Source: Actinomycetota bacterium (GTDB lineage: Bacteria > Actinomycetota > Actinomycetes > Streptosporangiales > Streptosporangiaceae). From it: 49,504 nucleotides of DNA. The stretch covers positions 1 to 49,504 of the forward strand of contig JAJPIV010000106.1 of assembly GCA_021324595.1 (NCBI GenBank), given 5' to 3'. The notes beneath the pieces were generated by a model. That model was not told the origin of the DNA and did not search any database. It was given only the letters and a program-made list of their open reading frames with translations. Shown here in pieces: positions 1-49,504 of this stretch; the first letter of the stretch is position 1; every line of letters begins with the position of its first letter. The position numbers and the translations under genes were made by a program.

Positions 1-2
1 AC

Positions 3-98
3 CACCAGAGCTGGTCAGACTGGCGCCGCGCCCACCAGGCCACCGCTCGCCGCAGTCACTACAAACGCCGGATCAAAGATCACGGCCTGTCGCTGTAG
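3..98 (+). CDS. C-terminal end of a probable DDE transposase (partial)
   Basis: The first bases are open in one plus-strand frame for 31 codons and end in TAG. The peptide contains SWSDWRRAHQATARRSHY followed by basic residues. This Trp-x-x-Trp-Arg-Arg...His-Gln...His-Tyr pattern resembles the C-terminus of actinobacterial IS701/DDE_5-type transposases, as I remember that family. The body of the gene lies left of the window, so neither length nor intactness can be judged. The stop codon sits two bases from the ctaB stop, tail to tail, so an insertion sequence or its remnant appears to abut the oxidase operon. A short chance reading frame is the alternative. Confidence 0.45.
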   Translation, partial: HQSWSDWRRAHQATARRSHYKRRIKDHGLSL

Positions 99-100
99 TA

Positions 101-1081
101 CTAGAGGCGTCCCCACGGCAGCACGGCCGTGACCGCGACCGCGACGAACAGCAGCGTCAGGTACCCGATGGACAGATGGAACAGCCGCATCGGCGCTGCC
201 GGGGCGCCCGACGCGACCCGCCGGCGCATCCGGTGCGCCTCGCCGAGGAACCACGCGCCCAGGCCGGCCGCGCACGCGCCATAGATCCAGCCCGCGTACG
301 GGATCAGCGCCAGCGTGGTCGCCACCATCGCCCAGCTGTAGACGACGATCTTGCGCGCCACGACGTCCGGGGCCGCCACGACCGGCAGCATCGGCACGCT
401 CGCCGCGGCGTAGTCGTCCCTGAACTTGATCGCGAGCGCCCAGAAGTGCGGCGGGGTCCAGAAGAAGATCACCGCGAACAGCACGGCCGCGGGCCAGGCG
501 ACGCGGCCGGTGACCGCCGCCCAGCCGACCAGGACCGGGAAGCACCCGGCCGCGCCTCCGATCACGATGTTCGACGCCGTGCGCCGCTTCAGCCCGAGCG
601 TGTAGACGAAGACGTAGAACAGCAGCGCGGCGTCCGCCAGGGCCGCGGCCAGCCAGTTCGCCAGCAGGCCGAGCAGCACCGTGGCGGCGATCCCCAGCGC
701 CACGCCGAACACCAGCGCCTCGGCCGGGCGGATCGCCGCCCGGCCGTTCCGGGCCACGAGCGGGCGGCGCGAGGTCCTCCGCATGACCGCGTCGATGTCC
801 CGGTCGATGTAGCAGTTGATCGTGTTGGCGCTCCCCGCCGCCAGGGCGCCGCCCACGAGCGTCACCACCATCAGCCCGGCCGGCGGCAGGCCCCGCCGCG
901 CCAGCAGCATCGTGGGCAAGGTGGTGATCAGCAGCAGCTCGATGATCCGCGGCTTGGTCAGCGCGAACAGCGCCCGCGCGATCAGCGCCGGAGACCGGCG
1001 CCTGGCCAGCGACGAGTCGCGCTCACCAGAAGCGGTCTGGCCCGCCGCCTCATGGGCAAGCGCGCTCGTCGCCTGCGTCAC
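101..1081 (-). CDS. ctaB: Protoheme IX farnesyltransferase (heme O synthase)
   Basis: This enzyme adds a farnesyl group from farnesyl diphosphate to protoheme IX, giving heme O, the precursor of heme A for the adjacent oxidase. The 326-residue protein is a multi-pass membrane protein of the UbiA family. It shows the family's Asn/Asp-rich prenyl-diphosphate motif ([15 protein letters not shown]), followed by RRPL, and the motif [11 protein letters not shown] chose a GTG start at 1081 because it overlaps the TGA stop of the upstream small gene as GTGA, which suggests translational coupling. A longer reading frame upstream only adds low-complexity residues. It is the last gene of the oxidase operon. 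No heme A synthase (ctaA) is seen in the window. Confidence 0.93.
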
Positions 1082-1365
1082 TCCCCGTCCTCCGACTTGG
1101 TCCCGGCATCGGGTGAGGCCGCGGTGCCGGGCGAGGCCGCGCTCGCCCCGCCGGACGGCCCTCCCTGGCGCGGCGCCGACGTCCCGCCCGCCCACCGGCT
1201 CGCCGACAGCGCCACGTGCCCGGGGACCCGGTGCGGGCTGCGGAACCGCAGGTACAGCACGGCCGCCTGGATGATGAACATCAGCATGAAGAACGCGAAC
1301 GTCAGGTTGTATCCATGCGGGGTGTTGTCGGGGTGAATCGCCGCCGCGAGTAGCGCTCGCTGCAC
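1078..1365 (-). CDS. Small single-pass membrane protein in the oxidase operon
   Basis: A 95-residue protein with one hydrophobic segment (about residues 20-43, rich in Phe, Met, Leu and Ile) and a polar Gly/Ser/Ala/Pro-rich tail of about 45 residues. I do not recognise the family. Its place between ctaE and ctaB, with a GTGA overlap into ctaB, suggests an accessory or subunit IV-like oxidase component, or an assembly factor for heme O delivery. That role rests on position only. The short hydrophobic N-terminal half looks like real coding sequence, whereas the tail is low complexity. Confidence 0.75.
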
Positions 1366-1454
1366 TGCATCCTCCTACCGCGAGTCACGAGATCCGGTTC
1401 CCGGCCGGCCGCCGGTCACGCCGGCGGCCGGCCGGTCCTGCCTGCCGGGCGCCG

Positions 1455-2123
1455 TCAGTGGATCAGGTAGAACAGCACCCAGAACACCAGCTCGGTGAGG
1501 GCCACGAAGTTCCAGAACAGCGTCAGCGCGCTGAGCGATGCCTGGAACCGCTGCACGTCCGCCGCCTCCGCGAACGTCGGGGGCTGCTCGACGAACGAGA
1601 TCTCCGGGATCCCCCTGGCCCGCACCAGCAGGATCTCCAGCCAGATCATGGTGCCGAGCACCAGGGCGATGATCACCGGCTGCGTGCCGACGAAGACGCT
1701 CGCGAACCCGCTCGCGCCGGGCTGGAACGGCAGCACGGTCAGCTGCCAGATCTGCAGCGCGCCGCCGACGACCCCGAGCACCAGGGCCACGGTCGCCGCC
1801 CCGAGCCAGGCGCCCCGCCTGCCCGCCTTGATCTGGGTCAGCCCGGCGCTCTGCAGCAGCGCGCTGACCACGATCAGCGCCATGATCACCGCGCCCTGCC
1901 ACTGCTTGGGCCCGGTGAAGCCGGCCGGGTACCAGTCGTTGTGCGAGTTGAGCGACCGCAGGTAGAAGAAGGCGAAGATGAAGCACCCGATGGCCGAGAC
2001 CAGGATGCCGATCATCAGCCTGGTGCCGGTCCACGTCGCGTTCAGCGCCGCCTCGTGGTAGAACGCCTCTTCCTCCTGCCGCCGGCTCAGCCCGGCCGGC
2101 CCGGCAGAGGTCATCTCAGCCAT
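1455..2123 (-). CDS. ctaE: Cytochrome c oxidase subunit III
   Basis: Subunit III of the heme-copper oxidase, a 222-residue membrane protein with about five transmembrane segments and no redox centre. The order of helices, the short loop FYLRSLNSHNDWYP and the C-terminal LFWNFVALTELVFWVLFYLIH region fit the COX3 family. The start at 2123 is supported by GGAGG eleven to fifteen bases upstream, inside the end of ctaD, and by a gap of only four bases to the ctaD stop. It is followed by a small membrane gene and ctaB in the same operon. The N-terminal 20 residues are polar, and the protein has the short actinobacterial length. Confidence 0.9.
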   Translation of the reverse strand: MAEMTSAGPAGLSRRQEEEAFYHEAALNATWTGTRLMIGILVSAIGCFIFAFFYLRSLNSHNDWYPAGFTGPKQWQGAVIMALIVVSALLQSAGLTQIKAGRRGAWLGAATVALVLGVVGGALQIWQLTVLPFQPGASGFASVFVGTQPVIIALVLGTMIWLEILLVRARGIPEISFVEQPPTFAEAADVQRFQASLSALTLFWNFVALTELVFWVLFYLIH

Positions 2124-2127
2124 GTCG

Positions 2128-4098
2128 TCACGCCTCCGCTCGTGCGGTCTCGGAACCGGAGAAGGCCGCCGCGAGCACGCCGACCGGCGGGTTCAGGTCG
2201 GCGACCGGCTCGCTGCCCTCCGAGCCGTACTCGTACGGCCCGGACAGCACGACCGGCACGTGCTCGAAGTTGTAGGCCGGCGGCGGCGACGGGATCTGCC
2301 ACTCCAGGCCGCGCGACTCCCACGGGTTCCCGGTCTCGCGCACCCTGGTGACCACGGTCGACCAGACGAAGTTGATGACGAAGAGCAGGATCGAGAACCC
2401 GAGGACGTACGAGGAGATCGAGACCCAGTCGTTGAGCGTCTGCAGCCGGAGCGCGTACTCGAACACGCGCCTCGGCTGGCCCAGCCAGCCGACCGCGAAC
2501 AGCGGCATGAACGTCGAGTTGAACCCGAGGAACATCAGCCAGAAGTGCCAGTAGCCGAGCTTCTCGTTGAGCTTGATGCCCATCATCTTCGGCAGCCAGT
2601 AGTAGCAGCCGCCCATGAAGGCGAAGATGAGCCCGCCCATGATCGTGTAGTGGAAGTGGGCCATCACGAAGAAGCTTCCGTGCTCGGTGACGTCCGCCGG
2701 GGCGTCGGAGTTGAACACGCCGGAGATGCCGCCGATGAGGAAGTTGAAGAAGAACGCGAAGCAGAACAGCATCGGCACCGTGAACCTGATCTTGGCCTTC
2801 CACAGGGTCCCCATGCCGACCAGGAAGATGAACCCGGTGGGAATCGAGATCATCTCCGTCGTGAGCATGTAGAGCGGGCGCATGTCCGGGTTGATGCCGC
2901 TGTCGAACAGGTGGTGCTGCCAGACGAAGAAGCTGAGCAGCGTCACCCCGATCATGCCCGCGGCGGCCACCTTGTAGCCGAAGAGCGGCTTGCGGGTGAA
3001 CACCGGGAGCAGCTCGCAGACGATGCCGAACCCGGGCAGGGCCAGGATGTAGACCTCGGGATGGCCGAAGAACCAGAACACGTCCTCCCACAGGTACGTG
3101 CTCCCGCCGAGCTGGTCGGTGAAGAACGCGGTCTGCACCGTCCGGTCGGTGAGCAGCATGTACATGCCGCCGGACAGGACCGGCGCGGCCAGGGCCATCA
3201 TCACGGCGGTGCCGAGGATGCCCCAGACGAACATGGGGAGCCTGCTCCACCGCATGCCCGGCGCCCGGTAGCAGATGACCGTGACCAGGATGTTGAACCC
3301 GGCCAGCGTCATCGAGATGCCCATCAGGCCGAACGCGAACGCGTAGGCGTCGGCGCCCGAGGTGTCCTGGATCGACAGCGTGGGGTAACCGGTCCAGCCC
3401 ATGTGGAAGCCGCCGAGCAGCAGGGCCGACAGCAGGATCATGAACGCCGCCGGCGTCAGCCAGAACGACAGGGCCTCCAGGCGGGGGTAGGCCACCCGCT
3501 TGGACCCGATCATGATCGGGATCAGGTAGTTGCCGAACGGGCCGAGGATGACCGAGGTCATCAGCATCATCATCATCGTGCCGTGCTCGCCCACGATCTC
3601 GATGTACGTGGCCGAGCTGAACACGTGATGCACCGGGGACAGCAGCTCGGTCCTGATGCCCATGGCGAGCAGCCCGGCGGTGCAGAAGTAGATGATCATG
3701 CCGACCAGGTACTGGATCCCCACGACCTTGTGATCGAGGTGGAACCTGAAGTACTGGGCCAGGCCGCCCGGGCCGTTCCCGTTCTCCGCTTCGGCCAGGC
3801 GCCGCCCGGCCATCTGCTTGAACAGGTCGTTGAAGACCCCGAGGCCGGCCAGCCAGCCGATCACCATGAACAGGTAGCCCAGCACGATCGCGGTGTCGTT
3901 CTGGTCCGACGTGCCGACCTGCTGGTAGCCGGAGGCGATCAGGTTGCCGAGCCAGTGGCCGAAGGCGTATCCGATCACCGCGCCGATCAGCCCGGTGTGG
4001 ATCGCCGGGCGCATCCACCACGGGCGGCGCGCGGCGCCGCCGGCCGGCTGCCCTCCGCCGGGGTGCTGGGTGGTGCCAGGTTCTGTCTCGATGGCCAT
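2128..4098 (-). CDS. ctaD: Heme-copper oxidase subunit I, divergent aa3 type
   Basis: Catalytic subunit that reduces O2 at a heme a3-CuB site; 656 residues. Every metal ligand is visible: His172 (heme a), His346 in GHPEVY with Glu348 and Tyr350, His395-His396 (CuB), and His481 and His483 in AHFHY. By comparison with the Paracoccus enzyme, the D-channel Asp in the IGxxDxAFP motif is Arg201 (IGSKRVAYP). The K-channel Lys in PTGxK is Ile424 (IPTGFIF). The Asp after the Mg-site His is Gly473 (EHGSFF). The Glu of HPEVY is kept. There is also an N-terminal extension of about 90 residues with an extra hydrophobic stretch. I chose ATG 4098 because AGAGGTG lies just upstream; an earlier ATG at 4119 is possible. 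It is therefore a real but unusual A-type oxidase. Confidence 0.93.
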   Translation of the reverse strand: MAIETEPGTTQHPGGGQPAGGAARRPWWMRPAIHTGLIGAVIGYAFGHWLGNLIASGYQQVGTSDQNDTAIVLGYLFMVIGWLAGLGVFNDLFKQMAGRRLAEAENGNGPGGLAQYFRFHLDHKVVGIQYLVGMIIYFCTAGLLAMGIRTELLSPVHHVFSSATYIEIVGEHGTMMMMLMTSVILGPFGNYLIPIMIGSKRVAYPRLEALSFWLTPAAFMILLSALLLGGFHMGWTGYPTLSIQDTSGADAYAFAFGLMGISMTLAGFNILVTVICYRAPGMRWSRLPMFVWGILGTAVMMALAAPVLSGGMYMLLTDRTVQTAFFTDQLGGSTYLWEDVFWFFGHPEVYILALPGFGIVCELLPVFTRKPLFGYKVAAAGMIGVTLLSFFVWQHHLFDSGINPDMRPLYMLTTEMISIPTGFIFLVGMGTLWKAKIRFTVPMLFCFAFFFNFLIGGISGVFNSDAPADVTEHGSFFVMAHFHYTIMGGLIFAFMGGCYYWLPKMMGIKLNEKLGYWHFWLMFLGFNSTFMPLFAVGWLGQPRRVFEYALRLQTLNDWVSISSYVLGFSILLFVINFVWSTVVTRVRETGNPWESRGLEWQIPSPPPAYNFEHVPVVLSGPYEYGSEGSEPVADLNPPVGVLAAAFSGSETARAEA

Positions 4099-4155
4099 CC
4101 GGTCACCTCTTCGTGTCAACGTACGTCAGGGCGCGCGCTTGCATGGCTTCCCGCC

Positions 4156-5142
4156 TCATGGCTGCGACGGGTCCTGCGGCGGGTAGTAGCCGCCGCCGGC
4201 CCCGGTCAGGCCGAGCTTCTGCAGCACCGGGCCGAGGTGCGCGATCTCGGTCGGGTCGTAGGTCGTGCTGTAGGGCGGCAGCAGCTTCGTGACGTCGGCG
4301 AGGGCCACGCTCGTCGAGCTGGCCCAGGCCTGGAACTGCGGGACGGTGACGACCTTGCCGTAGTTGAACATCGCGCCGTGCCACAGGCCGCACAGCTCCG
4401 CGCAGCGGACCGTGACGCGCCCGAGGTGCTGGGTCTTGGTGTAGGCGACGTTGTCCACCCCGGGGTTCGCGTCGGCCTTCACCCCGAGCTGGTAGGCCCA
4501 GAAGCTGTGGATGACGTCGATCGAGGTCACGTCGAACTGGATCATCGTGTTCACCGGGAGGACCAGCTCGGTGGTCTCGAAGCCGCCGAGTCCCGGGTAG
4601 CGGTAGGTGAACCGCCACTGCTGGCCGATCACCTGCACGACCAGGACATGCCCGGGAGCCCAGGGGCGTTGCTGGGCCGCCGCGGTGAGCTCGGCGCCCG
4701 GCGGGTTCCAGATCGGCGACGGGCCCTCGCCGCCCCCGGCGCCGTAGGGCACGATCAGCTCGTAGGTGCCGAAGGCCGCCAGGCTGAGCACCATCACCGA
4801 GGTGACCGTGATCCACAGCGCCTGGATCCGCGAGTGGCCGTGCAGCGGCGGGCCGTCGGCGTCGTCACCCGGGCGGCGGCGCCACACCACGATCGCGTAC
4901 GTGAAGTAGACGAGCACCAGGACCAGCACCGGCGCCGACATCGCGATCATCACGTTGTTGTCGAACTGCTGGCCCTGCGCGGCCGAGCCCAGCCGGCCCG
5001 GGGGGATGTGCGGGCCGAGCACGAACCACAGCACCAGGTCGGCGGCGAGGGCGAGCACGATCCAGATCAGGAAGATCCGCAGCCCGTGGTTCGGGCCGCC
5101 CGCCTTGGCGGCCGGGGTCGCTGCCTGGGTTTCGGCGGCCAT
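4156..5142 (-). CDS. ctaC: Cytochrome c oxidase subunit II with CuA site
   Basis: Subunit II takes electrons from a cytochrome c or other donor through a binuclear CuA centre and passes them to subunit I. The 328-residue protein has two transmembrane segments (about residues 20-42 and 60-82), a third hydrophobic stretch near 100-120, and a C-terminal cupredoxin domain. The complete CuA motif is CAELCGLWHGAM, with Cys247, Cys251, His255 and Met258; the upstream His is in DVIHSFW. There is no fused cytochrome c domain. The ATG start shares one base with the TGA of the upstream cupredoxin-like gene (TGATG), which fixes the start and implies coupled translation. Confidence 0.94.
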   Translation of the reverse strand: MAAETQAATPAAKAGGPNHGLRIFLIWIVLALAADLVLWFVLGPHIPPGRLGSAAQGQQFDNNVMIAMSAPVLVLVLVYFTYAIVVWRRRPGDDADGPPLHGHSRIQALWITVTSVMVLSLAAFGTYELIVPYGAGGGEGPSPIWNPPGAELTAAAQQRPWAPGHVLVVQVIGQQWRFTYRYPGLGGFETTELVLPVNTMIQFDVTSIDVIHSFWAYQLGVKADANPGVDNVAYTKTQHLGRVTVRCAELCGLWHGAMFNYGKVVTVPQFQAWASSTSVALADVTKLLPPYSTTYDPTEIAHLGPVLQKLGLTGAGGGYYPPQDPSQP

Positions 5143-5828
5143 CAGCCCGCCACCTCCATCTCGCCAGTCATGTAACCGATGGTCTGCATCGGCCCGCCGA
5201 AGCCGTCCAGGAACCCCAGGCCGCACGGGATGCGGCACTGCCAGAAGTACGATCCAGGCGTCGCCGGGGCCTTGAAGCTGAACGTCACCGTGGTGTGCGG
5301 GCCGGAGGTGCACGGCGACGTCCCGCACAGGTTGTTGTTGGCCGCGAGCGTCGTCGGCGAGGCGATCGGCACGTTCAGGCCAATGCCCGGGATGGAGAAC
5401 GTGTGCGCCACCGAGCACTCGCCCCAGGAGTTGAGCACCTGCGTGGGCTTGCCGTTCACGTACTCGACGTTGCCGACCGTGCCGCTGATCTTCCCCCAGA
5501 ACGGGTTCCGCAGCGGCGTGCAGCCGTCATAGCCGAGCACGGTCACGTCGATCATGCTGCCCGCGGGCACCTTGAACAGCGTGGTGTGCACCCACTGATG
5601 AGAGGCGGGGTCCTGGATGAAGTAGGACACCCAGTCGGGCCGGTCCGACACCGTCGTCTGCGGGGCCTCCTGCAGGACGATGTGGACCGGCTGGCCCGGC
5701 GCCGCCTGCGAGGTGAAGTCCACCGTCGGCGGCCCGGCCAGCAGGTAATGGATGACGACGAAGATCGCGCCACCGACCACGGCGAGGAACGCCACGAGCA
5801 GGGTTCCCACGCGGACCGGCAGGGACAT
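5142..5828 (-). CDS. Membrane-anchored cupredoxin-like protein with a degenerate CuA-type motif
   Basis: A 228-residue protein with an N-terminal anchor (about residues 7-30) and an extracytoplasmic beta-rich domain. The C-terminal motif CRIPCGLGF (Cys198, Cys202) sits where CuA proteins have CxExCxxxHxxM, and His142 in VAHTF matches the upstream copper ligand. The second CuA His is Phe206, and the Met at the expected spacing is missing; the nearest is Met214. Four further Cys (103, 138, 168, 173) could form disulfides. It is the first gene of the operon and overlaps ctaC. Likely roles are a mononuclear copper electron carrier, a copper donor for CuA, or a structural paralogue of subunit II. 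GAGGTG upstream supports the ATG start. Confidence 0.8.
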   Translation of the reverse strand: MSLPVRVGTLLVAFLAVVGGAIFVVIHYLLAGPPTVDFTSQAAPGQPVHIVLQEAPQTTVSDRPDWVSYFIQDPASHQWVHTTLFKVPAGSMIDVTVLGYDGCTPLRNPFWGKISGTVGNVEYVNGKPTQVLNSWGECSVAHTFSIPGIGLNVPIASPTTLAANNNLCGTSPCTSGPHTTVTFSFKAPATPGSYFWQCRIPCGLGFLDGFGGPMQTIGYMTGEMEVAG

Positions 5829-6107
5829 CAGTCACCACCTCGATTCATCTCGGCGCGTCGGCGCGCACGGACAGGCCCGGCGTCACGCCGAACTGGCCGC
5901 GCCGGAAGAGCAAACGACTGCACTGATAGTGCTGGCCCGCTCGGTGCGCCGCAATAGCCGGCGCCCCGGATGACGAAACTGTCATCGTCGGTAGGCTAGC
6001 GGCCCGCCGGGCCGGGGGCCACCCGCCGGCGTGCCCGGCCGGGGCCGCCGCTGGCCAGGGGCCACCGCTGGCCAGGCGGGCGGGGCGCGCGGGCGGCGCT
6101 CGCCCGG
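5829..6107. promoter_or_regulatory. Upstream region of the oxidase operon with two inverted repeats
   Basis: This gap precedes the minus-strand oxidase operon. It holds a perfect inverted repeat GATGAC-N6-GTCATC at 5969-5986 and a smaller one, GCACT-GAT-AGTGC, at 5920-5932. A 12-base direct repeat (CCGCTGGCCAGG) recurs at 6048 and 6065. The palindromes lie about 90-160 bases upstream of the first start codon and are plausible regulator sites. I could not place a convincing -35/-10 pair. No gene is evident. Confidence 0.4.
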
Positions 6108-6953
6108 CTACGGCCAGGACAGCCCGGTCCACTCCGCGCTGCGCCGCCAGAGCTCCCGGCCCAGCTCCTCGGTGGCCGCCGGGCTCGGCGCGCGCTCGGC
6201 GCACCCGTCGTAGTAGCGCCCCGTGACCCCGGCGACCTCCGGTGAGGTGGCGCAGTACAGCGACGTCCTGGCGCCGTCCTCGGTCGACAGCATCCGCGCC
6301 TTCATCAGCGGCCGGGCCGGCCACGGTACCCGCCGCCAGATGTCCGAGGCGACCACGCCCGGGTGGAGGGCGTAGGTCGTCACCCCCGTTCCCGCCGCGC
6401 GCCTGGCCAGTTCCTGGCTGAACACCACGTTCGCGAGCTTGGACACCGCGTACTCACGGAACCCGGTCACGCTGCGGGTCGGCCGGCGCACCGCGTCGAA
6501 GTCGATGCCCGGCGCCTGCCGGTGCGCGTCGCTGGCGACCGTGACGACGCGGGACGGCGCGCTGGCCGCGAGGCGTCCGAGCAGGGCGGCGGTCAGCGCG
6601 AAGTGGCCGAGGTGATTGACGCCGAACGCCAGCTCGAAGCCTTCCCGCGTGACTCCCCGCCGCCCGGCGACCCCCGCGTTGTTGATGAGCACGTGCAGCG
6701 GCTGGTCCCGGTCGAGGAAGTCCCGCGCGCACCGTGCCACGCTCGCCAGGTCCGCGAGATCGAGCGCGACCGGGATCACGGCGGCCGCGCCGGTCCTGGC
6801 GCGGACCGCCGCGGCGGCGGCCTCGCCCTTGGCCAGCGACCGGCAGGCCAGGTAGAGCCGGTGGCCGCCCGCGGCGAGCCCGATCGCGGTCGCCAGCCCG
6901 ATGCCCGTGTTCGCCCCGGTGATCAGGGCGGTGCGGCCGGATGACTCGCTCAT
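6108..6953 (-). CDS. Short-chain dehydrogenase/reductase, retinol dehydrogenase-like
   Basis: An NAD(P)-dependent oxidoreductase of the classical SDR superfamily, 281 residues. The cofactor motif TGANTGIG is at the N-terminus, followed by NNAG, a Ser in VTVASDAH, and the catalytic YAVSK (YxxxK). The loop after the active site (HPGVV) and the C-terminal part resemble the retinol dehydrogenase/WWOX-like group often annotated as unknown in actinomycetes. The substrate cannot be told. I chose the ATG at 6953, which has GGAG six bases upstream; the frame stays open further upstream, but with arginine-rich, non-homologous sequence. It lies ahead of the oxidase operon in the same direction with a 279-base gap, so co-transcription is uncertain. 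Confidence 0.92.
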   Translation of the reverse strand: MSESSGRTALITGANTGIGLATAIGLAAGGHRLYLACRSLAKGEAAAAAVRARTGAAAVIPVALDLADLASVARCARDFLDRDQPLHVLINNAGVAGRRGVTREGFELAFGVNHLGHFALTAALLGRLAASAPSRVVTVASDAHRQAPGIDFDAVRRPTRSVTGFREYAVSKLANVVFSQELARRAAGTGVTTYALHPGVVASDIWRRVPWPARPLMKARMLSTEDGARTSLYCATSPEVAGVTGRYYDGCAERAPSPAATEELGRELWRRSAEWTGLSWP

Positions 6954-7021
6954 GCAGGCTCCGGGTTCGGGGAAGGTACCGCGCAGCGATGGTACCGCCC
7001 CGATCCGCGGCCGCCGGGCCG

Positions 7022-7037
7022 CGCCCCCCGGGGGGCG
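7022..7037. repeat. C6G6-centred palindrome
   Basis: A perfect 16-base palindrome with six C followed by six G lies in the GC-rich part of the gap between the SDR gene and the divergent two-component operon. Two GGTACC sites lie nearby. No function is assigned. Confidence 0.5.
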
Positions 7038-7158
7038 GCCGTGCGCATGGCCCGGGGGCGCGCCGCCTGGTAGTCGTGCCCGCGCCCCGGGGTGGGCGGC
7101 CGGACGCCCAGGCGTGCGCCCGATATGAGAGGTTAGTCTCCTTTTCCTTTCTTTCGTC

Positions 7159-7188
7159 TTGACTTCATGGGTGGTTCGCGTGTAGAAC
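7159..7188 (+). promoter_or_regulatory. Sigma-70-type promoter of the two-component/ctaG operon
   Basis: TTGACT and TAGAAC are separated by 18 bases, within an AT-rich and pyrimidine-rich island (7136-7160) that stands out in this GC-rich window. The expected transcription start is about 7195-7196, exactly at the ATG of a 33-codon ORF. This is the best -35/-10 pair I found on the plus strand. Confidence 0.65.
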
Positions 7189-7195
7189 CCAAGCC

Positions 7196-7297
7196 ATGGC
7201 CAGGGGCAAGGCGCGCCCGCCGGCGAGGCGCCCCCGGCTGCTCTACCCGCCTGAATCTGGCCGCACGCCGCGGCGTGGGACGACAGGGGCGCGATGA
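7196..7297 (+). CDS. Predicted 33-codon leader ORF, leaderless and coupled to the response regulator
   Basis: An ATG seven bases downstream of the predicted -10 box opens a 33-codon frame, and its TGA overlaps the ATG of the response regulator gene (ATGA). The peptide is rich in Arg and Pro and begins MARGKARPP. No ribosome-binding site could precede the ATG if transcription starts where predicted, so translation would be leaderless. The response regulator itself lacks a good Shine-Dalgarno sequence, so ribosomes finishing the leader could re-initiate there. Chance cannot be excluded at this GC content, but promoter spacing and the four-base overlap agree. Confidence 0.45.
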   Translation: MARGKARPPARRPRLLYPPESGRTPRRGTTGAR

Positions 7298-8028
7298 CTG
7301 CGGCACGTGAGGGCCACCGGCACCTCGGGTCTCCGCCTGCCGGTCCCCGGCCCGAGTCACGCGGCGGCACGCCGGCGAGGATCCTGCTCATCGACGACGA
7401 GCCGCAGATCAGCGGCTTCGTGAGCCGTGCGCTGGAGAACGAGGGGTACCTGGCGGACAGCGCCTGCGACGCTGCGCATGGCGTGGAGCTGGCCTCGAGC
7501 GGCCAGTACGACCTGGTGATCCTCGACCTCATCCTGCCCGACCTCGACGGCCGGGCAGTGCTCGCCGAGATCCTGCGGGAGCGGCCGGATCAGGCGGTGC
7601 TCGTGCTGTCCTGCAGCTGCGACGTCGGCACCAAGGTCGAGTGCCTCAACCTCGGCGCGCGGGACTACCTCACCAAGCCGTTCTCGCTCGCGGAGCTGCT
7701 GGCGAGGGTCAGGGCGCGGCTGCGTGACAGCACGATGCACAGCGAGGTGATCCGGTTCGGCGACCTCAGCCTCGACGCGGGGCGGCTGGTCGCCGACAGC
7801 GGAGCGGGGCCTGTCGCGCTGACGCGGCTCGAGTTCCTGTGCCTGCGCGCGCTGATCGAGCGCGGCGGCGACCCGGTGACCAAGAGCGAGCTGCTCGCCT
7901 CGGTCTGGGGGATCGACTTCGACCCCGGGTCCAACATCGTCGATGTCTGCATCAGGCGCCTGCGAGCCAAGCTCGGGTTCGGGCTGATAGAGACGGTGCG
8001 CGGTGAGGGATACCGGCTCGCCTCCTGA
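7294..8028 (+). CDS. OmpR-family response regulator
   Basis: A DNA-binding response regulator of 244 residues. The receiver domain (about residues 28-140) has the acidic pair Asp34-Asp35, the phosphorylation site Asp78 in VILDLILPD, and Lys128 in LTKPF. A winged-helix trans_reg_C domain occupies about residues 147-243, with RLEFLCLRAL and the terminal VRGEGYRL typical of the family. The first 27 residues are an unstructured, family-atypical extension, so the true start may be slightly internal. Its 3' end overlaps the histidine kinase gene by 26 bases. It probably controls its own operon or the nearby oxidase genes, which is inferred from position. Confidence 0.93.
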   Translation: MTAAREGHRHLGSPPAGPRPESRGGTPARILLIDDEPQISGFVSRALENEGYLADSACDAAHGVELASSGQYDLVILDLILPDLDGRAVLAEILRERPDQAVLVLSCSCDVGTKVECLNLGARDYLTKPFSLAELLARVRARLRDSTMHSEVIRFGDLSLDAGRLVADSGAGPVALTRLEFLCLRALIERGGDPVTKSELLASVWGIDFDPGSNIVDVCIRRLRAKLGFGLIETVRGEGYRLAS

Positions 8029-9358
8029 GCCCCGCCCGCGGCCGGAGCGGCAGGGATCCTCCCGGCCCAGCGCCATCGGGGCCGCTGCCGGGAATGATCC
8101 AGCCCCCGGCGAGGCGGGCAGGCCGGCGGGCCTGGGGACGCTCGCGCGCGAACCAGAGTTCGCCTGGCTCGTGCTCTGGCTGGTCTGCATGGTCGCGATC
8201 GTGGCGTTCCCGGCATGGCAGGTCGTCCCCGCCGACACGATCTGGGCGAGCCTCGCGCTGCTCTACGGGTTCTGGCTCTGGCCGAGCCATCGCGGCCTCG
8301 CCGCCGCCGCGCCGGCGGCCCTGGTGATCGCCGCCGCCGCGTACGACGAGTTCGTGGTCACGCACCCCGGCCTGGCCGACTCCGCGGCAGGGTACCTCCC
8401 GCTCCTCGCCATGCTGCTCGTCACGATGACCTGGCAGGCCAACCGGAAGCTGACCGCGAGGGAGCGGGCCGACGTGGCGGCCGAGGCGCGGCGGCTGATC
8501 GTGGTCCAGCGGCAGTTCCTCCAGGACGCCGCGCACCAGCTGCGCACGCCGATCACGATCGCGCTCGGCCACGCCGAGCTGCTGGCCGGCGAGCTGCCGG
8601 CATCGCGGCGCGGCGACATGCGCGTGGTGGTCGGGGAGCTGCAGCGGCTCAAGGCGCTGAGCGACCGGCTGCTGCTGGTGGCGGCCTCGGAGAACCCCGG
8701 GTTCCTGCGGCGCGAGCCCGCCGACCTGGACGAGATCGCGGCAGAGCTGATCCTGCGGTGGCAGCCGGTCGCGCCGCGTCGCTGGCGCCTGGGCCCTCTC
8801 GCCCCGGTGCGCGCGTCGGTGGACGCCGAGCGCCTCGGGATGGCGCTCGACGCCCTCGTGGAGAACGCGGTGCGCCACACGACGGCGGGCGATGAGATCG
8901 CGATCTCCGTTCGGGGACCGGATGAGGGCGGCCGCGCGGCGGTGACGGTGACCGACACCGGGGAAGGGATCGCCGCGGATGACCTTCCCAGGATCTTCGA
9001 CCGCTTCCACACGGCGGCCGGCGGCACCGCCCGCGGGACCGGCCTGGGGCTCGCCCTCGTCCAGGCCATCGCCCGCGGGCACGACGGCGAGGTGACCGTG
9101 CGCAGCGCGCCGGGCACGGGCAGCCGGTTCTCGCTGCTGATTCCCGCGCTCGGTGCTCCCGGCGTGCCCGCCCGCGAGCCGAGCCCGCTCGATCCGCCGA
9201 TCCGGGAGGGCGGCCACGTGGCCCCGGGAGCACGGCGCCGGGTTCCGGCGCTGCCCGCCCGGCGGCGAGCCCTGGCGCTTGGGCACCGCGGCAGGCGAAC
9301 ATGCCGTGAACTACAGTCGTGGGCGGTGAGCCTTCCTCGCCGGAACGGGGCGCCCTGA
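8003..9358 (+). CDS. Membrane sensor histidine kinase
   Basis: A 451-residue kinase partnering the upstream regulator. About four transmembrane segments (residues 53-145) with short loops form the sensor part, which suggests sensing inside or close to the membrane. The DHp helix has the phospho-acceptor His178 in AAHQLRTP. The HATPase domain shows the N box (ENAVRHT), G1 (DTGEGI) and G2 (GTGLGLAL). The start is a GTG inside the end of the regulator gene. The last 55 residues after the ATPase core are Arg/Pro-rich and unlike the family. The stop shares a base with the next ATG (TGATG). The signal is unknown; redox, oxygen or copper would fit the oxidase context. Confidence 0.92.
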   Translation: MRDTGSPPEPRPRPERQGSSRPSAIGAAAGNDPAPGEAGRPAGLGTLAREPEFAWLVLWLVCMVAIVAFPAWQVVPADTIWASLALLYGFWLWPSHRGLAAAAPAALVIAAAAYDEFVVTHPGLADSAAGYLPLLAMLLVTMTWQANRKLTARERADVAAEARRLIVVQRQFLQDAAHQLRTPITIALGHAELLAGELPASRRGDMRVVVGELQRLKALSDRLLLVAASENPGFLRREPADLDEIAAELILRWQPVAPRRWRLGPLAPVRASVDAERLGMALDALVENAVRHTTAGDEIAISVRGPDEGGRAAVTVTDTGEGIAADDLPRIFDRFHTAAGGTARGTGLGLALVQAIARGHDGEVTVRSAPGTGSRFSLLIPALGAPGVPAREPSPLDPPIREGGHVAPGARRRVPALPARRRALALGHRGRRTCRELQSWAVSLPRRNGAP

Positions 9359-9987
9359 TGCAGGCACGCACAGCCGGCCCGCCGCACATCCCGCTGCGGT
9401 CCCGCGGCTGGCCGGTCCGCAGGACCCCGCGGTGGGTGATCGGCGCGGGCCTGGTGCTGCTGGCCATCGGCGTCAGCGTCGGCCTGTCGCACCGGCCCAC
9501 CACGGGCCAGCGCGCCGCCGACCTGAGCACGTTCCTCGGCGCGCTCAACTCCGACGTCGAGTCATGCGCGGGCGGCGTGCGCGAGTCGCTCTACGTGCTG
9601 CGCGCGATCGACACCGGGGCCAGCCACGACGTGCCGACGGCGATCGACGTCGCGGCGACCGGCGCGGCGAACTGCTCGCCGGCCAACAACGAGCTGCTCG
9701 CCAACCTGACCGGCGAGCAGGTGCCCGAGTCGCTCGCCAGCTTCCACCTCGCCCCGGCGGTCACCGCGCTGATCGACTGGGCGGCACCCGACGCGCAGCG
9801 GGTGATGTCGGACATCACCTTGATCCTCCAGGACCGCGGCCGCCCCGCGCGGGAGGCGGCCGAGCGCGCGGCGCTCCGCGCCGACCTGCGCAGGCTCGAC
9901 GCCCAGCGGCGGATCTTCTACTCGATCCTGCGCCCCGCGATCAGGGCCCTGTCCCCCAGGACCGGGCCGCCCGTGCTTCCCGGGTAG
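9358..9987 (+). CDS. Anchored protein of unknown function in the two-component operon
   Basis: A 209-residue protein with a basic N-terminus (PLRSRGWPVRRTPR), one transmembrane helix (about residues 29-47) and a helical, probably extracytoplasmic domain with two Cys (in SCAGG and NCSPA). I do not recognise the family. It starts at an ATG overlapping the kinase stop as TGATG and is followed by ctaG after 33 bases, so it belongs to the same transcript. It may be an accessory sensor for the kinase or a partner of CtaG in metal delivery; neither has motif support. Confidence 0.8.
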   Translation: MQARTAGPPHIPLRSRGWPVRRTPRWVIGAGLVLLAIGVSVGLSHRPTTGQRAADLSTFLGALNSDVESCAGGVRESLYVLRAIDTGASHDVPTAIDVAATGAANCSPANNELLANLTGEQVPESLASFHLAPAVTALIDWAAPDAQRVMSDITLILQDRGRPAREAAERAALRADLRRLDAQRRIFYSILRPAIRALSPRTGPPVLPG

Positions 9988-10020
9988 CCGCCATGGCGCC
10001 CGCCCACCGAGCGAGGAACA

Positions 10021-10914
10021 ATGCGTTACCTGACCCAGGGCTGGTCGTTCGACCCGTTCATCGTCCTGGTCCTTGTGATCACGGCCTGGCACGAGGTGGG
10101 CCTGGCCCGGCTGGCCCGCAGGTCGCGGCCCGAGCGGACGTCGCAGCGCCGGCGGCGGTCGGCCTGGTTCTACGCCGGCCTGGCGGTCCTGGTGATCGCG
10201 GTGGCGTCCCCGATCGACTACTGGGCGGACCGCTACTTCATCGTCCACATGATCCAGCACCTCCTGCTGATGTTCGCCGCTCCCGTGCTGATCGTCGCCG
10301 GCGCGCCCTGGCAGCCGCTGCTCGACGGGCTGCCCGGCAGGCTCGGCAAGGACGCGACCCGGCAGGTGATGACCGGCCGCTGGGCGACGCCGCTGCGGGC
10401 GGCCGGGAGCCTGCTGCTCAAGCCGTGGGTGCCGGTCGCGCTGTTCAACGCGGTGATGGTGGTCTGGCACCTGCCCGGGCCCTTCGATCTCGCGGCCCGC
10501 AATGGGCTGGTCCACATCTGGCTGATGCACGGCAGCTTCTTCGCGGCGGGCGTGCTGTTCTGGATCCAGTTCGTCCCGTCCCCGCCGCTGCGGATCCAGA
10601 TGTCGCGGCCGGCCCAGATGGCCGCCCTGCTGCTCACCAACATCGAGATGTGGGTGCTCGCGATGGCGATGAGCATGTTCACGACGGTCTCCTGGTACTC
10701 GGTCTACGACCACGTCCCCGGGGTGACGCTGCCCCCGCTCGCCGACCAGCAGATCGGCGCCGCGATCTTGTGGGTGTGCGGGGACTTCTGGGCGATCCCG
10801 GCGATGGTCTACGTGGTGCGGCGCCTCATCGCCGAGGACGGGAACGTCGGAGCGGCCGTCGACCGCATCCTCGGCCGTCGCTCCCGCCCCTACCAGTGGG
10901 CGGGCAGGCGGTAA
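10021..10914 (+). CDS. ctaG: Cytochrome c oxidase assembly protein, CtaG (caa3) family
   Basis: An integral membrane protein of 297 residues from the caa3_CtaG family, which supports maturation of the CuA/CuB centres in Bacillus- and actinobacterial-type oxidases. It has about seven transmembrane helices and carries the family's conserved His pair in HMIQHLLLMFAAP, further histidines in WHLPGPFDL and LMHGSFF, and the C-terminal DQQIGAAILW. GAGGAACA directly precedes the ATG. It is the last gene of the two-component operon and lies 4 kb from the oxidase structural genes, which suggests that the regulatory system adjusts oxidase assembly. A second, histidine-poor homologue is at 31124-31939. 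Confidence 0.92.
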   Translation: MRYLTQGWSFDPFIVLVLVITAWHEVGLARLARRSRPERTSQRRRRSAWFYAGLAVLVIAVASPIDYWADRYFIVHMIQHLLLMFAAPVLIVAGAPWQPLLDGLPGRLGKDATRQVMTGRWATPLRAAGSLLLKPWVPVALFNAVMVVWHLPGPFDLAARNGLVHIWLMHGSFFAAGVLFWIQFVPSPPLRIQMSRPAQMAALLLTNIEMWVLAMAMSMFTTVSWYSVYDHVPGVTLPPLADQQIGAAILWVCGDFWAIPAMVYVVRRLIAEDGNVGAAVDRILGRRSRPYQWAGRR

Positions 10915-11014
10915 CGGCCCGCGGCCAGGGGCGCCGCATCCGCCCGTCACGCCCCGTTCACCCGCCGCCCGCGTGTCGTTGCGCGCCCGCGCGCCCCGGG
11001 TTGGGCATGATGTG

Positions 11015-11051
11015 GGCAGGCCCCTCCAGGTATGAGCTGGAGGGGCCTGCC
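11015..11051. terminator. Bidirectional hairpin terminator
   Basis: A perfect 15-bp stem (GGCAGGCCCCTCCAG and its complement) closes a 7-base loop, between the plus-strand ctaG and the minus-strand DUF2332 gene, whose stop lies four bases away. There is no T tract, as is usual for actinomycete hairpins. Confidence 0.8.
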
Positions 11052-11054
11052 GCG

Positions 11055-12167
11055 TCATCCCGGATTCGCCCAGGTGACCGGGATGCCGTGCGGCGGCGCG
11101 GTGCCGAGCCGCCGGCGGCGCCCGCCCGGCCAGGTCACCAGCTCGACCGGGGCGTCCGGGGTGCCCGGGGCCAGCTCCAGGCTCACGTGGGCGAACCTGG
11201 ACGCCGGCGTGGCCGCGCCGGCCAGTGCGGCCACGCCGGCGTCGAGCGCCGATGCCTCCGCCGGGTCCAGGTAGTGCCGCATCACCGAGTGCCACAGGAC
11301 CGTCCAGGTCCCGGGCTCCAGCGCGGTCCTGGCCAAGGTCACCGAGGCGGGCTCGGCGCGCAGGTCAGCGTGGACCTGGCTGGCCAGCACCAGGGCGCCG
11401 CGGAGCCGGGCGAGCCGGGCCACCTGGTCCGGCCAGACGTAGGCGGCGAGCCGCAGCCGGCCATCGTCGCTCAGCGGGTCCACTGGCGCCACGTCCCCTC
11501 CGGTCCGGGCGATCACATCGACCGGCCCTGCGGGCGGCGGCGAGCCCTGCCAGCCGCCGGCGATCGTCACCGGCGACGCGGGGTCGCCGAAGGCCGCGCC
11601 TGGCCCGGTGATGCGGAACCGGTCCGCGCGCAGGTTCAGGCCGGCGCTCGCGCCGACCTCGACCAGCCGCACCGGGAGATCGGCCTCGGCGACGATGTGG
11701 CAGAGCGCCCCGGCGAGCGCCGCGCCGCGGCCGATCTCGTTGGTCTGCGGCGGCCGTTCCAGCCAGGGCCGCACCTCATCGCCGCGCTCGGCCAGGACGC
11801 GGCGCAGCGCGCGCCACGCCCGGCCCGCGCCCGGGCCGGGGTCAGCGGTCCCGCCCGCCGAGGGGTAGAACGCGGCCAGGCCGGCCGCCCGCCCGGTCAG
11901 GACGAGGGCGTGGACGCCGCCCAGCAGCCTCAGGGCGAGCGCTTCCCGCCCGGGGTCGTCGAGATGCTCGCCCAGCACCCGGGCGACCACTCCGCCCGCG
12001 CGCAGGTCGCGCGCGGCGTGGCGCAGCAGCCCGGCGTAGAGGGGGCTGCCGAGGACGGCGCAGGCGGCTGCCTGCCGTTCGAAGCGGCCGGCGGCCCGCT
12101 CGGCCCGGGCCTCGGGGCGGGAGCTGCCGGCCGCGGCGCGCGCGGAGCCGGAAGGGGCGGGCGGCAC
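11055..12167 (-). CDS. DUF2332 family protein
   Basis: A 370-residue soluble protein recognised as DUF2332 by its overall pattern: an N-terminal helical part with GSPLYAGLL, the motif PQTNEIGRGAAL, the SAM-binding-like LVEVGASAGLNL, and the late VLWHSVMRHYL. The G-A-S-A-G-L-N-L stretch looks like the first glycine-rich loop of a Rossmann methyltransferase, but no function is established. The N-terminal 25 residues are low complexity, and an internal start is possible. It is a single gene between a terminator and a divergent PLP enzyme gene. Confidence 0.85.
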   Translation of the reverse strand: MPPAPSGSARAAAGSSRPEARAERAAGRFERQAAACAVLGSPLYAGLLRHAARDLRAGGVVARVLGEHLDDPGREALALRLLGGVHALVLTGRAAGLAAFYPSAGGTADPGPGAGRAWRALRRVLAERGDEVRPWLERPPQTNEIGRGAALAGALCHIVAEADLPVRLVEVGASAGLNLRADRFRITGPGAAFGDPASPVTIAGGWQGSPPPAGPVDVIARTGGDVAPVDPLSDDGRLRLAAYVWPDQVARLARLRGALVLASQVHADLRAEPASVTLARTALEPGTWTVLWHSVMRHYLDPAEASALDAGVAALAGAATPASRFAHVSLELAPGTPDAPVELVTWPGGRRRRLGTAPPHGIPVTWANPG

Positions 12168-12273
12168 GGGCCGAGCCTATCCGGCGCGCCGAACTGCCGG
12201 GCGCATCCAGGGCCCGGCACGGGCCGGCCCGGGCACGGCGGTCCGGCCGGCAGGCGTTCCGTATGCTGCCGGC

Positions 12274-13626
12274 ATGAACAGCGGTGCCGGCCCGTCCGGG
12301 CGGGCCAGGCCGGCGCGGGTACGCCACCCCGGCGACGGCGAGCCGCCGGCCCGGCTGCGGCAGGCGCTCGACAGCCTGGCGGCCCGCCCGATCGAGGTCA
12401 CGGACAAGGGCTTCGGCGCGCTGGCGGCCCGCGGCACGGTGACCGTCGCCAGCCTGGCGGCGGCCCGCCCGCCCCTGTTCGGCGGGGACTTCATGCCACC
12501 GCTGCTCGTGCTCCGCGACTCGGCGCTCCGGCACAACGCGCTCGCGATGGCCGACTGGTGCGCCCGGGCGGGTGTGCTGCTCGCGCCGCACGGAAAGACC
12601 ACGATGGCCCCGCAGCTGTTCGCGCGCCAGATCGCCGCCGGGGCGTGGGGCATGACGGTGGCGACGGTTGGCCAGGCGCAGGTGTGCCGGGCGTTCGGGA
12701 TCGGCCGGGTGCTGATCGCCAACGAGCTGGCCGACCCGGCGGGGATCGGCTGGCTGGCCGGGCAGCTCGCCGACCCCGGCTGGGAGTGCTACGCCTACGT
12801 GGACAGCGCCGCCGGCGTGGAGCTGCTCGGCGCGGCCCTGCGCGCGGGCGGCGCGCCGAGGCCGCTGCCCGTCCTGGTCGAGCTGGGCTTCCCGGGCGGC
12901 CGGACGGGCTGCCGGACGGTCGCGGAAGCGCTGGCCGTGGCGGCCGCCGTGGCCGGCGAGGACGCGCTCGCGCTGGCCGGGGCCGCCGGCTACGAGGGCG
13001 GCCTCGGGGCCGGCGGGAGCCGGGCGGGCCTGGATGCCGTCGCCGCCTGGTGCGCCCGGCTCCGCGAGCTGGCCGGCCGGCTCCCCGGCGAGCCGCCGGA
13101 CGGCCGCCGGGCCTGGATCGTCTCGGCCGGCGGCAGCGCGTACCCCGACGTGGTCGCGCGAGAGCTGACTGCCGGTGGCGACCACGCCGCCGAGGTCGTG
13201 CTGCGCAGCGGCTGCTACCTGACCCACGACCACGGGGAGTACGCGCGGACCGGGCCGGACGCGCGGGGGGCCGGGCCCGGGCTGGTCCCCGCGATCGAGG
13301 TGTGGGCGCCGGTGCTGTCCCGCCCCGAGCCCGGCCTGGCCCTCGCCTGCGCGGGCCGCCGGGACGTCCCGTTCGACAAGGGCCTGCCGGTGCCGCTGCG
13401 GCTGCGCCGCGCCGACGGCGCGGTCGTGCCCGCCGACGGGATCGCGGTCACCGGGCTGGACGACCAGCACGCCTACCTCAGCGTCCCGGCGGGCGCCGGG
13501 GCCGGGCCTGGTGACCTGATCTGCCTCGGGATCTCCCACCCGTGCACCGCGTTTGACAAGTGGCGGCTGATCCCGGTGGTGGACGACGAGTACCGGGTGA
13601 TCGACGCGGTCCGCACGTTCTTCTGA
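12274..13626 (+). CDS. D-serine dehydratase/D-threonine aldolase-like PLP enzyme
   Basis: A fold-III PLP enzyme of 450 residues. The alanine racemase-like N-terminal barrel carries the PLP lysine Lys108 in LAPHGKTTMAPQL. The C-terminal domain has the likely metal ligands His and Cys (DDQHAYL and SHPCTAFDKW) and the motif RSGCYLTHDHG. These mark the eukaryotic-type D-serine dehydratase/D-threonine aldolase group, often annotated amino acid deaminase. It probably removes the amino group of D-serine or a related D-amino acid. A TATGCT box ends six bases before the ATG, and there is no Shine-Dalgarno sequence, so the message may be leaderless. Exact substrate is not predictable. Confidence 0.88.
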   Translation: MNSGAGPSGRARPARVRHPGDGEPPARLRQALDSLAARPIEVTDKGFGALAARGTVTVASLAAARPPLFGGDFMPPLLVLRDSALRHNALAMADWCARAGVLLAPHGKTTMAPQLFARQIAAGAWGMTVATVGQAQVCRAFGIGRVLIANELADPAGIGWLAGQLADPGWECYAYVDSAAGVELLGAALRAGGAPRPLPVLVELGFPGGRTGCRTVAEALAVAAAVAGEDALALAGAAGYEGGLGAGGSRAGLDAVAAWCARLRELAGRLPGEPPDGRRAWIVSAGGSAYPDVVARELTAGGDHAAEVVLRSGCYLTHDHGEYARTGPDARGAGPGLVPAIEVWAPVLSRPEPGLALACAGRRDVPFDKGLPVPLRLRRADGAVVPADGIAVTGLDDQHAYLSVPAGAGAGPGDLICLGISHPCTAFDKWRLIPVVDDEYRVIDAVRTFF

Positions 13627-13661
13627 GCGGCGGCCCGGGCCTCACCCGCCCGCCCCGTCCG

Positions 13662-14834
13662 CTACGGCCCGCCCGCCCGCTCCCGGAGCGCGGCGACCAG
13701 CGCCGGGAGCACCTCGTGCAGGTCGCCGATGACCGCGTAGTCGGCCTTCGCCACGATCGGGGCGCCCGGGTCGGTGTTCACCGCGATGATCGTCTTGGCG
13801 CCCTGGCAGCCCGCCATGTGCTGGATGGCCCCGCTTATCCCGCAGGCCAGGTAGACATCCGGCGTGATCTTGGTGCCGGTCTGCCCCACCTGCTGGTTGT
13901 GGGGCCGCCATCCCTGGCTGGTCACCACGCGGGAGACGCCGACCGCGCCGCCGAGCAGGCTGGCGAGCTCCTCCAGGACCGCGAAGCCCTCCGGCCCGCC
14001 GACGCCCCGCCCGCCGCCCACCACCACCCGCGCGGTGGCGAGCGAGACGCCGTCTCGCCGCTGCTCCGACTCGCTGGCCCGGACGGCCAGATCGGCGGCC
14101 TCCACCGCCTGCTCGACCACCTGGACCCGCACCGACTCCGCGGTCCCCGGCGCCGGGGCCGCCTCCGGCTGGGCGCCGGGCCCCCGCGACGGGCCGGCCC
14201 CCCGAACGGCACCCGCGGGCCGGACGGCGTCGGCTGGCGGAACGGCGTCCGCAGGCGGAACGGCGTCCGCTGGCGGAACGGCGTCGGCTGGCGGAACGGC
14301 GTCCGCAGGCGGAACGGCGTCCGCAGGCGGAACGGCGTCCGCGGCGACGGTCAGCAGGGCCGGCGAGGCGCGCAGGACCGCGTCCTCCAGCAGGCTGCCC
14401 GCCCAGCGCTGCCTGGTCAGCCGGAGCTCCCCCGGCCCGGCGCGCGTCACCGCCACGCAGTTGGCCGCCACCGGCAGCCCCGTGATCGCCCCGGCGTGGG
14501 CGAGCACCTCGCTGCCCCGGTCGGTCGCGGCCGCCATGACCGCGCTGACCGGGCCGGCGCCGGCCCCGTCCGGCAGCCGGGCCGACAGGTGAACGAGCGC
14601 CCGCGCCCACGCGCGCGGAGCGTAGCCGCCGGGCCCGGCGGGGGCCAGCGCGTAGCCGAGCCTGGTCCCTCGGGCCGCCAGGTCGCCGGGCGGGACCGCC
14701 CCGGGCGGGCCGAACCACGCCGCCGCGAGCGCCTCGCCCGACCGCTCCGCCAGGCCGGCCGCCATGCCGAGCGCGCGCAGCGACGCCTCGGACGCGCCGC
14801 CCGGCTCGGTCTCGATCAGGCACAGCACGGTCAT
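13662..14834 (-). CDS. etfA: Electron transfer flavoprotein alpha subunit with a repeat-expanded linker
   Basis: FAD-binding subunit of ETF, which carries electrons from flavoprotein dehydrogenases to the quinone pool. The 390-residue protein is longer than the usual 310-330 because of a central linker of repeated PPADAV units (about residues 165-205) between the N-terminal domain and the FAD domain. The FAD domain shows GGGRGVGGPE, SQGWRPHNQQVGQTG, ACGISGAIQH and AVNTDPGAPI. The start ATG overlaps the etfB stop as ATGA, so the two subunits are made in step. It probably serves the dimethylglycine/sarcosine-type dehydrogenase encoded just upstream on the same strand. Confidence 0.93.
   Translation of the reverse strand: MTVLCLIETEPGGASEASLRALGMAAGLAERSGEALAAAWFGPPGAVPPGDLAARGTRLGYALAPAGPGGYAPRAWARALVHLSARLPDGAGAGPVSAVMAAATDRGSEVLAHAGAITGLPVAANCVAVTRAGPGELRLTRQRWAGSLLEDAVLRASPALLTVAADAVPPADAVPPADAVPPADAVPPADAVPPADAVPPADAVRPAGAVRGAGPSRGPGAQPEAAPAPGTAESVRVQVVEQAVEAADLAVRASESEQRRDGVSLATARVVVGGGRGVGGPEGFAVLEELASLLGGAVGVSRVVTSQGWRPHNQQVGQTGTKITPDVYLACGISGAIQHMAGCQGAKTIIAVNTDPGAPIVAKADYAVIGDLHEVLPALVAALRERAGGP
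14223..14343 (-). repeat. Tandem 18-bp repeat inside etfA
   Basis: Six full copies and a partial copy of an 18-base unit (plus strand AACGGCGTCCGCAGGCGG with few changes) encode repeated PPADAV hexapeptides in the linker between the two ETF-alpha domains. The reading frame is kept. Confidence 0.9.
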
Positions 14835-15601
14835 CGCAGCACTCCGAGGTCGTCGAGGACCCGCACCAGCGCGGGCACGGCGCCGGCGCCGGAACCCAGC
14901 ACGCGCGCCCGCGACGCCGGGGCGCGCGGGACCCGCAGGCGCTCCGTCCGCAATCCCTCCGCCGGCGCCGGGCCCGGGTCGAGCACCTCGACGCTCGCCC
15001 GCCTGGCGCGCAGCCGCCCGGGGAGCGACGGGTAGCGGGGCAGGTTGATCCCCTCCTTGACGCTGACCACCGCCGGCAGCGGCAGCTCGAAGCTCTCCAG
15101 CGACCCCCGGTACTCCCGCCCGGCGACCAGCCGCCCGGCCGCGCCGGCACCCGGCGTGACCTCCAGCCGCTTGATGCCGGTCACGCAGGGCAGGCCGAGC
15201 GCGTGGGCGACGCGCACCGGGACCTGGTACCCGCCGGTGTCGGCCGCCTCGTTGCCGAACAGCAGCAGGTCGAACCCCCGGTCACGGACGGCGGCGGTGA
15301 TGGCCGCGGCGGTGGCCACCGGGCCCCGCTCGGTGCCGTCGGTCGCCAGCAGCACCGCCCGCCCCGCGCCGAGCGCGAGCATGTCCCTCAGCTGCTGCTC
15401 GGCCTCCGGCGGGCCCAGGGTGAGCACCGTGACGGTCCCCCCGTGCCGCTCGGTGATCCGCACCGCCTCCTCGACCGCGCATTCCTCGTGCGGGCTCACG
15501 GTGAAACCGGACATCGACGTGTCGACCGCCTGCCCGTCCGGGGTCAGCGCGATCGCACCGCCGACCATGGGCACCCGCTTGACGCAGACGCAGACCTCCA
15601 C
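14831..15601 (-). CDS. etfB: Electron transfer flavoprotein beta subunit
   Basis: AMP-binding subunit of the ETF heterodimer, 256 residues, complete and of normal length. It begins VCVCVKRVP and contains NPHE-like SPHEECAVEEAV, the signature stretch VTGIKRLEV, and LPAVVSVKEGINLPRYPSLPG. The start is a GTG with a strong purine-rich ribosome-binding site (GGGGGAGG). It follows the large FAD dehydrogenase after 72 bases and overlaps etfA by four bases, forming a dehydrogenase-etfB-etfA transcript. This links oxidation of a methylated amine to the respiratory chain. Confidence 0.93.
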   Translation of the reverse strand: MEVCVCVKRVPMVGGAIALTPDGQAVDTSMSGFTVSPHEECAVEEAVRITERHGGTVTVLTLGPPEAEQQLRDMLALGAGRAVLLATDGTERGPVATAAAITAAVRDRGFDLLLFGNEAADTGGYQVPVRVAHALGLPCVTGIKRLEVTPGAGAAGRLVAGREYRGSLESFELPLPAVVSVKEGINLPRYPSLPGRLRARRASVEVLDPGPAPAEGLRTERLRVPRAPASRARVLGSGAGAVPALVRVLDDLGVLR

Positions 15602-15673
15602 CTCGTCCCCCTCCCCCGGGCGAGTTCGCGCACCGGGCGGCCGGCGCGGACGGCCCGTTCACCCTGACCCCGG

Positions 15674-18271
15674 TCAGGCCCTGACCCGCTCGTTGCCCGG
15701 GTCGAACAGCGGGCGCGCGCCGACCACCGCGACGGTGACCGGGTACCGCTCGCCCAGGTACTCCACGGCGAGCCGGTTCCCCTCGCGCGCCTGCCCGGCG
15801 GGCAGGTAGGCGAGGAGGATGTGCTTGCCCACCGACGGGCCCGATCCGGCGCTGGTCACATAGGAGGTCCGGCCGCGCGCGTCGGTGAGCACCTGGCCGT
15901 CGGGGCCGAGGACCGGCTCTCCCCCGAGCATGTACCGCGGCTCACCGGAGGCGGAGCGATGATCGTCGACGGTGAGCGTGCACAGCACCGCCGCCGGGGG
16001 GCGCTCACGCTGGGCCAGGTAGGCGGCCTTGCCGATGAAGTCGCCGCTCTTGACGGTCGGCCGGGCCAGGCCGGCCTCGACCAGGTTGTACTCGGCGGTC
16101 AGCTCGTTGCCGAAGGCGCGGTACCCCTTCTCCAGCCGCCCGGTGGTTCCGTAGACGCCGATGCCCACCGGGACCAGCCCGGAGGGCTGGCCGGCCTCCC
16201 AGAGCGCGTCCCAGAGCGCCGCGCCCTGCTCGGCCGGGACGTACAGCTCCCAGCCGAGCTCGCCGACATAGGAGATCCGGGAGGCGAGCACGGTGATCCC
16301 CGCGGCCTCGATGGGACGGCAGGTGCCGAACGGGAATCCCTGGCCGGACACGTCGTCGGCGGTCAGCCGGGCGAGGATCTCCCGGGCCTTCGGCCCCCAC
16401 AGGCCGAGGGTGGTCCACGCCGAGGTCACGTCCGCGAGGGTGGCGGTGCCGTCGTCCGGCAGGTGATCGGAGATCCACTTGGCGTCCATCATCCCGGTGG
16501 CGCCGCCGGTGACGACCCGGAACGCGTGCGCGCCAAGCCGCATGATCGTCAGGTCGCCCCGGAACCCGCCGGCCTCGTCGAGCAGCGACGTGTAGACGAC
16601 CCGGCCCGGCCGCACGTCCATCTGGGCGACCGCGAGCCGCTGGACCGCGTCGAGCGCGCCGGGCCCGGTGATGTCGAGCACGGCGAACGCGGACAGGTCC
16701 ACCAGCCCGGCGTTGTCCCGCATCGCCAGGTGCTCGGCGTTGATGATCGGGCTCCACCAGCGCGACTCCCACTCGCCGGGCCGCCGCATCAGCCGTTCCT
16801 CGTACCGCTCGAGCAGGGCGGCGTTCGACTCGTACCAGTGCGGCCGCTCCCAGCCCGCGGTCTCGAAGAACACCGCGCCGAGGGCCCGCTCGCGGTCGTA
16901 GGCCGGCCCGCGGCGCAGCGGGCGGCCGGATTCCCACTGCTCGGCCGGGTGGACGATGCCGTACATCTTGTTGAAGCCCTCGCGGGCGCGCGCGGTCACG
17001 TGCGCCGTGGTCCGCTGGTGCGGGTAGAAGCGCGACACGTCGGCCTCGTGGATGTCGATCTCCGGGACCCCGCCGGTCATCCACTCGGCGGCCGCCCGGC
17101 CGCAGCCGGGCCCCTCCTTGATCCAGCTGGCGGCGACCGACCACAGGCCCGCGACCTCGGGCGTCTCCCCGATCACCGGGTGCCCGTCCGGCGTCATCGA
17201 GATCAGGCCGTTGATCGCGTACCGGATCCCGGCCCGCTCGTCGCCGAGCAGCCCGGGCATGAGCTCCAGCGCCTGGGCCAGCTGGGGGTCGAAGTCCTCG
17301 GCGGTGAACGGCAGCTCGGTGGGCGACAGCGCGGCCTGCTCGATCGACGGGATCGCGTCCGGGTCGACGATGATCGGCCGGTGCGCGTAGGAGCCCACCT
17401 CCATGTCGCCGCCGTGCTGCCGCTCGTACATGTTCGCGTCCACGTCGCGGACGATCGGGTAGCTGATCTCTCCCGGGGACTTCTCGAACAGCTCGATCGG
17501 GCCGACGCTGATCATCTGGTGGACCACCGGGGTGAGCGGGATCCGGGCGCCGGCCATCCGGGCCAGCCGCGGCGACCACACCCCGCAGCAGATCGCGACC
17601 AGGTCCGTCTCGATGTCACCGCGGGTGGTGCGCACCCCGGTGACCCGGCCGCCCGTCCTGCCGTCGAAGCGGCCCGCCCGGCTGGCGTCCGGGTCGGTCA
17701 CGATCCCGGTGATCTCGGCGCCCGCCAGGACGGTCAGCGCGCCGGAGCCCTCCGCCTGCTCGCGCATGAGCGTCCCGGCGCGCAGCGAGTCGACCACCCC
17801 GACGGTCGGGAAGTACGCGCCGCCGAGGATCACGCGCTCGTCCAGGTAGGGCACGAGCGCCCGGACCTGCGCCGGGCTCAGCAGCTCGGCGGGGATCTGC
17901 CAGGCCCTGGCCTGGGTGCAGCGCCGCCGCAGCTCGGTCATCCGCTCGGGGGTCCGGGCGACCTCGATCCCGCCGGACTCGGTGAACACCCCGAGCTGCT
18001 TGTACTGCTCGGTGCTGTCCCGGGTCAGCTCCATCATCATCTTGCTGTACTCGATCGGGAAGATGAAGTTGGAGGCGTGCCCGGTAGAGCCGCCCGGGTT
18101 CGGCATCGGGCCCTTGTCGACCAGCACCAGGTCCCGCCAGCCCAGCCTGGCCAGGTGGTACGCCAGGCTGTTGCCGACGATCCCCGCGCCGATGATCACG
18201 GCGCGCGCCCGCGCGGGAGCGCCGGGTCCCGCCCCGGCCGCCGCTGCCGCCTGCCCCACGATGTCGCTCAT
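15674..18271 (-). CDS. Dimethylglycine/sarcosine dehydrogenase-like FAD oxidoreductase with GcvT domain
   Basis: An 865-residue two-part enzyme. The N-terminal DAO-type FAD domain has the dinucleotide motif GAGIVG (residues 28-33) and STGHASN with His65, the usual site of covalent FAD attachment in dimethylglycine and sarcosine dehydrogenases. A FAO_M-type middle part follows. The C-terminal half is a GcvT aminomethyltransferase-like domain that would pass the released one-carbon unit to tetrahydrofolate. The family oxidises N-methyl groups and hands electrons to ETF, whose genes follow directly. ATG 18271 has GAGGA upstream. The exact substrate (dimethylglycine, sarcosine or another amine) is uncertain. 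A GntR gene diverges from it. Confidence 0.88.
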   Translation of the reverse strand: MSDIVGQAAAAAGAGPGAPARARAVIIGAGIVGNSLAYHLARLGWRDLVLVDKGPMPNPGGSTGHASNFIFPIEYSKMMMELTRDSTEQYKQLGVFTESGGIEVARTPERMTELRRRCTQARAWQIPAELLSPAQVRALVPYLDERVILGGAYFPTVGVVDSLRAGTLMREQAEGSGALTVLAGAEITGIVTDPDASRAGRFDGRTGGRVTGVRTTRGDIETDLVAICCGVWSPRLARMAGARIPLTPVVHQMISVGPIELFEKSPGEISYPIVRDVDANMYERQHGGDMEVGSYAHRPIIVDPDAIPSIEQAALSPTELPFTAEDFDPQLAQALELMPGLLGDERAGIRYAINGLISMTPDGHPVIGETPEVAGLWSVAASWIKEGPGCGRAAAEWMTGGVPEIDIHEADVSRFYPHQRTTAHVTARAREGFNKMYGIVHPAEQWESGRPLRRGPAYDRERALGAVFFETAGWERPHWYESNAALLERYEERLMRRPGEWESRWWSPIINAEHLAMRDNAGLVDLSAFAVLDITGPGALDAVQRLAVAQMDVRPGRVVYTSLLDEAGGFRGDLTIMRLGAHAFRVVTGGATGMMDAKWISDHLPDDGTATLADVTSAWTTLGLWGPKAREILARLTADDVSGQGFPFGTCRPIEAAGITVLASRISYVGELGWELYVPAEQGAALWDALWEAGQPSGLVPVGIGVYGTTGRLEKGYRAFGNELTAEYNLVEAGLARPTVKSGDFIGKAAYLAQRERPPAAVLCTLTVDDHRSASGEPRYMLGGEPVLGPDGQVLTDARGRTSYVTSAGSGPSVGKHILLAYLPAGQAREGNRLAVEYLGERYPVTVAVVGARPLFDPGNERVRA

Positions 18272-18313
18272 GCCGCGGTCCTCGTCGTAGGCACACTGAC
18301 TCGTCGCGGGCAT

Positions 18314-18338
18314 ACTGATATGCAAGTGATATATCAGT
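18314..18338. promoter_or_regulatory. Inverted repeat between the dehydrogenase and its GntR regulator (candidate operator)
   Basis: A perfect 8-bp inverted repeat, ACTGATAT-N9-ATATCAGT, is the most AT-rich spot in the 98-base gap between the two divergent genes. It is well placed to be the operator of the GntR protein and to block both promoters. Confidence 0.6.
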
Positions 18339-18369
18339 GCCCTGGCCAGACTAGATCGCACGGAGCGCC

Positions 18370-19047
18370 ATGGTCAACCGGCAGCACCGCCCGCCGGCGG
18401 CCGGCCGGCCGGCCGCGCTGCCGTCCCTGGCCGACCGGGCCTACGACGCGATCCGGGACCAGCTGGTCAGGCTGGAGATCCGGCCCGGCGTCCCGATCAG
18501 CGAGGAGGACCTCTGCGCCCGGCTGGGCCTGTCCCGGACTCCGGTGCGGGAGGCGCTCAAGCGCCTGGAACACGAGCGGCTCGTGGTGTCCTACCCCCGC
18601 CGGGGCACGTTCGCGACGGAGATCAACGTCACCGACCTGACGCACATCTCCGAGGTCCGCGAGCTGATCGAGCCGGCCGCCGCGGCGAGCGCCGCCAGGC
18701 ACGCTACCCCCGCCGACCGCGAGTCGTTCCGCGTCCTGCTCGGCGAGCTGGCCGCGGCCGGCGCGGCCGTCCCGGCGGCCGAGCTGATGAACCTCGACAC
18801 GCGGGTCCACCGGGCCGTCTACGCGGCGACGCGCAACCCCTACCTGGAGGACACCCTGATCCGCTACAACAACCTCGCGACGCGGATCTGGTGCCTGTTC
18901 CTCGACCGGCTGGCCGGCATGGCCGGCCACGTCGCGGAGCACCGCCTCCTGCTGGAGGCGCTGCTGGCCGGCGATGACCGCGCGGCCGCCGCGATCGCCC
19001 GCCGCCACGTCACCGGCTTCGACCAGGCGATCCGCGCGGTCATCTGA
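18370..19047 (+). CDS. GntR family transcriptional regulator, FCD (FadR) subfamily
   Basis: A 225-residue repressor-type regulator. The winged-helix domain (about residues 20-88) contains the recognition region LGLSRTPVREALKRLE and the wing YPRRGTF. The C-terminal FCD helical domain carries the candidate metal or ligand residues Asp, His and His in NLDTRVHRAV, HVAEHRLLL and RRHVTGF. GGAG precedes the ATG. It is transcribed away from the dimethylglycine dehydrogenase-like gene over a 25-base inverted repeat, so it most likely controls that operon in response to its substrate or product. It ends at a strong hairpin shared with the permease gene. Confidence 0.92.
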   Translation: MVNRQHRPPAAGRPAALPSLADRAYDAIRDQLVRLEIRPGVPISEEDLCARLGLSRTPVREALKRLEHERLVVSYPRRGTFATEINVTDLTHISEVRELIEPAAAASAARHATPADRESFRVLLGELAAAGAAVPAAELMNLDTRVHRAVYAATRNPYLEDTLIRYNNLATRIWCLFLDRLAGMAGHVAEHRLLLEALLAGDDRAAAAIARRHVTGFDQAIRAVI

Positions 19048-19052
19048 CGCAA

Positions 19053-19088
19053 GGCCCCCGGGGCCGCGCCGCGGCGGCCCCGGGGGCC
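19053..19088. terminator. Bidirectional hairpin terminator
   Basis: A perfect 15-bp GC-only stem with a 6-base loop lies between the converging GntR and permease genes, six bases after the GntR stop. It has no T tract. Confidence 0.8.
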
Positions 19089-19101
19089 CGGCGGCCGCCC
19101 G

Positions 19102-20724
19102 CTACTCGACCGGGATCTCCTTGTTGATCAGGCCGAGGTCGATCCCCTGGCTCCGGCGCACCAGCCTGGCGATCACGTACAGCACGATCGCCAGCACGTA
19201 CATCGCGCCCATGTAGATGAGCGAGGACTTGTTGTTCACGAAGTACAGGTTGTTGGTGAGCCACTCGTAGAGGTTGAACACCAGCAGCCCGATCGTGATC
19301 ACGCCGGAGGCCGGCACCACCGGCACGCCGAGGAACTTGATCCGGCTCGCCGGGGACGCCTGCCACAGCTCCTTCTTGCGGAACGGCAGCAGGACCACGG
19401 CGATCGCGCTGAACAGGTAGGTCACCGCGATGACGAGGGTCGCGTCCAGCGTGTAGTTGCGGAAGGTGGTCGAGTACGCGTAGATGGCCGACAGCCCAGC
19501 CGCCGGCAGGAGCATGAGCAGCAGCGAGTAGACGGGAACCTTGCGCCGCTCCGAGACCTCGGCGGCGCGGTCGGGGAGCACCCGGTCGAACGCGGCCGCG
19601 AAGATGACCCTGGTCGAGGAGAGGAAGAGCGTCCCGACCCAGCCGAAGAACCACAGGCTGAGCACCAGGATCAAGATGACCTGGAACGCCGTGTTGTGGA
19701 CCAGCCAGCCAGCCAGCATGAACGGGTACGGCCAGATCCCGAACTGCGGGGTCGCATTGTAGTCCAGCGAGTTGAGGTTCTGGTAGAAGCCCCAGCCGAC
19801 GGTCTTGGCCATCAGGAGCAGGAAGATGACCGTGCAGGCGACCGTGATCCACAGGCCGCCGAACATGCCCCGGAAGACCCGCTTGAAGTCGCTGGCGCCC
19901 CGGATCTCGCCGTAGAGCGTGGCGCCCCAGTTCGGCCAGAGGATGAAGAACATCATCGCCGGGACCAGCAGCATCGTCGGCCCGAGCGGGCCGAAGCCCA
20001 GGGCGGTCGTGCCATAGCCGGCCTTGGCCGCCGCGGCGTTGGTCTTGGCGTACGCGCCGGAGACCCCGAAGAGCTTCCTGGCCTCGAGGTTGAAGGAGCT
20101 CACGAAGCTCGCGTGCGAGTTGACCAGCAGCAGCACCACGACCACGAGGAAGCCGATCATGCCCCCGATGAAGCACCAGCGCTGGACCCTGGCGTAGCCG
20201 GCCATGCCGATGGACACCAGCAGGCCCGCGATCGCGATCGTCAGGAGCGAGACGACGAACACGCCGGTGGGCGTCGTGAACCAGGTGTAGGTCCCCGGCC
20301 AGGTCCACTTGAGGGTGGCCCAGATCGGCTGGAAGAGCTGGACGGCCAGGATGTTCCCGTAGATCGGGGCCCACAGCCACAGGATGAACCACCAGCCGGT
20401 GACCGAGGTCACGAATCCGAGCGGCCCGCCCAGGATCCTGGTCTGCCACACGTAGTCGCCGCCCGCCCGCGGGATCGTGACGATTAGCCCGGAATAGGCG
20501 ACGACCAGGAACGAGACCCAGATGCCCGAGATGATCACCGCCGTGATCAGCTGCCCCTTGGGAAACGCCGGGCCGGCGAAGGTGAACTCGTAGATGCCCA
20601 GGGTCACGAAGTTCGTCGACAGGCAGGCATAGATCATCGAGTCCCGGACCGACCAGCCTCGGACCAGGCCCGTCGCCTTTCTCAGGAAGAGTGTCGGCGT
20701 CTCGCCGACTGCCTCAGCAGCCAT
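19102..20724 (-). CDS. APC superfamily amino acid/amine permease
   Basis: A 540-residue secondary transporter with about twelve to thirteen transmembrane helices. The early conserved stretch TIPRAGGDYVW and the preceding GLIVTIP helix are typical of amino acid-polyamine-organocation permeases, and helix VGTLFLSSTRVIFAAAFDRVLP matches the later conserved region. The substrate cannot be read from the sequence. Proximity to amine and amino acid genes suggests an amine or amino acid. A 180-base gap upstream holds evenly spaced GTCAC elements that may regulate it. The C-terminus is short and ends at a shared terminator. Confidence 0.9.
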   Translation of the reverse strand: MAAEAVGETPTLFLRKATGLVRGWSVRDSMIYACLSTNFVTLGIYEFTFAGPAFPKGQLITAVIISGIWVSFLVVAYSGLIVTIPRAGGDYVWQTRILGGPLGFVTSVTGWWFILWLWAPIYGNILAVQLFQPIWATLKWTWPGTYTWFTTPTGVFVVSLLTIAIAGLLVSIGMAGYARVQRWCFIGGMIGFLVVVVLLLVNSHASFVSSFNLEARKLFGVSGAYAKTNAAAAKAGYGTTALGFGPLGPTMLLVPAMMFFILWPNWGATLYGEIRGASDFKRVFRGMFGGLWITVACTVIFLLLMAKTVGWGFYQNLNSLDYNATPQFGIWPYPFMLAGWLVHNTAFQVILILVLSLWFFGWVGTLFLSSTRVIFAAAFDRVLPDRAAEVSERRKVPVYSLLLMLLPAAGLSAIYAYSTTFRNYTLDATLVIAVTYLFSAIAVVLLPFRKKELWQASPASRIKFLGVPVVPASGVITIGLLVFNLYEWLTNNLYFVNNKSSLIYMGAMYVLAIVLYVIARLVRRSQGIDLGLINKEIPVE

Positions 20725-20846
20725 CGGTCAGTGCCTTTCGTTGTCGTCGCGGCGCGCCCGGCCCGGGCGCGCCGATCCCTCCCCCCACGCCCGGCGAACG
20801 GCCGACGGCCGGCTCCTCCCCCGGCCGGCCGCTCGCCAGTGTGATC

Positions 20847-20890
20847 CGTCACTTTCCGAATACTCTGTCACTTCTGACCCGGCCTGTCAC
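20847..20890. promoter_or_regulatory. Three GTCAC elements phased at 19 bp upstream of the permease
   Basis: CGTCAC, TGTCAC and TGTCAC begin at 20847, 20866 and 20885, exactly 19 bases apart, 120-165 bases upstream of the permease start. The regular spacing, close to two helical turns, suggests binding of a repeated or multimeric regulator. The surrounding gap (20725-20904) has no gene. Confidence 0.4.
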
Positions 20891-20904
20891 CAGCTACTGG
20901 CCGG

Positions 20905-21843
20905 TCAGCCGTTGACGAGCAGGTAACGGCTGACCTTCGCCCGCTTGACGTCGAGGTCGACGAGCGCGCCCTGGAGCACGCCGTCGCCGTAGACGCTGCC
21001 GGGATTGATCGCGAGCGTCCGGTTGAGCCGCTTGACCGCCCGGCTCTCGTGGATGTGGCCGTGCAGCGACAGCAGCGGCTGGTGGGCCAGGATCGCGTCG
21101 CGCACGGCGACGGAGCCCACGGGCTTCATCACCGCCCCGCCATGGACCGGCCGCAGGTTCTCATCGAGCGCCGGGGCCTCGTCGAGCCCGGTGCCGTAGG
21201 GCGGGGCGTGGAAGTTGAAGATCGCCCGCCCCATGTCGGGCACCCGGCTGGCGACCGCCTCGATCCTGGCGGCCAGGTCCTCCTCCGGCGCCTCGCGGAA
21301 CGTGTTCCACGGCGTCGGGTTGGTCCAGCCCATGGAGACCAGGCTGAGCCCGCCCAGGTCGATCACCTTGCCCTCGGCGAAGGTCACGCACGGGGACGAC
21401 TCGATCATCTGGTCGATTTCGAAGATGTCGTCGTTGCCGCCGTTGAGGATGCAGCCGATCTTGCCGCCGCGGAGCTTGCCGTCGGCCATGTCCAGCCAGC
21501 GGTCGAGCGAGTGCTTCATCTCCTCGGTGAACCGGCGGTCCACCGCCTCCTCGTGCTCGCTCAGCACCGCCAGCTCGTCGGGGGTCACGATCGCCGGGTA
21601 GGAGCCGCGGTCGCGGATCTTGCGCTCGGCCTCGGCGAGCTCCTCCCGGGTCTCCAGCCGCATCGGCTCGCCGCGGTAGGTGAGCTGCCAGTAGCCGTCC
21701 CGGGCGACGATCGGCACCATCACCTTGCCGGTGACGTCGCCGCCGAGGATCACCAGGTCCGCCCGGTAGAACGCCGCCGCGTTGAGGAACTTCCGCCAGC
21801 AGATCTCCGACCCGTGGATGTCGGTGGCAAAGAAGATCTTCAT
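20905..21843 (-). CDS. Calcineurin-like metallophosphoesterase
   Basis: A soluble 312-residue protein of the metallophosphoesterase superfamily. The dimetal motifs are in order: DIH at residues 8-10, GGDVTG, GGNDD (a variant of GNHD), NFHAPP and HGHIHES. An insert of about 70 charged residues between the second and third motifs separates it from the common small phosphodiesterases. The substrate is unknown; nucleotides or phosphodiesters are possible. It has its own promoter (21879-21907) and no close partner, although it follows the nucleotidyltransferase-like gene on the same strand. Confidence 0.88.
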   Translation of the reverse strand: MKIFFATDIHGSEICWRKFLNAAAFYRADLVILGGDVTGKVMVPIVARDGYWQLTYRGEPMRLETREELAEAERKIRDRGSYPAIVTPDELAVLSEHEEAVDRRFTEEMKHSLDRWLDMADGKLRGGKIGCILNGGNDDIFEIDQMIESSPCVTFAEGKVIDLGGLSLVSMGWTNPTPWNTFREAPEEDLAARIEAVASRVPDMGRAIFNFHAPPYGTGLDEAPALDENLRPVHGGAVMKPVGSVAVRDAILAHQPLLSLHGHIHESRAVKRLNRTLAINPGSVYGDGVLQGALVDLDVKRAKVSRYLLVNG

Positions 21844-21878
21844 CTGGCGTCCCCGTTCGCGCGCATTCGGCTACGAAC

Positions 21879-21907
21879 GGTCTAGCAGCAGTCTTACCGG
21901 GCGTCAA
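21879..21907 (-). promoter_or_regulatory. Promoter of the metallophosphoesterase gene
   Basis: On the minus strand TTGACG and TAGACC are spaced by 17 bases, with the -10 box about 36 bases before the ATG. The same TTGACGCC sequence begins the promoter at 32021-32050. Confidence 0.6.
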
Positions 21908-21982
21908 GGGACAAGATCGGCTGCCGCGGCGGGCCCGGCACGGCCGCGCGGGCGGCGCGGCGGCCTGCCGGCGCGCCGCCGC

Positions 21983-22810
21983 TCAGTGCGCGACTTCCTC
22001 CGGGAGCTCGTACCAGCGCACCTTCTCCCCCACGCTGGCCCGCATCTTCCACTTCACGCTCTTGGGCGCCTCGTCGGCGAGCCGGCGCAGCCGCGCGGCC
22101 TGCTCGGCCGGGTCGAACGCCATCCCCGGCTGGGCCAGGTGCGACCGCTCGGCGAGCAGCACGGGCAGCCGGTCCAGGTTGGCCGTGACCGTCCGCCACC
22201 AGCCCCAGTCGCCGCCGAGCACCGAGCAGAACCGGCCCGCGTCGATCACCGGCCCGCCGGCCGCCGGGCCAGGGCCGGCGGGCGCGACCGGCAGGCAGGA
22301 GAGCAGCTGCACGATGTCGCGGGCGTCCTTCTCGTTGAGCTCGACGATCTGGAGCTTGGACAGCAGCAGGTCGGCCGCGTCCACCGTGTGCGGCAGCCGG
22401 CCGAACGCCGGCCGCAGGTCGAGGGTGTGGCACATGGTGAGCCGGTCCACCATCACGTCGATGGGCCGGCCCGACGGCGCGGTGAAGTACATCTGCCGGT
22501 CGCCGTTGAGGTTGTTGAACCTCCGGTCCGGCACGCAGCCGGCCGCCTCCAGGTGGGCGGCGACCTTCTTGCGCTCCCTGGACAGGCAGGCGAAGTCGAT
22601 GTCCTGGTCGCGCCGCAGGCGCGGCGGGTAGTCCGGGCAGATCACCCGGACCGCGAGCCCGCCGAGCAGCTTGAGCCCGACGCCGGCCCGGGCCGCGCCC
22701 CGGGCGAGGGCGAGGGCGTCGGTCAGCGGGTCCTCCGGCGAGCCGGGCACCGGGTCCGGCGGGGCGGCCGGCTGCCCGCCGACCCCGGCCTCGCTGCGCA
22801 TCTCGGACAT
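21983..22810 (-). CDS. Nucleotidyltransferase-like protein of unknown role
   Basis: A 275-residue soluble protein. The segment LLGGLAVRVIC followed by RRDQDIDFAC matches the GG...DxD core of polymerase-beta-fold nucleotidyltransferases, including the AbiEii-like group, and DVMVDRL could supply the third acidic residue. The C-terminus (WKMRASVGEKVRWYELPEEV) is not known to me. ATG 22810 is preferred because GGAAGGGAG precedes it; the frame continues eight codons further up. It lies 54 bases downstream of the decarboxylase gene on the same strand and is probably co-transcribed. A toxin-like or regulatory transfer of nucleotides is possible, but no antitoxin partner is visible. Confidence 0.65.
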   Translation of the reverse strand: MSEMRSEAGVGGQPAAPPDPVPGSPEDPLTDALALARGAARAGVGLKLLGGLAVRVICPDYPPRLRRDQDIDFACLSRERKKVAAHLEAAGCVPDRRFNNLNGDRQMYFTAPSGRPIDVMVDRLTMCHTLDLRPAFGRLPHTVDAADLLLSKLQIVELNEKDARDIVQLLSCLPVAPAGPGPAAGGPVIDAGRFCSVLGGDWGWWRTVTANLDRLPVLLAERSHLAQPGMAFDPAEQAARLRRLADEAPKSVKWKMRASVGEKVRWYELPEEVAH

Positions 22811-22864
22811 CGCGCCACGGCTCCCTTCCGGCAATCCGGTAGGAAGAGTCTAAGGCGGCGCCGG

Positions 22865-24316
22865 TCACCGCGCGATCACCTGGAACGTCGCCAGCGAGGG
22901 GTCGGCGGCGTAGGCGATCCGCCCGCCGTCGGCCTGGACCTCGCGCAGCGAATCGATCGCGCCCGCAGTGATCAGCTCCCCGGGGGCCAGGACCGGCACC
23001 CCGGGCGGGTAGGGGGCGATCAGCTCCGCGCTGACCCGCCCGACCGCGGCGGCGGCGCTCACGGTCTCGTTCTCCGCGAAGAACGCCTCCCGCGGTGACA
23101 TCACGGTCTCCGGGACGACCTGCCAGGCGGCGGCGACGGCCGGGGTGCGCGGCACTCCCCGGTGCCGCTCGATGGAGGCGATCAGCGCGTCGGTGAACGC
23201 ACCCACCCGCTGCTCGTCGTCCGCGATCGTGATCACCGGCACGAGCGTGTCCCGGTCCGCCATCTCCACCGGCATCCCCTGAGCGAGCAGGTCGGCCTCG
23301 ACCGCCGCGCCGTGCGCGCCGGTGCCGGCGAGCAGCACGACCAGCTTGGTCGGCTCCACCCCGGGCCCGTCCAGGACGCCGGCGCCCGGCACGCGGGCGA
23401 TCCGCTCCCGCGCCCGCGCGACGTTGGCGAGCAGGCCGGCGCACAGCCGCTCGCCGTCGCGGGCGAGCAGCGCCCGCGACGCGTCGATGCTCGCCATGAT
23501 CGCGCCGGACGGGCTGGTGGTGTGGGTGGCCTCGAACGCGCGGTTCAGCCGGGCCGGGTCCAGCAGGCCGGTCCGGGCCAGCACGATCGCGCCCTGCGAG
23601 TAGGCCGGGAGCGCCTTGTGCGCGCTGGTCACCATCCCGTCCGCGCCGGCCGCGATCGCGTGCGGCGGCAGGTCCGGGTGGAAGCCCAGGTGCGCCGCCC
23701 AGGCCGCGTCCACCAGCAGCGGCACGCCCGCATCGTGCGCGGCGGCCGCGTGCCCGGCCAGGTCGCCGGTGGTGCCCACGTACGACGGGTCGCCGAGGAA
23801 GACCGCGCAGGCGTCCGGGTGCCCGGCCAGCGCGGCGCGCACGGTCTGGACGGCGACCGCGGCGGGCAGGCCGGTCTTCGGGTCGACCTCCGGGCGGACC
23901 CAGACCGGGTCGAGGCCCGCCAGGACCAGGCCGAGCAGGAGCGAGCGGTGCAGGATCCGGGTGACCACGACCGGGCGGCCCGGCGAGCCGGCGGCGAGCG
24001 CGAGCGCCTGGTTCCCGTGCGTCGAGCCGGCCACCGAGAACCGGCACCAGTCGGCGCCCCACAGGCGGGCGGCGCGGCGTTCCGCGTCGGCCCGCAGCAC
24101 GTCGGCGTGCTTGATCGAGTCGAGGCCGCCGTAGAGGGGGACGTCGCCGGCGACCACGTCGCCGGTGAGGTCCAGGCGCGCCTTGTGGCCCGGGGTGGTC
24201 ATCGGCGTGAGGCGGCCGGCCCGGGCCCGCTCGGTCACGGCCAGCCAGGCGTCCAGCAGCGGCGCGTCGGCGCGCAGGCCGAGCGGATCGCGCGAGTCAG
24301 GTGCGTTCGTGCCCAC
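22865..24316 (-). CDS. Orn/Lys/Arg decarboxylase family PLP enzyme
   Basis: A fold-I PLP enzyme of 483 residues. The N-terminal TPGHK motif, the phosphate loop GSTHGN (residues 97-102), the cofactor Asp in VDAAWAAH and the Schiff-base Lys234 in SAHKALPAYSQGA identify the Orn/Lys/Arg decarboxylase group. The small C-terminal domain (PYPPGVPVLAPGE) is present, while the N-terminal wing domain of the inducible acid-stress enzymes is absent. This is the short Gram-positive form. It probably makes a diamine or polyamine from a basic amino acid, but the substrate is open. It diverges from a quinone oxidoreductase gene. Confidence 0.88.
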   Translation of the reverse strand: MGTNAPDSRDPLGLRADAPLLDAWLAVTERARAGRLTPMTTPGHKARLDLTGDVVAGDVPLYGGLDSIKHADVLRADAERRAARLWGADWCRFSVAGSTHGNQALALAAGSPGRPVVVTRILHRSLLLGLVLAGLDPVWVRPEVDPKTGLPAAVAVQTVRAALAGHPDACAVFLGDPSYVGTTGDLAGHAAAAHDAGVPLLVDAAWAAHLGFHPDLPPHAIAAGADGMVTSAHKALPAYSQGAIVLARTGLLDPARLNRAFEATHTTSPSGAIMASIDASRALLARDGERLCAGLLANVARARERIARVPGAGVLDGPGVEPTKLVVLLAGTGAHGAAVEADLLAQGMPVEMADRDTLVPVITIADDEQRVGAFTDALIASIERHRGVPRTPAVAAAWQVVPETVMSPREAFFAENETVSAAAAVGRVSAELIAPYPPGVPVLAPGELITAGAIDSLREVQADGGRIAYAADPSLATFQVIAR

Positions 24317-24351
24317 CCGCCCAGTGTGCGGGACGAGCCGGGGTGACCGGG

Positions 24352-24384
24352 CGGCCGCCCCGGCCTGCCCGGCCGGGGCGGCCG
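24352..24384. repeat. GC-rich hairpin just upstream of the oxidoreductase start codon
   Basis: A perfect 14-bp inverted repeat with a 5-base loop (TGCCC) ends 15 bases before the ATG of the plus-strand oxidoreductase, inside the 83-base gap between divergent genes. It cannot end a convergent pair here. It could be an mRNA structure in the leader, a cruciform-type regulator site, or a relic. Confidence 0.6.
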
Positions 24385-24399
24385 TGGGATCATCGGGGC

Positions 24400-25368
24400 A
24401 TGCGAGCCGCGCTCTACGACCGTTGCGGCCCCGCGGCCCAGGTGCTGCGGGTCGCCGACATCGACCTGCCCGAGCCCGGGCCCGGCGAGGTCCGGGTCAG
24501 GATCGAGCTGTCCGGCGTGAACCCGACCGACTGGAAGTCCCGCAGCGGGGCCACGCCCCGGCCGATCGACGTTTTCCAGATCCCGCACCACGACGGCGCC
24601 GGGGTGATCGACGCGGTGGGCGAGGGCGTCGATCCCGGCCGGGTCGGGCAGCGGGTCTGGACCTGGCTGGCGGCCGCCGGACGGCGGTGGGGCACCGCCG
24701 CGCAGTGGAGCGTGGTCCCGGAACGCCAGGCCGTCCCGCTGCCGGACGGCGCCAGCGCCGAGCTGGGCGCGAGCCTGGGCGTGCCCGCGCTGACCGCGCA
24801 CTGGTGCCTGTTCTCCGACGGGCCGCTGGCCGGCCGGACCGTGCTCGTGGCCGGCGGCGCCGGCGCGGTCGGGCACTTCGCGATCGAGCTGGCCAAGCGC
24901 GCCGGGGCGCGGGTGGTGACCACGGTGAGCGGGCCGGCCAAGGCCGAGCTGGCGGCCAGGGCCGGCGCGGATCTGGTGGTCAACTACACCGAGCCGGGGG
25001 CAGCCGGCCAGATCCGCGCGTTCGGCGCCGTGGACCGGGTGATCGAGGTGGCGCTCGGCGCCAACCTCGCGCTCGACCTCGCGGTCCTGTCACCGGGCGG
25101 CCACGTCGTCAGCTACGCGGCCGAGCCCGCCGACCCGGTGATCCCGGTGCGCGCGTGCATGAACGCCAACGTGATCATCAGGTTCGTGCTGCTCCACGGC
25201 GTGCCCGCCGAGGCGCTGGACCGGGCGGCGCGGGACGTGGCGGCGGCGGTCGCGGAGGGCGCGCTCACCGAGCTCCCGGTCCACCGCTTCGGCCTGGACG
25301 AGGTCGCCGCGGCCCATGACGCCGTCGAGCACGGCGCCGTCGGCAAGGTCCTGGTGGTCCCCGGCTGA
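24400..25368 (+). CDS. Zinc-free MDR family NADPH:quinone oxidoreductase-like protein
   Basis: A 322-residue medium-chain dehydrogenase/reductase. The GroES-like N-terminal half has SGVNPTDWKSRSG in place of the catalytic-zinc motif of alcohol dehydrogenases. The Rossmann half has the cofactor loop VLVAGGAGAVGHFAIELAK (glycines at 152-157), as in QOR/zeta-crystallin enzymes. It probably uses NADPH to reduce a quinone or an enone. The ATG is preceded by a weak GGGG and a strong hairpin. It faces the choline dehydrogenase-like gene tail to tail over 28 bases with no terminator that I can see. Confidence 0.88.
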   Translation: MRAALYDRCGPAAQVLRVADIDLPEPGPGEVRVRIELSGVNPTDWKSRSGATPRPIDVFQIPHHDGAGVIDAVGEGVDPGRVGQRVWTWLAAAGRRWGTAAQWSVVPERQAVPLPDGASAELGASLGVPALTAHWCLFSDGPLAGRTVLVAGGAGAVGHFAIELAKRAGARVVTTVSGPAKAELAARAGADLVVNYTEPGAAGQIRAFGAVDRVIEVALGANLALDLAVLSPGGHVVSYAAEPADPVIPVRACMNANVIIRFVLLHGVPAEALDRAARDVAAAVAEGALTELPVHRFGLDEVAAAHDAVEHGAVGKVLVVPG

Positions 25369-25396
25369 CCGCCGCGCCCCGGGTCAGGCCGCCGGG

Positions 25397-27091
25397 TCAC
25401 CGCTCCCCGGCCGCCGCGGCGTCCCGGCCGTGCCGGTAGAACTCGACGGGCTCGGGCGGCAGCGGGGTGTTGCCGAGGATCAGGTCCGCCGCCTTCTCGG
25501 CGATCATCATGACGGGCGCGTAGATGTTGCCGTTGGTCACGTACGGCATGACCGACGCGTCCGCGACCTTCAGTCCCTCGGTGCCGTGCACGCCCATGGT
25601 GGCCGGGTCGGTGACGCTCATCTCCCCGGTCCCCATCGCGCAGGTGCAGGAGGGGTGCAGCGCGGTCTCGCCGTCCCGCCTGACCCAGTCGAGCACCTCC
25701 TCGTCGGTCCTCACCCCCGGGCCGGGAGACAGCTCGCCGCCGTTGTACGGGTCGAGGGCGGGCTGGTTCAGGATGCGCCTGGCGATCGCGATCGCCTCCA
25801 CCCACTCACGCCGGTCGGTCGGCGTGGACAGGTAGTTGAACCGGAGCGCCGGCTTGACCGCCGGGTCGGCCGAGACGATGCGCACGCTCCCCCGCGAGTC
25901 GGAGTACATCGGCCCGATGTGCACCTGGTAGCCGTGGCCGCTGGCCGGCGCCGAGCCGTCGTACCGGATCGCGATCGGCAGGAAGTGGAACATCAGGTTC
26001 GGGTACGCGACCTCGTCGTTGGACCGGACGAACCCGCCGCCCTCGAAATGATTGGTCGCGCCGGGCCCGCTCCGCCCGAACAGCCACCGCGCCCCGATCA
26101 GCGGCCGGTTCCGCCACTTCAGCGCCGGGGCGACCGAGACCGGCTGCCGGCAGGCGTACTGGACGTAGACCTCCAGGTGGTCCTGGAGGTTCTCGCCCAC
26201 GCCCGGCAGGTCGGCGACCACGTCGATGCCGTGCTCGCGCAGCAGGGCAGCCGGGCCGACGCCGGACACCTGGAGCAGCTGCGGGGAGTTGATCGACCCG
26301 CCGCACAGGACCACCTGGCCGGCCATGGCCCGCTCCGGCCGCCCGGCGCCCGCCAGCCCGCCCGGCCCGCGGCGCCGGGTGTACTCGACGCCCACCGCGC
26401 GGGCTCCTTCGAACAGGATCCTGGTGACGAACGCCCGGCAGCGCACGGTGAGGTTCGGCCGGCTCAGCACCGGGTGCAGGTAGGCGCGGGCCGCCGAGAG
26501 GCGCCGGCCGCGGTAGATCGTGCGGTCGAACGGGGCGAAGCCCTCCTGACGGTAGCCGTTCACGTCCGCGGTCAGCTGGTACCCGGCCTGCCGCGCGGCC
26601 TCGAAGAACGCGGCGAACAGGGGGTTCGTCGCCGGGCCGCGCTCCAGCAGCAAGGGGCCCGCCGTGCCGCGGAACTCATCGCCCCCCGCCAGGCAGGTCT
26701 CCATCTTCTTGAAGTACGGCAGGCAGTGGGCGTAGTCCCACTCAGCCATGCCCGGGTCGGCGGCCCACCGCTCGTAGTCGAGCGGGTTGCCGCGCTGGAA
26801 GATCATCCCGTTGATGCTGCTCGGCCCGCCGAGGACCTTGCCGCGGGCGTGGTAGATCCGCCGGCCGTGCATGTGCGGCTCGGGTTCGGACTCGTACCGC
26901 CAGTCGTAGAACCGGCTGCCGATCGGGAAGGTGAGGGCCGCCGGCATGTGGATGAACACGTCCCACCGGTAGTCCGGCCGGCCCGCCTCCAGCACGAGCA
27001 CCCGGTGGGACGGGTCGGCGGACAGCCGGTTCGCCAGCGCCGAGCCGGCCGAGCCGCCGCCGATGATGATGAAGTCGTACGCCGCCGTCAC
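25397..27091 (-). CDS. GMC oxidoreductase, choline dehydrogenase-like
   Basis: An FAD enzyme of 564 residues from the glucose-methanol-choline family. It has the N-terminal GGGSAG motif (11-16), the GMC signature around [13 protein letters not shown], the second signature [16 protein letters not shown], and the catalytic C-terminal segments HPSCTCAMG and [15 protein letters not shown]. Its overall pattern is closest to BetA, which oxidises choline to betaine aldehyde. The dimethylglycine-type dehydrogenase 7 kb away would act later in the same catabolic route. No betaine aldehyde dehydrogenase is in the window, so other alcohols remain possible substrates. Confidence 0.88.
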
Positions 27092-27471
27092 GAGGACCCC
27101 CCAATGCTTCGGTGCCCGCGAGCTCGGTGCCGCCGGCCCGGCGCCGGGCCGAGAGCTCGCACATCACGGGTTGTGGTCGTACATTACTCGCGAAACGGAC
27201 GGGCTCGCAGCCCTGGCCCGTGACAGTCCGGCCCGGGTCCGCGGGAGCCTGAGGCCCGCGGGCGCCTGAGGCCCGCGGGGCACCGGGCCGGCGATGCCGC
27301 CCTGGCCTTTCCGGTGATCCCGGGAACGACAATTTCAGTGCGCATTGCCGGAAGAACGGCCGGAAACTCGTGATCTATTCTCCAGTTTGCCATTCGACGG
27401 CGGCCTCGGTATGGTCGCCGCTGGCGCAGTGATTATGCGCGCGGTGACAACGAGGCAGATTGGGGAAATCC
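27092..27471. promoter_or_regulatory. Intergenic region between divergent GMC oxidoreductase and sedolisin genes
   Basis: About 380 bases without a gene. The part from 27310 to 27470 is clearly more AT-rich than its surroundings, with TATTCT near 27373 and two GCCGGAA copies before it, and probably holds the sedolisin promoter. I could not define -35/-10 boxes with confidence. The half near the oxidoreductase start contains TAATGT on the minus strand, without a matching -35. Confidence 0.4.
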
Positions 27472-29601
27472 ATGCGATCCGCCCGTTCATGGGTTTTCGC
27501 CGGGACGGCCGCGCTTGCCGCGGCCGGCCTGGCGGCGCCCGTCCATGCCGCCCGGGCGCTCGCCGCGCCGATGGCGGCCGCCCGGCCGCCGGCCGCGGGG
27601 AGGGTGGCGCTGCCCGGGACCGCGGTCCCCGCGAGCGAGCGAGCCCGCCCCGCGGGGCCGGTCGCGCCGGGTAGCACGGTGCGCTTCTCCCTGCTGCTGG
27701 CGCTGCGCGACGCGGCAGGGGCTCGCGCGTTCGCCCGGGCGGTGTCCAGCCCAGGCTCGCGGCTGTTCCGGCGCTACCTGACCACCGCGGGCTGGGTCTC
27801 CCGGTACGGGCCGGCCCGCTCGGAGGTGAGCCGCGCCAGGTCCTGGCTGCGGCGAGCCGGCTTCACGGCCGGGCCGGCGACCCCCGACAGGCTGCTGGTC
27901 GCGGCCGAGGGGCCAGCCCGGCTCGTGCAGCGCGCGTTCGGCGTCCGGCTCGGCTACTACCTGGTGAACGGGCACCGGGTGCGGCTGGCCAGCGGCACGA
28001 TGACGATCCCGGCCGGGCTTGCGGGCGTGATCAGCGGCGTGGTCGGGGTCAACCAGTTCGTGGCGGCACCCGGCCTGGCGCGCGGCGGCACCACGGCGCG
28101 CGGCGGCACCACGGCGCGCGGCGAGCCTTTGGCGGCACAGACCGGCCAGGAGCCACCGCCGCCCGCCGGGTTCCGGAACCCGCAGCCGTGCTCGGCGTAC
28201 TGGGGCCAGAAACTCGACTCCAGGGACTCGCCGGGCCTCTACGCTCCGTACTCGCCTCCGCTGCCCTACGCGATCTGCGGCTACCGCCCGTTCCAGCTCC
28301 GCGGGGCGTACGGCCTGGCCGGGCAGGTGGCCGCTGGCGTCGACGGGCGGGGCGTCAGGATCGCGATCGTCGACGCCTACGACTCGCCGACGCTGCTGTC
28401 GGACGCGCAGCGGTACTTCAGGATCAACGACCCGGCCCACCCGCTGCGCTCGTCGCAGTTCACCGACCTGCCGCCAGCCAGCGTGGACGACGTGTCGCTG
28501 TGCGACGGCAGCGGGTGGCTCACCGAGCAGGCGCTCGACGTGGAGGCCTCGCACGCGATGGCGCCGGGGGCTTCCATCACCTACGTCGGCGCGCGGGACT
28601 GCCTGGACGCCAGCCTGCTGACCGCCCTGCAGGCCGCGGTCACCAGCGGCGCGTCGGTCGTCAGCGACTCCTGGGGTGACACCCTCGGCGACATCTTCAC
28701 CGACGCGGCGACCAAGGCCGCCTATGACGACACGTTCCTGCTGGCCGCGTCCACCGGGGTCAGCGTGCTGTTCGCCAGCGGCGACCTCGGCGACAACTTC
28801 GGGGCCAGCGGCATCGCCGCGCCCGACTACCCGGCGAGCAGCCCGCTCGTCACCGCCGTGGGCGGCACCACGCTGGAGGTGAACCGCCGGAACGCCAGGC
28901 AGGCCGAGTACGGGTGGTCGACCGCCCGGCAGGTGCTGTGCGCGCCGAGGCTGCCGTTCTGCCGCCGCCGGACGCCGGCCGGCTCGCTCGGCTGGCAGGC
29001 GGGCGGCGGCGGCGGGACCAGCTACACCTACGCCCAGCCCTCCTACCAGGCCAAGGTGGTGCCGCAGGCGCTCGCGCTGCGCAACGAGCCCCTGCTCGGC
29101 CCGGTGCCGATGCGGGTGATCCCGGACATCTCCATGGACGCCGACGCGCAGAGCGGGATGCTGATCGGCCTGACCCAGGCATTCCCCAACGGGGTCTACT
29201 ACGACCAGTTCAAGGTGGGTGGCACCAGCCTGGCCACGCCGTTGCTGGCCGGCGTGGTGGCCGATGCCAGCCAGGCTGCGGGCGCCTCCCTCGGCTTCCT
29301 CAACCCGGTCCTGTATCAGGCGTACACCCGCCGTCCCGGGGCGTTCCGCGACATCCTCCCGTCACGGCGGCCGCTTGCCGCCGCGGTGATCCGGGTGGAC
29401 TACGCGAACTCGGTCAGCGCGGCCGGCGGCTACGTGATCAGCCTGCGCGTGATCACCTACGAGGGGCCGGAGACCTACTGCGACGGCACCGGCAACTGCG
29501 CCACGCGCGCCGTCACGCTGACCACCGCCCCCGGGTTCGACAGCATGACCGGCCTCGGGACGGTGGGGCCGGCGTTCATCGCGGCGCTCGCGCGGCCCTG
29601 A
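27472..29601 (+). CDS. Secreted S53 (sedolisin) peptidase with activation prodomain
   Basis: A 709-residue exported serine-carboxyl protease, a family that is active at acid pH. A signal peptide (about residues 1-26, ending PVHA) is followed by a Pro-kumamolisin activation domain (about 60-195). A linker with the 18-bp repeats then leads to the catalytic domain. The catalytic residues are Glu352 and Asp356 (TEQALD), the oxyanion Asp438 (ASGDLG) and Ser586 (GGTSLATP). A C-terminal calcium-site region FDSMTGLG is present. The ATG has GGGGAAATCC in front of it. It is a single gene between a long upstream gap and a terminator hairpin. It probably digests external protein for nutrition. Confidence 0.92.
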   Translation: MRSARSWVFAGTAALAAAGLAAPVHAARALAAPMAAARPPAAGRVALPGTAVPASERARPAGPVAPGSTVRFSLLLALRDAAGARAFARAVSSPGSRLFRRYLTTAGWVSRYGPARSEVSRARSWLRRAGFTAGPATPDRLLVAAEGPARLVQRAFGVRLGYYLVNGHRVRLASGTMTIPAGLAGVISGVVGVNQFVAAPGLARGGTTARGGTTARGEPLAAQTGQEPPPPAGFRNPQPCSAYWGQKLDSRDSPGLYAPYSPPLPYAICGYRPFQLRGAYGLAGQVAAGVDGRGVRIAIVDAYDSPTLLSDAQRYFRINDPAHPLRSSQFTDLPPASVDDVSLCDGSGWLTEQALDVEASHAMAPGASITYVGARDCLDASLLTALQAAVTSGASVVSDSWGDTLGDIFTDAATKAAYDDTFLLAASTGVSVLFASGDLGDNFGASGIAAPDYPASSPLVTAVGGTTLEVNRRNARQAEYGWSTARQVLCAPRLPFCRRRTPAGSLGWQAGGGGGTSYTYAQPSYQAKVVPQALALRNEPLLGPVPMRVIPDISMDADAQSGMLIGLTQAFPNGVYYDQFKVGGTSLATPLLAGVVADASQAAGASLGFLNPVLYQAYTRRPGAFRDILPSRRPLAAAVIRVDYANSVSAAGGYVISLRVITYEGPETYCDGTGNCATRAVTLTTAPGFDSMTGLGTVGPAFIAALARP
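28081..28123 (+). repeat. Tandem 18-bp repeat in the sedolisin linker
   Basis: Two full copies and part of a third copy of CGCGGCGGCACCACGGCG encode ARGGTT-type repeats between the prodomain and the catalytic domain. Confidence 0.85.
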
Positions 29602-29618
29602 GCGGACCCGATGCCATG

Positions 29619-29659
29619 GGCCCCGGAGCCGGCCGCCCGGCGCGATCGGCTCCGGGGCC
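29619..29659. terminator. Bidirectional hairpin terminator
   Basis: A perfect 13-bp stem (GGCCCCGGAGCCG and its complement) with a 15-base loop lies between the converging sedolisin and NCS1 permease genes. Confidence 0.7.
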
Positions 29660-29678
29660 GCCTCGTCCCGGCCCCGGA

Positions 29679-31127
29679 TCAGGCGATCGGCTCCGGGGTC
29701 GCCTTGCCCTCGGCCCGGACCGGCTCGCGGGCCAGCAGCCAGTAGGCGGCGCCGCCCACGATGAGGCCGAGGAACACGCTGAAGTCCGACCCGAGCGGCC
29801 CGCCGAGCCGGCTCGCGAGCGGCCCGACGTACGGCGGGTAGGCGTTCAGCCACAGCGCCGCGGCGCCCATGCCGAGGAACTGCGCGACCAGCGCGCGCCA
29901 GTGAATGCCCCCGCGCCTCCAGTACCTGCCGCCCGCCTCGTTGAGCAGCGACGCCGGCTCGTAGCGGTTGCGGCGCAGCCACGAGTCGACCAGGTAGATC
30001 GCGCACCACGGGCCCAGCCACACGATGATGAACAGCAGGAAGTCCGACAGCAGCGCGTAGAACCTGGACGAGAAGACCGCGTAGGCGGCCACGCCGGCGC
30101 AGATCACAGTGTCGATCCCCACGCACGCGATCCGGTGCAGCCCGGGCACGAGGGACTGGAGCGTCACGCCCGAGGAGTACAGGTCGAGGGTGTTGATCGC
30201 GAACAGCTGCAGGATCGCGAAGATCAGGTAGGGCACGACGAACCAGCCGGGGAACCCCGCCGTCAGGCCGGTGACGCTCAGCTCGGCCGCCTTCGGCAGC
30301 TCGGTGCCCAGCGCGGCGCCCAGCGCCTCGAGCAGCACCGACGGGATCGCCCCGCCGAGCGTCACCGCGACCACGATGCGCGCCTTGCTCGCCGTGGGGG
30401 CCAGGTAGCGGGAGTAGTCGTTGGCGTTCTCGGTCCACCCGAGTCCGCCCGCCGAGATCACCAGGGCCAGGAAGATCGTCATCGCGCCCCAGCTCGCGGA
30501 CGGCGGGCCGGCGTGGTACCGGTGCGCCACGAACGCCGTCATGATCGCGAACAGCACCACGAACGGGATCGCGAGCAGCCGGAGCACCTTGAGCACGGCC
30601 GCGTGGCCGAGCAGCGGCAGCACCGCCTGGACCGCGACGGCCCCGAGGACGAGGACCACCTTCAGCCAGGTCGGCACCGGGGAGATGCCGGCCTCGCCGG
30701 CCAGGGCCATCCCGGAGAACACGATCAGCGCGATGCCCTCGATCTCGAACCCGACCTGGGTGATCCAGTTGAACAGCGACGGCACGCGGTTGCCGTTCGG
30801 GCCGAACGCGGCGCGGCTGACCCCGAAGCAGGTCGTGCCCGCCCTCGGACCCTGCAGGCTGGCGAGCCCGGTCAGCAGGTAGGTCAGGTTCCCGACCAGG
30901 ATGACCGCCAGCGCCTGCGGGAAGGACAGGCCGAACACGACGACGGCGAGGACGCCGTACACGAGGAACTCCACGTTCCAGATGGCGCCGGCCCACATCC
31001 AGAACAGGTTCCGCGGCCTGCCCCACCGCTCGGAGAGCGGCACGTACTCGATCCCGCGGTGCTCGACCGCGGTGATCGGCGGCCCTGCGGCCACGTCCCC
31101 GGGCGCCAGGCCGCGCGCGCTGCTCAC
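29679..31127 (-). CDS. NCS1 family nucleobase/related permease
   Basis: A 482-residue transporter with about twelve transmembrane helices. The N-terminal GIEYVPLSERWGRPRN, the first helices, the motif GWTENANDYSRYL and the paired TLDLYSSGVTLQ fit the nucleobase:cation symporter-1 family (cytosine, purines, hydantoins, thiamine precursors). The specific substrate is unknown, and no nucleobase catabolism gene is beside it. I chose a GTG at 31127 that overlaps the TGA of the CtaG-like gene as GTGA. The frame continues upstream through the CtaG-like gene only as an out-of-frame shadow. The coupling to an oxidase-assembly homologue is unexpected. Confidence 0.9.
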   Translation of the reverse strand: MSSARGLAPGDVAAGPPITAVEHRGIEYVPLSERWGRPRNLFWMWAGAIWNVEFLVYGVLAVVVFGLSFPQALAVILVGNLTYLLTGLASLQGPRAGTTCFGVSRAAFGPNGNRVPSLFNWITQVGFEIEGIALIVFSGMALAGEAGISPVPTWLKVVLVLGAVAVQAVLPLLGHAAVLKVLRLLAIPFVVLFAIMTAFVAHRYHAGPPSASWGAMTIFLALVISAGGLGWTENANDYSRYLAPTASKARIVVAVTLGGAIPSVLLEALGAALGTELPKAAELSVTGLTAGFPGWFVVPYLIFAILQLFAINTLDLYSSGVTLQSLVPGLHRIACVGIDTVICAGVAAYAVFSSRFYALLSDFLLFIIVWLGPWCAIYLVDSWLRRNRYEPASLLNEAGGRYWRRGGIHWRALVAQFLGMGAAALWLNAYPPYVGPLASRLGGPLGSDFSVFLGLIVGGAAYWLLAREPVRAEGKATPEPIA

Positions 31128-31939
31128 CGCCGAGCGCCCTGCTGCCTGGCCTGGGGGATCCGCCAGCCCTTCGGGGGCCGCAGGGGCGGCGCGCCCGCGG
31201 CCGCCGGCGCCGGCGCGGAGGGCGCCCCGGGCCGCTCGCCCTCGGGATAGGCGCCGTCCCGCATCCAGGTGAGCAGGGCGACGAAGACGACCGGGACGAA
31301 GCACAGCCCGGAGATCGCCCACAGCAGGAACGTCGCGATCTCCTGGTCCGCGATCACCCCCAGCCCGCCCGCGGGGTGCGGGTAGGCGGCTAGCCAGGAC
31401 GTGCTCGAGAACCCCATCACATAGGCGTCGGCCCAGATCGCCCACATCGGCACGGCCGCGCACGCGGCCCGCTGCGGGCGGCCGGCCCGGGGCAGGAACG
31501 GCGGGGATTCCACCAGCTCCAGCCAGAGCGCGCATCCGGCTGCGAGGAGGGTCACCGCCTCGGCGGCCAGCACGGCCGGGTGCCTGGCCGCCGCGTCGAT
31601 GGCCGAGGGTGCCCGCCAGCCGAGCGCCACCGCGGCGAACACGGCCGTGATCAGCCACGGGCGCGCGGCACCCGGCCGGTGGGACCGCGCCGCCGCGATC
31701 CGGTCCACCAGGCCGGCGGCCCCCGCCCGGGCGCCGCCGCGCGTCCCGGCCACCAGCCGCCACGGCGCGCCGAGGACGAGCAGGGCGGGCGCCGCGATCG
31801 CGAGCACGCCGAACTGCACGGCCTGAGCGAACACGTAGCGCCGGGCCTCGGTGGCGCCGGGGGGCAGCACGACGGCGGCCACGAGGATCACGCCGGCGAG
31901 CGCCAGCCACTGCCGGTGCCGCTGGAATCGGGTCCGCAT
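31124..31939 (-). CDS. CtaG-like membrane protein lacking the conserved histidines
   Basis: A 271-residue integral membrane protein. Its helix pattern, the AIAAPALLVLGAPWRLV stretch and the late DQEIATFLLW region align with the CtaG protein at 10021-10914. Where CtaG has HMIQH, this protein has FAQAVQF, and the later histidine-bearing segments are also changed. A copper role of the usual kind is therefore unlikely. It overlaps the NCS1 permease gene by four bases and shares its promoter. It may be a permease partner or a repurposed assembly factor. ATG 31939 is preferred; an in-frame ATG six codons upstream is possible. The last 40 residues are Pro/Ala-rich. Confidence 0.8.
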   Translation of the reverse strand: MRTRFQRHRQWLALAGVILVAAVVLPPGATEARRYVFAQAVQFGVLAIAAPALLVLGAPWRLVAGTRGGARAGAAGLVDRIAAARSHRPGAARPWLITAVFAAVALGWRAPSAIDAAARHPAVLAAEAVTLLAAGCALWLELVESPPFLPRAGRPQRAACAAVPMWAIWADAYVMGFSSTSWLAAYPHPAGGLGVIADQEIATFLLWAISGLCFVPVVFVALLTWMRDGAYPEGERPGAPSAPAPAAAGAPPLRPPKGWRIPQARQQGARR

Positions 31940-32020
31940 CGAGCACCTGCCAATCATCAGGGGTTGCGCGGGCAGCGCCGCATCACCGCAGCCTGCCGGG
32001 CATGCGACAGTCTGCCACCT

Positions 32021-32050
32021 GTAGTACGCGGCGTCGCCGCCGGGCGTCAA
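32021..32050 (-). promoter_or_regulatory. Promoter of the CtaG-like/NCS1 permease pair
   Basis: On the minus strand TTGACG and TACTAC are spaced by 18 bases, about 80 bases before the ATG of the CtaG-like gene. The divergent ligC gene starts nearby on the other strand. Confidence 0.55.
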
Positions 32051-32088
32051 GGAGCGGCCGGAAGGCACCGCGGGGAATGATGGGCCTC

Positions 32089-33168
32089 ATGCGCCTTCCC
32101 GTGATGCCGCCAGTGGCGCCGATGCTGGCCAAGGCGGTCCCGGAGATCCCGGCCGGCGCGATGAGCTACGAGCCGAAGTGGGACGGCTTCCGGGCGGTGG
32201 TCTTCCGGGACGGGCCGGAGGTCGAGATCGGCAGCCGCAACGAGCGGCCCATGACGAGGTACTTCCCCGAGGTCGCCGAGGCGGTGCGGGAGAGCCTCCC
32301 GGGCCGGTGCGTAGTCGACGGCGAGATCGTCGTGCCCAGCGCCGACGGCCGGCGCCTGGACTTCGAGGCCCTGCTGCAGCGCATCCACCCGGCGGCGAGC
32401 CGGGTCCGCCTGCTGGCCAGCCGGACTCCGGCCGCGTTCGTGGCCTTCGACCTGCTCGCGCTGGGGGACGACGATTACACGGGGCAGCCGTTCTCGCGGC
32501 GCCGGGCCGCGCTTGAGCGGGCGCTGCGGCACGCCCGCCCGCCGGTTCACCTGACCCCGGCGACGACCTCGATCGGCACCGCCCAGGTCTGGTTCAGCCA
32601 GTTCGAGGGCGCCGGCCTGGACGGGATCGTCGCCAAGCCGCTCGATGGCACCTACCAGCAGGGCAAGCGGGTGATGTTCAAGGTCAAGCACGAACGGACG
32701 GCCGACTGCGTGGTGGGCGGCTACCGCCCGCACGCCAGCGACCCGGAGGCGGTCGGATCGCTCCTGCTCGGCCTGTACGACGACGAGGGAAGGCTGGTCA
32801 GCGTCGGAGTGGCCGGCGCGTTCCCGATGGCCATGCGCAGGGCGCTGTTCACCGAGCTCGCGCCCCTGGTGACCACGCCCGGCGGGCACCCGTGGAGCTG
32901 GGCGGCGCCGGGGGACGAGGGAGCGGCCGGCGCCAGGCACCCGCGCGCGGCCGAGGGGAGCCGGTGGAACGCGGGCAAGGACCTGTCCTTCGTGCCGCTG
33001 CGGCCGGAGCGAGTGGCCGAGGTCAGGTACGACCACATGGAGGGGAGCAGGTTCCGGCACACCACCCAGTTCGTCCGCTGGCGGCCCGACCGCGAGCCGG
33101 CCTCCTGCGGCTTCGACCAGCTCGAGGAGCCGGTGAGCTACGACCTGGCGGAGATCCTGGGGCCATGA
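32089..33168 (+). CDS. ligC: ATP-dependent DNA ligase, LigC type
   Basis: A 359-residue ATP-dependent DNA ligase that seals nicks by way of a lysine-AMP intermediate. Lys30 in EPKWDGFR is the adenylation site. SRNERPMTRYFPE, VVDGEIV, FDLLALGDDDYTG, LDGIVAKPL and VMFKVKHERTADCVVGGYR are the further nucleotidyltransferase and OB-fold motifs. The sequence follows mycobacterial LigC (Rv3731) closely as I remember it, including the beginning LPVMPPVAPMLAK, so I chose ATG 32089; in-frame ATGs at 32077 and 32080 are alternatives. LigC is a minor ligase, with roles in excision or backup end-joining repair. No Ku or polymerase gene is adjacent. Confidence 0.93.
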   Translation: MRLPVMPPVAPMLAKAVPEIPAGAMSYEPKWDGFRAVVFRDGPEVEIGSRNERPMTRYFPEVAEAVRESLPGRCVVDGEIVVPSADGRRLDFEALLQRIHPAASRVRLLASRTPAAFVAFDLLALGDDDYTGQPFSRRRAALERALRHARPPVHLTPATTSIGTAQVWFSQFEGAGLDGIVAKPLDGTYQQGKRVMFKVKHERTADCVVGGYRPHASDPEAVGSLLLGLYDDEGRLVSVGVAGAFPMAMRRALFTELAPLVTTPGGHPWSWAAPGDEGAAGARHPRAAEGSRWNAGKDLSFVPLRPERVAEVRYDHMEGSRFRHTTQFVRWRPDREPASCGFDQLEEPVSYDLAEILGP

Positions 33169-33205
33169 GCGGGCCGGGCGGCCGCTCCCCGCCGGCGCCC
33201 GGTTC

Positions 33206-34159
33206 CTAGGATCGCGAGGGCCGCGGGCGGCGCGCGCCCGGCGAGGGCTGCCCCGGCGCCCATGTGGCCATCACCGCGATGAAGTCCCGCGTCCAGCCCC
33301 TCAGGTACTGGCTGGCCGGGCGGACCTGTCCCGGCACGCCCTTGCGCAGCCGGCCGCCCGGCCTGCGCGCCCAGGCCAGCTGGACCCACTCGGGGTTGAT
33401 GTCGAGCTCCATGCCGACCCGCGCGCCTGCCCGGACCAGCGCCACGGCCAGGTCGCCCGGCGTCGCGGCCATGCTTGCCACGTAGATGAGCTGGTGCCTG
33501 GCGTTCTCCCCGAGCGCGCTCCTGGCCACCACCTCGCCGCCGGTGATGGTGGCGCCCCAGTACCCCCAGCCGCCGCGGGACGCGCGGGTCGGATGCCCGT
33601 CAGAGACCAGCAGGTCGAGGTTCTGGCGCACGCTGTAGACGGGCAGGCCCGGCGCGGGCACGCCGCGTCCCCACGCGCCGATGGCCGCGGCCCCGGAGCG
33701 GTAGATGACCAGGCTGGCGCGGCCCGGGACAAGCGGCCGGATCACCGTGCCCTGCTGCTCGTAGCCGCCGGATCCGGTCGACAGCTTGAAGCCGCCGTTG
33801 AACGCCGCGACGAGCAGCCGCCGGGCCGGCCAGCGGACGGCCGGCCCGGCGCTCAGCCCGTGCGCCCGGCACGCCGCCCCGGGATCCTGGCTGCCGCAGT
33901 GGAGCACGAACCTGACATCGCCGGTGAACCGCGCCACCGTCATCAGGTGGCCGTCGGGCAGCCGGAGATGCCGGACGATCACCCGGGCCGGCACCCGCGG
34001 CCTGGGACGCGGGGACGGCGAGTGCGGCGCCCGGCGCGCAGGGACGGCCGCCGGGGCGGCCCCCGGGGCCAGGGCCGAGCACCCGGCCAGGGCCGCCGCC
34101 AGCGCCGCGGCCAGCGCCGCGGCGGTCATGCCCGCGCCCCGCGGGACGATCCGTGCCAT
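33206..34159 (-). CDS. Lipoprotein with phosphodiester glycosidase (NAGPA/DUF2233-like) domain
   Basis: A 317-residue predicted lipoprotein with lipobox LAG-Cys27 after an Ala/Leu-rich signal segment. The folded domain (about residues 58-300) has the stretch VAAFNGGFKLSTGSGGYEQQG, then RQNLDLLVSDG and ARVGMELDINPEWVQLAW. These match the phosphodiester glycosidase family related to the enzyme that uncovers mannose-6-phosphate. In bacteria the family is thought to cut sugar-phosphate diesters in cell-wall polymers. It converges on ligC and diverges from another lipoprotein gene. The C-terminus is basic and Pro-rich. Confidence 0.82.
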   Translation of the reverse strand: MARIVPRGAGMTAAALAAALAAALAGCSALAPGAAPAAVPARRAPHSPSPRPRPRVPARVIVRHLRLPDGHLMTVARFTGDVRFVLHCGSQDPGAACRAHGLSAGPAVRWPARRLLVAAFNGGFKLSTGSGGYEQQGTVIRPLVPGRASLVIYRSGAAAIGAWGRGVPAPGLPVYSVRQNLDLLVSDGHPTRASRGGWGYWGATITGGEVVARSALGENARHQLIYVASMAATPGDLAVALVRAGARVGMELDINPEWVQLAWARRPGGRLRKGVPGQVRPASQYLRGWTRDFIAVMATWAPGQPSPGARRPRPSRS

Positions 34160-34276
34160 CCGATCCCATCCGATCCCGGTCGCGCGATCCGGCCGGCGGA
34201 TCGCGATCGGCCAGCGGCCCCGGCGCCCTGGCACGTTCAGGAGAGTAACGAGCCGATCGGGGTTACAGTTTCTGGC

Positions 34277-35449
34277 GTGAGAGCACCCGCCGGGCGCGGC
34301 CGGCTGCCCGCCTTCACCACGACGGCCCCGCGCGCGGCGCCTGGCACGGCGCGCGCCACCCGGGGCACCGCGCTGGCCGCCCGGGGCACCGCGCTGGCCG
34401 CCCGGGGCATCGCCCTGGCGGCCTGCTGCGCGGCGCTGGCCGCGTGCTCGGCCCTCGGCGCCGCGGCCGGCCCGTCCTCCGACCCGGCCGTCACCCCGGC
34501 CGCCGCCACCCGGGCCGCCGCGGACCGCCCCGGCAGCCCGGCGGCCGTGCCGCGCCACCCGGTCGGCAGGCTCGGCAGCTTCTGGGTGGGCACCCGCTGG
34601 ATGACGTTCACCGAGCCCGCGCACGTCGGCGTGACCGGGGCGCACCTTCCGCCGCGGAAGCTGCTCACGCAGACCTTCTACCCGCTGAAGGCCCGGCCGT
34701 CGGCGACCACCCCGCCGGCCCGCGGCCCGTTCCCCCTGCTGGCCTTCGCCCCGGGCTTCATGCAGTGCGGGAGGCCGTACTCGCGGCTGCTGCGCGGCTG
34801 GGCCAGCGCGGGCTACGTGGTCGTCGTGGTGAACTTCCCCCACTCGGACTGCAAGGCCGGCTCCGCCGCGACCGAGTCCGACATGGTGAACCAGCCCGGC
34901 GACATGTCCTACGTGATCACCCGGGTGCTCGCGCTCAGCCGGCAGCGGCGCGGCCTGTTCGCCGGGCTGATCGACCCCCGGGAGGTCGCGGTCACGGGGC
35001 AGTCCGATGGCGGCGACACGGTCGCCGCGCTCGCCGCGAACACCTGCTGCGGCGACCGCCGGGTGAGCGCCGTCGCCGTGCTCTCCGGCGCCGAGTGGCC
35101 GCCGATGCCCGGCCGGTACTTCGCCAGGCGCCCGGTCCCGATGCTGTTCGCCCAGGGCAGCGCCGACGTGATCAACTGGCCGGGGTGCAGCGTGGAGCTG
35201 TACCGCGGCGACCCGGCCTACCTGCGGTACTACCTCGACCTCTTCGGCGCCAGCCACACGGGGCCGTACTGGGGGTCGAACCAGTACGAGCGGGTGGTGC
35301 TGCGGGCGAGCCTGGCGTTCTTCGACCGGTTCGTGCTCCGCCAGCTGGCCGCCGGCCCGGCCATGCGCCGGGCCGGGGACGTGAGGGGCGTGTCCGTCCT
35401 GTTCAGCCACGGCGCCGGGCGGCTGTCCGGCGGCCGGTGCGACAACTGA
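34277..35449 (+). CDS. Exported alpha/beta hydrolase, probable lipoprotein
   Basis: A 390-residue protein with an N-terminal repeat-bearing export region, possible lipobox cysteines at 50 and 57 (ALAAC), and an alpha/beta hydrolase domain from about residue 95. GQSDGG is the nucleophile elbow (GxSxG type), LLAFAPGFM leads into the oxyanion region, and FAQGSADVINW and GASHTG provide the acid and His. The layout resembles cutinase/PET-hydrolase-like and dienelactone hydrolase-like lipases; no substrate is assigned. The GTG start has no Shine-Dalgarno sequence, but TACAGT ends seven bases upstream, so a leaderless message is possible. A start further inside would remove the repeats but also most of the export signal. 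Confidence 0.8.
   Translation: MRAPAGRGRLPAFTTTAPRAAPGTARATRGTALAARGTALAARGIALAACCAALAACSALGAAAGPSSDPAVTPAAATRAAADRPGSPAAVPRHPVGRLGSFWVGTRWMTFTEPAHVGVTGAHLPPRKLLTQTFYPLKARPSATTPPARGPFPLLAFAPGFMQCGRPYSRLLRGWASAGYVVVVVNFPHSDCKAGSAATESDMVNQPGDMSYVITRVLALSRQRRGLFAGLIDPREVAVTGQSDGGDTVAALAANTCCGDRRVSAVAVLSGAEWPPMPGRYFARRPVPMLFAQGSADVINWPGCSVELYRGDPAYLRYYLDLFGASHTGPYWGSNQYERVVLRASLAFFDRFVLRQLAAGPAMRRAGDVRGVSVLFSHGAGRLSGGRCDN
34361..34423 (+). repeat. Tandem 21-bp repeat in the hydrolase N-terminus
   Basis: Two identical copies and one diverged copy of a 21-base unit encode RGTALAA-type repeats directly before the hydrophobic export segment. Confidence 0.88.
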
Positions 35450-35496
35450 CCCGGTGCCGCCCCCGCGCTTGCCGAATGTGATCCGCGCGCCCCGCG

Positions 35497-35511
35497 ATCT
35501 CTGGTAGAGAT
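35497..35511. promoter_or_regulatory. ATCTCT-GGT-AGAGAT palindrome upstream of the second sedolisin
   Basis: A perfect 6-3-6 inverted repeat lies 45 bases before the GTG start, in the short gap after the hydrolase gene. It may be an operator and includes TAGAGA, a possible -10 box. Confidence 0.45.
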
Positions 35512-35555
35512 GGCGCCTGGGCTCGCGCAGCCAGAACCGACCGGACGGAGGATCC

Positions 35556-37937
35556 GTGCGCCACCGATCGCGCATCCGACCCACGGGGCTCGCCGTGATG
35601 GCGCTGGGGGCGGTGATCCTGGCCGCGCCGCCGGCCGCCGCCGCGCCCCCCGGTCACCGAGGCCCCGCCGCTCCTGGAGGATCGCGCTCACCGGGGCTGA
35701 TCGGCCCGGTTCGGCGGGCCGGCCTGCCGGCCGGCCAGCGCTACGCCTGCCCGGCGCCCGCCCGGCCGGGCCAGATGGCCTGCCAGTCGATCATCCGGAT
35801 CCGGGCCGGGGCCGTGCCGGCGGCCGCAGCCGGCGCCGTGGCCGGGTACAGCCCGGCGAGCCTGCGCGGCGCCTACCGCCTCGCGGCGGCCGCCGCGCGG
35901 AACGGGCGCGGCCGCACCGTCGCGGTCGTCGACGCCTACAGCGACCCGCGGGCGGCGGCCGACCTGGCCGCCTACCGGGCGCACTTCCGGCTCGGGCCGT
36001 GCACGACGGCGAGCCGGTGCCTGCGGATCGTGAACCAGTTCGGGAACCCCCGCCGGCTCCCGGCGGCCGACCGGGGGTGGGCGGCCGAGGAGTCGCTCGA
36101 CCTCGACATGGTCTCGGCGATCTGCCCGAGGTGCCGGATCCTGCTGGTGGAGGCGAGGTCCGCGTCGATCGCCGACCTGGGCACCGCCGAGGACACCGCG
36201 ATCGCCATGGGCGCCCGGTACGTGTCCAACAGCTGGTCGGGGCCCGAGTTCACCGGCCAGGACGCGTTCGACCGCTACTTCAACCACCCCGGGGTCGCGA
36301 TCAGCGTCGCCTCGGGCGACTTCGGCTACGGCACCGCGTACCCGGCCGACCTGCAGTACGTCACGTCGGTCGGCGGCACCTCCCTGCACCGCTCGCGCAA
36401 CCGCCGCGGCTGGTCCGAGCAGGCCTGGGGGTCGCCCGGCGCCGACGGAACGGGGTCGGGCTGCTCTCCGCTGGAGGCCAAGCCGTCCTGGCAGCGCGCC
36501 GACGCGACCTTCACGGACCCGGCGAAGGGCTGCGTGAACCGCACCGAGAACGACGTGTCCGCGGTGGCCAACCCGTACACCGGCGTGGCCGTCTACGACT
36601 CCTACCCGCCGCAGGGCCTGCGCAAGGGGTGGAACGAGCTCGGCGGGACCAGCGCGGCCACGCCGATCATCACCGCGGTCTACGCGCTGGCCGGGGTGCC
36701 CCGGCGGGCGACGTACCCGGCGGAGTACCCGTACCTGCGGCCGGGGCACCTGTTCGACATCACCTCCGGCGCCAACGGCACCTGCCCTGCCGCCCAGCGC
36801 TACCTGTGCCACGCGGTCCGGGGATACGACGGGCCGACCGGCCTGGGGACCCCGGACGGGACGGCCGCGTTCACCGCGGGCACCGCCCCCAGGGTCACGC
36901 TGCTCGACCCGGGCACGCTGGACCGGCCCGCCGGGGGCGCGTTCTCCCAGCGGATCATCGGGCTCGACACCAGGGGCGCGCGGATCCCGCTCCGCTACGC
37001 CGCGGCCGGCCTGCCGGCGGGCCTGTCGATCGCCGCGCTGCCGCGCTCGAACGACGCGCTGATCACCGGCACGCTGCCCGCGCAGCCGGGCACGTACCAC
37101 GTCACCGTGATCGCCAGGGACGGCACGGCGACCGGGCTCACCCACTTCGCCATCGTGGTGGTGGCATCGCTCGCCGCGACCGCCCAGCCCGGGCCGGTCA
37201 AGATCATCGGGGGCACCCTCTGCCTCGACGGCGGCGCGGGCACGGCGGGAACGCCGGTGACCGTGCAGCCGTGCGCCGCCACGCCCGGCCAGGGCTGGGC
37301 CTACCGGGCGACCGGAGGGCCGGACCAGACCGGCACGCTGACGGTCGGCGGGGAGTGCCTGGGGCTGTCGGGCACCAAGGGCGTGCTCGGGCCCTGCGCC
37401 GGGTCCGCCGGGCAGCGCTGGCGGTACCTCGGGCTCGGCCTGCTCGGCAACCTGGCCGCCGGCCGGTGCCTGGTCGCCCCCGCCCTCACCGCGGGTACCC
37501 AGGTGGTGGTCAAGGCGTGCGACGGCAGCTCGTTCCAGCGCTGGACGCTGCCCCCCGGGCCAGTGGTCTCCGGCGCCGGCGCCGTGCCCGCGGCGCTCTG
37601 CCTGGCCGGCCAGCCGACGCCGGCCACGCGGGTCACCGTCGCCGCCTGCGGCCCGTCCGCCCAGCAGCAGTGGTCGGTCACCGCCCACGCCACGATCGGC
37701 CTGGCCGACGGCCTGTGCCTGAGCGGCAACGGCAGCGTCGGCGGCGGCACCCCCGTGGCCGCCAGCGCGTGCTCGACGGAGCAGCCCGACCAGCTCTGGG
37801 TCCCCGGGCCGGAAGGCGAGCTGGTCAATGTCCTGTCCGGCCAGTGCCTGACCGATCCGGCGGACGGCGCCGCGGGCACCGGGCTGGTCGAGCAGTACTG
37901 CCACGGAGCCGCGGGCCAGGTCTGGGGGATCAATTAG
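35556..37937 (+). CDS. Secreted S53 peptidase fused to an Ig-like domain and a ricin B-type lectin
   Basis: A 793-residue exported protein. A signal peptide (about 1-30) leads to a short Cys-bearing spacer instead of the usual activation prodomain. The S53 catalytic domain (about 85-440) has Glu178 and Asp182 (EESLD), the oxyanion Asp255 (ASGDFG) and Ser366 (GGTSAATP), ending in GYDGPTGLGTPDG. A putative Ig-type module (about 443-545, with LPAGLSI and GTYHVTV) follows. A ricin B-type trefoil (about 550-793) shows six QxW-like repeats (QGWAY, QRWRY, QRWTL, QQWSV, QLWVP, QVWGI). The lectin probably targets polysaccharide-bearing substrates. GGAGG precedes the GTG. It overlaps the convergent membrane protein gene by four bases. 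Confidence 0.92.
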   Translation: MRHRSRIRPTGLAVMALGAVILAAPPAAAAPPGHRGPAAPGGSRSPGLIGPVRRAGLPAGQRYACPAPARPGQMACQSIIRIRAGAVPAAAAGAVAGYSPASLRGAYRLAAAAARNGRGRTVAVVDAYSDPRAAADLAAYRAHFRLGPCTTASRCLRIVNQFGNPRRLPAADRGWAAEESLDLDMVSAICPRCRILLVEARSASIADLGTAEDTAIAMGARYVSNSWSGPEFTGQDAFDRYFNHPGVAISVASGDFGYGTAYPADLQYVTSVGGTSLHRSRNRRGWSEQAWGSPGADGTGSGCSPLEAKPSWQRADATFTDPAKGCVNRTENDVSAVANPYTGVAVYDSYPPQGLRKGWNELGGTSAATPIITAVYALAGVPRRATYPAEYPYLRPGHLFDITSGANGTCPAAQRYLCHAVRGYDGPTGLGTPDGTAAFTAGTAPRVTLLDPGTLDRPAGGAFSQRIIGLDTRGARIPLRYAAAGLPAGLSIAALPRSNDALITGTLPAQPGTYHVTVIARDGTATGLTHFAIVVVASLAATAQPGPVKIIGGTLCLDGGAGTAGTPVTVQPCAATPGQGWAYRATGGPDQTGTLTVGGECLGLSGTKGVLGPCAGSAGQRWRYLGLGLLGNLAAGRCLVAPALTAGTQVVVKACDGSSFQRWTLPPGPVVSGAGAVPAALCLAGQPTPATRVTVAACGPSAQQQWSVTAHATIGLADGLCLSGNGSVGGGTPVAASACSTEQPDQLWVPGPEGELVNVLSGQCLTDPADGAAGTGLVEQYCHGAAGQVWGIN

Positions 37938-39469
37938 GTGCCCCGCCGGGCGAACACGACGCCGTTGCGGTCCCGGTAGGCGACGCGCCAGCCCGGCGAG
38001 CCGGCGAGCGCCCTGGCGAGCTGCGGATAGGCCGGCCGGCTCAGCACGATGATGTCGTACCCGCGGGTGACCCGCTGCCATGCCCCCCGGTCGAGCAGGA
38101 AGCTGGCGAACGCCGCCACCTGGGCCGGGGCGTACTGCTCGAGCCTGGGGTCGAAGCCCACGCGGCCGAACATGGCCGGGTGGAGCCAGAGCATGGGCGC
38201 AGCCGACCAGTCCGCGAGGACCAGGCGGCCGGGCTCGCGGTCGGCCAGGCCGGCCGCCACCGCGATGGCCCGGAGGGGTTCGCCCGCCATGAACGCGCCC
38301 GCCGGCTGCGCGGCGACCATGCCCGCGGCCAGCGTCGCGGTGCCCGCCAGGGCGCCGGCCACGCCGGCGCGGAACGCCCCGGCCAGATCCGGCGCCCGCT
38401 GCCCCGCGCCCGCGCGGGCCAGCGTGTCCGCGGCGAGCAGGCTCCCGCCGAAGCCGAACCACGGCACGCCGCGGAACGAGGCGAGCGCCAGCCCGAGCAG
38501 GGCCGCCGCGGCGCAGCACAGGAGCGGATCGGGCCGGGCCCGGCGGCGCCAGGCCAGCACCACGGCGAGCAGGTCCGCGGCCGCCAGCGCGTACAGGGCC
38601 ACGCCGAGCGGGCCTGTCGCGCTGGGCCGGGCCCACTCGGCGACGTAGCGGGCCAGGACCGGATCGGCGATCAGGCTCCGGTAGTACCCAAGCACGCCCG
38701 CGCCGTACGGGGTGCACAGGACCGATCCGGCGGACGCCGCGCCGAGCGCCGCGTGCGCCAGGCCCGCGCCGGGCCGGCGACGGGCCAGCAGCCGCGCGGC
38801 CCGGACGGCACCGCACAGCGCCGCCACGCCCGCCCCGGAAAGGACCGACCCGTGGGCGTTGGCCCACAGCACCAGGACGGGAACGAGCAGCCAGTCCCGC
38901 GCCCGCGGCGGGCGGGTGCCGTCCGCCTCGGTGGCCAGCCAGAGGGCGGCCGGGAAGAACAGGAAGCCGAAACTTTGCGCCCGGATCCCGGTGCTGCCGA
39001 GGGACAGCGAGAACGCGACGGCTGTCCAGGCGAACGCCCTGGCCGGCGGGACCCCCCGGCGTGCCATCAGCGCCGCCCAGATCGCGTAGCCGGCCGTGAC
39101 CAGCGCGGCCGAGGCCAGCGCCAGCGCCCGGTACCCGCCGGCCGCCCACGCGGCGTAGAAGGCGGCCTGGGCCAGCCACTGCTGGTCGATCCAGGGCGCG
39201 CCGCGCGCGGTGACCGTCACCACGTTCACCCGGGGTATCCCGTGGGCGAGCACGTACCGGCCGGCGTACAGGTCGTAGTAACTGTCGGTGAGCAGCCGCC
39301 GCGAGAGCATGGCGCTCGCGATGGCTGCCAGGGACGCTGCCGCGATCACCCATGTCGCCGCGCCGCGCCGGCCAGGCGCCCCGTCCCGGCCAGGCGCCCC
39401 GTCCCGGCCAGGCGCCCCGTCCCGGCCAGGCGCCCCGTCCCGCCGACGCCGTGGCCTGGCGGGGATCAC
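37934..39469 (-). CDS. GT-C-like multi-pass membrane protein, tandem paralogue A
   Basis: A 511-residue protein with about ten transmembrane segments. After a Gly/Ala/Pro/Arg/Asp-rich repeat (residues about 10-32) comes a first hydrophobic helix and then the loop SYYDLYAGRYVLAHGIPR and GAPWIDQQWLA. This Asp-bearing first loop and helix pattern recall GT-C-fold glycosyltransferases that use polyprenyl-phosphate sugars. No catalytic residue is proven. It is clearly homologous to the next gene; shared segments include GFGGSLLA, RLEQY and the end NGVVFARR. The GTG start overlaps the stop of that gene (GTGA). It is the last gene of the Tad operon and ends with TAA. Envelope or pilin glycosylation is my inference. 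Confidence 0.8.
   Translation of the reverse strand: MIPARPRRRRDGAPGRDGAPGRDGAPGRDGAPGRRGAATWVIAAASLAAIASAMLSRRLLTDSYYDLYAGRYVLAHGIPRVNVVTVTARGAPWIDQQWLAQAAFYAAWAAGGYRALALASAALVTAGYAIWAALMARRGVPPARAFAWTAVAFSLSLGSTGIRAQSFGFLFFPAALWLATEADGTRPPRARDWLLVPVLVLWANAHGSVLSGAGVAALCGAVRAARLLARRRPGAGLAHAALGAASAGSVLCTPYGAGVLGYYRSLIADPVLARYVAEWARPSATGPLGVALYALAAADLLAVVLAWRRRARPDPLLCCAAAALLGLALASFRGVPWFGFGGSLLAADTLARAGAGQRAPDLAGAFRAGVAGALAGTATLAAGMVAAQPAGAFMAGEPLRAIAVAAGLADREPGRLVLADWSAAPMLWLHPAMFGRVGFDPRLEQYAPAQVAAFASFLLDRGAWQRVTRGYDIIVLSRPAYPQLARALAGSPGWRVAYRDRNGVVFARRGT
39370..39441 (-). repeat. Four perfect 18-bp tandem repeats in paralogue A
   Basis: Four identical copies of GGCCAGGCGCCCCGTCCC (plus strand) encode collagen-like GRDGAP hexapeptides at the cytoplasmic N-terminus of the GT-C-like protein. 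Perfect identity implies recent expansion. Confidence 0.92.
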
Positions 39470-40986
39470 CCCGGCCGCCGACGCTCGGCCACGACGCCGT
39501 CGGGGCCGGAATAGGCCACCTGCCAGCCCGGCAGGCGGAGCAGCGCCCCGGCCAGCCGCGGGCAGCTCCGCCGGGAGGCGACGATGATCCCGTATCCCCC
39601 CGCCAGGCGATCCCAGCCCGGGCCGGTGGCGAACATGAACGCGTAGAGCGCCCGGAGGTCCGCCGCCGGGTACTGCTCCAGCCGGATGTCGAAGCCGACC
39701 CGGCCGACGGCGGCCGGGTCCAGCCACAGCAGCGCGGTGCCGGTCCACTCGTCGGCGAGCACGCGCGCGGCGGGATCGGCCCTGGCCAGCCTCGCCGCGA
39801 CGGCCACCGCGCGCGACGGTACGCCCGCCTCGAACGTCCGGCCGGGCGTGCGCGCGACCGTGACCGCGCAGGCGAGCGCGCCCGTAGCGAGCGTCCCGGC
39901 GACGGCGCGGCGGAAGACCGTCCCGGGCTGCGGGCCAGGCGCGCCCCCGGCGCGGGCGAGCGTGCTTGCGGCCAGCAGGCTGCCGCCGAAGCCGAACCAG
40001 GCGATGTCCTTGCTCGTCGTGAACGCGAGCGCGAGCAGGATCGCGGCCAGGCTAGCGAGCAGCGGATCCGGCCGGGTGCCGCGCCTCACGGCGAGCGCGA
40101 CGGCGAGGGCGGTCGCCGCCATGAGGCTGAAGAAGGCGCAGTCCCACGGGTTGCTCAGTCGCGGCGGCCACCATTGGCTGTCGTAACGGGCGACCAGGGA
40201 GCCACCGAGGAAGCGGCGGTAGTACGCCGCGATCCCGGCCCCGTAGGGGCAGCATGCCACCGAGCCGACCGCGAGCGCCCCGAGGACCGCGTACGCGATC
40301 ACCGCCCCGCGATCGCGGTGCGCCGCGCCCCGCGCCGCGCGGTACCCGGCGTAGGCGACGGCGAGGCCAGCTCCGAGCGGCGCCGACCCGTAGGTGTTGG
40401 CCCACGCGACCAGGACCGGCACCAGCAGCCAGGTCCGCCGGCGAGGGCGCGCGCAGCCGCGATCGGCCGCAAGCAGCCAGATCGTGAGCGCGAGGAACAG
40501 GTACCCGAAGCTCTGCGCGCGCACCTCGGTGTTCCCGAGGCACGCCGCGAAGGCGGCCAGCGTCCACGCGAACATCCGGGCGGGTGGCACGCCCTCGCGC
40601 AGCATCAGCCGGCCAAGCGCCGCGAACGCCCCGGTCACCAGGGCCGATGACAGCATGGCCAGCGCCGGGTAGCCGCCCGCCCGCCACGTCTCGTAGTAGA
40701 GGAGGTGGGCCAGCCACTGCTGGTCGATCCAGGGCGCGCCCCGGGCGGCGACCGTCAGGACGTTCACCCGCGGGATCCCGTGCGCGGCCACCCACCTGCC
40801 CGCGTACAGGTCGTAGAAGGCATCGCTCCACAGCAGCCGGGAATACAGCAGGGTTCCGCCGAGCACCAGCGAGACGGCCGCGAGCAGCCATCCCGCGCCC
40901 CCGCGCGCCTGCGGGCCCGCCGCTGCCCGGACCGCCGCCGCCCGCACCGCCGCCGCCCGCACCGCCGCCGCCCGCACCGCCGCCAT
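39466..40986 (-). CDS. GT-C-like multi-pass membrane protein, tandem paralogue B
   Basis: A 506-residue protein with about ten transmembrane segments, homologous along its length to the downstream gene: DAFYDLYAGRWVAAHGIPR, GAPWIDQQWLA, VRAQSFGYLF, PYGAGIAAYYRR, GFGGSLLAASTLARAG and FDIRLEQYP. The two are diverged tandem duplicates. The N-terminus is a repeated RAAAV sequence starting at the ATG, whose repeats also offer in-frame GTG codons. The start lies two bases after the stop of the methyltransferase gene. I know no domain name for it. The architecture fits a GT-C-type transferase or another polyprenol-linked sugar enzyme, with moderate confidence. Confidence 0.8.
   Translation of the reverse strand: MAAVRAAAVRAAAVRAAAVRAAAGPQARGGAGWLLAAVSLVLGGTLLYSRLLWSDAFYDLYAGRWVAAHGIPRVNVLTVAARGAPWIDQQWLAHLLYYETWRAGGYPALAMLSSALVTGAFAALGRLMLREGVPPARMFAWTLAAFAACLGNTEVRAQSFGYLFLALTIWLLAADRGCARPRRRTWLLVPVLVAWANTYGSAPLGAGLAVAYAGYRAARGAAHRDRGAVIAYAVLGALAVGSVACCPYGAGIAAYYRRFLGGSLVARYDSQWWPPRLSNPWDCAFFSLMAATALAVALAVRRGTRPDPLLASLAAILLALAFTTSKDIAWFGFGGSLLAASTLARAGGAPGPQPGTVFRRAVAGTLATGALACAVTVARTPGRTFEAGVPSRAVAVAARLARADPAARVLADEWTGTALLWLDPAAVGRVGFDIRLEQYPAADLRALYAFMFATGPGWDRLAGGYGIIVASRRSCPRLAGALLRLPGWQVAYSGPDGVVAERRRPG
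40931..40986 (-). repeat. Tandem 15-bp repeats covering the start of paralogue B
   Basis: Three full copies of ACCGCCGCCGCCCGC (plus strand) and a partial copy that contains the ATG encode RAAAV pentapeptides. Each unit includes a GTG codon in frame. Confidence 0.9.
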
Positions 40987-40988
40987 GG

Positions 40989-41678
40989 TCAGAGCAGGCC
41001 CGGCAGGAAGGCCGCGGTCCGGGCCCGGTAGCCGCGGTACCCCGGCAGCGCGGCGAGCAGCACTCGCTCCTCCTCGCGGGCGCGGGCGGCCTGCATCGCG
41101 GCCAGGGCCAGCCAGAGCGCCCACGCCGGGGCGGTGCCCGCGGCCAGCGCCAGGCCAAGGGAGCAGGCCAGCTCCCCGGTGTAGAGCGGGTGCCGCACCC
41201 ACTGGTACGGCCCGCGGTCGGCGATCGCGCGCGCCTGCGCGCCCACCGAGAGGTTGCGGCCGAGGCAGTGCAGCGACCAGGCGGCCCACGCCGTGCCCGC
41301 GACCAGCAGGGCGTCGGCGGCGAACTGCCTGGCCGCCGACGGCGGCCGGCCCGCCAGCAGGGGGAAGGCGAACGGCGCGACAGTGGCGGCCACTGCGATG
41401 ATCCGCGCCGCGGGCGAGGAACTGGAGGCGGTCGCCGGCCCGCGCCGCAGGTAGCACCAGGCGACCTGGGCGTAGAAGGCGCCCGCCAGGACGGCGCCGG
41501 CCACGCCGAGCACGGCTGTGGCCCCGGCCGCGCCGCCCTGCGCGCCGAGCGGGGACCGCGCGCCGAGCAGGGCGCGCACGTCGAGCAGGATCATGGCGCT
41601 CGCGGCGGGCACCATGACCACCCGGCCGATGTCGGGCCGGGGCGCGGTGCCCGACCCGCGGGCCTGGGCGCCGGCCAT
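40989..41678 (-). CDS. ICMT/PEMT-like membrane methyltransferase in the Tad operon
   Basis: A 229-residue protein with about five transmembrane helices. The C-terminal part has GPYQWVRHPLYTGE followed by a helix pair and AREEERVLLAALPGYRGY. This is the SAM- and substrate-binding signature of isoprenylcysteine carboxyl methyltransferase and phospholipid N-methyltransferase relatives. Its ATG directly follows the tadC stop (TAGATG), and the first GT-C-like gene begins two bases after its own stop, so it is embedded in the Tad transcript. The substrate is unknown: a membrane lipid, a polyprenol sugar or a pilus subunit are options. Confidence 0.85.
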   Translation of the reverse strand: MAGAQARGSGTAPRPDIGRVVMVPAASAMILLDVRALLGARSPLGAQGGAAGATAVLGVAGAVLAGAFYAQVAWCYLRRGPATASSSSPAARIIAVAATVAPFAFPLLAGRPPSAARQFAADALLVAGTAWAAWSLHCLGRNLSVGAQARAIADRGPYQWVRHPLYTGELACSLGLALAAGTAPAWALWLALAAMQAARAREEERVLLAALPGYRGYRARTAAFLPGLL

Positions 41679-42602
41679 CTAGCCGGCGTACCCGAAGAGC
41701 GAGTGGGCGATGAGTATGATGCCCGGGCCGATGATGATCACCAGCAGGGCCGGGAAGACGCACAGGATCAGCGGCAGCATGATCTTCACGGGCACCTTCT
41801 GCGCCCGTTCCTCGGCGCGCTGGCGGCGCTTGACCCGCATCTCGGTCGCCTGCTCGCGGAGCACCCGCGCCACCGGCACGCCAAGCTCGCCGGCCTGGAC
41901 CACGGCGGAGACGAACGTGCGCAGGTCGGGCACCGCGGTCCGGGCGACCATGCCGCGCAGGGCCTCGGCCCGCGACCTGCCGATCTGCATCTCCTGCAGG
42001 CTGCGCGCGAACTCCTCGGCCAGTGGGCCGCCGCTGTTCCTGGCCAGCTGCGCCAGCCCGGCGTCGAAGCTGAGCCCGGCCTCCACGCAGACCGTCAGCA
42101 GGTCGATGGCGTCGGGGAGCGCGGCGAGGATCCGCGCCTGCCGCTTGATGCCCGCGTTGTACAGGAGGATGTCGGGCAGGTAGAAGCCCGCCGCCCCCCC
42201 GGCTGCCGCGCACGCGATCGCGACGCCGGGGCTGTGCAGTCCGTAGAGCACGCCGAGCCCGGCGCCGCCCAGGAGCGCCAGGCCCTTCAGCGCGAGGATC
42301 CGGTCTGCGGTCCACGCCGCGGGGTTGCCGGCCAGGTCCAGCCTGCGCTGGAGCGTGGCGGCCACGCTGGACGGGGACAGCCGGATGGCGAGGGAGCGGG
42401 CCCAGCCCGGCAGCTCGAGGGCCCGTGACCGGCCCCGGGGCGGGCCCGCGGCCTCCCCGTGGCCGTAGTGCCGCTCGATCGACCGCAGCGCCTCCGCCAC
42501 CGCGCGGGATCTCGGCGCGGCCGGCGCCAGCCCGGACGCCAGCAGCGCGATGGCGACCGCGATGCATCCCGCGCCGGTCAGCAGGAGGACCGAGCCGGAC
42601 AC
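41679..42602 (-). CDS. tadC: Tad pilus inner-membrane platform protein TadC (T2SSF)
   Basis: A 307-residue T2SSF-domain protein with three to four transmembrane helices, which pairs with TadB to form the membrane platform of the Flp pilus. The conserved cytoplasmic region LPDAIDLLTVCVEAGLSFDAGL, the stretch EEFARSLQEMQIGRSRAEAL and the terminal RRQRAEERAQKVPVKIMLPLILCVFPAL are typical. The GTG start has a strong GGAGGTG in the end of tadB and lies one base past the tadB stop. It is followed without a gap by the methyltransferase gene. Confidence 0.93.
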   Translation of the reverse strand: MSGSVLLLTGAGCIAVAIALLASGLAPAAPRSRAVAEALRSIERHYGHGEAAGPPRGRSRALELPGWARSLAIRLSPSSVAATLQRRLDLAGNPAAWTADRILALKGLALLGGAGLGVLYGLHSPGVAIACAAAGGAAGFYLPDILLYNAGIKRQARILAALPDAIDLLTVCVEAGLSFDAGLAQLARNSGGPLAEEFARSLQEMQIGRSRAEALRGMVARTAVPDLRTFVSAVVQAGELGVPVARVLREQATEMRVKRRQRAEERAQKVPVKIMLPLILCVFPALLVIIIGPGIILIAHSLFGYAG

Positions 42603-42603
42603 C

Positions 42604-44315
42604 TCACACCTCCGCCTTCACCAGGTTGCGCATCCAGATCGCGCCGATCACGATCAGGAGGCCGGACCCGGCGAGCATGGCGAGGCCGAGGAAGGTGAGG
42701 TAGAGCGGCCGCATGTAGGACGGGTCCGAGTAGAACAGCCAGGCGCCGACGAGCACGGGCAGGGCGAGCAGGATGTACGCGGACAGGCGGCCCTCCGCGC
42801 TCAGCGTCCGGAACTGGCGCCGCAGGTAGGCGCGCTCCCTCATGGTCGCCGCCGTGTTCCGCAGCACCTCCGCGAGGTTGCCGCCGGTCTCCCGCTGGAT
42901 CCGCACGGCCATGACGACCCAGCGCAGGTCGGACGACCCCAGCCGGGCAGCGACGGCATCCATCGCGTCCGCCAGGTCCACCCCGATGCGGGACTCGGCG
43001 AGCGCCCTGGCGAACTCGCCGGAGGCCGGCTGGGCGTCCTCCCGCACGACCGCGTCAAGCGCCTGCGGCAGGGAGAAGCCGGACTGCACCGAACTGGCGA
43101 GCAGCTGGAGCACGTTGGGCAGCTGCTCGTCGAACGCTGTCCTCCTGCGCGCGATCCTGACGCTGAGCAGCAGGCGCATGCCCGCCCATCCGGCGGCCAG
43201 CCCGGCCACGACGCCGACGATCAGGTTCCCGAGGAGGAGCGCCAGCACCGCCGCGAGGGTGACGCTGACGCTGACGCCGAGGAGCGCCCACTCAGCCGGC
43301 GGCCGGATGATGCCCGCGCTCTCCAGGCGCCGTGCCAGCAGCGGCTCCGCGTGGCGGGCTCTGAGCAGCCGGGACGTCAGGGCGATCGCCCGCCGCGCCA
43401 GCCTCCCCTCCGTCCTGCCCTCCGGCCGGCCGGCGGGGGCGAGGCCGCTCGGACCGTACCGGCCGATCTGGCGGGCCAGCCGGGAGCGGCCGCCCGGCCG
43501 CAGCGACCGGAGCGCGAGGACCGCGAAGAACAGCAGGGCAACGAAGACCACGCAGGCCATCACCGGGAGCGGGACGCCTGCCGGGGCGCCCGCCACGGCC
43601 GCCGGCCGGCCGTGCCCGCCGCCCGGCGAGGCCGGGCCGGGCGAGCCCGGCGCCCCCAGCGGCCCGGGGGCGGCGGGGAACGCCTCTGCCAGCCGGGCGA
43701 CCCCGCCCGGGTCCACGCGCCGGCCGTGGCTGGCGATGGCTACCTGGCGGACGTTGACCAGGTAGTCGTCTTGGTGGTCATCAGGCGCGCTCACCACGTC
43801 GACCGGGATCGTGACCGGAGGCGGCGGCTGGGTGAGCATCTCCCCGTCCGACAGCAGGAGCAGGCGGCTGGACGCCGCGGCGCCGAGCCGGGTGATCTCC
43901 GCGACTGCGCCGGCGAGCGCGCCCGCCATCCCCTGCGAGGAGAACCCGGCGGGCCGGACCGCCGCGATGCTGGAGATCGCCAGGGAGCGCCGGGACGCCG
44001 GGGCGAGCACAAGGCGCCAGCCATCGCCGAAGGTGATCAGCCCCACCTCGGCACCCGGCGGCAGCGCCCGGACGTAGGCTGTGGCCTCGCGCCGCTCCGA
44101 TGCCAGCCGGGCGGCCGGCGGCGAGATGTTCGTGTCGATCAGCACGATCGCGACCCGCGGCGCCCGGGCGGCGTGCACGGCCAGGACGGCGCGCGCGGCC
44201 CGGGCCGCCGGCTCGGCGAACCGGAACGCGAGTACGGCGGCGCCCGGAACGGCGAGCCCCAGGGCCACGGTGACCGCGGCGGCCGCCCGGGCCGCGGGCG
44301 CCCGGCGGGCCCGGC

Positions 44316-44319
<4 letters not shown>
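42604..44319 (-). CDS. tadB: Tad pilus platform protein TadB fused to an N-terminal VWA-like domain
   Basis: A 571-residue protein, about 250 longer than plain TadB. A hydrophobic N-terminus (about 12-34) is followed by a von Willebrand A-like domain (about 55-200) with a degenerate metal site, Asp62-Thr-Asn64-Ile-Ser66 instead of DxSxS, and a late SDG (LLLLSDGEML). A Pro/Gly linker, a transmembrane helix (about 253-272) and the T2SSF domain follow, with EQLPNVLQLLASSVQSGFSLPQAL and RETGGNLAEVLRNTAATMRER. The GTG start overlaps the tadA stop as GTGA. The VWA part would face outward and could bind pilins or pseudopilins. Related VWA-TadB fusions occur in other actinobacteria, as I recall. Confidence 0.9.
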
Positions 44320-45703
<1,384 letters not shown>

Positions 45704-45707
<4 letters not shown>

Positions 45708-46882
45708 GCCATCCGCCTCCTGCCACGCGCCCTTCCGCGGCTGCGGCTGACCGCGGCCGGGTCCCCGGCCGCGGTCAGCCGCAGCCGCGCGAACTTGCCG
45801 ATGGCCTGGCTGACCGGGTGCCCCGGATGCGAGAGCGCCAGCGGCTCGCCCCGATTGACCGAGACCGGCACGTCCCGGCTTGACGGGATGTGGGCGGCGA
45901 CCGGCCAGCGCACCACCCGCTCCACGTCGTCCAGGCCCAGCCCGACCTTCGAGTCCGCCCGGTTGAGCACCACCGAGCGGATCTGCCTCGGGTACGAGAG
46001 CAGGTCGAGCATGTCGAGAGTGATCCGCAGGTTCTTCAGCGCGGGCACGTCGGGGGTGGTGAGCAGCACGTGGTGGGCCGAGGCGTCCATCGCGGTCAGC
46101 ACATGCTCGCTGAACTGGGCGGGAGTGTCGACGATCACGTAGTCAAACAGCCCGCGCAGCACGCCCAGCAGCTCGGTGACCAGGGACGGCGGGATCTTCT
46201 CCGCGTCGCCGGGAGTCACCGGCGCCAGCAGCACGTCGAGGTTGGGCCGGTAGCGGGTGAGCAGCGACGAAGCGCCCGTCCGGTCCAGGTGGCCGGCCAT
46301 CGGCAGGGCGTCCACGACCGTCCGCGCTGGCTCCAGCTGGACGCTGATCGCGACATCGCCGAACGCGAGGTCCAGGTCGACCACGCACACTCGCAGGCCG
46401 GCGTCCCGCGCGAGCGCGACCCCGAGGTTGATGGCGAAGGTGGTCTTGCCGCAGCCGCCCTTGGCGGCGAACACCGTGACCACCTGGCCGTCCCGGCCCG
46501 GCGGGGCCGGCGCGTCGGGGCCGGCCGCGCCGATCAGCCGCCTTGACACCTCGCCGGAGCGCTGGCAGGCGGCGGCCAGCGCCATCGGGTCGTCCGCGGG
46601 GACCACCTCGCGCACGCCGGCGCGCAGCGCGTGGGTGAGCAGCGCCACGTCCACCTGGTCCCTGGCCAGGATGACCCCCACGGCAGGCCGGTGCAAGCGC
46701 AGCGTCGAGGCGAAGGCCAGCGCGTCACCGATCGGGGCGTCCGGGCCGATCACCACGAGCGTCTCGGCGGGATCCTCCTCGACCATGCGGGCCGCGTCCT
46801 GCAGGGTGCCGGCCTCCCGCACCTGGCCGCCGATCGACGGGGCGAGCACTCCGGCGGCGGCCTGCCCGCAGAGGATGGGCAT
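45704..46882 (-). CDS. tadZ: Tad pilus localisation/assembly protein TadZ (CpaE-like ATPase)
   Basis: A 392-residue MinD/ParA-like ATPase with an N-terminal receiver-like domain (about residues 1-120) that has lost the phospho-acceptor pattern. The C-terminal part has the deviant Walker A motif AAKGGCGKTT, VDLDLAFGD and DTPAQFSEH. TadZ/CpaE proteins place the Tad machine in the cell. The basic C-terminal tail (SRGRARGRRR) is unusual and might contact the membrane or DNA. It starts nine bases after cpaB and overlaps tadA. Confidence 0.92.
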
Positions 46883-46891
46883 GGGTCTTCC

Positions 46892-47695
46892 TTACTTGAA
46901 CGGCGGGAACAGCGGGACGATGCGGTGGTCCGGGCCGGTCACCGAGGACTGGCCGAGCAGGGCGAGGTAGGGCAGCCCGGATTCCACCAGGGTGATGACC
47001 CGCTCGGCGTCGGACTGGTCCACGGCGAGGGTCACCAGCACGGTGCCGTTCGCGCTCGGGGCGCCCTGGCTCGCGCTGGAGAAGGCCGCGCTGGCCGGCG
47101 AGGAGCCCGAGGGGGACGCGGGTGCCTGCCCGATCGCCAGGACCGTCACCTTGGGGAGCACGATCCTGGTGTAGACCTGGCCCCTGGCCCCGGCCTGACC
47201 AGTGGCGCCGCCGCACGAGCCGTTCGCGCCGCCGCTGACGACCACGGTGTCGAAGACCGCCACCTGCGACCCGGGCGAGACGTAACCGGCGACCGCCTGC
47301 GGTACGCACAGGGCGATCGTCACCGCGATGTCCCCGGCGGGTATCGCGATGCCGCTGGCGGCGGCCGCGGCGGTCCCGAGCATGGGCCGCAGCAGCAGCT
47401 CGCCGGAGGGAATGTCCGCGCTCGCGACCAGGGCGGCCAGCCGGGGCGTGAGCGCGCGCACCGCGTCGGCGGGGACCGACCGGGCCGGCAGTTCCTGGCG
47501 TGACAGCATGCCGTCCCGCAACGCCGTGCCGGCCGGGGTGCCCGCGGGGATCCGCTGCGTCGCGACGAGCACGGCCACGGCGCGCTGCCCGGCGAGCGCC
47601 CGCTGGTCCGCCTGCCCGACGTAGAGCAGTACGGCGCCGGTGCCGAGCACCGCGAGCGCGATCGCCAGGATGATCGTCAGGATGCGACGGGTCAA
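46892..47695 (-). CDS. cpaB: Tad pilus assembly protein CpaB/RcpC-like with SAF domain
   Basis: A 267-residue anchored protein. One N-terminal helix (RILTIILAIALAVLGTGAVLLYV) is followed by a SAF domain (about residues 38-105, with VAVLVATQRIPAGTP and GELLLRPML) and an RcpC/CpaB-like beta domain. In Gram-negatives the protein supports the outer-membrane secretin. In monoderms it probably interacts with wall or pilus. I place the start at a TTG (47695) preceded by AGAGGA, because no ATG or GTG fits between the upstream gap and the helix. It follows tadG after 56 bases. Confidence 0.85.
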   Translation of the reverse strand: MTRRILTIILAIALAVLGTGAVLLYVGQADQRALAGQRAVAVLVATQRIPAGTPAGTALRDGMLSRQELPARSVPADAVRALTPRLAALVASADIPSGELLLRPMLGTAAAAASGIAIPAGDIAVTIALCVPQAVAGYVSPGSQVAVFDTVVVSGGANGSCGGATGQAGARGQVYTRIVLPKVTVLAIGQAPASPSGSSPASAAFSSASQGAPSANGTVLVTLAVDQSDAERVITLVESGLPYLALLGQSSVTGPDHRIVPLFPPFK

Positions 47696-47751
47696 GTGTC
47701 CTCTTCTCCGATCCGCTCGGTCCGACAGTGGCCCCTGCGCCGGCCAGCCGG

Positions 47752-48879
47752 TCAGCCGGTCAGCTTGAGCGTGTACGCGCCGAAGCCCGGGCCCGGGCCG
47801 ATGCCGCCGACCGGGTCGATTCCCGGCGTGAAGTAGCCCTCGACGCACGGGGCGCTGGACAGGCAGAGCGTGTTGGCCGGACCGTAGCTCTTGGGCCCGA
47901 GGTTCCCGCCGCCCGGCAGGTTCGCGTAGCCGGTCACCACGAACCCGGCCAGGCCCATGATCGTGTAGGTGGCGTTGCTGCCCTGCCCGCTGGTGGCATC
48001 GAAGATCGGGATGAAGACGGTGACCGGCTTGCCCGCGTTGTAGGAGTCGATGTAGCTCTCCAGGGCCTGCTTGCACGCCGCGGACACGTTGTTGCCCGTG
48101 TTGTTGTACGTCGTGTCGGTCGACAGGTCGATGACCGCCGTGCAGACGGTGGAGCTGGTCGTCCGGAGCCAGTCGAAGCCGCCCGGCAGGTTGCTGCCCG
48201 CCGGCCCGCTGCACGGCTTGGCCTTTCCCTTGAGGTACACCGGGATCAGCGTGTCGAACTTGCCGCCGGTCAGGCTCTGCCAGTCGCAGTAGGAGATGGT
48301 CAGCGCCAGTGAGTTGCTCTGCGTGGACGCCCCCCACTCGACCTGGGCGCACGCGAACACCCTCGTGCCGTCGTAGTTCTGGTTGCCGAGCAGGGTCCGG
48401 GCGAAGACCGGGGGCAGCAGGCCGCCCGGGGAGCCGGTCGAGGTGTGCACATCGACGTAGTTCACCCCGGCCGGGTTGGCGGGGCAGTCGGTGATCGACC
48501 CCGTCGTCCCCGTCGCCGGCGAGCACGCCGGGAGCGCCAGCGGCTCCTGCGCGTCGTAGCCGCACACCGCGTCGACCGTGGCGCTGCCGCCGGTCAGCGC
48601 GGAGGCGTTGCCGTCGGCGAAGGACGCCGCGGTGCCGGTGCCGCTGGTGCTCGCGTCGCAGGTCGCCAGCACGCACGTCCTGGCGACGGCGAGGGCGCCC
48701 GCGTCGGCGCCGTTCTGCAGCTCGGCCCGGTTCTGGTAGACCTGGCCCACGTCGACGACGAGCGCGCCGACGCCGAGCAGGACGCCGCCGCCGATGAGCA
48801 CGGCGACGAGCACGCCCGTCACGCCGCGCTCGTCGCGCCCGGACCCGCGGCGTGCGAGCCAGCGGATCAGGTCTCGCAT
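47752..48879 (-). CDS. tadG: TadG-like pseudopilin with large extracellular domain
   Basis: A 375-residue protein whose N-terminus (GRDERG, then VTGVLVAVLIGGGVLLGVGALVVDVGQ) is a Tad-type prepilin helix, followed by an extracellular domain with at least ten Cys. QVYQNRAELQNGADAGALAVART matches the Tad-like (putative Flp pilus assembly TadE/G) family. Position +5 after the predicted Gly/Val cleavage site is Leu, not the Glu normal in major and minor pilins. The ATG overlaps the end of tadE by 13 bases. It may be a tip or adhesin-like component. Confidence 0.88.
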   Translation of the reverse strand: MRDLIRWLARRGSGRDERGVTGVLVAVLIGGGVLLGVGALVVDVGQVYQNRAELQNGADAGALAVARTCVLATCDASTSGTGTAASFADGNASALTGGSATVDAVCGYDAQEPLALPACSPATGTTGSITDCPANPAGVNYVDVHTSTGSPGGLLPPVFARTLLGNQNYDGTRVFACAQVEWGASTQSNSLALTISYCDWQSLTGGKFDTLIPVYLKGKAKPCSGPAGSNLPGGFDWLRTTSSTVCTAVIDLSTDTTYNNTGNNVSAACKQALESYIDSYNAGKPVTVFIPIFDATSGQGSNATYTIMGLAGFVVTGYANLPGGGNLGPKSYGPANTLCLSSAPCVEGYFTPGIDPVGGIGPGPGFGAYTLKLTG

Positions 48880-49349
48880 GGCATGACCCCCCGCGCGGTC
48901 ATGGTGACCGGCCCGCCGATCGCCGAGGCGCCGAAGAGCGTGGAGATCGCGGCGACCGGCGTGATGAAGGTGAACCTGTAGCTCACCTGGACATCCGCGT
49001 CGGCGGACGGCCCGGCACCGGGGGCGCAGGCCTGCGTTTCGGTCACGTCGCCCGCGGTCAGGCCGAGCCCGGTCGCCGCCGTGATCGTGCGCTGCACCAC
49101 CGCCTGGGCGCTCTGGCCGAGCGCATCGAGCCGCGCCCCCTCCCTCGCCGCCTGGGTGAGCGTGATCTGCGCGTTGAGGGCGCGGCCGAAGTCGATGAGG
49201 CCGAAGACAATCAGCAGCAGCACCGGGAGCAGCAGCGCGAACTCGACGGCGGCCGCCCCGCGGTCACCCCCGGGCCCGTGGCCCGCGACGGCGGGCCGTG
49301 ACCGCCCGGCCACGCGCCGCGTGGCCGTGGATGCGCATGGCCGTGTCAT
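48867..49349 (-). CDS. tadE: TadE-like minor pilin
   Basis: A 160-residue TadE-family minor pilin. The prepilin peptidase site is RG/AAAVEFALLLPVLLLIVFGLIDFGR, with Glu at +5 and a typical hydrophobic helix (about residues 33-55). QAAREGARLDALG follows. The leader is long and basic (about 31 residues), so an internal start is possible. Two Cys lie in the C-terminal domain. It starts 19 bases after the flp stop and overlaps tadG. No prepilin peptidase gene is in the window; it may lie beyond the right edge. Confidence 0.9.
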   Translation of the reverse strand: MTRPCASTATRRVAGRSRPAVAGHGPGGDRGAAAVEFALLLPVLLLIVFGLIDFGRALNAQITLTQAAREGARLDALGQSAQAVVQRTITAATGLGLTAGDVTETQACAPGAGPSADADVQVSYRFTFITPVAAISTLFGASAIGGPVTMTARGVMPCET

Positions 49350-49368
49350 CCGCGCCGTCCGTCGGCGG

Positions 49369-49504
49369 TCACATGTTGGCGACGACGGTCGAGAACGCGT
49401 CGCTGACTTGCTGGCCGAGGATCGCCACCACCGCGATGATCACTGCGGCGATCAGCGCGACGATCAGGCCGTACTCCACGGCGGTCGCCCCGCGCTCGTC
49501 ACGG
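49369..49504 (-). CDS. flp: Flp/Fap-type major pilin (5' end outside the window)
   Basis: The last 44 codons of a small pilin, read on the minus strand and cut by the window end. RDERG is followed by ATAVEYGLIVALIAAVIIAVV, with the Gly/Ala processing site, Glu at +5 and the Flp-type Tyr at +6. The mature pilin would be about 39 residues, within the usual Flp size. It is the first Tad gene seen here and presumably near the start of the operon. Confidence 0.93.
   Translation of the reverse strand, partial: RDERGATAVEYGLIVALIAAVIIAVVAILGQQVSDAFSTVVANM

Follow-up and report, generated by a model that had tools for sequence, protein, structure and literature searches.

A cupredoxin-associated family A oxidase of a probably acid-loving actinobacterium, altered at the D- and K-channel positions

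The window, a stretch of 49,504 nucleotides of actinobacterial DNA, encodes an oxidase subunit I in which the acid at the mouth of the D channel and the lysine of the K channel are both replaced; as judged by alignment, these changes are fixed throughout a subfamily. We give a probability of about one half to the reading that the enzyme is a cupredoxin-fed family A oxidase with no K path, a rebuilt D path and little or no proton pumping. By residues and gene order, it is the actinobacterial counterpart, in form, of the Acidithiobacillus rus-operon aa3 oxidase, and its energy conservation may be unlike that of ordinary cytochrome oxidases. The genes concerned are the following.

101..1090, minus strand: CtaB, heme o synthase (NF003349, 420 bits, cut-off 246)
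1078..1365, minus strand: small possible subunit IV-like protein of 95 aa (no Pfam match)
1455..2123, minus strand: subunit III-like membrane protein, recognised by cassette position; 61 of the 71 clade loci have a homologue (no Pfam or NCBIfam match)
2128..4098, minus strand: COX1, oxidase subunit I, 656 aa, ATG start, intact (PF00115, E 1.3e-124)
4156..5142, minus strand: subunit II with a complete CuA motif (PF00116, E 1.3e-14)
5142..5828, minus strand: membrane-anchored cupredoxin, AcoP/rusticyanin-like by profile and fold searches
7294-8028, plus strand: response regulator (Pfam), divergent from the cassette
8003-9358, plus strand: histidine kinase (Pfam), divergent from the cassette
10021..10914, plus strand: CtaG-type CuB assembly factor (PF09678, E 4.5e-47)

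The genes of the cupredoxin and of subunits II, I and III followed one another in this order on one strand in all 56 clade loci, out of 71, in which the four were found. The ctaB gene belongs to the same run of genes as the oxidase, and the gene for CtaG is found about 4 kb past the cupredoxin gene. The response regulator and histidine kinase (7294..9358) are possible regulators of the cassette; a similar regulator was found near the oxidase in 27 of the 101 loci searched. Subunit II scored 118.9 bits against the CoxB model, under the cut-off of 147.7, and its CuA residues were invariant across 30 rows of the subunit II alignment (A3, built from 29 of 54 listed subunit II sequences). An Rfam scan of the window gave no match.

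Of the 71 clade loci, 66 have the cupredoxin gene, and the contigs of the other five are cut off upstream. Its invariant residues include H142, C198, C202 and M214, and no Pfam family was matched by more than 2 of its 56 members. The best PDB match of the cupredoxin profile was AcoP, at E 0.0051 over 35 positions, and the fold was that of a generic cupredoxin. Rusticyanin was the top Foldseek match and stood among the best in VIA-align (Z 9.2), where AcoP was absent among the 50 rows listed.

The best-matching families of COX1 were A-type, and its predicted structure (mean pLDDT 72.6 overall) had the fold of a family A subunit I (Foldseek E 4e-24). The mycobacterial and canonical A1 aa3 structures 6hwh and 6adq share with it the fold, the HPEVY Glu, the Tyr, the heme and CuB ligands and CuA, whereas D132, N139, K362, E101 of subunit II and the Mg-site Asp are all altered in the window protein, at about 40% identity. 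Among type A1 features, it has the heme a, heme a3 and CuB histidines, Glu286, Tyr288 and a CuA-bearing subunit II, and lacks Asp132, the Asn139 gate, Lys362 and subunit II Glu101. The polar K-path analogues of family B (ba3) were also absent at the K362 and S365 positions, where the window protein has Ile and Val. The sites located by alignment, together with the N-terminal extension of the structure model, are listed below; all lie on the minus strand.

3841..4002, minus strand: N-terminal extension, codons 33-86, predicted helices 33-55 and 68-86
3496..3498, minus strand: Arg201 at the D132 position (R. sphaeroides), the D-channel entry Asp
3475..3477, minus strand: Glu208 at the N139 position, the asparagine gate
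3055..3057, minus strand: Glu348, equivalent to E286, retained in 72 of 72 clade sequences
3049..3051, minus strand: Tyr350, equivalent to Y288, the cross-link Tyr, retained in 72 of 72
2854..2856, minus strand: Glu415 at position 353, a marker of the K-less group
2827..2829, minus strand: Ile424 at the K362 position, the K-channel Lys
2743..2745, minus strand: Asn452 at position 390, a marker of the K-less group
2704..2706, minus strand: Asp465 at position 403, a marker of the K-less group
2677..2679, minus strand: Gly474 at the D412 position, the Mg-site Asp
4822..4824, minus strand: Gln107 of subunit II at the E101 position, the K-channel entry Glu

Residue counting and alignment bore out the preliminary description, which named no strand, in the replacement of the entry Asp by Arg201 and of the K-channel Lys by Ile424, and in the retention of Glu348, Tyr350 and the heme and CuB histidines; in an alignment without gaps at these sites, there was no acid at D132 and no lysine at K362. 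The loss of the Mg-site Asp had been placed one residue early, at Gly473: residue 473 is the retained histidine equivalent to H411, the other Mg-site ligand, and the glycine is residue 474. Four changes had been overlooked, namely N139 to Glu208, S365 to Val427, S299 to Cys361 (a position that varies within the clade) and E101 of subunit II to Gln107. The N-terminal extension had been described as adding a hydrophobic segment; the model predicts two helices in it instead of one, with pLDDT per ten-residue block of 89-94 in the helix cores and 65-74 at their inner ends. The match to canonical aa3 starts only at residue 109-121.

Among 73 distinct clade sequences, with gapped rows excluded column by column, the D132 column held Arg in 60, Lys in 10 and Gly in 2 (n=72), so that Arg or Lys occurred in 70 of 72; the two Gly rows (L084 and L107) have an Arg one residue before. 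The N139 column held Glu in 72 and Ser in one (n=73), making Glu208 better conserved than Arg201. The Ser belongs to Conexibacter (L049), so Glu208 is not indispensable. At K362, Ile (58), Leu (11) and Val (2) were found and Lys in 0 of 71, and at D412 there were 70 Gly and one Leu (n=71). The canonical actinobacterial set had D, N, K and D at these four sites in 19 of 19. The upper D path was kept in the clade: N121 in 65 of 72, N207 in 72 of 72, S142 in 62 of 73 and E286 in all. The alignments A1 and A2 comprised 49 and 55 locus sequences after removal of near-duplicates. Seven of the newly added loci (L135, L137-L139, L152, L171 and L172) were dropped.

The earlier statement that neither canonical channel is present stood for both signatures, but was too simple for the D path, where the gate Glu and the upper residues are kept. 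A modified D path is plausible since the gate Glu is combined with retained N121, N207, S142 and E286. The K path, as far as the residues tell, has a hydrophobic residue at K362 and is also interrupted where it opens in subunit II. The E101 column of subunit II held Gln in 60, Ser in 7, Ala in one and Glu in none (n=68) of the clade; the three subunit II rows with Glu were K362-bearing relatives outside it. Likewise, the entry Glu was missing in all ten aligned K-less 2TM relatives and present in all four 2TM relatives that keep K362.

The double loss had been presented as outside the known A1 and A2 patterns, which did not hold, as the window protein does not stand alone: three oxidases of the Acidithiobacillus type (rus-operon aa3, AcoP-cox cluster; L170, L192, L193) also lack D132 and K362. 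Like the window COX1, to which they are 35-38% identical, all three carry an N-terminal extension of two-helix length and the Glu353 and Asp403 markers, and keep E286 and Y288. The order on the L170 contig (AcoP, subunit II, subunit I, subunit III-like, CtaB-like) matches that of the window cassette, the subunit III-like and CtaB-like frames having been assigned by position and by eye; a rusticyanin-type gene also lies on that contig. The two types differ in that D132 is Thr, Gln and Thr and N139 is Leu, Met and Ala in the Acidithiobacillus type, against Arg/Lys and Glu in the window clade; D412 is Asn there and Gly in the window protein; and the CuA motif, complete in the window, is without its Glu in their subunit II. 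The window cupredoxin is related to AcoP by profile only (E 0.0051). A "2TM" clade of family A COX1, marked by two additional N-terminal helices, has already been described in iron oxidisers (Degli Esposti et al. 2021, PMC8239418, accessible text), and the two helices predicted in the window protein agree with that feature. Neither this actinobacterial subfamily nor a Glu at N139 appears in the accessible text of that paper.

Other relatives appear to represent stages in which K was lost while D was kept and D was altered afterwards. The K-less sisters L001 (= C161, same genome), L189, L183 and L184 share with the window protein the loss of K362, Gly at D412, Glu353/Asn390/Asp403 and an adjoining related cupredoxin, but have D132 and N139 intact at 39-43% identity. 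All aligned members of the series keep Tyr288, and seven D-intact ones have Ala at E286. Trees were built from 62, 48 and 37 rows. The COX1 of iron-oxidising proteobacteria and the window clade formed one group of 34 rows (100/100) in the 62-row tree and split into two K-less groups in the midpoint-rooted 48-row tree. In the best tree, the two D losses fell in separate lineages, the window clade and the Acidithiobacillus type; a single shared loss, with both as one clade, was 23.3 log units worse but not rejected (p-AU 0.082) in a topology test of 37 rows, 11 fewer than in the 48-row tree. Contrary to this later reading of two losses, the sole Acidithiobacillus-type row of the 62-row tree stood beside the window clade (91/60).

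In the proposed mechanism, high-potential electrons, which the named iron oxidisers would draw from Fe(II), would pass to the anchored cupredoxin and on to CuA, heme a and heme a3-CuB. With the K path presumably lost from both subunits, the chemical protons would most likely come from the cytoplasm via the rebuilt D path, where the mouth has lost its acid (D132 to Arg/Lys) and the gate has gained one (N139 to Glu208), and would move onward from Glu208 by N190/N269 to Glu348. With chemical protons taken from inside and electrons from outside, about one charge would be moved per electron, with little or no pumping. We inferred this low stoichiometry from the gate acid and from the limited drive that Fe(II)/O2 offers against a large pH gradient, and the earlier suggestion that the enzyme may not pump is the favoured reading. 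An energy sum over 12 cases at pH 1.5-3 gave an affordable charge of 1.14-1.99 per electron; a second charge was nearly affordable at pH 3 and low Fe potential (1.99), and at pH 4 the value reached up to 2.4.

It is also conceivable, if unlikely, that the enzyme pumps with full coupling through a D path that starts at a new site, in which Glu208 serves as Asp132 does and chemical and pumped protons share one path. The retained upper D path and the conservation of Glu208 above that of Arg201 agree with this, and in R. sphaeroides the double change D132N/N139D reportedly re-couples the oxidase, so a gate acid without a mouth acid need not uncouple. Proton-channel entries do not usually carry a cation at the mouth, however, and Fe(II) would pay for fewer than two charges per electron in all 12 cases at pH 1.5-3, the closest being 1.99. 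Single mutants N98D/T/S, equivalent to N139D/T/S, also argue against a pump, as they kept O2 activity and lost pumping (PMC12901375, accessible text).

More doubtful is a D path shut by a salt bridge between Arg201 and Glu208, with protons taking another route, perhaps through Glu415, Asn452 and Asp465; fewer than one charge would be moved per electron if that route opened to the acidic outside. All three residues were present in 90 of the 161 distinct sequences compared (rows gapped in any of nine columns were dropped), all 90 without K362, and none of their equivalents was found in the 54 sequences with K362, but this association may reflect very few tree events. The same residues are found in K-less, D-intact relatives, so they do not replace D, and we take them, by bovine numbering, to lie in the outward-facing half of the membrane. 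Consistent with a shut path, the D mouth of the Acidithiobacillus type looks sealed because of its Leu/Met/Ala at N139, and in Thermus ba3, where the D132 position is also Arg, the D path is called inactive (PMC12901375, Table 2, accessible text).

The loss of several channel residues and of the Mg-site Asp might suggest an NO reductase or another enzyme of the same fold instead of an O2 reductase, which is very improbable, as the HPEVY Glu, the heme and CuB histidines and CuA of subunit II are kept, with CtaB in the run and CtaG nearby; NO reductase membership itself was excluded since NO reductases lack the helix VI cross-link Tyr, here invariant as Tyr350. An ordinary pumping aa3 misread through a gap or a MAG error is hardly credible: the alignment was ungapped around the channel sites, and chance and both kinds of error were ruled out by the fixed pattern that 73 distinct sequences share, drawn as they are from many assemblies, isolates included.

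Which residues make an oxidase pump is a long-standing question, addressed so far mostly with point mutants. A tentative wider interpretation, to which we give clearly less than even odds, is that of a geared-down, non-pumping natural family A oxidase in which iron-oxidising acidophiles lost the K path first, the D mouth was then dismantled independently in actinobacteria and Acidithiobacillus, and the actinobacterial line fixed an acid at the gate. If so, the gate acid would be the natural counterpart of the laboratory N139D and K362M/N139D mutants, and a single proton path at about one charge per electron would be about the maximum that Fe(II) affords at low pH. The natural series is graded, from D and K complete, through K lost with D kept and a changed D mouth with a gate acid, to a sealed D mouth. 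It bears on whether the pumping stoichiometry is determined by D132, N139 and K362, and on whether acidophilic iron oxidisers dropped pumping as more than Fe(II) can afford.

The host of the window is probably an acid-loving actinobacterium, and the oxidase serves, on the favoured reading, high-potential electrons that probably come from Fe(II). Carriers of the subfamily were Acidithrix ferrooxidans, Ferrithrix thermotolerans, a Ferrimicrobium MAG, Acidiferrimicrobium, and palsa, bog and other MAGs. When whole Acidimicrobium and Ferrimicrobium cells are supplied with Fe(II), a-type cytochrome dominates their spectra (PMC5143472, accessible text). No match to PF06525 (SoxE/rusticyanin-type) was found in the window genome (a MAG, 96.93% complete), and three of nine genomes matched. 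A second subunit I, with D132, N139 and K362, is present in both Acidithrix and Ferrithrix and could take the iron electrons instead; this pairing of canonical and clade oxidases was counted against the clade enzyme as the iron oxidase. The RuBisCO large subunit (PF00016) was matched in the window genome, Acidithrix and Ferrithrix, and among clade carriers not in Trebonia kvetii, G043, G044 or G046. T. kvetii carries two copies of the clade oxidase.

Several channel residues of the oxidase encoded in the window were changed. The coordinates of the preliminary description contained a complete subunit I gene of 656 codons, which starts with an ATG at 4098, ends with a stop codon at 2128-2130 and lay among the following features:

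101..1090, minus strand: CtaB
1455..2123, minus strand: subunit III-like protein
2128-4098, minus strand: oxidase subunit I
4156..5142, minus strand: oxidase subunit II
5142..5828, minus strand: putative membrane-anchored cupredoxin (CUP)
7294-9358, plus strand: response regulator and histidine kinase
9319-9987, plus strand: 222-aa protein adjoining CtaG
13662-18361, minus strand: genes for the alpha and beta subunits of an electron transfer flavoprotein, next to one for an FAD oxidoreductase/aminomethyltransferase resembling dimethylglycine dehydrogenase

Subunit I matched Pfam COX1 (E 1.3e-124) and six NCBIfam oxidase models, every one under its own curated cut-off (CtaD_CoxA, for instance, 539.9 bits versus 670.75). 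The closest solved structures by sequence were mycobacterial aa3 subunit I proteins (6hwh, E 5.9e-114), and the 6hwh alignment was gap-free around the channel sites. The sites follow Rhodobacter sphaeroides numbering. D132 was represented by Arg201 and K362 by Ile424, with E286 (Glu348) and Y288 (Tyr350) conserved, all as claimed before, while the Mg-site glycine, placed at 473, was off by one: D412 was Gly474 and H411 was His473. In addition, N139 was Glu208, S365 was Val427 and S299 was Cys361. D132, N139, K362, E101 (subunit II) and H96 are named as channel residues in a passage of PMC10341450.

A contig scan gave 84 candidate stretches and 75 loci, 71 of which formed a clade with the window oxidase (identity 56-84%); the remaining four (L100, L103, L105, L106) were relatives at 33-40% identity outside it. 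The residue table combined the scan loci, the loci of 40 related genomes and the window (82 rows, 73 distinct).

Residues of the window clade at channel and other sites (73 distinct sequences)
D132: Arg 60, Lys 10, Gly 2
N139: Glu 72, Ser 1 (Conexibacter L049)
K362: Ile 58, Leu 11, Val 2
S365: Val 68, Thr 3
D412: Gly 70, Leu 1 (L097, where the reading looks shifted)
E286: kept in 72/72
Y288: kept in 72/72
N207: kept in 72/72
N121: Asn 65, Gln 5, Gly 2
S142: Ser 62, Ala 7, Gly 4

In both Gly rows at D132, Arg sat one residue earlier. All of D132, N139, K362 and D412 were intact in 19/19 canonical actinobacterial proteins. Across the phylum sample, 15 of 396 genomes gave matches with E-values no higher than 1e-140, and six clade members besides the window (L174-L179, 54-60% identity) all carried Arg or Lys at D132 and Glu at N139, with Ile, Leu, Val or Thr at K362. 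Named carriers were Acidithrix ferrooxidans, Ferrithrix thermotolerans, a Ferrimicrobium MAG, Acidiferrimicrobium sp., Conexibacter sp. DBS9H8 and Trebonia kvetii. Two clade copies were present in T. kvetii (L104/L125 and L133) and in the MAGs JOPF054 (L038, L039) and JOPF032 (L043, L048).

The CuA motif of subunit II was complete and invariant across 30 aligned rows. The E101 position, at the K-channel entry, held Gln in 60, Ser in seven, Ala in one and Glu in none of 68 clade rows; outside the clade, Glu was found in three K362-bearing relatives and Val in L103. A second alignment placed Glu there in four K362-keeping relatives with two extra N-terminal helices (L185, L186, L187, L190) and in all five canonical rows, and it was missing from the K-less rows.

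CUP, a 228-aa protein directly upstream of subunit II and overlapping its gene, was found at 66/71 clade loci, the remaining five contigs ending just upstream; the order and strand of CUP and subunits II, I and III were identical in all 56 loci where the four were found. Its invariant residues include H142, C198, C202 and M214, and no Pfam family matched it. The predicted structure (pLDDT 86.3) consisted of a single N-terminal helix and a beta domain whose modelled fold is that of a cupredoxin. A profile search of the PDB returned Acidithiobacillus AcoP first (E 0.0051, 0.010, 0.011; next match 0.3), and a single-sequence search placed AcoP third, at a mere E 0.49. Foldseek ranked rusticyanin top (E 3.3e-4) but with a target TM of 0.45 and an rmsd of 9.9. 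In VIA-align, nitrosocyanin, rusticyanin and a domain of NirK scored alike (Z 9.5-9.0), so the fold is that of a cupredoxin, with no one kind standing out as nearest. For the response regulator and histidine kinase beside the cassette, similar regulators occurred in 27/101 and similar kinases in 20/101 loci searched, and redox or iron control by this pair is possible. The 222-aa protein had no Pfam or NCBIfam match; proteins resembling it occurred in 32/101 loci searched, some just 25-30% identical.

An Acidithiobacillus-type counterpart was reached by searching 274 genomes of the class of genome G047. Contig C91 of G258 encodes AcoP (E 3.4e-80 against the AcoP of known structure), subunits II, I and III, CtaB and then a PF06525 (SoxE/rusticyanin-type) protein, subunit III being assigned by position and CtaB by eye. 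Its subunit I has the N-terminal extension and keeps E286 and Y288, with Tyr, Thr, Leu, Val and Asn at N121, D132, N139, K362 and D412. Two further Acidithiobacillus-type proteins, L192 and L193, have Gln and Thr at D132, Met and Ala at N139, and Phe and Met at K362. AcoP is described in part of PMC4059628 as an oxidase-associated Fe(II)-chain member (+566 mV at pH 5) and in part of PMC5982212 as membrane-anchored, with cytochrome c4 as its reductant route.

Among extension-bearing relatives, one group kept D132, N139, K362 and D412 (L185, L186, L187, L190), and a second lost K362 and kept D412 (L180-L182); all seven have Ala at E286. A third (L001, L189, L183, L184) lost K362, has Gly at D412, keeps D132, N139 and E286, and has a CUP-like neighbour (32-39% to CUP); L001 lies in the window's own genome, on contig C161. 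By residue pattern, the window clade would be the stage that then follows. In a midpoint-rooted 48-row tree, the clade was sister to this third group (100/98) and the Acidithiobacillus type joined L180-L182 (97/91), from which two D losses would follow; D loss also took two changes in a 37-row tree. A putative single loss shared by the window clade and the Acidithiobacillus type, with the D-less groups constrained together (37 rows), was 23.3 log units worse yet not rejected (p-AU 0.082). An earlier 62-row tree, rooted at the midpoint like the others, put one Acidithiobacillus-type row next to the window clade with weak support (91/60). Glu353, Asn390 and Asp403 (window 415, 452, 465) occurred together in 90/161 distinct sequences, all without K362, and none of them in the 54 K362-bearing sequences; among 17 other K-less sequences, 14 had none, two Asp alone and one Glu and Asp. 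This association may be the product of few events.

These results are consistent with a cupredoxin-fed oxidase in which Glu208 would be the proton entry point of a restarted D path, pumping would be lost and the role may concern iron. The rival explanation is a fully coupled pump with a re-sited D path, for which it speaks that the D132N/N139D double mutant is reportedly re-coupled in R. sphaeroides. From standard potentials, with Fe assumed at 0.77 or 0.65 V and the membrane at +10 or -20 mV, the affordable charges per electron were 1.14-1.99 for an outside pH of 1.5-3 against 6.5 within the cell (12 cases) and 1.26-2.41 for pH 4 outside (4 cases). Taking the chemical protons from inside already uses one charge per electron, so at low pH Fe(II) could not, or could barely, pay for a full pump. 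Passages of PMC12901375 describe N98D, N98T and N98S mutants (equivalent to N139) with O2 activity kept and pumping gone, a K319M/N98D mutant (printed K316M there) with the PR to F step restored, and Thermus ba3, with Arg at the D132 position and a D path called inactive; they favour an alternative pumping route, the H-pathway. N139D raised the pKa of Glu286 according to a passage of PMC5040959.

A COX1 clade that carries two additional helices and occurs in iron oxidisers is already published, and one scenario there puts the number of K losses within family A at seven (PMC8239418, in part). The open literature, searched at listing and passage level, yielded no description of a natural Glu at N139 or of this actinobacterial subfamily.

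The window genome (4.09 Mb, 168 contigs, 96.93% complete) had as nearest named relatives in the locus scan actinobacterial MAGs, many of them titled as Streptosporangiaceae and some as palsa or bog MAGs. A RuBisCO large-subunit match was found in five of nine genomes (window, 460 bits; Acidithrix; Ferrithrix; G048; G258), and PF06525 had no match in the window genome (three of nine searched have one). Acidithrix and Ferrithrix each have one canonical and one window-clade subunit I; in the Ferrimicrobium MAG, the window-clade gene was the only one found. An a-type cytochrome was seen in Fe(II)-supplied Acidimicrobium and Ferrimicrobium cells, according to part of PMC5143472. By analogy with its relatives, the window organism may be acidophilic or iron-oxidising. 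Its genome also holds a canonical aa3 subunit I gene with D, N and K intact (L172, contig C24, minus strand); at ~35190-35200, close to a run of C, this gene is broken into two reading frames, through either an assembly error or a real interruption.

Separate K losses with D132 kept occurred in proteobacterial oxidases such as L142 and L148. In the class of G047, L142, L143, L144, L148, L153, L154, L161, L164, L167 and L168 had Met, Ile or Leu at K362 and Val or Ile at T359; with D132 and N139 kept, these are K losses of a separate type. L103/L123 (Betaproteobacteria MAG BP_17), a 984-residue frame with COX1, had Ala, Thr, Ala and Gln at D132, N139, N207 and K362 with E286 kept, and is a further double loss outside the window clade. 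Another odd oxidase, L132 in Acidiferrimicrobium and L134 in Conexibacter, had HPVVY for HPEVY, Glu at the K362 position, Ala/Thr at D132 and Thr/Ala at N139, and the two paired in the 62-row tree.
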